Assembly (NCBI RefSeq): GCF_019097595.1
Contig: NC_080714.1
Coordinates: 22,976,759 to 23,040,758, forward strand
Direction: 5' to 3'
Length of the DNA stretch: 64,000 nucleotides
Source: Hemibagrus wyckioides
Lineage: Eukaryota; Chordata; Actinopteri; Siluriformes; Bagridae
The position numbers and the translations under genes were made by a program. Positions 1 to 64,000 of the stretch are shown here, piece by piece (position 1 is the first letter of the stretch; each line of letters begins with the position of its first letter). The notes beneath the pieces are model-generated. The model worked only from the letters and a program-made list of their open reading frames with translations, was not told the origin of the DNA and did not search any database.

Positions 1-261
1 GAGGATTTGAGATACTTTTCTGCTCACCACTTTTGTATGGAGTAGTTATATAAATACCGTAGTCTTCCTGTCAGCTCCTGTCAAGTCTGCACATCCTCCT
101 CTGCCCCCTCTCATCGAAAAGGCATCAGTTTCCACCCATAAAACTGTCACTTCCTGGATGCTTTTTGTTGTTACACCATTCTGTGTAAACTCTAGAGAGC
201 ATTCCAGGTGTTTCTGAAATACCACTCAAACCAACATGGTCAAAAATGTCCTTTGTTTTAA

Positions 262-6489
<6,228 letters not shown>

Positions 6490-6704
6490 CTGAGCGCACA
6501 CTGACTGCGAGCTGCCGTGACGCTAACACACAACCACTACCCATTAACCCAGAACCACCATTAACCCGGTCCGATTGAACGTTTGCACAGGAATCCACAT
6601 TGTGTATGTTTGCTGATTTTTTATAATTAGCTCTAAGATCGATGACTTATTATTCGTTGTTGTAACTGTTCCATTTTAAAGCACACATGAATTGTTTTTT
6701 TTTT

Positions 6705-6745
<41 letters not shown>

Positions 6746-7170
6746 GCTATATTATTAGATGTTATAAGCAGTCAGTGGATTAATATATTTATTAGCTCAT
6801 TTTTAAGGGGCATGGACCCGTGGAACGTCCTCGCTGTCCTCAAGATGGATCAGGACAGTGTGTGTGGTCATTAAAAAAAAAAAAACTTTCATTATATCCC
6901 AGATTAGATTGTTTTGTTAAAATCACCCCCTTCCTAATTTATATTTTTTAATTTCTTTAAAAAAAAAACAAAAAACAAACAAACGGTTACTTCTTGCAAA
7001 TACTTTCTGCATTTGGCAGAATTCAGCTACCTCACTTCCACTGCTGTCCAGATCATTTTAACCTTAATTTTATCTTATTAGATTATTTTTTCTCAACACC
7101 AGCCCAGCTGAATATCTTTAAAGGGGCAGTATGTATTTTTTTTTAACCATGAAGATGCTAAATGCAATTC

Positions 7171-7176
7171 AATAAA
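7171..7176 (+). other. atp2a2: Polyadenylation signal candidate for the 2b transcript
   Basis: AATAAA lies 682 bases after the 2b stop, before the distal 2a exon. Use of this site would commit the transcript to the 2b form. Confidence 0.45.
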
Positions 7177-8324
7177 AACACTTATATGCCTTTTACATAG
7201 CCCCCTAACACACACACATGCACACACACACACACACACACACACACCACCATCTTAAGGATTAGTATCTCTACTATTAGTAGATATCTATTAGTATCTG
7301 ATTGATTCCTATTTCCAGGCCAGAAGAAATACAACAACATAAAAACGAGTTATATCTTTTCTATTTGTCATAATTTTTCATTTAGGGTAGCTTTGAAATT
7401 ATAATAACAAATTATTAGTTGTCTAGACACTTATCTAGACAAATATTATAGACTGCACCTTTAAAGATGAAAAGGTTGGAAAAGCACCAGGATTGTCTCT
7501 TAGCCATGATTATATTCTGCTGAGTTATTTAGGAGGATGAAGGATATTCTGTGATCACACTTTATGTGGACACAGTTCGGAGTATTTTTATTTTCCGTGA
7601 CCTGTGTGAGGTTGTGGAAAACGTGCACAATGCTATGGCTTAACATGTAGGTAAGTGTGTGTGTGTGTGTGTGTGTGTGTAAAAGAACATGCATTTGTTT
7701 GAAACAAGTACCAACCTACAGCACAAATGTCTCTAGAGATTTAGGGAATTCTGTGAATTGTACATCCTGCCATTAGTAAAGGTCAGCTAGAAGCCTATCA
7801 TATGTAGTTTGACAGATCCTTTATTTTTACGTGAACTGTCCCCTGCTTCACTCAATATGTGACTTCTAATAATAGTAATACATTTTTAACTTATTTCTTT
7901 CCCCATTGCTTTGCTCCGAGTGTGAGAACAGAATCATAACCTTCTGCCCCTGCACCGTGTCTCACCCCCTAAAGATGAAACTCTTCCTAATACCGCAAGC
8001 TGCATTTTCTTTAATCATCTAATCACACGACTTTGAGAGGTAGGGTTGCCAGGTCTGCACTAAACTTTCTATTACAAACTTTGTAGTTACGGACAAGCAT
8101 CAGAAATACTATTATTATTTTAATTAATGGACAGCTGCATTCTTTAAAAAGCCCTGCTTTCTTCAAAAAGTTTAATATGTAAGCAATATAGTTGTATGCT
8201 TATATGCTGATAAAGGAAAATAATCAGTGATGGGTTGGTGTGGTGATGCAAAATACAAGCGTTAATGCTAGTACCCTGAAGGTGATTTCTTTTAAATACA
8301 CCATTTATTATAGTTTTTATAGTG

Positions 8325-8480
8325 GTGTTTTAAGTGGTTAAGGCTCTGGGTTGTTCATTGGAGTAATGGGGTTCAAGCCCCAGCACCACCAAGCTCCACT
8401 GGGGGGCAATTGAGCAAGGCCCTTAAACCTCTCTGCTCCAGGGGCACTGTAGTATAGCTTCCCCTGCTCTGTGACCCGAA
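8325..8480 (+). repeat. tRNA-headed SINE, diverged
   Basis: Contains gtggttaaggctctgggttg, a B-box-like ggggttcaagccccagcacc, and the body segment tgagcaaggcccttaaacct. Same family layout as the copy at 10553, but with a different middle. Confidence 0.6.
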
Positions 8481-8574
8481 CTTCCTACATATACATATAT
8501 ATATAATAGGCTAATTTGACATTTCTAAATTGTCTGTAATGTGTGTGTGTGTGTGTGTGTGAGAGAGGCTTTGT

Positions 8575-8692
8575 GCCTTGTCCAGGGTGTCCCCTATCTC
8601 GTTCTCTGAGAGTCCCCTGGGATAGACTCCAGGCTCCAGACTCCAGGCTCCAGGTGTAGGAAAAGCAGCACAGAAAATGGATATATCAATGA
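8575..8692 (+). repeat. Dispersed fish repeat, 3' part
   Basis: Carries cttgtccagggtgtccccta, gggatagactccaggctcca (duplicated once) and ends in cagaaaatggatatatc. It resembles the end of the dispersed repeat seen in reverse at 34855-35165. Confidence 0.5.
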
Positions 8693-9138
8693 ATTTAACA
8701 TTTTAAACATCTTAAGTAACAACCGGAACGACATTCCCTGAACTTTTTTTGTTAGATTTCAATTCGTTACGAAGTCGTTACTGTACATAGTAAACGATAG
8801 TGAATTAGAACAAGCGCATTAACAGAACAGAGCCCTTTGATTTGCCTTGAACCTGACCCATCAGAATTGAGAATTCCAAAAACATTCATATAAAAATAAT
8901 CTGATATAAACCCTTCTACCTGCAGGATAAAAAGACATGAACTTACAGGAAAACTGCAGACTTGGCAACCCTTGTAAAGGATTTAACACGTTTATGTCGC
9001 ATAATGGAAAAAATGGTGTAAAACCCATTTGATACATCTTGAAATGATCAAGTCGTTCACTAAAGCTTTTCTAACAAAATATTCTTTCTTCTGATAGGAT
9101 CTGATCAGACTTCTCTCTGTCTCTCTTTCCCTCCTCAG

Positions 9139-9152
9139 CACCGGCCCTGTAA
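9139..9152 (+). CDS. atp2a2: SERCA2a-specific terminal coding exon (A-P-A-L-stop)
   Basis: Alternative last exon of atp2a2. A pyrimidine-rich acceptor (tctctttccctcctcag) ends at 9138. Splicing from the internal donor after 6334 leaves one G, and joining it to CA gives Ala, then Pro, Ala, Leu and TAA at 9150-9152. The protein would end LEPAPAL, close in length and position to the mammalian SERCA2a ending LEPAILE. This form lacks the extra C-terminal membrane segment of 2b; in mammals 2a is the cardiac and slow-muscle form. The rest of the exon is 3' UTR, probably to the AATAAA at 9806. The splice is inferred from sequence and was not observed as a transcript. Confidence 0.8.
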
Positions 9153-9506
9153 GCCTGGCCTGGTTCTCAGTAATCCTTGCAGAAGCTGTAAAGGTTTTGT
9201 TAGTTTAGCTGGTGTGTTTTGAGCAGAACCACATCGTTCATGACCTGCATGCCAACCATGCCAAGCGCTAAAAAGAAAAAAAAAAAGGAGTTAAAAATGT
9301 TTTTTTTAAAAATGTTAATTGAGTGAAAGGCTCTGTGGTAAAGAGACTAAATTGAGTGAAATATTAAGGCAGATCAGGGTGCATGCCCCTTTAGGCTACT
9401 CAATCATGATGCTGGTGAAACGATAAGCTTTTGTATAGCACAGCAACACTTAATTTAAATGTATGTATTTAAATACCAGCTGGCAATTAGTGACAGGCAC
9501 CTGTTC

Positions 9507-9538
<32 letters not shown>

Positions 9539-9805
9539 CAAAAGGACTTGTTTAATTTCGTGAGATGTGTATATCAACCAGATGATTGTGACTGTATGGA
9601 TTATCGCTTCGCTTTGCACACTATGTGCGTCCTGTTTAAGAGCAGAGGAGAATCAGCATGGAGGAGTGTGATGTGGAGGGTGGGGGTGGGGGGGACGGTG
9701 GGGGTGGGGGGGGTCAGCGGATTCTGTTCCGGTGACGACTACGGGCAAGACGCTGCGCAACCGGTCCAGTGTCAAATATTGTAAACATCACAATGGCTTG
9801 TGATT

Positions 9806-9811
9806 AATAAA
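9806..9811 (+). other. atp2a2: Polyadenylation signal candidate for the 2a transcript
   Basis: AATAAA about 650 bases after the 2a stop at 9152 and just before the purine tract. It gives the distal end of atp2a2 at about 9.83 kb. Confidence 0.5.
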
Positions 9812-9924
9812 ATGATACGTGACAGTGTGAGTCTTTCTTTGTATTAACAAGCTCATATGTTTCGGATAGATTGGTACATTTGTAAAAAAAAAAAAAAAAA
9901 AGTCTAGACAGTTCATTTGCAAAT

Positions 9925-10092
9925 AAGAGAGAGAGAATAGAGAGGTGAGCAAAAGAGAGAGAGATAAGAAAGAAAGACAGAGAAAAGACGAGAGAGAGAG
10001 AGACAGAGGAGAGAGAAAGAGAGAGAGGAGAGGGATAAAAAGAGAGAAAAGAGGAGAGAGGTAGTGAGAGAAAAAAATGCAAGAGGGAGGAG

Positions 10093-10125
<33 letters not shown>

Positions 10126-10420
10126 AGACAGACAGAAAGGGTGAGAGAAAATGCAAGAGGGAGGAGAGAGAGAAGAAAGAAAGGGTGAGAGAAAATGCAA
10201 GAGGGAGGAGAGAGGAGAGGAGAGAGATAAAGACAGAAAGAGAGAGGAGAGGAGAGAGATAAAGACAAAGAGAGAGAGGAAAGTAGAGAGATAGAGTGAG
10301 CTAGAGAAAAAATGCAAGAGGGAGGAAAGAGAAAACAGGAGAGAGAGAAGAAAGACAGAGAGAAAAGAGGAGAGAGAGAGAGAAAGAGAAGAAAGACAGA
10401 GAGAGAAAGAGAGAGACACA
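9925..10420 (+). repeat. Purine (GA) tract with embedded minisatellite
   Basis: About 500 bases are nearly all A and G on the + strand. A core atgcaagagggagga recurs near 10077, 10151, 10195 and 10312, so part of the tract grew as a longer-unit minisatellite rather than simple (GA)n. It lies between the converging 3' ends of atp2a2 and anapc7. Mirror-symmetric purine runs of this kind can form triplex DNA; that is general knowledge, not shown here. Confidence 0.9.
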
Positions 10421-10552
10421 CATCCAGAGGTCCAAGCATGCTGCATCATGATTGGCCCAGTGCTGACTCTTCCTAAGCTGACGTATGGAAAGAAAAGTAT
10501 TTTACTGTGCATTAATGTATACGTGACTTATGTAACACTCTATATCTATCTA

Positions 10553-10812
10553 TGATGGGATGTGGGAGCTTAGTAATTAAGGTGTTGGATGTGGGAGCTT
10601 AGTGGTCAAGTTGTTGGACTACTGATCGAAGGATTGTGAGTTCAAACCCTAAGCTGCTCCTGAGCAAGGCCCTTAACCCTCAAATGCTCCGTTGCATAAA
10701 AATGAGAAAAATGTAAGTCTCTCTAGATAAAGGCATCTACCAAATGCCAGAAAAGTAAAGTAAGTAAATGTCGGACAACAGATCGGAAGGTTGCGAGTTT
10801 GAATCCCAGTGT
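10553..10812 (+). repeat. tRNA-headed SINE, with partial extra heads
   Basis: A head is duplicated at 10555 and 10588 (gatgtgggagcttagt), followed by a B-box-like gtgagttcaaaccc, the body cctgagcaaggcccttaacc and a tail ending near ctaccaaatgcc. A second head fragment, gaaggttgcgagtttgaatc, follows at about 10785. Not a functional tRNA: no cloverleaf closes. Confidence 0.7.
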
Positions 10813-11698
10813 GCCTGTCAAAAATGTATCTATCTATATATACTGTATATACACTGACACCTGCTATTATTGGTTTCAGAAAAAAAGGGGGAATTTGACA
10901 ACTCCTAAAGAATCTGTCATGATTTATTTGTTAACATTGAAAAATAGTATTATTCACAGTTCACAATGCCACAATATCATTATAAACGTTAGAATAAAAA
11001 ATAAGTAACACCACAAAGAGCACTTCAGGCTACATGGATTTAAGTTGATCAATACGCTGATGGGGAAACAAATGCTTCCTCCTTTTGAAGGAGTTTGTTC
11101 TACTGTGTGGTTCTTCACTTACTAATGACGTCAGGAATAAACCTGGACCTGTGGAAAGAACTGTTCAGAGATGTTCACAAGGGCATTAAAATTAGCATCA
11201 AAGGTAAAGGGAAAAGTCCTGCCCCGAACCAAGGTAAATGTGTTTATATTAAAATATGTGGGATGTGTTTAGCAATTCTGGAGCTAGTTTGTTGGCCTGT
11301 GCTGCATTCTCATTCATCATGTGAGATGTGAGGGGGGGGGGTGGGGGGGGTATGTTAGCATAGTTACAATGCAGTTTAATAAGAGGAAAATTCTGTGATC
11401 TGTAGTAGAAGTGATAAAACTAAGGCTTTGCCGTTACCCCCTAAGAAAAAACGAGCAAATAGGCTCATGTGGTAAAGTTCATTAGAAAATGGTGTGGGAG
11501 AGATCTCGCTGTGGCAAATCTGGAAAAGTGACTGTGATGCTCAAAAGAAAAAAGTATGATCGTTAGATTCAAAACTGAAGCGCAGAGCAGAGTCGTGTAC
11601 AGTCACATGACCTGTGTAAAGCCAAAAGACAAACCCTGATAAAAAGGCATTGCTTTTGCTACACAGTGGCAAAGTGTTTCCAAGCATCAGTGCTGTTC
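10813..11698. other. Intergenic gap between atp2a2 and anapc7
   Basis: No gene or known repeat recognised. A poly-G run (ggggggggg twice) stands at 11332-11350. The gene ends on both sides converge on this gap. Confidence 0.5.
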
Positions 11699-11704
11699 TT
11701 TATT
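11699..11704 (-). other. anapc7: Polyadenylation signal candidate of anapc7
   Basis: TTTATT on the + strand is AATAAA on the - strand, 250 bases beyond the anapc7 stop codon at 11954-11956. Confidence 0.55.
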
Positions 11705-11953
11705 ACTGTGCACCATCACCTGTTACAGTATAGTCCATGTTTTCTGCACAGATTAGTCAGGCTTTCCTGTGCTTTGGCCTGCGCAGACACGGCTCCCAGC
11801 CTGCAGGAGGCGCTGCGACACTTTCTGTAGGCCAGGCTACAGTGTGTCTCAAACTCCACAGTCAGGTGTTGATCCAGGATCAGTTTGTGGTGTTTCCTGC
11901 TGAGTGATGATACGAGGCAGAAGGAGGCTGGTCCGAGGATCAGTGCAGGCCGC

Positions 11954-14900
11954 TCACTGCATGCCGAACCACTGCTCCTGGTCGGCCCACTGCGCCGCCT
12001 CGCTGTCGCTGCCCTCGAGGTCTCCCTCCTCTCCGCTGCCCTCCATGTCGTCCCCGTCGATCTCCACCGTGGCGTCTGTAGGGCTCTCCTCCTTCTCCAT
12101 CTTCTGCATGCCCTCTAGAGACTTCTGGTCATTTGGGTCCAGGCTGTGGGAAAGCAAAATACTTTTGTTATTGCACGTATGGCTAGAAAACGTTTTAGAA
12201 TTTATTCGACTGTGCTGTTTCATGTGTGTATGATGAGCAGTTAACTCCTGAGAAAAGCTGAGCATCACTTAAGGAAGTTAAAATAGTTAATAGTTACTTT
12301 TACATTAGATTGAATAATTACACAAGACGGAAGAGTAAAAAAAGGTCAAGATTAGAAAAAACATTATATTTGTGTGTGTGTATGTCCACTGTGATCTCAG
12401 ATTCCCGTTCTTTGCTGTTATCTGATGTAAATATCTGCTGTTTTAGCCCAGCCGCCTAAGGGTTTTTGTATTCTGTTCATTCTCAGACGCTTTTCTGCTT
12501 GCCGCAATAGAAGTACACATCACTGGATGTTTTTCACCTCGATCTCTGTAAACGTGTGTGAAAATCTCAGCAGTTTCTGAAATGCTCAAACTAGCCTGTC
12601 TGGCACCTACAACCATGGCACAGGAGTTTTTTATCCCCCTGATTGATTTTGCTGCTTGTTATGGACATTAAACTGATGTTCTTGACCCGTATCTTCCTGA
12701 CTGTATGCACTGTGCTGCAGCCACAAGACTGGATAAATAAACAGGTGGGAAGTGGGGAAAAAAACCAAACAAAAACTAGTCAATGTCTTAAAAATGAATG
12801 TTTAACTCTGTGTTTTTAAAAGAAGACAAGATTACCTCAGTGCTATGCTGTACTGGTCCATGGCCTCCTGATACTCGTTAACAGCGACTAGAAAATCTCC
12901 CAGCATTCTGTGCAGCATGCAGTCACTCTGATTGGCCAGGGTATTTCGCAGAAGTGCTATGCCTTCGTCGTATTTCTGTTCTCGACCTGCGTCAGACAAA
13001 CAGTTTAGGTAAAAAACCAGTGACACGTAGTACACTCTTAATATTCCACCACAGGAACGTTTACAAATGCTGTGCTTTGAGTTTTCTCTATAAACTACAG
13101 TTTATTGTCCTGATAATTCGAATCATTGCCAAATTGTTGTAGCATGTAAGGAATAGAAATGTTGAGACATGTTTGTCTTGGAAAATAATTATATTTTCCT
13201 ATAACAGCAGCACATCCCCTAGTGTTATATTTCTTACAATACTAAAAGAATTACTCTCAGCCACATTAGATAAAGGAACCTTGGTTCTAAAGGGCATTTC
13301 AGGTGAAGGTTACGCACTGAGAAGTTCTGCTTTCTTCACCACAGCTTTAATGTAGTCTGGCCGCTGGGCGAGGGCTTTGTCCAGCAGGGTCTTAGCCTTC
13401 TCCTGGGTCATGGGGTCCTCCAGACACACAGTGGCCAGAATAGTAAGAGTCTGAGCGTTGGCACCGAGAGTCTTATAAATATTATTGGCCATGCCCATTG
13501 CCTCACGGATGCCATTGGATGCCAGGTAACAGTCAATCAGTCCTAAGGCAAAAAAAAAAAATAATCAAAACACATCAGATATAAATCCCACCGAAGTGCA
13601 GTGTTAATTATTATGATATACCACTGATCATTTAAAGAATAATCCAATTATTCTCTATAGTCTGTGCAGAGTTATGCTCCTACCCTCGTAGCAGTCCAGA
13701 CGGCACGGTGCCAGCCTCATGGCTTCCCTGAAGTGAATGATGGCCTCCTGCACTCGGCCCATATTGCGCAGCGCAGCACCTTTCAGAAGCAGAGCCTGGA
13801 CGCTGTTACTGTTCAGCTGAATGGCTTTGGCCCCCAGGTAAAGTGCACGAGAATAGCGCTTACTGTAGAAACTGTGGCACCTGGATGACAGAACAGGAAA
13901 AAAAAAAATCATGAAAGGATATAGATTAAAAAGGGCTTCTGCTATGGATGAGTGACTGGACATCAGTCATGGAAGGCAGAAAGTCATGATGCTGAAGTTG
14001 CATAATGACGGCCATGAAAAAGCTGCAGGTTCAGTTTAAAGAGGTGAATCCAAACACTTCAGGAAATGCAGAAATACGCTCGTAGCTTTTGACCGGTTGA
14101 TCTTACTCACCCAGATATTACCCAGGGTTCCGCATGCTGATCCGAGATGTTAAACAGTCGACCACCGAGAACCTCCACATCCTCCAAGTGTCCTTCTCGA
14201 GCCATAAGGTAGCCGTACACATCCATGCCTAAGAACAAACACATCATCCGTCAGTGTTCATTCATCACAGCGTCCGAGCATATGATCTCTTCCTCCTTAG
14301 AAAGTTTGATACAGCCGTACAACTGCATACCTTTGATTAGATATGGGTCGAGCATCTGCGCTTGCTCGAATTTCAGGATGGCGTTCTTGGTGTCTCCGGC
14401 TCGGAAGTACACGTCTGCTAGGCTCACTAACAGATCCACGTTATCCCTCAGGAGAGACTTTTTCTCCAGGGAGCTGTAAGAGATAAACCAGTTTGAGAAC
14501 ATACATATAGCTTGTCTTAGAAAATTAAATGAAACCATCAGATTAATTGACAGAAACGCCATTAAACAAAACGTCAACACCCATTACGTGAAATGGAACT
14601 GCGACACTTTTTAAGAACATTTTATTCATTAGACCAAATAAAATAAATTAGCCATGAGAATTAACACACATATAAACACATAAATATAAATAACACATTC
14701 TTGTCCAAAGTTTGCTTATTTTGTTTTGCACTGGAGATATGCAGCTAACAAGTAAGTGGAGAAAGAGATTCCATTAAAAACTCTTTATGAAGTGGGCTCC
14801 TCACCAGATAGTATTGATGGCTCTGTGATTATCTCCTCCATGAATGAAGGCGTAGGCTTTGATCCAGACAGAGAGCCAGTCCAGGTTGGGGATACTCTGA

Positions 14901-16329
14901 ATCACATCCATGGTCATGGAGGCCACCTCAGCTCCCTTCACAGACAGAGAGAGCAGCCCTGCAAACATCCAAATACACACAACTCATCCTACTGAAAAAT
15001 TCTGTACGTCTAGAGCTCAGTGCACGTATAGGATACAGGAAACACACCAATAATAGCGTCCAGTGCGAGAGGACACTGCCTCAGGACTTCCTTGTAGCTC
15101 GTGACCGCTGAACGCTCCTGTCCTGCCTTTCTATACAGGTTTGCCAGCATCATGTTGATCTGTTCGGATTGAAATATATCAAACAAAATGGAGTGAGTCG
15201 ACATCATAGTAAGACATGAAGCGTTATCAGGTTTATCAGAGGAAATGATGGAAGACCTTGGGAGTCCTCTGCCTTGAGGGAATCCCATCCAAAACAGAGA
15301 TGGCATCCTTGTCCAGCTTCAAAATGGTGTAACACTCTGCAATCTTGTACTTCACCTCAATCTCTGAAGGCAAGTTCTGCAATAAATAAATAAATAAATA
15401 AACAAACAAACAAACAAACGGTATGCTACTCTGGCTTTTATCAATCCACCCAAATCTTTAACGTTACTGAATATCGCATGTTATTCTATACTAAAAATCT
15501 GACCCGAGTTTCAAATCTTTAGTCAATATTTTCATCCAGATTTTCCTCACTTAACGGTTTCCTACATTACTAATACTAGTGGCACAAATAGGATTTTTAG
15601 TCTTTGCTTTAATTTACCCAAAGACAGGAATGTGACAGAGCTTTATTCAATTAGTCTGTCCTGTTCTTTGGCCACTTCATCAAATTGTTTTCAGAAAAGA
15701 CCAGCAAAAACAGCCCTCATGTTTGAAATCGTTTTGATTCTAGCACCACAATCTCTAAATGTGTCACACATACACCAATCAGGCATAACATTATGACCAC
15801 CTGCCTAATATTGTGTTGGTCCTCCGTTTTTGCTGCCAAAACAGCCCTCACCCATGGAGGCATGGACTTTACTAGATCCCTGAAGGTGTGCTGTGGTATC
15901 TGGCACCAAGATGTTAGTAGCAGATCCTTAAAGTCCTGTAAGCTGCGAGGTGTGGCCTCCATTGGTATACTTACAGGACTTAAAGTTAGAGGACTTGAAG
16001 GATACTTTTGATAGATAATGAACACTGCAGACCAGGAACACCCCACAAGAGCTGATCCAGTCGTCTAGCCATCACAATTTGGCCTTTTGTCAAATTCACT
16101 CAAATCCTTACACTTGCCTATTTTTTCTGCTCCTAACACTGCAACTTTGAGGACAAAATATTCACTTGCTGCTTAATAATTTGTGCACTAGTAACTTCTG
16201 GTCAGTTATCACGTTACCCTGAGTATATTGATTATTTATTAAATATACAGTGTGCAATCTACAACCTGTCTTTGTGTTACTGTCTCTATTGCTGCTGGAT
16301 ATCTGGAATTTCCTTCGGGATCAATAAAG

Positions 16330-16361
<32 letters not shown>

Positions 16362-17019
16362 CATCCATCCATCTATCCATCCATCCATCTCTCACACCCA
16401 CTAACAGGTGCCATGATGAGGATATAATCAATGTTATTCACTTCACCTCTCAGTGCTCATAATGTTATGCCTGATCGGTGTACTTTATCACGGATATAAT
16501 GAGTATGTTTTAATGTGGAGTTTTCACTGAAATTACTGTAAACATTACGAATCTATATGAATCTAGGCAACCTGAGAGAAAACCTACTGGCTGTTTGGAT
16601 GTTAATTATTTGTGTATTTATTTTCAAATTCTGAGGTACACACACAGACAGGAGGTTTTACTAACAGCTTATGGAATTTGAGCAAAACTTTAAAACACTT
16701 TTTAAGAGTTGTTTGACTGCAACTTGTATGATCAGGTGAGTGTGGATATGTCCCCAATGCACTTTTTAAGGTGTTATAGGATGAATAAACACCGATCATA
16801 ATCAGCAGTGAATATCTCACCTGGGTCTGGACTGAAGAAGGACCTCCTGTGCTGGAAGGACGCACTTTAGAGGTTTTACTGAGCACCTTCTTCTGCTGGA
16901 GAGCCATGTTGTACTTGCAGGCTGCATTTCTGTACTCTTTATCATGGAAGATGGCATCGGCGTGATAAACCAACAGCTGATACTTCTGTGCTGGAGAGAA
17001 GAGCTCCCTGTGGGACAGT

Positions 17020-17062
<43 letters not shown>

Positions 17063-17467
17063 TACACACACATTACACACACCTTCAAACAGGAAAGACT
17101 ACGTCCTGTACACTGTAACTAGGGTGAGTTTAAACAGCGTGTTGATTTGAAACAAACAAATAAACAAAAACAAAAATCAACTCCGGAAGTTGGCTGAAAT
17201 CAAACAGTAGGCACTTTCTAGCTAGCTTGCAGTTAGCTTGCTGTTTACAAAACAAATCGCAGTTGTACATGCAGATGTGAATGCAGATGTTTCCACCATG
17301 TGTAGACTATAAACAGAAGTGGCAGTGCTACAGGAATGGCTAGTTCTAATTAGCAGGAACACTCACGGGTTGTTGGTGCTCATAGTCAGTAGAAGACTGC
17401 TCAGGAGCCGCACGTTAGAATGAAGGCCCGCGGCTGCCATGTCCCGCACATGATCAATAACATTCAT
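11954..17467 (-). CDS. anapc7: Anaphase-promoting complex subunit 7 (APC7)
   Basis: TPR scaffold subunit of the APC/C, the ubiquitin ligase that drives exit from mitosis. Coding exons in gene order: 17367-17467, 16821-17007, 15257-15376, 15048-15159, 14805-14958, 14331-14473, 14111-14228, 13684-13880, 13318-13542, 12836-12986, 11954-12143. All introns are GT-AG; phases join without a break to give 565 residues, a length known for human APC7. The start MNVIDHVRDMAAAGLHSNVR is essentially the family N terminus. TPR units are seen throughout, e.g. KYSRALYLGAKAIQLN-type helices near 320-370 (here RYSRALYLGAKAIQLNSNSV) and YQEAMDQYSIAL near 490-500. The end is acidic and low in complexity (DDMEGSGEEGDLEGSDSE) and closes in WFGMQ. 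It is convergent to atp2a2, the same pairing as in human 12q24. Confidence 0.97.
15773..16480. mobile_element. Non-autonomous Tc1/mariner-like element with terminal inverted repeats
   Basis: Ends caccaatcaggcataacatt (left) and, in reverse complement, caccgatcaggcataacatt (right) match at 19 of 20 bases, and both are flanked by TA (15771-15772, 16481-16482), the Tc1/mariner target site. The left interior (gtgttggtcctccg...ggcatggac) is typical of fish elements with these ends. The right interior holds a retroposon-like tail (ggaatttccttcgggatcaa) running into (ATCT)n at 16331-16390, so it is probably a nested insertion. No transposase frame survives. It lies in the anapc7 intron between 15377 and 16820. 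Confidence 0.75.
17023..17065. repeat. CA microsatellite
   Basis: (CA)n just downstream of the acceptor of anapc7 coding exon 2, i.e. at the 3' end of its first intron, only about 15 bases from the exon. Confidence 0.85.
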
Positions 17468-17620
17468 CTTGAAGTAAATCACTGATTAAACACACACACA
17501 CACACCAACAGAAAAGATATGATCGAGTAGCTACAGCGCGGACGATGCTGCAATGTAGGAACACAGACGCGAGATTTTTCAAAATGGCAGGAAGACGGTT
17601 GACATTTCAAAATAAAAGTC
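17468..17620 (-). promoter_or_regulatory. anapc7: anapc7 5' UTR and likely promoter
   Basis: The 150 bases upstream of the ATG lack a TATA box and are richer in CpG than their surroundings (gcggacgatgctgc, agacgcgag). The ATG context on the - strand is TTCAAGATGA. The start site of transcription is not known. Confidence 0.4.
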
Positions 17621-17627
17621 TGCTCGC

Positions 17628-17910
17628 TCACGGGGGCGTGGTCACGAGAAGCCGCTCGTACATAGCGAGCGCTAGTTTATAAAGAGCTTAGTCATACTAA
17701 CCCCGCTTACTCGATTATATCGGGTGTGGTCACGTTAAGCCGCTAGCTCATAAGGGACGTGGTCAAGCTTTTTTGACGTTGACTCGGTTGCTCAAAAAGT
17801 GCGTTGCCATATTAACTAGTAGGGGGCGTGGACATAGGAACCCGCTCACTCATTTAGGGCGTGGTCACGTCATCAGCCGTGAGCCTGCTACGCTGACTCG
17901 GGGGCGTGTT
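17628..17910. promoter_or_regulatory. Degenerate direct repeats with GGGCGTGG / TCACG boxes upstream of anapc7
   Basis: Six spaced copies of a G-rich box on the + strand: ggggcgtggtcacg (17632), gggtgtggtcacg (17720), gggacgtggtca (17753), ggggcgtggaca (17822), gggcgtggtcacg (17857) and gggggcgtg (17900). Most are followed after a few bases by ccgct. GGGCGTGG fits KLF/SP-type binding sites and cacgtcatc is close to a CRE. It could be an old minisatellite, a promoter array, or both. Confidence 0.5.
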
Positions 17911-18176
17911 TTTGTTTATTTTATTGCTGCGTAAAGTTTGCAAGTATATATATTATTTTATTATTTTATTAATTATTTGCAAGTATATATATATTATCTA
18001 AATTCCAAAATAATCAATTGCATGTTTAAATGCAAACTAATTGTAAACTAATACTGATATTTGGTTAAAAAAAAAAAAAGATGAGCTTGAATGGAATTAT
18101 AATTAATCTAATGTATATATGACCCTCACTGTAGGAAAAGAAATATCCAAAAATTATACACTATCGTGAGGATATA
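17911..18176. other. AT-rich spacer
   Basis: Two copies of a ttgcaagtatatatat/attatt unit at about 17938 and 17977, then A/T-rich sequence. No gene. Confidence 0.5.
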
Positions 18177-18742
18177 CACTATTGCCAAAAGTTTTGGGAC
18201 ACCTCTCCAAATCATTGAGTTCAGGTGTTTTTCAGGGGGTTGGACTTGGTCCCTTAGTTCCAGTGAAAGGAACTCTTAATGCTTCAGCATACCAAGACAT
18301 TTTGGACGATTTCATGCTTCCAACTTTGGGGATGACCCCTTCCTGTTCCAACATGACTGAACACCAGAGCACAAAGCAAGGTCCATAAAGACATGGATGA
18401 GTGAGTTTGGTGTGGAGGAACTTGACTGGCCTGCACGGAGTCCTGACCTCAACCTGATATATCTTTGGGATGAATTAGAGTGTAGACTGTGAGTCAGGCC
18501 AAAACTGGGACATCTGCCTTTATATGCACATGAATGTAATATGGAGTTGGTCCACCCTTTGCAGCTATGACAGCTTCAACTCTTCTGGGAAGGCTTTCCA
18601 CAAGGTTTAGGAGTGTGTTTATGGGAATTTTTGACCTTTCATCTAGAAGCGCATTCGTGAGGTCAGGCACTGATGTTGGACGAGAAGGCCTGGCTCGCAG
18701 TCTCCACTCTAATTCATCCCAAAGATGTTCTGTCAAACTCAA
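18177..18742. mobile_element. Palindromic Tc1-derived element, right end lost
   Basis: Starts after TA with cactattgccaaaagttttg. The left part reads on + as the C-terminal half of a Tc1 transposase ([19 protein letters not shown]); from about 18470 the sequence turns round and reads on - ([40 protein letters not shown]). It stops at about 18742 without the right terminal repeat. Same architecture as the copies at 46242 and 58158. Confidence 0.8.
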
Positions 18743-20288
18743 ACTTTTTTTTGCATTTATTTTATCTACAAATTTCCAGGACATTGATGTCCAACCTGAG
18801 AAGGAGATGCAGTGTCTCTTTGCACTGGCACTGAAATCTTGTTTAGCAGCAATCCTGCAGACATCCAGTTAAAACATATAGTAATATGCTAACATATACT
18901 ATGCATTTAGGGATATAAAGTGAATGTTGTCTTACTGAAATTCTGATCCGTCATTTCATATTCTTCCTTTTATCTTAAACCTGAATTCCTTCAGTGCTTG
19001 GCAAAACCAAAGAAGCAGCTTTGCTGTTTTAATACTTTAAGAAGTGTGACTTACCTGTGAATATTTTACTCTCTAAAGTAATATTTTACTTTACTATTTT
19101 ACACTCACTCGGTGCATGAAGAAGCCTTTATTTGTCACATACACATTACAGCTTAGGAAGCTGGGGTCAGAGCACATACAGCAGCCTGGAGCAGAGAGAG
19201 TTCAAGGTCTTACTCAATGGCCCAACAGTGGCAGCTTGGCCGTGCTGAGGTTTAATCTCCCATCCTTCTGCTCAACAACTCAGAGCCTCAACTGTTAAAG
19301 CTAAACTTAAACATTGTGGGTAATGATGCACCGCTCAATAAATCACTGCTCTGCATTTACAAATTTGCTGACTATAGAGAGTGTCCAATAACCCCTTCTT
19401 GGTCTTTTTGGTGCAAACAGCAAATTAGAGCTGGTGCAGCAGCCAGAATACTAGCTACGACTTAGATAGATAACAGAAATGTCTGTAAACCTGCTCATTC
19501 ATGGAATTAACCATCATATGCATAAACGTATAAAATCACGGAGGTCAAGAGATTCAATTAACGTTAACCTCAAACCATATAGGGAAGCTGTTTTCACACA
19601 CAACAGTCTCGAAAGTTTACGGCACAGAAGCCCTAGAGCTGAGAAATCGTCCAGATCCATGAAAATGCCGTGCTGATGTGAGAGGGCTGATGAGAATGGT
19701 TCAGGACCTGTATTTTTATACATCAGACAATAGCATGACCAACCAGATGTGCAAATGTGATCCTTTTAAAGTGATCAGTGTTTATAGTCGTAGTTTCAAG
19801 GAGCAGGAAGTATTTGCTTCATTTGCAATGAAAATCTTCATCAATTTTTCCCCTCCACACTCTACTGATGTTTGTGGATATTATGAGAAAAGTTTCTGGT
19901 ATTTCTGGTGGATGCTAATTTCTGGGTGAGGAAAAAAAAATAAAATTTTAAGCCAGATCTAATGCCTGGCAAAATGATGAATTATATTTTTTAATAAGAT
20001 GTCTGAAACTAAATTGATGATGATTGATTATGTTAAGTATTTCTAAACCTATCATAATTCAGGAGAATAAATTGAGAATGTGACCTTGTGGAACTTTAAG
20101 ACTAGTCGAGATCTCCGCCTTGATGCAGGTCTTACAGCAGAAGCCGGGTTTTTAAGAAAAACTCTCTTAGAGCAAAAATGATGAGCAGATTTTTTTTGGA
20201 AGAAAAATGTTGGAACTACAGACAGCTACTTTGTCATTCTGAAAGTCATCCTGATCGCCGACTGGGACGTTAATTCCACATCGATCAT
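18743..20288. other. Gap between anapc7 and rapgef1
   Basis: Contains a dispersed repeat in reverse at about 19090-19290 (catttgtcacatacacatta-like segment, then ttactcaatggcccaacagt, resembling the SINE/fish repeat class). No host exon was recognised. Short open frames here have no recognisable product. Confidence 0.45.
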
Positions 20289-21466
20289 TTTAATAAATGA
20301 CTCCTTCCGGTATTCACAAAGCTTACACCACCCTCACAGAATGCCTTCATATGGTCTTCTATACAGGGCTGTGCTGGGCGTGCCAGCTCTTCGTAACCTT
20401 TTTTTCTTTGTTCAAACGGTTTCAATTGCACATTTGAACACTTTTCATACCGCTGGAGACGGAGAGAGAGCCTCCTCCAAAGTGTCTGTGTAAAACGTTT
20501 AACGTAAAAAATAATGAAACATTATACAAAAATAAATGACAAATCACTGCACCATTTGAACAGCTGTAGGCACTTGGTATCAGGTCATGAGCACACACTG
20601 TAATAGAGAGAGATTTGTAACCATAGTACAGAGAGATAAAGTACTCCTACGCGCCTTTGGCGGCTGTATCCGGATGACTTTGTACGAGCGCTAATCACAA
20701 ACATGAAATATAGGAATCTGTACCTACTAATGCAAACAACTATACAATTCACAAGACAGGATAGATTTCTCTGAAAAGTAGACGCGTTTTTAAATAAATA
20801 CAACTGGAAGACTTGATGTAATGTGGTGCGAAGCCTTTTGTTTCCAGACAGCACATATCACGATCCACGGCCAGAGAGCGGGGGGGTTAGTCCTGACAGG
20901 GAACACGAGGACAGTATTAGCAGTCCAGCGAGCTCGAGCTCTGGGTAAACCTGTTCGAGAAGTCACGTGGTCTCGACGGGGCGACATGAGCGAAGGTGTT
21001 TGTACGTACCTACGTGGATGTAAAGTGCTAAAGTCTGTGGAAATTTGAATCGTGCCTTTTATATGTACTGTCTATAAATACCAAGTGTACCTAGTGCCGA
21101 ATGCTGTTATAATAGAGACGTGACGATCCTTCTAAAGTCTGTCGTAAACAGTCATTATGTGCATTATTTAAAACGAAACAACAAAAAAGAGCCATTCTTC
21201 TCCTCAGGAATTACGTCACTGGTTGGAGGTGTGTAGAGTCACGCGTCCAGATTACTGACCCCTCCCGCATCTGTGTCCTGCACTCTCCCTTTGCAAATAT
21301 TCACAGGTCAAGACGCAGTGCGATCCCAAACCTCCTGTAAACTTGGGGAAACCCGAAAACGTACAGTTCCCAGCGGTCTCATAGCTGCCGTCACGGTCAC
21401 TCCTTAATTGCTTAATTCTACTTCTTGAGTTCCACTTTAACAGAGTTCTGCTGAAGAGCGAAGGCC
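20289..21466 (-). other. rapgef1: Likely rapgef1 3' UTR
   Basis: Repeat-poor sequence follows the rapgef1 stop. No AATAAA was found on the - strand; ATTAAA at 20289-20294 is the best candidate end and gives a 3' UTR of about 1.2 kb. The end is uncertain. Confidence 0.4.
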
Positions 21467-24400
21467 CTACGTCTTTTCCTCCCGCTCTGTTTTGCGGCGC
21501 GTGATGTTTCTTGGCTTGATCTTGAGGGACAGCTCCCACAGCGCCTCCTCGGCGAGATGGTCGCTGAAGTCGTTGAAGAAGGACACGATGTCATCGTTGT
21601 GTTTGAGATCATAATGTCTGGAAGAGAGAAGGTGTAGCGAGGGTTAAAAGGAGTTCAGCGTGAAGAATGCAACATTTCACAGACGGGATGTACGACGGCG
21701 CAGACGGCTCGTCTGTTGTGGATGAGTGTGTGCGCTTTAAAGGTCTATTAAGCAAGGAAGAAAACATGACATGGCATACGGTTATAGGAAAATGATCAAC
21801 GATGTGCCAGTGTGATGTAGCCTAGAGTAAGTTCAAAATTTTCAGCATAACCAATATACACTATATTGCCAAAAGTTTTGGGACACCCCTCCAAATCACT
21901 GAATTCAGGTGTTGTTTTTCAGGGGTTGGGCTCAGCCCCTTAGTTCTAGTGAAATGAACTCTTAATGCTTCAGCATACCAAGACATTTTGGACAATTTTA
22001 TGCTCCCAACTTTGTGGGAACAGTTTGGGGATGACCCCTTCCTGTTCCAACATGACAGTGTACAAAGCAAGGTCCATAAAGACATGGATGAGGGAGTTTG
22101 GTGTGGAGGAACTTCACAGAGTCCTGATCTCAACCTGATAGAACACCTTTGGGATGAATTGATGCGGAGACGTCCCCACCATATAAACTCTTCTTCTTAT
22201 GTGTTTTTCTTTGGTCCCTATAGCTGTAATTAGGGCAAGTTTAATAATGCATAACAATACATAAGATTAACTTAACGTCTTTTGAACAATTCAACACACT
22301 ATTTCAGGAGTTTTCAGTGTTTCATAAATATCTCGCTGCTGTCTTTGAGTTCTGGCTTCTGCATTTAGTCATAAGTTAATGTGAATTTTTACACCAGACT
22401 TAAGGAAATGAGCGGTTGCCTGGTGCTTTCTAAAGAAACGTATGATGAAGAGATTACGCTGGAACCACTGGAAATAGGTGTACATCATGTTTCCTGTTTA
22501 CGTTGCAGTTTCTGTCTTAGGTTTGTAAACTAAATGAAGCCTCCAGTCAGTACTGGTACGTGCTGCAAATGTATTATTTTTTGTCAGCGTTGTCATGCAA
22601 GCACTCCACTGAAAGCACTCACATTTGCTGGAAGCGCCGCATGGTGTCAAGGATGTTGAACTGCTGCCAGCGTTTCGAAAAGTTCACCTTCCCTTGAAAG
22701 TAGTCAGGATTCCCAAGGTGCACAAAAGTTAAGTCCTGAAGGATCAGACCTCTGCGTTTGCAAAAAATAATGAGGAGAAGACAAGACAAAGTCAAACATT
22801 AATTAAAAGTGAGATGAGTCTATAGAAGTCTTTGTATATATATTCACAGTGATGCTGCACGTACAGGTACGGTATACAGGGAGGCTCCACGTCTGCCAAG
22901 GCTGCTCTGTACGCCCGGAACGACGAGGAGCTATCGATTAAAGTGCAGTATTCCTCTAGACCCTAACACACACACACACCATCACATCATAAACATTAAC
23001 CAGCACAACAAGAGCAAACAAGCTTGATATGACCTGGGAGAAGATATCTGACCTCTGAGGTTTGCTTCTGCCACTCCAGTCGCCGAATAGGTGCTGAATC
23101 CAGAGCCGACAGAATCGCCAAGTAGGAGTTAAAGTTATTGAGCTTTCGTAAGTGCTGTGGGAAGGAAGAGAAGGTCAGTCGTCTCATTTTATCCTGCGTG
23201 TACTGCGATGATGATAAAGAAACAGATTCATTTTACCTTCATGATTTTGATGAACTTGAGGAGGAGTTTTTCTCGGTCTTGGGCTTTTTCTTGCGTGATT
23301 ATTAGAGAACGCACCCTTGAGGAGAGAATTAGAATTACAATTACAATTAAAATTACAACCAATGAATACAATAAAAAGGCAGTAACCATGGAAAATAGTA
23401 AGAACGGATGAAATGTAAGAGGGGGGGTGTGCAGGATTAACAGTGAAGTGAAAGGATTCTTTCAGTAAATATTGACTAGACCCGAGGTACTAAAGTGCTA
23501 AAGAGGCAGAACCTGCTGGTATGTGTAACAATTTTTTTTTTGCTAAATAACTGCATATGCATTAGGATTTAGAAGTCAGAAACCATTATTGAAAATACTT
23601 ATATTATGTATTCTAAAGAAAACAAACTCTTATTGACTTTATTTCACTGTAAGTCTTATAGTGAATACAAACGGTTTAACACATGACCAGTTAACTCGGT
23701 GCATGATGAAATGATGAAGGAGTGCTACTTCCTGTTGTTATCTATGACCATTTAAGTCTCTTGAGTCAGTCTATTTGGGCTGATTTCAAGAAAATGGTCA
23801 ATAACAGATGTTATGGGGGGGGAAAAAAAGAAAAAGAAAAAAAAAGAGGTGGATCGTACCAGTAAGACATGTTATTGAAGTGCTCTGTGAACTCGGTGAG
23901 ATTCGGGCTCTTCTCTTCGTTCTGTTCTTTTGCCCACAGCAGAACCTCTGGGATCTGCAGACAGTTTCATGCATCAGTAAAACTCTTTCCATTCAAAAGA
24001 TACTTTTCTAAACTATTCTATAACATCAGCTATAAGCCTAACACACTGCGCATTATTTATATAGAGGAAATGTATAGCCTACAATGCTGCTGTTACTGTG
24101 TCTAAATCAACAGCTTTAAATGAGAGGAAACGGATTTACAAAATATTTGGTAAGACCTGCTGATGCAATATCAATAAATTATATCCTAAGACGTCTGAGA
24201 AATGGTGTATAAATATATCACAAGATCTAGTAAATGTTAAGCAAAGTTCATCAAGTTTCAAAAGTCCTGCATCTAAAAGCTATGAAATCCTCTATCTCTG
24301 TTCTGACTTTCTGAAGGATGAACTGACACCCATGATGTTTATTCTGAGACTGCGGGAGAGCTACCTCTATTTTGTAGAAGAGCTCTGCGTCCAGGAGAGT

Positions 24401-27400
24401 GAGCTGGTCTGCGATCTCATGGCTGCGGAAGTCATGAAGAGTACCAGGCCTGTGAAGAACGGATGATATCAGATGGGTCAGGAACGAAACATTACTACAC
24501 ACACTGCTTCACATGTTAAAACAACAGCAGAACCAAAAAGTCCCAGCTCAAGGGTGAACAATAGCAAATATACACTTTACAAAACTAAGACAGTTAAGCT
24601 TAGTATAAGAGAGAAAATGCAATCAGCTTGTAATTTTATTATTTTAATTTTATTATTAAATTTATTTACTGAAGGCTTCAGTAAAATAGGTACGAGTTTG
24701 GGAGAACTTCAGTAGAAACCCATGCGTTTGTCTCAAATGACTTCGCTGGTTCCTAATGAACACAACTTGGTCATGCCTGGGCTTAAAGTTAGAAGTAGCT
24801 CTTTACTGTGGTTAATTTCATGCAATTCATTGTCGCTGTATTCGACCCATTACCTCTGCTAACTGTTAGAGTTATTTGAACTTATTAATGAGGTCAGAGT
24901 ACCGTATTTAACAGTCAGAGAGATCCAAGTTGAGGCCCAAATAGAAGATATCTGGACACGTGGGTGTTTATTTACCTGGCGGCGACGCTGCGGGCGGCCA
25001 GCGGCTTCAACGAGTTAGTGTAGCTCAGCAGCTTCTTCTGCTCCACTTTATCCAGAATGTTCTTGCGGAGGACGCGGGCCAGACTGAGCTCCCCGCTACA
25101 TACCAGACTGACCACCAGGTCCATCAGGTGCTTCAGAATGTCTTCAGTCAGCTCCACCAAACTGGCACACACACAATAAAATTCTGATTAGCATACTTCA
25201 CTCACAAGTGTGATCCAGCTGTCTGTAAAGAACTTTGCATACACATTATAAAGGAATAAAACTCTTAGGGGCATGGGGAGAAAAAATGCAGGCAGAAGTG
25301 TGACCACACCCTGAATATACAGTTCAATGTTGTGAAACAATTAAAACATCCTGTTATCACTGTGCAGCACAGCATCTACAAACCATTGTTTTCCCTAGTG
25401 TCCAGAAACACTTGACCCGAAAGAGTCCTTCAAAAATGCCTCACGGACAACTCGATCAATAATACAGTAATCCTCCTCTATATCACGGTCCTGGTATATC
25501 GCGGATTTTTATTTGGAACATAACTAACTTTTTTTGCGGATTTTCCCGGTATATCACGGTATCCGCAAACCTTATAGTGAATTGTTTATGTTGAAATAAG
25601 GTCATTTATTAATGAAAATATAATTATAAATTACAAAATATAAACTTGAATTAAAATAAAGTAAAATGTTAATAATATATCAAATACTGTACAGCATAGC
25701 GTTGTTTAGGAAAGCGCGGTGTGGGGATGCTGGAAATCTAAATACAGTATCGCTGGAGGAACGAGTCCGGCCAATCGGAATGCGCCGTTCGTTTAATCAC
25801 GGTTGTGATTGGCTGCTGGCTATGCGTGGGGAAAGGGAAGCAGAATTTTCCAGCATCCCAGTTCTTGGCATGTCACTGTCCTGAGTGTTTGGTTTTGTTC
25901 TGTGTACGCTGTATTTTTACGCTTTTTCTGCAAGCCCCATTATGTCGCCCAAACGCTCTGCACCTTCTAATGCTTCTGGCAAGGAACATACATACATACA
26001 GTACTCACTATAAATGTGATATTTCTACGGATTTACCGAAAATTCATCTCGCTAAACGCTTGCAAATGTTTTCTGTGTGTGTTTAAAGAGTGTGGGAGGG
26101 TCATTTACGGCGTAAACAATAAAAAAAATAAAACCATTTGGGGGTGGAGTCTGTGTATCACTGATTTTTGTTTTCGTTTATAAATGGGGGATTAACTGTA
26201 CATATTTTACAAAGTCCATTCATGTGATGCACTGCTATACAATGTGCAATTTGTTACTATAGAAACAATAATATATTAGAAAATGCATATTATATTGTAC
26301 AAAAACTACTGGCAGACCTACTGTAATAGAAATTTGTCTAACACCTACCGACCAATCAGAAGGCAAGAAGATGAATAGGGAAAGCGAGCCAGTAGGCATG
26401 TTTGGGGTTTTTGTAATTATTTACTCACCAAAGTTCGTCCACAACACGCACCAGCACAAAGAAGGTGTTTTTGCTGACTCGCTTCTTAACGTTGTCTGAA
26501 CTGTGAGAAAATCTAGTATATGTGTTGAGAGGTTAAGAAAAAATAAATAATAATATCCCACTTTTTTTTTTTGTTTGCATCAGGCAGATGCTGTTTCTGG
26601 AGTGCTAGTGATTATCTGAAATAACAAGCCGTCAGTTCTTTGTAAATCACATCTTTGTTGTCTTTCAAAGAGAAGCAGAACGTGTGGGTATGTGGCACTT
26701 CACGCTCTTCTCTCCATCCTTTAAAATATGGAAATGCGGTTCTGTTCTACAGTCAGGCTGAAAGGATATCTATAGTAGAGCTTCTTAATGAGGTCCTCTG
26801 GGGTTAGAAACGTCCTGTATGTCGTCAGGAAGGCTTCACAGTATAAAACCAGATCTGCGGGAGAGAACGCACACTTTATTAAAATATAAAATCCTACAAG
26901 TCTTTTATCCTTTCCACCTAACTGAGCAGAAGGGGGGAAAAAACGGCTCGTCTTTCCTGCAGTTTAAAGGGGCGAAAAAAAAAGATCCTAAAGTTTTTTA
27001 AGCTGTAATATATTTTCAGTTCTCCACCAGGGGGTGCTGTTGTACCACAAATACTTCGCCAGCACATTTTTAAAATATCATAATAACAGGTGACTATCAT
27101 CAGGTTTCAGATGATTTGTTGTATATTGCTGCACTCACTATAAGGCACAGTGTAAATATGAGTACGTGGACATGTATTTATACAATTTTTTGTGTTGTTA
27201 CAGAAAGGGAGACTTGTTTGAACCGAAAGGAACCTATGAAAATTTATAGGGCGTGGGCAAAAATTTTAAACCCTGTTGCACTGAAAAGAAATGCGCCAGC
27301 TTGGAAAATCAGTATGTACTGACTGAATTGAGTCACTGTGTTACACCTTACAAACTCTTGCTCTACTGCGTTGTATTGGACATCCCATAATTTGCTTGAA

Positions 27401-30359
27401 AGCTTGATCCAACTCATTTTGGTGAAAGTTTTACCCCCACAGAGTCAAATCTGGACACTATTTTTCATATGTACATGCATTCACACACACACACACACTC
27501 ACCTTTGCGATCCGTTTCTGTTGCATGAACTAATAAAATGTCCCCTGATCCCGCTCGAACATCTGGTCCATCGTCATTCTGTTTCAGAGAGAAATAAAAA
27601 GAAGTTTTAACTATAAACCTTGTCTCGGCGTACATCTCTAACACTTGAGCAGTCTTGTGTGTTGTTTTTCTTTTTACTCATCTGCCTTATTGCAGATAAA
27701 AAGGCTGTACAGATTGAGGTTAGAGATAAGCAAAAGTGTATCTATAAATACCACAGTGTGTGGACAGTAGATTGATTCTGCACACTCTGGGTGGGGGATG
27801 TGATATCTGCAGCAACTTTGACCTTGCACCATTTCACACAATTTGGACTACTGGCCTGTACGAGTGCTAGGAGCAGAATGCAACGACGTGCCTGTATCAG
27901 TTCATATAGCTATATGTTTAATGCTCTAAAAATCGTAATCTGTAGTCAAACATGATGTGGGTGTGGCTAAAAGGAAACGTTTTTAGTAAATTAAACACAC
28001 TGTCAAACACTGAGAAATGGGCTTTACCAGATCCTCACCATCAGCACACCATTTTGTTTCGTACCTGCCTGAACGTAGATAATTCCCAAAATATAAACGC
28101 CAGTAGCCCAATTTACACCACCATGTCCAGATAGGTACTGAGAATTCTGTAAATGCTTCATATCTGACCTACTTGTCCATATGCATTAATGTCAAGTTTG
28201 AAAAAAAAGTCACGAAAAAGAAAATATTTACGCAGACTTATCATCCGGTCTAGCCGTTTATCCCTTGGATAATTGTGAGCGGACATCACTAAATCCCGAC
28301 ACTGTATCCCGGAATAGTGAAAAACCTTTCAATCGAATTGCAATTGCAAGATAAAATAATAAAATGTGGCATTTGTGTGGTATAAACATGCAATAGCAGG
28401 AGAAAAAAAGTCACAGATGTAAGTGTGATAAAAAACTTGTAGTCTTGAGATAAAAAGTGCTCCTCCTTTTCATATCTGTGCTATTACATCAATTCAGAGC
28501 ACATTACTTTTGAATCATGCCCGCTCGCATTCAATTACATTCCTAAGAATCACACAGCAGCACCGCGGGTCTCCGGCAGACAGGAGGCACTGTTGACATC
28601 CTTTTTGCCGATATAAGCGAACACATGTTGAATAATGAATCTCGCTGATGAGACGAGAGCCGGTGAGCACACGCCATCCGGATTGCTCTCCAGCTGTGAA
28701 GTGCTAAACTGCACTGATGACTCTGAGGGAGGGGCACTGACAGGGTGTTACCTCTTGTTTTAGTGTGATGCGAGCCATGATCTCATTATGATCCACCAGG
28801 GACAGCTCGTCCAGCTCCTCCGAGCTCAGGTCCGAGTCTGCACACTTCTGTTTCCAGCTGAGAAGAGAAACAAACTCTTGTCAGAGGTGTGTACTAACAG
28901 CAAGCGCCGAGACGAACCACAAAAACACACGTGTTAATGCGAGTGAAGTTTCCACTCATCTGTGAGGTAGATGTTAAATTAGTAACATGACCGATCAAAG
29001 CGAACAGATTAACATAAGCCTGCGATACGCTTTAGCCAGAGCTGCTGAAATGAAAAATGAATCAACACCTTCTGACAGAACATATGGTATAAATCATCAT
29101 GCTGACTGTTTGGTTCTTTGTCCCAGGGAATTTTAATTAACACTAATCTACAAAGATCACTATTCTTGATAGCTTTCAGTCTAGAATGTTCACTGACTAT
29201 TTTCACAGGTTTGATGAACGTTTCCTGATAGAGATCTGACTTTCTGAAGACTGTCTCGCTGAAGCTGGGGCCAGAAAAGTGTATAAAAGATACTCTTGTT
29301 AATGGGCAAAGTTGTGTCTGAAGTTTATTAAAAAACCATACAGGATTGTTGCTCTATTCACACCAGTAACACTTACATCATTTATAAAGCATGTGTTCTA
29401 ATATTGAATATTAGCAACTGGTTCTATTTTCTAGCACGGCTCACCTGTCCGAGTCAGTCGGCTCCTTGCTGTTGTCCGAGACCGAGTCCTGGAGCGAGTC
29501 CTCTGTGCCGCAGCTGGGGTCCTGCCAATAACAGAAGCACACTTGTACAACTAAGCCAACCCATGGTGTTTTGATTTGTGAAGTGCAAGCACAAACACAT
29601 TGAGTGTGTTCGCAAAAATAGGACGGCTTGGCGAATTAACCGACTAGCTGTGATATTTCACTCGGCTGTGTTAAGGTCAGGAAAGCAACAAGAGGAGACG
29701 TGTCAGGGCAAGATGAACATCCAAATATGGCAGCATGCTGAGTGAGTTGCTGGTGATGGAGGTATGACATTAATCAGCCTACTTTCACACCCCTGAGATC
29801 GAGGCACAAAGATGTCAGACAACCTCAGTGTGTAAAGCGTATGAATGGGTACGGAGCCTGTCCGTCAGCGCAGACTCTGTATTTATTCAGACAGCACTGG
29901 TGGGAAAACTCACACAATCTATTGCAGGACGGTAATTTTCCAGGCCATGAATAGAAGAAGAAAACACCCAGGTGGATTCAACAGCAGCCTTATAGGCACG
30001 AGTTGATGGACGATAGGAAGGAATGAAAAGCAGAGATAGATTCCGTATTGCTGTGGTTAATAAATTGGACAATTTAAATGCCAAAAAATGTGATGTCTAC
30101 AGTTTGAAGGACTTTCATGTGGCGGATGACAAATCACTTTCTGCTCCTCATGTCTTACTCCACTCCACATGAATTCATGCTTAGCCAGAACCGAAGTAGG
30201 AGTCAAAATAGACTACTGGTAATGCTCAACATGTCAGCTTAAGCCCCGCTCCCTCAGCTTAAAATAAAAGGGTAATTACATGGACACATGCAGATATAGA
30301 GCGCTTTGTTCAGTTAGTAATGGAGACAGATGTGTATGCACAGTAGCTGGAACCTGGAC

Positions 30360-30392
<33 letters not shown>

Positions 30393-33300
30393 AATATTAT
30401 ATATATATATCAAATAAAAAACAAAAAAACCCAAATGCTCAGCCAGCATTTCAAACAAAATATCTATAGAAGGTGTCAGGGTTTTCAACTTGTGGAAATG
30501 CAAACTCGTCTCAGACAAACTCCAGATTCTCAGGGTTGAGTTTGGTTGACATCATGGCTATTTTGCCACCCAGGGGCATCATGCATCCTGTCTGATTCTA
30601 CACCCAGACCTCAGCTTCCTAACAAGCTGGAATACAACTCGACAGCACTGACCGATCCTTTAAATAAAAGCCGACAATTAATAGTGTCAGATGACCAGCA
30701 ACAGCTATTGTGGGAATTTAATAAAGGAAAAGGTTTAGTTCCAAAATACAACAGTTAAACCCCTGCCTGTGTGATACTACTATCAATCGCTGATTGTCAC
30801 AAGACCCAACTGGAATAGGGTAGATTAAATTGGGGAAAAGAAACAAGAAAGTATATTGCATATGCATAACTGTACCGTACAAAATTCTAGTATACTAGCA
30901 CAAACTGGGTTTCAGAGCAGGCTCACTGTTTGTGCTCCACAGAGGGTTGTTCTAGTGCAAATAAAACTGTCAAGAATGTCAATAGCTTCATTATAAAATA
31001 TGCTGCAGCACCCTCCACCCAGGTTTCCCAGGCTGCATGATACAAACAATGACTCTCCAGGCTGCACGAGAGGAACACAAGTACGACACAAGCGGCACAC
31101 ACCAGAGCCCGGGGGGTGGGGGGTAAAAACAACTCGGAGCTCTTTGGCTACAACTCGAGCAGTGTGGCTCCTGCTACTTACACCGTTTGAGAGTGGCAGG
31201 TCTCCGTTGGCTTGGCTGGATGAATACAGATTGACGTACCCACCCTCGCCACCCTCGTCACTAGCATTCTGGCTCTACGGAAAGAAGGAGCAGAGGCGGA
31301 GAGGCGTCAGACTGAAAGCAGAAGCGGGATGTAGGCCTGGAGCCCATTCGAACAAACCACTGGGCTCTAGGCTTAAACGATAATAGAACCTGAGTGAAAA
31401 AGAAAGACAGAAGTAGCCAGAAAAAAAAAAAGCATGCAAGGCCAAAAATACATAAATCAGGAAGTGCTAGAGCAGACAGCTGTTTTATTATGACCGATGT
31501 TTCAGAGCATCGTGTTAGCCGGTATCTGGTTACACGATGAATTGATTGCACCCAACAACTTCAGCAATCAGTCAGTGTGTGGTATTCACTGTGTGGGCAT
31601 AGTTAACAAGGTTTTATACCACCACACCCCTCTTCATTAAGCCAGCCCCTTTCCGTACATGATCTTTGCAAAAGTGCGTTCTCCCAGAATTCATCTGCAA
31701 AGACATCTGATGGGTTTTCCCACACCGCCACACATAATACTAGCAACGGAGACAGACATGTATAGTCTCATCAAGGCTTGATCGATCTCTGTAAGAATGC
31801 AACCCCTTCAACATCCAAGACACACGGTTAGCATGCTCCCAGTCCTGAAGTGTCAATTTTTAATGTAGTAGTAGTAGACAGACGAGGGCATCGTGTCATA
31901 CTCTCCATTACTCCATCATCCACAAAACTGCCGCAATCTGTCAGTATGAGGGAGGCTCATGGGTTTTAAATAAAATTACATTCTTGAGGAAAAACACACA
32001 CACTGCTCTCTGTAACCCAGAGCATGCAGTCTGGGAATATGGATGCTCATGATGTCTACATTTATTAGACATACTTGTCAAATTGTAGCCCTTTTCTTGG
32101 ACAATGCATGTCTGATTCTCAGCACAACTGGTTCAGCTCCAGCATCAAAACTCTGTTGGTCTGGAACCAAGAACCATCACGGTGACAACAACGAAAAAGT
32201 TCTTTTCAAGATATCTGATCAATGATAAGATATTAACCCAGCAGGGGTTTGAACGGAACTAATGTTGTTCTTCCTCAGCTCTCTGTTCGGGGACGCCACA
32301 ACAGATCATTCAATCCGCATGTTAGATTTTGGTACAGGTTTTACGTTGGATGCTCTCTTGAGGCAACCCTCCCATTTTATCCAGGCTTGGGACTGAGAGA
32401 CTTCTCCGTCTGGGTTGGTTCCCCGTCCAATGTGAGTGCGGGATCCATCAGAGACTGTTTATATATAACTAATACTGTTGAAAATTTTAAGACTTTAGTA
32501 AAACTACGAATCGGTGGTATGTTAAAGCTTTAGATATGAATAATTTGAGAAATCGGGCGACGCAGTGGTTCGGCTGAAATGTAGAAAGTTTGCTTGTTCC
32601 CTTGTCCGGCACAAGCTGTGAGAGAAAATGGTATATTTCATATCACTCACTTATCCTAATAAACACAACATTTCCCATCAAGTCAAAACAGGAAAGAATT
32701 CCGGCATGAATCACGTTGACTTGAAGCCGCCATTGCGTCAGAAGGCGATTCTTGTTGGAGCGTGCTGAAACACAAACCCAGGCGTGTAAATGGAAAAACA
32801 ATTAACCTTCTGTGTGAATTCATCCAGACAAACTGACTCACCTCTGTAAAGAGGTTCCCACTTCAAGAGCTCACGGCTTGAACAAGCTTACAATCGCCAA
32901 AAGGAGACTGTGATTATAACACTGATAAGATGTACTGTAACCGTGTGTGTGTGTATGTGATTCATATGAAGAGAAAGGAGTGCATTTACATTCCTGTATT
33001 AAGTGAGTAGTGAGAATAAGAGAACGTCTACAAGCGGAGGCACGTCAGTCACCTCTTACACTCTCCTGCTATACTCAGTGAGCTACAAAATTTTTCCAGT
33101 TCCTTGGTTGTTTTTCCCCCTCAATCCCAATCATGAATTTCCACCTCCTGTTCATGGCAAAGCGTAGAGTTTTCACACCTCATGATAATCAAGCAGGAAA
33201 AAGCCACTCTGTGGTTACGGTATATTCTTAAGTCATGGGTTCAGATGGTAACAAATGTCAATAGCTATTTAAGAGCCATTTACAAAAAGATCGATTTTAA

Positions 33301-35661
33301 GAAACGTAATTTCTTAAGTATAATTTAATCATAGTTCTATGCTACAAGAAGTGTGTGGGTGTGTCGGGTTGTACAATGACTGACAGTGCCGTCTCCCAGG
33401 CAACGCAAACAACCCGTCAATAGTGTTAGTGCTAGGAAAGCTGAGGGCAAAGTGTGGGTCAAATTCACACAGGAACAAGCAGAAAAGTTATATTTAAATA
33501 AATAATAATAATAAAAAAAATGAGGGAGCCAACCGAAATTGGCGGAACATCCAAAAACCATCATGTTTCGTTGATCAATCTTTTACTAAAGATATATATA
33601 AACGTTTTTATAGACCAAACCAGAGAAAAATATTCTTGATTTCAGTAAGGTCGATTTTCTTTGTGTTCATATGTCTGTTATTAAATGCCAAGATCCATGA
33701 TTTACAATGTGCTTTCTCAGTAAAGCTCACGTGCATTCAGTGACGCCCACAAAACTCCATACAATTAAAAATAGAACCTCACTACGGTGACCATAGTGAA
33801 TAGATATAACTAATATATATTAAAGCTACAGCTATAACAGCTTAATAACAACTTAAGATGTCATTCATAACTTAGCCTTAAAAAACCTAAAAAGCCTGGA
33901 AATAAGTTTAAATACACACAAAAATAAATGCATACAATTATCACTCAAATATTATTAAGACGCATCACAATAAAACCAACCTGTGCAGCGCGTGGGACTG
34001 AACACTACGTTTCAGTGGTTTTTTTTTCCACAGTCTCATATCACAGGAACAAAAGGCTCTAAGGGTTAGTAAGGAAGTGAAGGTGTGAGCACGAAGCAGG
34101 CAGGACTCACCGTGGCGGCAGGGGGAGAAGCCGGGCAGCCCAGAGAGGAGCTCGAGGCGGACAGACTGAGAGCAGCGTCCACCTCAGCAGAACCCGGGCC
34201 TCCGGCCGGCTGCAGCTGGCACGACAGGGAGGAAGAGGAGGATGAGGAAGGAGACGCAGAGTGAGAGGAGGCCTGGGATAGGAAAGCAGTGGAGAGAAGA
34301 GGAGATTAAAGAGGAGAAGCGGAGCGGATTGTGCAAGGCAGTAAGGCAATCAGATAAGCTGGAAATGTATTAAGAATGAAAGTTGAGTCTGCTGAAAGAG
34401 AAGAAAGAGAGCTGAGGGATTATAAAGAGAAAAGATTAATCAATACAGAGCATGCTGAATTTAGCCTGCACCTGATTAAACACACACACACACACCTGTA
34501 GTTTCTTTTGCTGAGTCACACTGAATCTTCAACAATAAATACTAAAGTGCAACACAGGTCACAAAGGAGATCAAAATAAAGCAGAACAATATAAATAGAC
34601 TCAGCGTTTTTTTATATAGATTCTGTGTACAAAATGTGCAAAACTCGGCACAGTGTACTGAAGGTCAGTCGTTTCCTCAGGGTCTCGCACAGATCAGAAG
34701 AGAATAGAGAAGTGAGCGGACAGGATATTTAAGATTTTTCAAGCTTCTTCCTCTGCAGAATGTAAATGCCACCAAAAAACCCCTTTTATATATTTTACTC
34801 TACATAACATGGCGGTGCATTAGGAAACGTTAGATTATAATTTTTTTTTCCATTTCATTTCACTGTCTGTACCGCTTATCCGATCTATCCTCGGGTCACG
34901 GGGATCTCGGGTGTCATCGAGCATCAAGGCAGGATACACCCTGGACGGAGTGCCAACCCATCACAGGGCACACACACACACTCATTCACCCACGCAATCA
35001 CACACTATGGGCAATTTAGAGACTCCAATCAGCCTAGTAGAATGTGGGAGGAAACCTGAGCACCCGAAGGAAACCCACCAAGCACGGGGAGAACATGCAA
35101 ACTCCACACACAGTGAGCGTGAGGCAAACGTGCTAACCACTAAGCCGCTGTGCTGCCTAAATTATAATGATAATAGAATTACTATTTTTATTAAGCAAAA
35201 AGTAAATTATTTTTATCTGTTTATTTTATTTGTAAACCGCTTTTAAATCGTGGGCATGGTCTCAAAGCAGCTTTACAGAAATATAAAAATATAAATGACA
35301 AAGTTTAAAATAAAATGTATATTTATCTCTAATGACTAAGCCTGAGGTAAGAGTGGTGAGAAAAAACTCCCTGAGATGACAGGCGGAAGAAACCCTGAGA
35401 AGAACCCATCCTCATCTGGGTGACAGCAGAGAATGTGAGAATATATATGACATCCTTTCTACAGCTGTGTAATAGTCAGGTGGAATAGTACAACCAAGAG
35501 CCTAGGAGCAACTTAAAGACCAATTTAAACACCAATTTCTTCCTGCCGAAGGCTTAAAATATTCAATAATGGAGACCCGAGCGAAACACAATCGCCATAG
35601 TCTCCATGTGGTTTTAATGCTTTCCCAAACCAGCCTTTTTAATCCTCAGTCTTGAAGCTAC

Positions 35662-35705
<44 letters not shown>

Positions 35706-37998
35706 ATAATAATAATATTCTTAAAACGTCAGCTTACTGAGTTTTCCAAAGCACTGACACTAGAGGTTCCTTCCATAAAATGTCTCATTACAGAAAACCT
35801 CTCCTATTTACAATCATAATTTAAATACACACACGTTTTCAAGATCATCAACTCTTGATATGTGGAGCGTCTTCATACTAGTCCCTGAGAAAAGTGTGTG
35901 TGTGTATTAGAATGAGTGCATTAATATAATCCTGTGATCTGATTACAGCCTAAGCTACTTTAATCTAAAGTAAAACACCGCCATCCAACCAATCACGTTC
36001 AAGAATTCAGTAGCGTTGTGTGGTATCAGCAATAACTCGAGACCAAAAACCTGGTCTTGAACCACCTCTCCTGGGCTTGAGCGTCTCTCTAGAGGTTCGG
36101 CTCTTATTTTTATATACGTCACCGGGGGGCTAATTAGTATCTCTCTCTCTCTCTCTCTCTCTCTCTATAATACACATACACCCCTGACATGTTCACAAAC
36201 AACCACACGCACACACACAATGCCTGAGTCAGGAAGATGATGAAATGTAAGACAAGACTCAGAATGAAAGAAAAATATAACAAAAGCGATGACACACCAC
36301 ATCAGTGTGTCACCTCAGTCACAGCAGACTGGGCTTAATGAGAGTGCGCCTGCTATGACACAGTAATCCAATGCAAAATAAGTATGATTAAATGCGTAAC
36401 TGCTGTTTACAGAGGGAGGAAGCCAAACACACCGCTGTGCAAAAGTCTGGAGGAGAAGAGCGTAGGGTTGTGCGCTAACTACTGCTGTCAGAAATGACAT
36501 TTTAATGGCTAAAAAAAAAAGCCTCGGTTTTCTATTAGTAATCTGATGTAGGTCAAAACATGTACTTCTGATGCATGCATGACTTTGCAAATTTTTTGCT
36601 TCCAAATAATGTATTGAACAAATATTAATTTTCTGTACCATTCATCCTACACAGGGTACCAGGAAGCCTGCAGCCTATTCTAGGGGACTCATGGATGCAG
36701 GGGGTCCCAGTCCATCGGAGGGCACAATAACACACATCTTAGCAACACCAATCAGCCTAGCACACACGTCCATGGACAGGAATAGTAAATGTGCATTTGT
36801 TTACTGTGGAATGAATGCATGGTGCGGTATTCTGTCTGTGGCAGGAAAATAATAAAGGCTCATTATTATTGTTGGTGTGCAGAACATGTGGCGCGTTTAC
36901 ATGTTGAGTATGACAGCAAGTTCCTGCGAGAGGAAAAGAGAAAGTGCATGAGTGTGTACAGTATGTCGAGCTCACCAGCTGCCTCTGTTTGGGTGGAAGT
37001 GCTGGAGGAGGGAGGGGCTCGTGCACAGAGTCACTGCTGCTGAACGAGTCGTTAAAGCCGTACACTTCCTGTATGAGCCTGTTGCGCTGCTCATAGATGC
37101 TCTCGCTCTGCGGCGTCTGGTAGAAGACGGATGGCTGCGGTTCCGAGTAATCCTCCACAAACTGCATGTACTTCAGGACTGTGGGTTATGATGCAGATGG
37201 TGTTAGCGAATGCACACTTTTACTTATCACCGCTTCACATTCTGACTAACTCGAACCTACCCAGGTGACCCACATTTAATCACACCCATAAAATGGAGGT
37301 CAAAGTACCGACACGATCATAAACTGTAGCCAAGCGGCCACGTTTAATCCTCGACCCACCGATAATTTATAGCTCTTATAACATGCTTTGGCTCTTATTG
37401 TCTCCCTTCGGACCTATAACACACCGGAGAGAATCTTCTTTAACAAACATGCCAAAATCTTAATGAGTGAAAATAAACAACAGCAGCTGTGCTTAAACCT
37501 CACTATTACACAGCATGCAGACAGTATGCAGTATTACATCATCACCCCACCCTCCTCCCCGCCCAAACTACGTCCGCTCTGAGAGACTCTAGGTGTGAGG
37601 TGATTTCCTGAGTGGCAACTATTAGGCCTCAAACATATCCTTGCACATTTCAATGACAAACTCATTATGTCATGACCTCATGCTACATCTGACGTCTCCA
37701 TATCGCATTTCAGTGGGAAAATCTGTGAAGCATTCAGCTTCAGCACACAAAAGCGTTTATAACAGTGATATAAATATCTATATATTTAGACTGTGATCTT
37801 TTAAATCGGCCAATACAGTGTCGAAAATCACCTGCTTAACTTTGGCACAAAAATTAACGTCACTTGTGGGCGGGGCTAGCAGCAATATTCATTACAGATT
37901 GGTTACACATACTAACAAGACAATATAAATAGGCAAACTACAAAAAATAAATATATAACTATATAACTAATATATATATATATATATATATATATAAC

Positions 37999-38042
<44 letters not shown>

Positions 38043-41000
38043 TATACACTGTATATAGCATATTTATATTTTTTCTATAGACCTTGCTGCATAATCTAAA
38101 GTCCAAGACGTGGAGCCTAATCCCCATCCCCTAACCCACACACCATGCATAACACATTAAGCCCAATTATCTTTCCTGAGATGCACCACTTCCTGGATTG
38201 TTGGTTTGAATTCATCCATGTAGTTGGGGCTGGATCAGGTCCAACTACCCCATGGATGTCTGGTTTGAAGCAAGAGATAATTGCCAATTCTTGCGTTCAT
38301 GTTTCTGAATGTGTAGTGGGAAAGCTGCGTTTTGCAGAAATTAAGATGAAATGCTCAGTGCTGTAGGTGGTTCAGCAGTTAACATGACTGACAAGCAGCT
38401 GAAGGTCTGCAGGCTAGATCCTACCGTGCACTGCCTGTATACCCCTGAGCGAGGCACTGAAATCCTAAGCGGTTCCTATGGTGCAAGCGCTGTTCTATCA
38501 TTTAATCAGGTTGTATCTGTAAATGATTAAACGTTCCCATTAAAAATAAAGTCTCCTGTGTTTTTTTTTCCTCCTTAGGCTCCTACATAGCTAACATTCA
38601 ATGATTTAAGGCATTAAAATGTTTTGTGCTAATTAAAATTGCAATTCTTAAAGACAGTCCCGATACTCACTGTGTCTGGCCTTCTTCTCGGGTAGAGGTG
38701 GAGGAGATTGAGGCACAGATGCGTTCTCAGACGCGTCAAAGTCCGTCCCATATCCGACTATGGGAGCGAAAAGAGGGAACACAGGAAACGGCGGCACAGG
38801 CATTTCCTCGTCTGTGACGTTGTCGTAGTGGGAGTGCAGGCGCTCGAAGGGGGTTCGAGACGCCAAACTGTCGAAGGGAGTCTGAGGGTTGCCGCTGCGT
38901 CGCTTCTTTTCCGGCAGAGCAGGAGGTGTGATGAAGGCGTGTGGAGGAGGAAGAGTGACGAACTGATTGAGAGCGGGAGAACCGTACGGAATCTGGCCTG
39001 GACACGGGGAGGACGATGGCTCCCGATGGGACTCGGGAAGAGGGCTGAGACAGCTTCCGGTCGGCATAGGAATCTGATCCACGCTGGACAAGTCCTCTCT
39101 GAGGAAGTCATAGTCTGGGTCGTAGCTCTCTGCTGTATCTGAATGAGAAGCCAGATGACCGTTAGCAAAGTGCATGTTTACTTACAAAAAGAAAAAAGGT
39201 GTGCTAGAAAGAAAACACCTCACCTAGAGTCTCACAGCTAGTGTTGCGAGAGCACTGTCCACTGTCCTGCTCCAGAGAGGACAGCTGCTCGTCCGACTTG
39301 CTCAGTTTACCCATGCTGCCGCAGGGAGAGCCGCGCGGTGACTCGCCACCGAATGAGTGACTGCCACCAGAAAAACGCCGCTGTAAACCATCTGCATCAT
39401 AATCCTGAAAATAAACATGATAGTGTCAGTAAGTGCACACACTCATATACAGAACCAAGATTACATGTGTTTGCATCACATTCTTTTGCTTGTACATGAA
39501 CAAAGTAAGCAATAAAACACTTCAGGGAATACTATTGCAGGAAGATCATCAATGATCACTATAACCAACCAGAGTTAATCATTTTCCAACAATAGCTTAT
39601 TTATTGGTTTTATACAACAGCATCAGACAGTGAAAACAGATTTTCCCTTATAGAGAAAACTACATAATTGTGTACACACCTGTCTGCAGATGCCGATAGG
39701 AAGACTCGACCCACTCGTGGCACGGCTCATAGGAGCAACGACGGCGACTCGGGTAGGAGACGGAGCTGACTGGCGCTTCTTAGGAGGAAGAGCTGGGGGA
39801 CTAGAGACAGAAGAAAGGAAAGTAGTTTTCTTTATTATTATTTGTATAGAAAGATTCGGAAAAACCAAAAGCTGCGCAGAACAAAAATCAAAAATTAATG
39901 ATCCGTGTAGAACAGAAACGGCTTCACTTATATTTGTCTAATTTATCTTCAGCTTTTTATTTGCACAAATCTCCAGAACACAAAGAAGATTTCCCAGTCC
40001 CAGTGCTCTATATCATTAACAGTCGAGTATGTAATATCTCGGCTCTTCTACCGTGAAACATTTCCCTGTTCCCAAAACACAAGAGTCTGAAACAAAGTTG
40101 AGAATGAAAATTCAGTATCAGTGTCTGTGCCTTTAATAAGCGCAAAACAGAGCGCTGTTTTTCTGTAGAGAAGAAAGGCGAGAGAACGAGGTGATGAATG
40201 TGTCAGAATCAAGAACGAGATAAAAAAAAAAAAAAATCAGCCAAGATGATGATGATGTCTGCTTTTGCATCAACTCCTACAGATAAAATCTTACTGGCTA
40301 AGGGACTTTTCCTCTGCTAATTTAAGAACAAAAAGTGAAGCTAATGCTTTAATTGGTGTGTCAGAAGGCAGGTGAAACAAACAAACAAAACAAAGCAAAA
40401 AAAGAGAACTATAGGCAATAATCTACTCAGCATTACAAATAAAACCTGTTGTACACCGTATGGAGAAAATCTTAGCCAACAGGAAATTAAAGGAATTTCT
40501 TTTTGACTATTTAAATATAATTATTTTGGGTTCCTGTTGGTTGATTTTAGATGAGCGTCGTTTTAGATCAGAGGTCATTTTCGGTCGCATTGTCACTAAA
40601 TCAGCTGCCAGTGTGCATGTCTCATTATGCGTCTCGAGACTGATCAGCTCCTGCGATTTCTGTCTGGGATAAAAAAATCAGGCCAAACATTTTACTGTCA
40701 CCAACCTGGCTTAATCAAAACAAACCACTCTGAAACCTATTCTATGGCTAAAATAACTATTTTACTATTATACCATTAATATTTTAGAATTTTTAGAAGC
40801 ACACCCTGAGGCAAAAATAAATAAATAAAAATAATAAATTCATAAAAGAAAGTTAACACTACAGTGTATTGACAATGGCGGCAAACAAACAATGAAGCAA
40901 TGAAGTTATATTACACAATTTTATTTTACTAATAAGTACGTATGAGTTAACATTTTTGTACTCTGAATACATTTTGCATATGTAGAGTATTCCATTTCAT

Positions 41001-44000
41001 TTATTTTCCATCTCATTTATATTTTTGAATACTTTTTATACTTCTGAATACATTTGCATATACAGATTATTTCATTTATTTTTCATTCATATTTATTATC
41101 TGAAGCGGTCTCTGGCAAAAGAATTTCCTTTGGGAAGATTCTATCTTATCTTATCTTATTCTTTAACCATTCAGTATACATAGATATATATATAAAAAAA
41201 GCTATTCTGTTTATGGATACAGCTTTCTACCTTTAATTCCCCCTTTTGTTTTTCTGCGACTATCATCATTGCTATCTCCTCACACATTCATTCCAGAGTG
41301 CACCACGCAGTCCTCCAGACAGACGAATAATTAAAAGGACATAGTCTTCATTCCAGCCTTAATGTCTTCCACAGAGACATCTGGATCAAATGCAGTTTCG
41401 CCTTTAAAACACAGTCAGATGTGCAACTAGATGTGGCAATTCCTTCCACTGTTTATCATTCGACGTGCTGGAAATAAATACCCCCTCCTCCTCCTGCCGT
41501 AAAGGGGAAAAAAGGCTGGGTCGGGGTGCTGTTAAAACCCTCACTGCTCGCTTCAGGAGACACGATGGAGTCATGGTGAGCACAGTGCAGCAGCATGTGC
41601 ACCGAAAAGGGCAAGGCTGTTAATACATACGGTATATCCCGAAGGAAGATATTCAACTTCGAGTCGATTTATTTGCATAGTGCTTTCAACAGTAGACACA
41701 CACAATGCATACTTGGTGTAATATGGATGATTTCTAATGAGCGAGCCACAGGATGATAGTGACAAGGAAAATCTCTGTTAGAGGATTTGAAAAAGGATCT
41801 TTAAAAAGGAACCACACTCATAAAGGAACCCACAAGTGATACTGAAATGATAAATCATCACTATGTACAGTTCCCACCTACCCTAGAAATGCGCCCGTGA
41901 GGATGTAAACCTAATCTGAGTCACAGCAGACGATAATAGGCGTCTACGAGTTCGTGTATGTGGAAGAGGGTGGATTTGTGAGCTTTCTCCGAGCGAGTGC
42001 ATTGAGCTGCCCTGTGAGGCTGCCTGGCTGCACATGCCTCGGAGGAAGAATGTGCTAGACCTCATCCTCTCTCTGCTTGGCACCTACTATCATGTGATAG
42101 GAGAGCTAGGAAAATATAACCAAATAGGGCAACAACTGGGATGAGTTTATGCTTCAGTTCATCTTTTTCATGCAGAATATGATTTCAGAAAAATAAAAAG
42201 GTTATGAAACCGATCATTCAGGATATAGTGTGTAGGCTCACTTCGTTAATTATGTCTAGCCTTCAGCTGACACTGTAGGAAGTACTGTTTCTTCTGTACA
42301 GGAAAGATACACACCCTCCACACACCAGAACAGTAACTTTATATAAAAAAGAAAAGAAAAGAAAAAAAACACAGTTTGACAGAGGAAGTACAGAACATGC
42401 ATCTCTGCACCCCTACAAAAAAGACACCTCTACAGAAGCACACTATTTATAACAGCCTGCTTCACACCTTCCCATTTAGACTTCTTGTAAACACTACGAT
42501 TTGAGAGAAAGTGCTGTGTAATCATCTGGAGCGACTACAGATCGGACCTAGCTAAAGGCACAGCCTCCCTCGCTTCAGTGAACACCAACACCAATCCAAA
42601 TATATCCAAATGAAACCAAACTAAACAATAACATGGCTGGCTAGGCAATCTGCCCAAATATACCGAGTTAAGCGGTGGCAGTTTCTTGTGAGCAGACAGT
42701 GAGAGACAGTGGGAGCTGTGAATCAGAGCCAGTTCACTTACCAATGCTCGGGCACTTTGAGGCCAGGGAGCGGGGGTTTGGGTGGCGCTGCTTCTTTGGT
42801 GGAGGGGGCGTCAGTCAGGGCCTCGGTGGAATGACTCAGTGCAGAGGAGTTTGTGGAGCTCTCGTCTTCGGTCTCTATAACAGGAAGCTCCGGAACACTG
42901 TAATGACCATAATCGTGTTAGTGCATAAAGACACGTGGTTGTTCAATGACTTGGTACTATGGGACGTATTTTCAATTATCAAAAAATGGGTCTCATGAGT
43001 GGTGCAAGACACAGGAGTCGTTTTGAACCATGACAATCCTCAGCTGGACGCAACCGAGAGGACTAGGTTATTTCTCAACATCATTCTGCCACCACAATGC
43101 TTCACTGCAGTATTATCAGGGTTATACTAATGCAAGGCTATCGAGTTTTAGTGTTCTTCACCTCTCTGAGCTGATGACTGAGGGGACACTTTTGGCTGTG
43201 GGTGATGTTGGGGAAGGTAGCTGCTGTTTCTCCAAGACCAGCTTCACCAGTTCCTGCAAGAAACCACAGACAGTCATGTTTCTGGTCACACCACCTCAGC
43301 TTCACAGAACACAAAATTCACAAGATTCAGGTGTGCAAAAAAAAAATGTGATCATGAAGCATTACCTTCACCCCATCCAGCACCGCTTTGATGATGCTGG
43401 TTACATTTGCAACAGTGTCCTTCTCTTCCAGGTTCACTCCCTCCAGCATCACCTGATCTGACCAGCGGATGAGGTTCGCCAGACTCTGATACACTCGGTT
43501 GAGGCAGGATGACACGGAGGAACTGCACAAAGAACAACTCCAAATGTTGTAGCTCAGAAAGCAGGACAAGTTATGATACCGAGCAACAAAAAAACAAAAA
43601 CAAATAAATCATATGTAAGTGTGGAATTTGTAACCATTGCCCAGACAACACGTGGTGCACAGCTGGAACAGAGGAATCTGACATATCCAAGAGTTTCAAA
43701 GGTGAGAGTAATGTATTTGTCAGAATCTGACTTCTTTGTGAAACCAGAACACGGTTAGATTTGGATATGGCTTTATTAAATAAAAAAAGTCTTCACCTTT
43801 TCAGAATCTTGGCGTCAATTTGCACTAGAGGCACGATAGCCTCCAAAACTTTACTGGCGGAGCCGGGAAGCATTTCCAAAACTTTCCGGTCCAACACCAT
43901 CTTATCAATTATCGTCTTGAAGTAACGCAAGGCACTGACCACTTCTTTCTCCTTCTCTTCCAACCGGCTGAGACTCTAAACCCAGAGACAAAAAGGTGAA

Positions 44001-47000
44001 AATAGACTACAGGTCAACAGAGAGTGCAAAAGGGATCGTAACAGTCAGAGTACACATGCAGTGTACACAAAGCTACCTTAGTTTCTTGCTTCTCGGGAGC
44101 CTTGACTATTCGCTCTACTGAAGGCTTTGATGCTTTCTTCGATGAATGTACTCTTTTTGGCTTGGGGGAGTGAAATCGGTCTATTAGCCTCATTGTGAAG
44201 GTTTGAAGGTTGGAGCGCTGGGAGTCTGAGAGGGGAGGGAGGGATAGAGGAAGAGAAGAGCGAGAGAGGAAGAGAAATGAAAAAAGGAAACAAATAAAAT
44301 CTCGGTAATGCTGCGCAATGATGTTCAGGATTGTTTCATTTGAACTGAAAACAATATCTAGAAAGCTCGGACAAATCAGTAGCCCGAACACCCAGAGCTA
44401 TCACTTTGAGTGAACAGAAAACAGCAATTTCGTCACACACATCATAAAGCCTGTTTATATGTATATATCTTCGACTGGTCTATAGTCACAATGACTGATA
44501 GGCCTTGAAGGAAACCTGTGTTACCTTGAGAGCTTCATCTGATAGGAGAGAGCTGGCTGGCTGTCAGGAAATGGCAAAGAATTAAAGAGAAAAGAGCAGC
44601 AAAAAAAATCCCCCTGCACCTTAATAATTGACTAAAATGACATTACGTTTATTTAACATTAATGAATAAGTAAAAACCCCACAACCATTCAAGATACACA
44701 ATCGAGTGTGCTACTCTAACAGCAACAAAATTAACTTCGAAAGAGAAACTACTCAGCGAGTTAAAAGTAGTTCACAACAGCCCACTCGGTGTGTCTGCCT
44801 CAGCATGTTCAACATGGACCTACACCCCTTTAGGCGAACAACTTTAACTCAGACACAGCCACATAAAAGGCTCGAAGTTGTACCTCATAACTCCTCCTAG
44901 CGTGTAAACAGACAGAAGGAGCAGCTTTCACGCTTGAGAGCAGCATGATATTTCAGCCTTTTATGCTCTTCAGGAACATAAACAAGGGAAGCGGGAAGAG
45001 AGAAGAGCATGTGGCCATTGTGTTCAGTCGGATCCTCTTCTGCGAGCCGGATCGGTCACACGCTTGAACTGAAGCAGGCTAAGTTGGAGTTCTAGTGATG
45101 CCACTAATTGCGAACGAAACCATTTAGGGGAAATTTCCTCAACTCTGATGAACGTAGCTTGAGGTTAGTGTGGGTGTTCTGTGGAGTTTCACGGTCAGAG
45201 CCCACACGTAGCACCTCAGAGCGAGAGTGCTAAACTAGTGGCAGCTCACACGACACCTCACGCCCTCAGTAGTGCACTGCTGGAGGAGAATATAAAAAAC
45301 AAGTATAGTGCAATATAGAGATGAGTTTGGCTAAGAACATGGTTAGTTTTACGGTAAGCGGCAAACATGGCAGGGAAGTCCCTCTGAACAGCTTCAGGCT
45401 TTAACGGCACTGACGGTTACCTGAAAATTGAACATAGCGAACAATAGGTATGTCCCATCTCATGACCTCTTTAGTTCTAGACCAAGAGTTAACATTTAGG
45501 AGGGCAAGAGGCCAACTTTTTGAATCACACTGAGCTCTGTCCTAGTGACGGTGTACATAAATGTTTTACTGCTTTATTAAACTGTGCAAAAAGGGAGGGA
45601 AGTTCCCAGTCTTATCACTGATCATTTGAGCTGATAAAAGCATTACAGTTACCAGGTGAAATTACCCGTGAAAGACGACTTCCTCAATGTCTGCGTAAAT
45701 GGCCTTCCCACTCAACTAACGAAAGCAATAATAAAAGAAAGAAGAACTGCTTCTGGCAACTATAAAACAGAGGAAGTAACTCAAATACAAATGCGTTTTG
45801 CTTTATTTTTGGACATCAGGCTCTTCCTTTTGGTTTTAAATATTACAGTCTAAGCGGAAAGGTCCCTTCAATCCAAGTTATTTAACTTGGAAAGAGTTAT
45901 TTACAAATAGCACCTTCACAGCTAAAGGACCATTTGAATAGTATGAATCAGAGCAAAACTCTTTAGAATCAATGCCTTTAATTATATTGGTCAGAAATAC
46001 ATAGTGGTAAACAGAGGACAAAGAGTGTAGCAATGACACAAATCAAGTACAGAACCGAACTTGGCTATCGTATCTTTCAATTATTTTCTCTTTCGCTTTG
46101 CTGCTCCATACATCCAGAATTCTGCAGGTCTACAGCTCTGTCCTTTGGCTCCACGTGGTTCAATTCAACAGTTTGCATCTACAGAGTATCTCTGCAAGGT
46201 CGAATCGTTTTCTCATTAAAATTTACTAGGTACCGGACCTACACTATATTGCCAAAAGTTTTGGGACACACTTCCAAATCACTGAATTCATGTGTTGTTT
46301 TTCAAGGGTTGGGCTTGGCCCCTTAGTTCCACTGAGATTTTCTTTGGGATAAATTAAAGCAGAGACTTTATCGTCCAGCATCAGTGCCTGACCTCACAAG
46401 TGCGATTCTAGAGGAATGGTCAGAAATTGCCATAAACACACTCCTAAATCTTGTGGAAAGCCTTCCCAGAAGAATGGAAGCTGTTACAGCTGCAAAGGGT
46501 GGGCTAACTCCATATTACATTCATGTGCATGTAAAGACAGACGTCCCAGTTTTGACCTGGCTCGCAGTCTCCACTCTAATTCATCCCAAAGGTGTTCTAT
46601 CAGGTTGAGGTCAGGCCAGTCAAGTTCCTCCACACCAAACTCGCTCATCCATGTCTTTATGGACCTTGCTTTGTACACTGGTGCACAGTCATGCTGGAAC
46701 AGGAAGGGGTGATCACCAAACTGTTACCACAAAGTTGGGAGCATGAAGTTGTCCAAAATGCCTTGGTGTGCTGAAGCATTAAGAGTTCCTTTCACTGGAA
46801 CTAAGGGGCCGAGCCCAACCCTTGAATTCAACGATTTGAAGGGGGTGTCCCAAAACTTTTGGCAATATAGGGTAACACTTGGACTAGGAGTCTAATCGCT
46901 GACTAATAAAATAAACCACACCAAAGAGGAAAAGCACCAGGGCCCGATTCTAACGGACTAAACATGTGAAAGCACCCTAAAAGAAAGTTGTTATTGGAAA

Positions 47001-47163
47001 ATGATCAGGAACAGGAAGAATTCATTCATCTGAGCTCTGAATCAGAATGAGGAATGGAAAAAGGGATGAGTGCACTCAAAAAGAAACACTCCTAAATGAA
47101 TACTAATATGCTCCATGGTCTGTCCAATTTGAGCAGTGCAGTACAGGTAATCCTTTCTGTCTC

Positions 47164-47194
<31 letters not shown>

Positions 47195-47195
47195 A

Positions 47196-47229
<34 letters not shown>

Positions 47230-48300
47230 AGTCTGACTCATTCAATTCCCAAAAAAAATTCCACCAGGACTCAAAACTAGACTCAGACTTTAGACACAAC
47301 TCAAGATTTGAGTCAGACTCATAAATAAAAGTGAAGGTATGTCGAGTATGATAATGACTCTATAATCGCCATAATTTTCACAGGTCGCCCTTTACCTAAA
47401 ATTATCCGTTATGATGCTTTAAATAAGTTTTATTTTCCATTTATACCTTGCTTGATCACTTACTACTGTTCCAAACATCACAATTATCCGGCTGAATCCC
47501 AAATCGATCCGTTCACACTGGGTAGGCGTCCTATATGAGGGTGCGGAATAATGGTTTATTAACCCTGTATAGTGCACTTCATCTATAATAATGCGTTATT
47601 TGGGACTTGATATCATTCAAGAAGCCTAAAGTAAGCCAATTTAGCCCAAATATACAATTAAGCCTGGACAAAAACCCCTAATTAAGCCATAAAATTTACG
47701 TGAGTTAAAACAAAAACACTTTGGTAGTGGATAAAATATGAAAATAATGGAACAAAAACAGGTTCGTTCCGTTCATAACTAGAACACTAACTAAACAACT
47801 AGCGATTTATTAGTGTAACTGACCAGGCTAATTGAAACAGTTATGCTAGAATAAAAGTGCCTATATGAGTATTGTGTAGAAATGCTAAAGCGTGTAAATA
47901 TATATTTATAAACATCTAGGTGATGCCTTTCAAGTTCGCGGTGTTAAGCTAAGCTAAAGTGAAGGGCCCCGCCGTCCACACCCACCGGCGGAGCGGCTAA
48001 CCGCTAATGCTAACCAATCAGCGATTAACCATTGTTGTTTAACGTTAACGTCAGCTGAGTTATGCTAACCAGCTAATTTACTTGTCTTCTACCAGAGTCT
48101 CGGGTATCCCAGATGTTCCGGTTCAAGCTAAAAGCTATAAAGGTCTCAGCCGCTGGCTGTGTGATCTCCAGTCTGGTCGTATCCACAGCAAGGTTCTGTC
48201 TAAAATCGCCTAGCTAGCTGTAGTTAGCCAGTTAGCTCACAGCAATGAAGATAGACACAGAAGAACACTCACCTTGTTTACTCTCGAGTTTCCCAGACAT
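21467..48300 (-). CDS. rapgef1: Rap guanine nucleotide exchange factor 1 (C3G)
   Basis: Crk-bound exchange factor that loads GTP on Rap1 at adhesion sites. Coding exons in gene order: 48273-48300, 44077-44225, 43797-43975, 43366-43522, 43162-43253, 42742-42897, 39680-39800, 39224-39404, 38671-39138, 36976-37178, 34111-34272, 31182-31274, 29445-29521, 28752-28857, 27503-27578, 26770-26854, 26429-26521, 24976-25161, 24365-24449, 23860-23954, 23237-23315, 23053-23154, 22865-22962, 22623-22751, 21467-21617. They join in frame to 1116 residues (human 1077-1095). N terminus MSGKLESKQDSQRSNLQTFT matches one C3G isoform. Four Crk-SH3 motifs: PPALPPKKR (~255), PPALPEKKRR (~430), PPPLPEKKAR (~500), PPPALPPKQR (~570). 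REM domain is about 710-850 and the CDC25-type catalytic domain about 880-1105, with NFNSYLAILSALDSAPIRRL and FVHLGNP. One intron is AT-AC. Which teleost paralogue this is was not resolved. Confidence 0.96.
21859..22175 (+). mobile_element. Left half of a palindromic Tc1-derived element
   Basis: After TA (21857-21858) it begins cactatattgccaaaagttt, then carries the transposase segment around [20 protein letters not shown] with frame breaks, and stops near 22175 before the turn-round point. It lies in the last intron of rapgef1. Confidence 0.75.
22176..22622. other. rapgef1 last intron, upstream part
   Basis: No exon or recognised repeat between the Tc1 derivative and the donor after 22623. 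Confidence 0.5.
25465..26198 (+). mobile_element. Tigger/pogo-like DNA transposon relic
   Basis: Flanked by TA at 25463-25464 and 26199-26200. The left end is cagtaatcctcctctatatc and the right end in reverse complement is cagttaatcccccatttata. The interior has the cacggt/atcgcggattt segments common in Tigger elements. At 25940 an ATG opens MSPKRSAPSNASGKE, which looks like a Tigger transposase N terminus, and the frame ends about 20 codons later. Internal deletion has removed the rest. It lies in the rapgef1 intron 25162-26428. Confidence 0.75.
26522..26769 (-). other. rapgef1: AT-AC (U12-type) intron of rapgef1
   Basis: Read on the - strand, the upstream exon ends ...CTCTACTATAG and the intron starts ATATCCTTTC, a full match to the U12 donor. 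It ends TTCTTAACCTCTCAACAC; TTCTTAAC fits the U12 branch site, with its adenosines about 11-12 bases from the AC end. Only the AT-AC splice restores the family sequence LYYRYTRFSHSSDNVKKRVS; no GT-AG pair nearby keeps the frame. Length is 248 bases. Confidence 0.88.
27024..27037 (+). promoter_or_regulatory. CTCF-like motif
   Basis: CCACCAGGGGGTGC matches the core CTCF consensus with one mismatch. It lies in a rapgef1 intron. Sequence match only. Confidence 0.35.
29522..31181. other. rapgef1 intron, non-coding
   Basis: Holds a TA run at 30361-30390 and a shorter one at 30400-30412. No exon seen. Confidence 0.5.
31182..31274 (-). CDS. rapgef1: rapgef1 YVNL exon, probable cassette
   Basis: 93 bases, phase 0 on both sides, acceptor ctttccgtag, donor GGT|gtaagtag. 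It encodes 31 residues including GGYVNLYSSSQANGDLPL. Tyr-Val-Asn-Leu is of the pYxN type bound by the GRB2 SH2 domain. Removal keeps the frame. Confidence 0.75.
31275..34110. other. rapgef1 intron with one dispersed repeat
   Basis: About 32215-32480 looks like a dispersed fish repeat (cagcaggggtttgaacggaa ... cggggacgccacaacagatc ... ccaggcttgggactgagaga). gggcgacgcagtggttcggc at 32556 is the head of another. No exon seen elsewhere. Confidence 0.5.
34111..34272 (-). CDS. rapgef1: rapgef1 Ser-rich exon, probable cassette
   Basis: 162 bases, phase 0 on both sides, bounded by ccctatcccag on the acceptor side and ACG|gtgagtc at the donor. It encodes 54 residues that are mostly Ser, Pro, Ala and Gly (e.g. 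HSASPSSSSSSSLSCQLQ). Its removal leaves the frame intact. It falls between the last Crk-binding motif and the REM domain, where C3G isoforms are known to differ. Codons are GC-rich compared with the neighbouring intron. Confidence 0.75.
34855..35165 (-). repeat. Dispersed tRNA-headed fish repeat, antisense
   Basis: On the - strand it starts near ggcagcacagcggcttagtg, has a head ending in the gagtttgcatgttctccccg segment, then ggtttcctcccacattctac, and ends gataagcggtacagacagtg. It is a near-complete copy of a family also seen in pieces at 8575, 36640, 48540 and 53140. It lies in the rapgef1 intron 34273-36975. Confidence 0.7.
35240..35640. repeat. Dispersed fish repeat (caaagcagctttacagaaa type)
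   Basis: Contains tctcaaagcagctttacaga, gagaaaaaactccctgagat, gaagaaaccctgagaagaac and ccatcctcatctgggtgaca in that order, a series I recognise from many fish genomes. No coding capacity was seen. An (ACT)n run follows at 35667-35705. Confidence 0.6.
36140..36168. repeat. TC microsatellite
   Basis: (TC)n in the rapgef1 intron 34273-36975. The rest of that intron shows no exon. Confidence 0.8.
36640..36770 (+). repeat. Fragment of dispersed fish repeat
   Basis: accattcatcctacacaggg, then gcctattctaggggactcat, cagtccatcggagggcacaa and accaatcagcctagcacaca follow the order of the 34855 family. It lies directly beside the rapgef1 exon at 36976. Confidence 0.5.
37965..38052. repeat. TA and CA compound microsatellite
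   Basis: (TA)n followed by (CA)n at 38004-38038, in the rapgef1 intron 37179-38670. Confidence 0.85.
38345..38500 (+). repeat. SINE-like repeat
   Basis: gtaggtggttcagcagttaa, tgcaggctagatcctaccgt and cctgagcgaggcactgaaat follow the head, B-box and body order of tRNA SINEs but differ in sequence from the copy at 48708. Probably a different SINE family or an old copy. Confidence 0.45.
39801..42741. other. rapgef1 intron, non-coding
   Basis: Mostly AT-rich sequence. ctggcaaaagaatttccttt followed by (ATCTT)n at 41113-41160 looks like a retroposon 3' tail. No exon was recognised. Confidence 0.5.
46242..46872. mobile_element. Palindromic Tc1-derived element, both ends present
   Basis: Both ends carry the ctatattgccaaaagttttg repeat in opposite orientation, flanked by TA (46240-46241 and 46873-46874). 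Long inner arms also match in reverse: the left has gggttgggcttggcccctta, the right the reverse complement of a near-identical string. Between them lie transposase fragments of both orientations (LLNLVESLPRRMEAVTAAKG on +, [20 protein letters not shown] on -). The left arm is shortened. It cannot encode a full transposase. Confidence 0.85.
47163..47232. repeat. TTTC and CA compound microsatellite
   Basis: (TTTC)n then (TC)n then (CA)n in rapgef1 intron 1. Confidence 0.85.
47492..47609. mobile_element. Small inverted-repeat element (118 bp)
   Basis: Begins ctgaatcccaaatcgatccg and ends, in reverse complement, tcaagtcccaaataacgcat, with the internal string tatagtgcacttcat. It has the same length and layout as the copy at 60403. 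MITE-like; superfamily not assigned. Confidence 0.5.
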
Positions 48301-48464
48301 CTTCCAAATAAATATGGGGCAGATGTTAGAGAGGGATTCTGTGTTATTCCAGCATCATAGCAGAAGGTAGACTGGTCAGTCAGTCAGAGTCTGTCTCTGT
48401 CTCTGTCTCTGTCTCTCAGTGAACGGTTTTGTCTGCTGTGTAACCAGAGACTGCAGTGCACACA
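48301..48464 (-). promoter_or_regulatory. rapgef1: rapgef1 5' UTR and promoter region
   Basis: Upstream of the ATG (context TGGAAGATGT on the - strand). It contains a (TCTCTG)n run at 48391-48417 and no TATA box at a usual place. The transcription start is not known. Confidence 0.4.
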
Positions 48465-48478
48465 GCGCCACCTCGCGG
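48465..48478 (-). promoter_or_regulatory. CTCF-like motif upstream of rapgef1
   Basis: On the - strand CCGCGAGGTGGCGC, a full match to the core pattern CCGCGNGGNGGCRS. It sits 165 bases above the rapgef1 start codon. Confidence 0.5.
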
Positions 48479-48539
48479 TTGGTATGACGCGCAAATAATA
48501 TTACAAATATTTTCTAGCCTCAGGACACATTTTCTCTGC

Positions 48540-49015
48540 CCTGCACAGTACCATCATATCTCACAAAAAAATCATCAGCACCAGGGCAGGGATGATGAGG
48601 TGGATCCTGAGTCTACACTGGATCTGGATCTGAGGGTGGGAATTACATGTTCTGGATGGGACACCAGTCCACTTTAGGGCATCGTGTACTCTTGGGCACA
48701 AGGGGGATGTGGTAGCTTAGTGGTTAAGGTGTTATGGACTAGTGATTGAGTTCCTTAAAGGATGTCAGGTCCACAAAGCCACCACTGTTGGGCCCCTGAG
48801 TAAGGCCCTTAACCCTCAATTGCTCAGTTGTATAAAATGAGATAAGATGTAAGTCGCTCTGGATAAGGGCATCTGCCAAATGAAACGTGAATGTCACACT
48901 CAGTGACAATTTGGAGTAACCAGTGTTTTCTGGGGGACAACCAAGAACCCAGAGGAAACCCATGAGAACACAGGGGTATGTGTAAAAAATTCCACCAGGA
49001 CAGCAACCTGAGCTA
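48540..49015 (+). repeat. Dispersed fish repeat split by a SINE
   Basis: tgggacaccagtccacttta before 48700, and gtgacaatttggagtaacca with ccagaggaaacccatgagaa after 48892, are consecutive pieces of the 34855 family. The SINE at 48708-48892 lies between them, so it inserted later. Confidence 0.55.
48708..48892 (+). repeat. tRNA-headed SINE
   Basis: Starts gatgtggtagcttagtggtt and has the body ctgagtaaggcccttaaccc and ttgctcagttgtataaaatg, then gtaagtcgctctggataagg and gcatctgccaaatg at the tail. The best preserved SINE in the window. Confidence 0.8.
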
Positions 49016-49041
49016 AGGGTTGAAATGCAAACCTCTGTAAT

Positions 49042-49118
<77 letters not shown>

Positions 49119-49119
49119 G
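49042..49119. repeat. GATA tetranucleotide array
   Basis: About 19 uninterrupted GATA units, then GGTAGG. Confidence 0.95.
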
Positions 49120-49371
49120 TAGGAAGATATATATTTCCTTCATCTTCGTTGGTCCCTTATAAATATGATTCAAACAAACATGTACATCATAATCACTGTC
49201 AGCATAAATAGTTTATCAAGTACAGCACTAATAAATTCTTGATAAATACTTATTAATATATATATATATATATATATAATACAAAGCTAAACTTCTCTCT
49301 AATGGTAAATGTGATAAATACAAGAGGTGGTTCATTACAGTGAAGCCTGTGAGTCGATTATTTTTGCTCTG

Positions 49372-49385
49372 GCTCCATCTAGTGG
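49372..49385 (-). promoter_or_regulatory. CTCF-like motif
   Basis: On the - strand CCACTAGATGGAGC, one mismatch to the core CTCF consensus. Confidence 0.4.
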
Positions 49386-49468
49386 CCACATTTTGAATTG
49401 CAATTACGACACTAAACCCCGCCCCCACACGATTTACAATACAACATTACATCATGGGGCGAATATTG

Positions 49469-49509
<41 letters not shown>
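49469..49509. repeat. TTTA tetranucleotide array
   Basis: About ten TTTA units. Confidence 0.9.
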
Positions 49510-50637
49510 ACGACAGCAGCTACAAGGCTTTATAATATTGTGTTTGTTCCAATGCGTTGTCTTTTCTGTAGTTACACACACACACACACACTCAAAAAGC
49601 ATTAATTACATTTATTTTAATTACATTTTTAAAAATGTGTGTTATTGTTAATATGGTATTTACAGTAACTGGATGTTTATTTAACATTTTGTGTAAGGAG
49701 TCTCCAGTGTCAGTAATTTGTAGCAAAGTTTTCCAGAATAGAAAATTCTTCCTGACGGTAGGCTTTCTGTAACCTGGTTTTACTGTAACCTGAAAATCTC
49801 CATTTTTTTATTACCTTCATGAGAAAATAAAGTGGCTACAGTGATAACAGGAGCAAACTTGTTTCACAGACCTTCCACAAGGTGTTGAATTTATTATACT
49901 TCAGGAAAAAAAGACAAAAATATTTTAAAAATCACTAACGCTTCATTGTCTGGCCACATCACACCACGGTGTTGTTGATTATTTTCCTATAACAGTACAC
50001 TCCATGTGTTTTAATCCTTGCCTAGAAGGCAATACACAACACATACTCACAGTAAAATGCTGAAAATGTCTCACAAATCTGCCGTCCCAGGATTTGGCTG
50101 ATACACTGATGGGTTAAACAGTTCACGGTAAATATGAGAAGCATTCCTCTAAAGTAACAGAACAAACAAATATGAGTGAATATCAGACTGTTATTCCATA
50201 TTAACAGAATAATTCACAATAAACCAAAGCTCTGTTGTCTTCTGCTCAGCTGACAGACTGCACTTTGTGACTCAGTTGTTTGGTGCAGTGTGAAAACTAG
50301 AAATTTGTGATTTTGGTGTTTCATTCTTGAGTGCTCATGCGTTGCATTTTGTTCACACTGTATGAAGTGTGTATGGCTTTGAGAAAGGGTGTTAAAACAT
50401 TTGTGAGCAAATGTTTTTCTGAAAAGTGAGAAAAACTATAAACACTTGTTCATATCAATTGTAAACAATTTTTTTTATAGAATAATGTAATAATAATAAT
50501 AATAATAAAAAAAATAGATATCAAATCAAGAAAATAAAGTCATTGTAGGCTGCATGAAGGGTTTCTAGAGAATTCTCTGCTTTTAGAGATGCCACCTCCC
50601 AAAAACATGCTGTTGTTTGTGTGAAAGATTTACAGGA

Positions 50638-50810
50638 TTTGGCTGACCCCCTCATCCAGAACGACTCGCATTTTATTTCATTTTTTATACAACTGAGCGA
50701 TTGAGGGTTAAGGGCCTTGCTCAAGGGCCCCACTTTGGCAGCTTGATGGACCTGGGATTCAAACTCACAACCTTCTGATCAGAAGCTACCACATTAATAC
50801 CGCACACCCG
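50638..50810 (-). repeat. tRNA-headed SINE, antisense
   Basis: In reverse it gives a tRNA-like head, gtgagtttgaatcccaggtc, then gggcccttgagcaaggccct and taaccctcaatcgctcagtt. Same family as 48708. Its tail is cut by neighbouring sequence. Confidence 0.75.
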
Positions 50811-51466
50811 GGCAAAAGACACAAGCTACGAAATTAAATGACACTTATCATTAATACAGACAGATGTAGGAGTGTGTGCGTGAGGTAGCTGGCTACAAGC
50901 AACCTAATTGTAACGCTGCAAAATCCTGCTGAACGGTGTAGGAATTTCGTTGACCATTTTGTGTTGTTTTCGAGAAGGAAATTCAATCAGCTGGCTAAAA
51001 ATAAAACCTTACGTCAGCTCAGAGAGCCTAGTACAGGAAGGCAGGACAAACACCTGAAGGAGAAAAAGGCAAGGGCAAGTCGAGGGTGTGTAAGTCAGCG
51101 AGCCCTCGATGATGTTTCCTCTTTCAGAAATCATTTTCAGAGCTGCTTCGTGGTTGGTGTGACTTTACCATCTGCTCTGGGAAAAAAAAAAAGCACTGAA
51201 GGTTTGATTCCCGTCTTCGTCACTCAGAACAAATGTGGCAGCTCCAATTCTACTGTCCTTTGGTGCTTTTTGAAAGACACAGAAGACAGTCGCAGGCTGC
51301 CGCAGCGGGACTGAGTGTGTGTCAAAGCAAACAGACAGCCGGCCCAGAGCGCTCATCCATCAAGTGCTGCCACGTCCACTCCCTATATCCCTTTAACTGG
51401 GGAATTAGGAGCAAGTCCTGATCTGATGCATTATTGAAGAGGCAGAACCCTGATTTCTGACTAAAG

Positions 51467-51709
<243 letters not shown>

Positions 51710-54700
51710 TATTTTTTTCAATATATAATCTATGTTCCATCTATTGCTTGAACGATGTTCTGTCCCATCTCAGACCCCATCTCTGATCATTGTCCTCCAT
51801 CGCAGTACGCCATCGTGTTTTATTCCATCATTTCATCATCAGTTCATCATTATTTTATAATGAATTCTTGACGAATTATTATCTGAGACCGCATCCGCGT
51901 ATGTGTGCTATCCGTGATCTATCTAAATATCCTCTAATAAATTCAGCAGGGAATAAAAAAAAAGAAGCTTCTCCCTGATAAAAAGATGCACCAGCATTTA
52001 TTATTAATATGGACCTTGATGTGTGCATAATAATAATACAGCAAAAAAGAAAGAAAGAAAGAATGAAAGAAAGGAAATGACCTTGTTATCCCGTGTCTCG
52101 GGTGATAAATGCTACGACTCAACAAAGACAAAATGGCCTCAGCTGCTATTTCAATAAGTCTCAATCTATAAGGTTCGGAAACCTGTTTGACATTCCGGGG
52201 TTGTCGGTTTTCCATCAAATGCGGATCTCTGCGCGCTTAAACGGATCTGGATGAAGCCACTGTCATCGCTTTAACAGTGCAACGATGAACTGAAATACAG
52301 GCATTAAAATGCAGCCTACTGCGTGTGTGTTTTTTGTGTGTGTGTATCTGATGTGATTTTATTATTTTTTTGAGGAATGTGTATCTAAAATAGGATACAA
52401 CACGGAGATTACTTCCTGTAGGCTCGACTGAGGCATTGAAATGCACGCACACGCACGATACCAGCCGAATAACACCTGATCCTCCGATTATTGTGTGAAT
52501 TATGAATGAGCATTTGAAGACGTTTACAAAATTGTTGTTTGTTATTATGCGGATAGTTAGGTTTCTGGTTCTGTTGCCTTCATTTCACCTTCATATTTTG
52601 TGAGAAGAAGAGGAGACAAAGAAGGCATACTGGGAATATCCAAGCATCTACACTATTTTACGTACTATCTATATATTACAGACACACACAAACACACACA
52701 CACACACATACACAATGTTGTGGGGGCTGTATGTCAACGATTTAAACGGATGTGGAGTATTAAAGCGATCCCAGATGAGTCGTAGCAGGTGCTCTGTTCT
52801 TTATCAGGTCTTTCTATAAAGCAGAAATAATAGCGCAAGTTCGCGGCGTTAGTGAATTATTAGAGTATAAAAGCAGTTTAGTTGCTCTCATTTTATGAGG
52901 TAATTCTTTGTAACAGTCTAACCTCTGAAGCAGGAAATCCCACCATAGTCATTATAAACCCTCTGAAAACGTTTAGACGATACTTTTTCCACATAATAAC
53001 CCGCTGCTCTTTGGAAGAAAAACATACTTCACAAGTGCAGTGGAGTGGAATAAGTGTGATTTGCTTTAGCATAATGATATAAAAAGGTGACACATTTACT
53101 GTGTTCAGGTTCAGATACGTTCCTTAGCGATGATTTATTCATTCATTCATTCATTAAATGCTGTACTCTAGTCAGATCTTAGGAACACCGGGCGTGAGGT
53201 GGGATACCAGGATACCAGTAGGAGGAAACTGGAGAACCTGCTGGAAACTCACACCGGGATGAAAGCCCTGGATTCCACCCCGAAGCTGTAGGGTGACGAT
53301 GCGGTTTGCTGCGCCTCAATGCCGCCATTTTGATTAGCATAAACTTTACGGCAAACAAATCTACAGAACGAACCTACAACAACAATAATCAGGTGTCAGG
53401 TGATGTTGAAGTGCTGAAGTGAGGTTTTTGGGAGCGTAGTCTGTGGCACCCGTGTTTTTGGTGGATTCTGGTGTGATGACAGACTGAAAAAGAAGGACAT
53501 TTACTTGAAATAAGCCTTAATTTTGCAAAATGTAAGCACTTTGCACTGATGACTACTCAATTCAATAAAAACAGACATACGTACCAATATTGATCATAGC
53601 GAAAAAATAGTTCATTTTGCTAAATAAACTATGATTAAAACCATTTTCTACACACATCTTGTGTGTTTTATTGCTGCCTTTTTTTGTGTTTATGTTAAAA
53701 GGCTTTGGTTCATCCAAAATACTCGCCCATGTTACATTTGGAGTTTTTTCAGAATGTAAACACACCCGAAGGTGATCCAAAACGACTGAGAAAACTCAAA
53801 TTTGCAGATAGATATCTCTATTTTTACTTTGGTTGACAGTTTCTACTTTACCCACAATGTTGCACAATGCAGCAGGGCTTTAGTGCTTTAGTCTGTCCAG
53901 CTCTCTCACCTCCTTATCTGTACACTCTGCACAAACATGTTCATGCTACATTCAGGCTAATACCTTCTAAAAAATCAACACTTTGGCCCTGATCATCTCT
54001 TAGATGGTTGCCTAGCTGAGACAAGTCCATCAGCTGCACTAAGGTCTCCACTATGCTGGATTTCACACAATCACAACACTGGATCTTAGTGGAAAATAAG
54101 TGACAAAAAGCTAAAGAATATCCATGTGATATCAGGACAAGTCTCACAGGAGTAATAAAAACTCAGCACATTTTTTTTAATGTGTTTCAGGGTGGAGTTT
54201 TTTTCCTTTTAATAGAAAAAACAACATCAAATTGAAACTTTGCATTTCCCTTTTCTTTGCTTTTCTCTATTTTATGGCTCTTCTCAGTTCAGTTTATGAA
54301 TCTGTCATATACTTCCCTCTTCAGATCAGGTTTGATGAGAATGTTTTGTTCTATTTTTCTCTTGTTTTCTTGTGGCAAGATACACGTTTTATTAGCAAGT
54401 ACGTTATCCCCTTATATGCTAAAAGGGGTGTACAATCCCTTGCACTTGAGCGTGCACACGCTACTAAAATGAACAACTTTGTTACTTCCAGCTTGCTGTT
54501 GGATGTTGTTATAACCCACACTGGTAACTTTGTGCTGCCATGTGAGGGAGGGAAGACTGCAGTCCTCTCTGACCTTGGCCAATCAAACAGCTTAGTGATG
54601 CTCCTAAACGGGCCTGATCCCAGGAGAGGCCAGCGAGATGAAAGGCAGCATGCATAAAGGCAGAGATTAAACCGGATCTGATGGGTCGAGCGCAGCGGCT

Positions 54701-55659
54701 CCCTTTGGTAACTCCTGCGCATAGAGGCGGCTTGACAGGGGCACCAGGCAAAGCAAAAGCCCCAGGGCACCTCGTTTAAAGACAGTCATGCCGAGATGTG
54801 CAGAGGCGTTGCTTTGCTAATGTAAAACTTTAACTTTTCAGCCTCCTGATCAATGGTGTATAACAATGACTTACTGCGACGCGCAGTCTCAGGCCAACAT
54901 CAAACACGACGCAGACCTTTCATTTTGCATCACACAGACAAGGTGCAGGTTATAAATGATGCAGTATGAAGAACATGTGCTTCCGATGCGGCTTTATCTT
55001 TTCAACAGCTTTTTCTTAAACCTTTACTCAAGGTTAATGTTAACTCCTGCTAAACTGGTCCGAGTTCTATGGCTCTAAAGAAGCACCAGCAGATGATAAC
55101 TTTCAAATTATAGCACTAAATTGCTAATATAGTGTGTTTTCAAATGTGCAAGGAGCTCAAACTCCAATCCCCAGTCCACAGCACTGAAGAGATTAGCATC
55201 CTACATCATCAGCTCCGCAATTTTAGAGTAAAAAATAAAACAAAATATTGAATTAACTTCAGAATAATGTAAGCCAATTAAAACCCAGTAGTTCAAATGT
55301 AATGAACTACTGATACTGAACTGCTGATTAATGATTCAATTTCAACCCCCCTGAAAAATAATGCAGTTTCCAGCCAAACGTCAAGCTCCACATGTTTTAA
55401 TATGCAGCAATGTCTGAGACAGTGAAGACAGATTAGCATCCCTGGTTGAATTCATTAGCTACCTTAACTATTAAAGGTTTTAAAGGAAACGTTGATCTGT
55501 AAATTATATGAGCCAAGCTCTGTGGAGATACATGGAACATTTCACAGCTCAGCATCCAACCTGTGGAAACATATAAATAAGCCATTAGCTAGCAGAGTGA
55601 GCTAGATTAGCTAGCCTGATTTATTTGTTGAGGTTTTATAACATGAAAGCTCTGTAGGT

Positions 55660-55800
55660 AAATAATAATGATGATAATAATAATAATAATAATAATTATT
55701 ATTATTATTAATAATAATAATTGTATATTATTTACATTAATTATTTATTTTATATAATAATAATAATAATAATAAGTATTATTATTATTATTATTATTAA
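55660..55800. repeat. AAT/ATT trinucleotide runs
   Basis: (AAT)n and (ATT)n blocks that are inversely repeated and could fold back. Confidence 0.85.
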
Positions 55801-56747
55801 TGAATAGGATGAATGACTGAATGAAGTAATGACATTACGAAACAAACAAATATATAAATAAATAAAAAAACACTGATATACAAACACCAAATGTAAATGT
55901 ACCTTACTTTATTACACAATTAATCAAAACATTCTAAGAAAGTCATTTTAATTTCAAAACACATCAGGAAAACCATGTATTATTTACTATTGTATAAAAT
56001 GTATTTCATTTTTTATTAATTATTAAGAATTTATTTATTTATTTATTTATTTATTATTTAGTTTATTTGTTTGTTTATTTTTAACAACCATTTTTAAAAA
56101 AGAATTAATTTACTATTTTATTGTATTTTTTTTTTTTTTACTGTTTCTTTAATGAAAAATGGAACATTATATGTACAGTTGAGTGCAAAAGTTTGCATCC
56201 CCCTAGATAAAATGAGGGGGAGAAAAGAGCAAAAAATGATTAAACAAGAAAGAAATGTATTGTATTAGGTTTTCAGGTAGTGTATGTTAAGTGATCAGTA
56301 GTGAAAACAATAAATTCTGATATAACACTTTTTTATTATAGTAGAAAAGAAGAGTCAGATTGGATACTGATATCAATTTTTTTTTTTTTTTTTGGAAAAT
56401 GTTGATTTTATTTTATTTTTTAAATTATTTGGTATGTTCCTGCAACAACAGTTAAACTAAACATTATTATTGCCAAAAAACTATAATTTTGCAATAAAGT
56501 GTATATAAGGCTAAAGAAAACCAGTCATTATACATCTTTCAGGGCTGAGCAGTGTATCTAGCCCACGTTTCGAGTGTTATACAGATTAATTCCTGATCAT
56601 TTCCACTGCCCCATGATCAACAGGTCTGTAAATGGCACTTGTGAATTAAATGTAAAGTTCACTATTGGCTTACAAAACACATTTCAGCTGCTTTTTATGA
56701 TTCCCAGCTCATCTGCTGTCAGGTTTCAGGCAGTGAAGTGTAAACGC

Positions 56748-56761
56748 ACACTAGGGGGCAC
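56748..56761 (+). promoter_or_regulatory. CTCF-like motif
   Basis: ACACTAGGGGGCAC, one mismatch to the core CTCF consensus, on the + strand. Confidence 0.4.
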
Positions 56762-58157
56762 TGCAATAACTACTTTGCCCAACCCAATCTGTTACTTTTG
56801 GCTGGATTGGTATGATTGATGGATTCAGCACAACACATATATCAATTTTCTCAATTAAAAAGGTAAGCCAGGAGCAAACATTTCACTCATACTGTTTGTC
56901 AGTGTATTGTCGTTACACTTCTCCTGCCTATGTGAGGATGGTTTACTAATGTGTTTTCTGTTAGGTGGGGGAAGTAAAGACGAATAACTGATGCAGAAAA
57001 TCACAAGAATAGACTCACACATGGACACAGATTCAGGTCCAAAACGCCTACACTCTCACATTCATCTCCTGGAGTTTAAAGCCACTTTTCAGGGACTGTG
57101 TGGGTGGCAGTCTCAGATCACAACGTGCTCCTCTCCAAAGCCATGTTTAGGAGGCCCACCAAGTTCATTCGCACTTTCTTTTCTAGCCGCCTGTACGCCA
57201 TTAATTCTTCCTAACTGTAGAAAACTATACACGCTGTTATATTTTTAAAAAATGTATATGGCTTGAAAGATATTCAAATCCATTTTGCATCAAAAGGAAT
57301 GTGCAATGCTCGCTCCTCATCTGAATGCTGTCTCTGGTGAAATGCCTTCACTCTCTGTTACTTATGCATTTGCGATGAGACAGGAGGCGCAACACAGTCA
57401 TAGTAATGAGCAGGGGGAGAGATTTCACTCTGAAGCCCAAGCAGCATTTTAAAGCTTCTGAAGGGATCGTGTGGGCCTGGTGCACTGGAACAATATAAAC
57501 AGAGCTTTTGTTTTGCCTTACACTACATTTGCACATACTATCATTTTGTCGCTGAACTATGAAGTCACTTTCGTAATAGGCGGTCCTACTACTGGTTGCC
57601 ATAGTAATAATGGCTATCAATGGGTGGTGCAACTAGCGTTCCGACTGACAACAAATGATTTTTTGGCTGCTAGAATCCAACTTTTTGGAGGGATGTTTGT
57701 GTATTTGGTGTTTGTGTAAAAAATTCTGCAGTGTATATATCTGCATCATATCATACGAGATAAAGGGGAAGCAGTGTGTGCGCTTTGCCATGATCATGTG
57801 TGTTCTAAGCGTGTGCTCCCATTGGTGGCCGGTGCACCGAGTCATCCTATATTTGCATAAAGTTAAACTTTTCTCAACTTTGTAGCATCACTGGACACGC
57901 CCACATAAAGCTGCCAACGGTTGCTGTCACTCGTGTCACTGGAAGTCAGCAGCTCTCATTGCCAGGGGTCGGCAACCCATGGCTCTTTCATCCCTCTGTA
58001 GTGGCTCCCTGTCGCTTTGAAAAGAAGGGGATAAATTATTATTTTTCTTTTTTCCAATGGAATACCTCTTATTTCTCAGCTTGAGGTGGTCAATTTACTC
58101 TAAGATAAAAAGTGTTTTAATATTTTGACGCTCAAAATATGCATCACTTGCTACATA

Positions 58158-58974
58158 CGCTATATTGCCAAAAGTTTTGGGACACCCCTCCAAATCATTG
58201 AATTCAGGTGTTGTTTTTCAGGGGTTGGGCTCGGCCCCTTAGTTCCAATGAAAGGAACTCTTAATGCTTCATCATACTAAGACAATTTCTTGTTCCCAAC
58301 TTTTTGGGAAAAGTTTGGGGATGACCCCTTCCTGTTCCAACTTGACTGTGCACCAGTGCACAAAGCAAGGTCCATAAAGACATGGATGAGCGAGTTTGGT
58401 GTGGAGGAACTTGACTGGCCTGCACAAAGTCCTGACCTCAACCTGATAGAACACTTTTGTGATGAATTAGAGCGGAGACTGCGAGCCAGGTCAAAAGTGG
58501 GACGTCTGTCTTTACATGCACATGAATGTAATATGGAGTTGTCCCGCCCTTTGCCGCTATAACAGCTTCAACTCTTCTGGGAAGGCTTTCCACAAGGTTT
58601 AGGAGTGTGTTTATGGGAATTCTTGACCATTCCACTAGAAGTGCATTTGTGAGGTCAGGCACTGATGTTGGATGAGAAGACCTGGCTCCCAGTCTCCACT
58701 CTAATTCATCCCAAATGTGTTCTATCAGGTTGAGGTCAGGACTCTGTGAAGTTCCTCCACACCAAACTCACTCATCCATATCTTTATGGACCTTGCTTTG
58801 TGCACTGGTGTGCAGTCATGTTGGAACAGGAAGCTGTCATCCCCAAACTGTTCCCACAAAGTTGAGAGCATGAAATTGTCCAAAATGTCCAAAGAGTTCC
58901 TTTCACTGGAACTAAACGGCCAAGCCCAACCCCTGAAAAACACCACCTGAATTCACTTTTGGCAATATAGAGTG
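58158..58974. mobile_element. Palindromic Tc1-derived element, longest copy
   Basis: The left end follows TA (58156-58157). The left arm reads on + through NFLFPTFWEKFGDD-type sequence to [20 protein letters not shown] and [18 protein letters not shown]; the right arm reads on - from RGWAWPFSSSERNSLDILDN through KARSIKIWMSEFGVEEL and [20 protein letters not shown]. Both arms are thus inverted copies of the transposase C-terminal half. The right terminal repeat is partly deleted and its TA appears mutated to TG. It sits inside the hAT element. Confidence 0.85.
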
Positions 58975-59073
58975 TGTGACTGGTCACCGCATGCCAGGTG
59001 AATAATTTAGATTTTTCGACTTCCAGTAAGCTAACTATAGATAAATCCCAAAAAAGTCTCAGAAGAAAATACA

Positions 59074-59298
59074 GTGTTTAATGCTTTATGGACAGATTCA
59101 TTTGCCTTCACTGCTGACAAGGCTCGCTTACCTGTATGCTTAATATATGGCGAGAAATTAGCAAACAACAAAAAATATCCAAACAAACACACAGCATTTG
59201 CTGAAAAGTACAAAGCTGGAGATGAACGAAAAACAGCAATTTTGGATCAGCTGTGTAAAGCTGAGCAGAGCAAAAAAAAAAAGCTTTCCTTTTTGTAG
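59074..59298 (+). pseudogene. hAT transposase N-terminal (BED zinc finger) fragment
   Basis: The frame opens MFNALWTDSFAFTADKARLP and continues VCLIYGEKLANNKKYPNKHT. This looks like the BED-type zinc finger at the start of hAT-derived proteins, but the second Cys of the CxxC pair is replaced by Tyr and residues between K and the HT pair are missing. The frame ends after 74 codons. Non-functional. Confidence 0.65.
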
Positions 59299-59436
59299 TT
59301 CTATAATTTCATAAATGCAACAAACTGGATATAAAACTTTAGGATGCCTTGTTATCTTTATTTTAGGGGTTAAATGGGTTTTGTGGCCCTGTGTGAATGT
59401 TATTCAGTGGGAAAGGGGCAAAAATGCAGACCCCTG

Positions 59437-63647
<4,211 letters not shown>

Positions 63648-63659
63648 TATATATGTATA

Positions 63660-63790
63660 TACATAAAGTCATTTTTGCATAATGTCCTGTATAACATACA
63701 GAATGTATACTGGTCTGCACTATTTTGTGTATCTATCGTCAGTTATATATGGATGAAATGACAATAAAACTGACTGACTTGACTTTTGAG
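63660..63790 (+). repeat. Possible retroposon 3' tail
   Basis: ggatgaaatgacaataaaac followed by tgactgacttgactt looks like the 3' end of a fish non-LTR element or SINE. Only the tail is seen. From there to the window end nothing is recognised. Confidence 0.4.
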
Positions 63791-64000
63791 CAAAAGAAGC
63801 AAGAGGCTTGCATTAAAGAAGACTGCGCAATGTGATCATTTGCCGCATTCTAATCATTTGACATTTTCAACACACTGATATGATGCCTTCTAAAAGATTG
63901 ATGACACCTAGGCAGCTTGATATGTTTGACCACGTAGCCTGATATTGTAGGTCACAGCCTGTGCGGCTTCCTTCAGAATAATGTTCAAGGACATTTTCTC

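What the first reader, a model, noticed from the sequence alone, without database searches (positions are those of the whole stretch)
26522..26769. AT-AC (U12-type) intron in the REM domain of rapgef1
Seen: the donor ATATCCTTT, the branch-like TTCTTAAC, and an AC end about 11-12 bases further on. Reading across with AT-AC gives a sequence that fits C3G, whereas no GT-AG choice does. AT-AC introns are a small class spliced by the minor spliceosome. If conserved, Rap1 activation by C3G would depend on minor-spliceosome activity, and retention of this intron would cut the protein before its exchange domain.
Basis: partly seen in the sequence, partly recalled or inferred. Interest (0 to 1): 0.75.

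Follow-up and report, generated by a model that had tools for sequence, protein, structure and literature searches.

The report
Rare AT-AC intron in fish rapgef1
A fish copy of the gene for the Rap1 activator C3G carries one intron of the rare AT-AC kind, apparently shared by many vertebrates, and gene models in public databases often go wrong at that point.

Summary
On the minus strand, 26769..26522 is a 248-base, phase-2 intron that starts ATATCCTTT and ends TTTCTTAACCTCTCAACAC, inside the REM domain of rapgef1. Of 11 introns modelled in the gene's 3' half, it alone is not GT-AG. The AT-AC join restores conserved C3G sequence without a gap (score 270); the best of nine open-frame GT-AG joins scores 228. 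Retention adds 15 codons and a stop before the exchange domain.

No orthologous DNA was available, so conservation was tested indirectly. 134 of 352 fetched C3G-like proteins read past the exon as R-Y-P, as AG|[A/G]TATCCN would. Of 87 with a foreign residue just before the next exon, 80 have Thr, as an AC end would give. Two of three searches were aimed at such models, so these are not rates. Short contigs of relatives carry the correct join.

Best reading: a conserved AT-AC U12-type intron, ordinary for its class. Minor introns are reported in 71% of Rap-GEF genes (PMC6865273); whether RAPGEF1 is among them I could not check. Control of Rap1 through this intron is untested.

The parts
26522..26769 (-). 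AT-AC U12-type intron, phase 2, 248 bases, in the REM domain of rapgef1
26761..26769 (-). 5' splice site ATATCCTTT (8 of 8 positions of ATATCCTT)
26532..26539 (-). Branch-site motif TTCTTAAC; putative branch A 11 or 12 bases before the intron end
26522..26523 (-). AC 3' terminus of the intron
26770..26854 (-). Upstream exon, (D)LVLYCEAFLTTYRTFLTPEDLIKKLYYR, last codon split AG|A
26429..26521 (-). Downstream exon, YTRFSHSSDNVKKRVSKNTFFVLVRVVDEL(C)
26721..26723 (-). First in-frame stop if the intron is retained, after YPFSLTVEQNRISIF
26513..26514 (-). In-frame AG nine bases beyond the AC end; an AT-AG splice here would delete YTR without a frameshift (no evidence of use)
21470..44193 (-). rapgef1 coding region as traced by tblastn with three vertebrate C3G proteins; ten other introns modelled, those from 28751 downwards, are GT-AG

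Best explanation
It is a conserved U12-type (minor spliceosome) intron of the AT-AC subtype in the REM domain of rapgef1. By general knowledge of the class, U11 would pair with the 5' splice site ATATCCTT, U12 with the sequence around the branch A, and the minor spliceosome would join AG|A into one Arg codon between KKLYY and YTRF. Shown here: the signals, the reading frame, the best fit of this join to C3G, and the stop on retention. Inferred: that the minor spliceosome removes it, that retained mRNA would be degraded, and that the intron is older than the split of ray-finned fishes and tetrapods.
For: Signals: the donor matches ATATCCTT at 8 of 8 positions and GTRAGT at 2 of 6; the branch motif lies in the last 45 bases of this intron and of none of the other 10 modelled introns. 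Frame: the AT-AC join scores 270 against a homologue; best GT-AG 228, GC-AG 227, AT-AG 246, GT-AC 253. The 10 other introns resolve as GT-AG with equal length to the homologue. Relatives: contigs with little room for introns carry the correct join, for example P0001 (1416 coding bases of 1608) and P0004 (1686 of 1724). Read-through models: 134 of 352 fetched proteins continue as R-Y-P, 52 species by hand count. Of 87 proteins with a foreign residue before the downstream exon, 80 have Thr, as AC|N encodes, in 40 species by hand count. 35 of those 87 show F-F-N or F-L-N a few codons upstream, compatible with TTCTTTAAC or TTCCTTAAC.
Against: No RNA of this species and no orthologous genomic DNA was seen; protein models only imply the bases. 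R-Y-P cannot tell AT from GT at the donor, since AGA and AGG both encode Arg. Searches were built from read-through models and list 120 of 2800 and 120 of 3406 hits, so the sets are enriched, and many entries are isoforms of one gene. 7 of 87 have no Thr (3 Lys, 2 Ala, 1 Glu, 1 Ser); in two of the 80 (P0019, P0020) exon-coded Thr adjoin, so the source of the Thr is unclear. Five of the 87 reach past the shallow class without the [FL]-N pattern (P0022, P0030, P0047, P0279, P0301). The U12 consensus sequences are recalled, not taken from a call.
Confidence: 0.96

Rival explanations
1. It is an AT-AC intron removed by the major (U2) spliceosome, like the known sodium channel cases.
For: U2-type AT-AC introns exist (PMC2831892, passages seen).
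Against: The passage says the sodium channel introns of this kind have G at +5; here +5 is C, the donor matches ATATCCTT fully, and a U12-like branch motif is present.
Confidence: 0.02
2. The true splice is a GT-AG or GC-AG pair nearby and the protein differs from relatives here.
For: Nine GT-AG and nine GC-AG joins keep the frame open; many fetched public models show other joins at this point.
Against: These joins score at least 42 below the AT-AC join and break a stretch that relatives on short contigs keep. The failed models differ from one another here, as expected of forced joins.
Confidence: 0.01
3. The intron is also a switch: limited minor-spliceosome activity retains it, giving an early stop and less C3G, so Rap1 signalling follows minor-spliceosome activity. 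This would add to the best explanation, not replace it.
For: Stop 15 codons into the intron. Shorter minor introns are retained more often (PMC6717393, passages seen); this one is 248 bases.
Against: No retention data for rapgef1 were seen. PMC6717393 also reports that many minor introns are spliced efficiently (passages). Searches pairing RAPGEF1 with U12-type, minor intron or U12 and C3G with minor spliceosome found no paper.
Confidence: 0.15

Closest known systems
AT-AC U12-type intron of RAPGEF3 / Drosophila Epac (table in PMC2831892, passage seen)
   Same: Rap-GEF gene, AT-AC, U12-type, shared by human and fly
   Different: Different paralogue; whether the position in the protein is the same was not tested
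Minor introns of Rap-GEF and RASGRP families (PMC6865273: 71% and 100% of genes, passage seen)
   Same: Same gene family and intron class
   Different: The main text does not name RAPGEF1 (0 occurrences of 'rapgef'), so this intron may or may not be counted there
U2-type AT-AC introns of sodium channel genes (PMC2831892, passage seen)
   Same: Same termini
   Different: Those have G at +5; this one has C at +5 and U12 motifs

Membership tests
U12-type intron, AT-AC subtype | AT at the start and AC at the end | tested here: met
   five placements give the same mRNA because ATAT is shared, AT-AC being the only one with the termini of a common class
U12-type intron, AT-AC subtype | 5' splice site ATATCCTT (consensus recalled) | tested here: met
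   8 of 8 positions; the other 10 introns modelled match at 2-5
U12-type intron, AT-AC subtype | Branch motif like TTCCTTAAC close to the 3' end (consensus recalled) | tested here: met
   TTTCTTAAC, 11-12 bases from branch A to end
U12-type intron, AT-AC subtype | Spliced at this junction in mRNA | tested here: inconclusive
   Short contigs of relatives have the join; no RNA of this fish
U12-type intron, AT-AC subtype | Removed by the U11/U12 spliceosome | not testable with these tools
   Needs depletion or mutant RNA data
U12-type intron, AT-AC subtype | Class conserved in orthologues | tested here: inconclusive
   Broad but indirect: R-Y-P and Thr signatures; donor A versus G unresolved in relatives
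RAPGEF1 (C3G) | RasGEF and RasGEF_N domains | tested here: met
   PF00617 E 1.2e-56, PF00618 E 5.9e-10
RAPGEF1 (C3G) | Best named hits are RAPGEF1, and exons matching its N-terminal half lie upstream | tested here: met
U2-type AT-AC intron | G at +5 of the donor (as in the sodium channel introns, PMC2831892) | tested here: not met
   ATATC: +5 is C

The most novel reading that the evidence does not exclude
A short AT-AC intron kept in C3G since before the split of fishes and tetrapods makes C3G output, and so Rap1 signalling, follow minor-spliceosome activity through regulated retention, and this explains part of the adhesion or neuronal defects in minor-spliceosome disease.
Probability: 0.12. 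Interest if true: 0.6.

Novelty: new member of a known kind. Interest (0 to 1): 0.3.

Why it matters
If the class assignment holds in vivo, C3G needs the minor spliceosome for its exchange domain to be made. Public C3G proteins, a human entry among them (P0259, isoform CRA_b), carry foreign residues in the REM domain at this junction, which matters for structure models, variant calling and orthology work. Reading intron ends from failed protein models could serve for other minor introns too.

Tried and rejected
Searches of this assembly for the donor pattern and for one snRNA family got no answer. The Rfam scan at gathering thresholds and the tRNA scan of the window found nothing. The PDB search (28 sequences at E 0.001 or less) named Ras-GEF relatives but no RAPGEF1, and the stretches shown across this exon were not significant. 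Papers, nine searches: none for RAPGEF1 with U12-type, minor intron or U12 or C3G with minor spliceosome; one for minor introns with RAPGEF, PMC2831892; two for U12-type introns, guanine nucleotide exchange and AT-AC; two for minor spliceosome with Rap1, judged unrelated from the listing; the two mixed searches list 20 of 179 and 40 of 192 papers, and in the 40 RAPGEF1 occurs in none. The Levine and Durbin paper and PMC4349895 are not held. I considered GTATCC instead of ATATCC as the donor in relatives: protein models cannot exclude it, but the window itself has A.

Full report
What is there. The window carries rapgef1 on the minus strand; tblastn with three vertebrate C3G proteins traces its exons from 44193 down to 21470. 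A protein joined from the 3' exons has the RasGEF_N and RasGEF domains and is 91-93% identical to the best five of 120 listed homologues, of which the one with a name is Notothenia rapgef1b. The catfish Pangasianodon gigas is 95% identical over 74% of the query, so the window is probably from an otophysan fish; this is an inference.

The intron. Between the exon ending KKLYYR (26770) and the exon starting YTRF (26521) lie 248 bases that begin ATATCCTTT and end TTTCTTAACCTCTCAACAC. The split codon is AG|A. Eleven introns of the 3' half were resolved by scoring GT, GC or AT donors with AG or AC acceptors near each boundary: ten are GT-AG with a product as long as the homologue, this one is AT-AC. 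A wider scan of joins with any termini across this boundary gave 4268 with an open frame. The top score, 270, is shared by five placements that give the same mRNA; AT-AC is the only one of them with the termini of a common class. Best other AT-AC join 256, GT-AC 253, AT-AG 246, GT-AG 228 (nine joins), GC-AG 227 (nine joins).

Chance. In 500 order-1 simulated sequences of the window's size, ATATCCTT occurs 2.7 times, and ATATCCTT followed within 400 bases by the branch motif and AC 0.076 times. The window has four ATATCCTT; only this one is followed by the branch motif and AC, searched to 5000 bases. Its place is fixed independently by homology.

Transcripts of relatives. Some homologues come from contigs with little room for introns: P0001 has 1416 coding bases of 1608, P0004 1686 of 1724, P0008 1848 of 2172. 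They carry the uninterrupted join, KKLHYR-YTSF, KKLHYR-YTRF and KKLQYR-YEKF. I take these for cDNA; the source label was not explained by any search.

Conservation read from failed models. No orthologous DNA could be fetched. But models that do not use the AT-AC join may read on into the intron or back out of it, and so reveal its ends. Reading on from AG|ATATCCTTT gives R-Y-P-F; the window's own read-through is YRYPFSLT. In the first, unaimed search, 6 of 120 listed proteins have R-Y-P (trout twice, whitefish, bullfrog, button-quail, rattlesnake), and a cod protein of the more divergent fish group reads F-R-Y-P but was missed by the counting pattern. Reading out of AC|A gives Thr before the downstream exon: 8 of the 120. 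Two further searches were then aimed at such models with read-through queries (120 listed of 2800 and of 3406). Over all 352 proteins, 134 have R-Y-P, 67 more have only the Thr sign, 1 only a Lys there, 93 match a loose pattern for the correct join, and 57 were partial or fitted no pattern, many of them invertebrate or cut short. A foreign residue stands before the downstream exon in 87: 80 Thr, 3 Lys, 2 Ala, 1 Glu, 1 Ser. By hand count the R-Y-P set covers 52 species and the Thr set 40, 84 together, mostly mammals and birds, with 10 fishes. These numbers show breadth, not frequency; many entries are isoforms of one gene.

Branch site in relatives. 35 of the 87 carry F-F-N or F-L-N followed by two or three codons and the last residue; 38 if any residue before F-N or L-N is allowed. 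Examples are YFFNPCST in a human entry (P0259), chimpanzee and night monkey, CFLNPCST in a bat and CFFNLCPT in a tinamou. TTC-TTT-AAC and TTC-CTT-AAC are such codons, and the spacing suits a U12 branch site. 44 of the 87 reach too little into the intron, or not at all, to show it; five others lack the pattern (P0022, P0030, P0047, P0279, P0301). The bases are inferred.

Limits. R-Y-P fits AG|GTATCC as well as AG|ATATCC, so the donor's first base in relatives is not proven. Three caprine models (goat, ibex, sheep hybrid) have Lys where others have Thr, which would mean an AA end. PMC10639083 calls AT-AA the commonest non-canonical minor intron ends in animals and plants (passage seen).

Consequence. 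Retention adds YPFSLTVEQNRISIF and then a stop at 26723..26721, before the exchange domain. Decay of such an mRNA is expected from general knowledge. An AG nine bases beyond the AC end would delete YTR in frame; nothing shows its use.

What is known. PMC6865273 (passages seen) states that 71% of Rap-GEF and all RASGRP genes contain minor introns. PMC2831892 (passages and section 7 seen) lists an AT-AC U12 intron in RAPGEF3 and Epac and reports 156 of 180 vertebrate U12 clusters conserved in all eight lineages. PMC6717393 (passages seen) reports 770 human minor introns, about 22% AT-AC, with shorter ones retained more often. PMC10639083 (passages seen) says that many minor introns may be unannotated in many genomes. 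Searches pairing RAPGEF1 with U12-type, minor intron or U12 and C3G with minor spliceosome found no paper in this library. Intron lists in supplements could not be read, so this intron may well be catalogued already.

Verdict. It is an ordinary, apparently conserved member of a known class. Control of Rap1 through it remains a hypothesis.

Noticed in passing
P0215, P0301, P0279 (proteins): Goat, ibex and sheep-hybrid C3G models have Lys where other models have Thr, which suggests that the intron ends in AA in caprines (AT-AA). Inferred from protein only.
   Followed up: partly
P0259: A human public entry (isoform CRA_b) carries HRPHGYFFNPCST before YEKF at this junction, so the fault reaches human records.
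   Followed up: partly
37 proteins between P0267 and P0309: Models of cats, a jackal, a seal, a hedgehog, a rabbit, a gopher, a gibbon and mouse keep the protein length but replace the last residues before YEKF by HST, CPT, HCT, RFT and the like; perhaps a forced splice pair shifted by the same few bases at both ends. Not traced.
   Followed up: no
P0036: A cod protein of the more divergent fish RAPGEF1 group reads F-R-Y-P at the same point, so a second fish paralogue may keep the U12 donor.
   Followed up: no
P0028, P0157, P0194: Some models are cut at or near this junction: the Pangasianodon gigas model starts just downstream of the REM exons; a carp and a camel model end in YPFFCVVYLIC and YPCL and lack the exchange domain.
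   Followed up: partly
window 62485-63732, minus: Long open frame of a Tc1-type transposase (DDE_3, HTH_Tnp_Tc3_2); a fragment with DDE_3 at 58281-58559 plus, and by eye similar pieces near 18.3-18.9 kb, 21.9-22.2 kb and 46.3-46.7 kb.
   Followed up: partly
window 1392-5324 plus and 11957-17072 minus: Neighbouring open frames look like a calcium ATPase (atp2a type) and a TPR protein like anapc7. Names by recall; Pfam gives haloacid-dehalogenase-like hydrolase and TPR hits on four of them.
   Followed up: partly
window 51454-51783 and 62205-62444: Simple repeats seen in the open-frame list as SIYL and YI runs.
   Followed up: no
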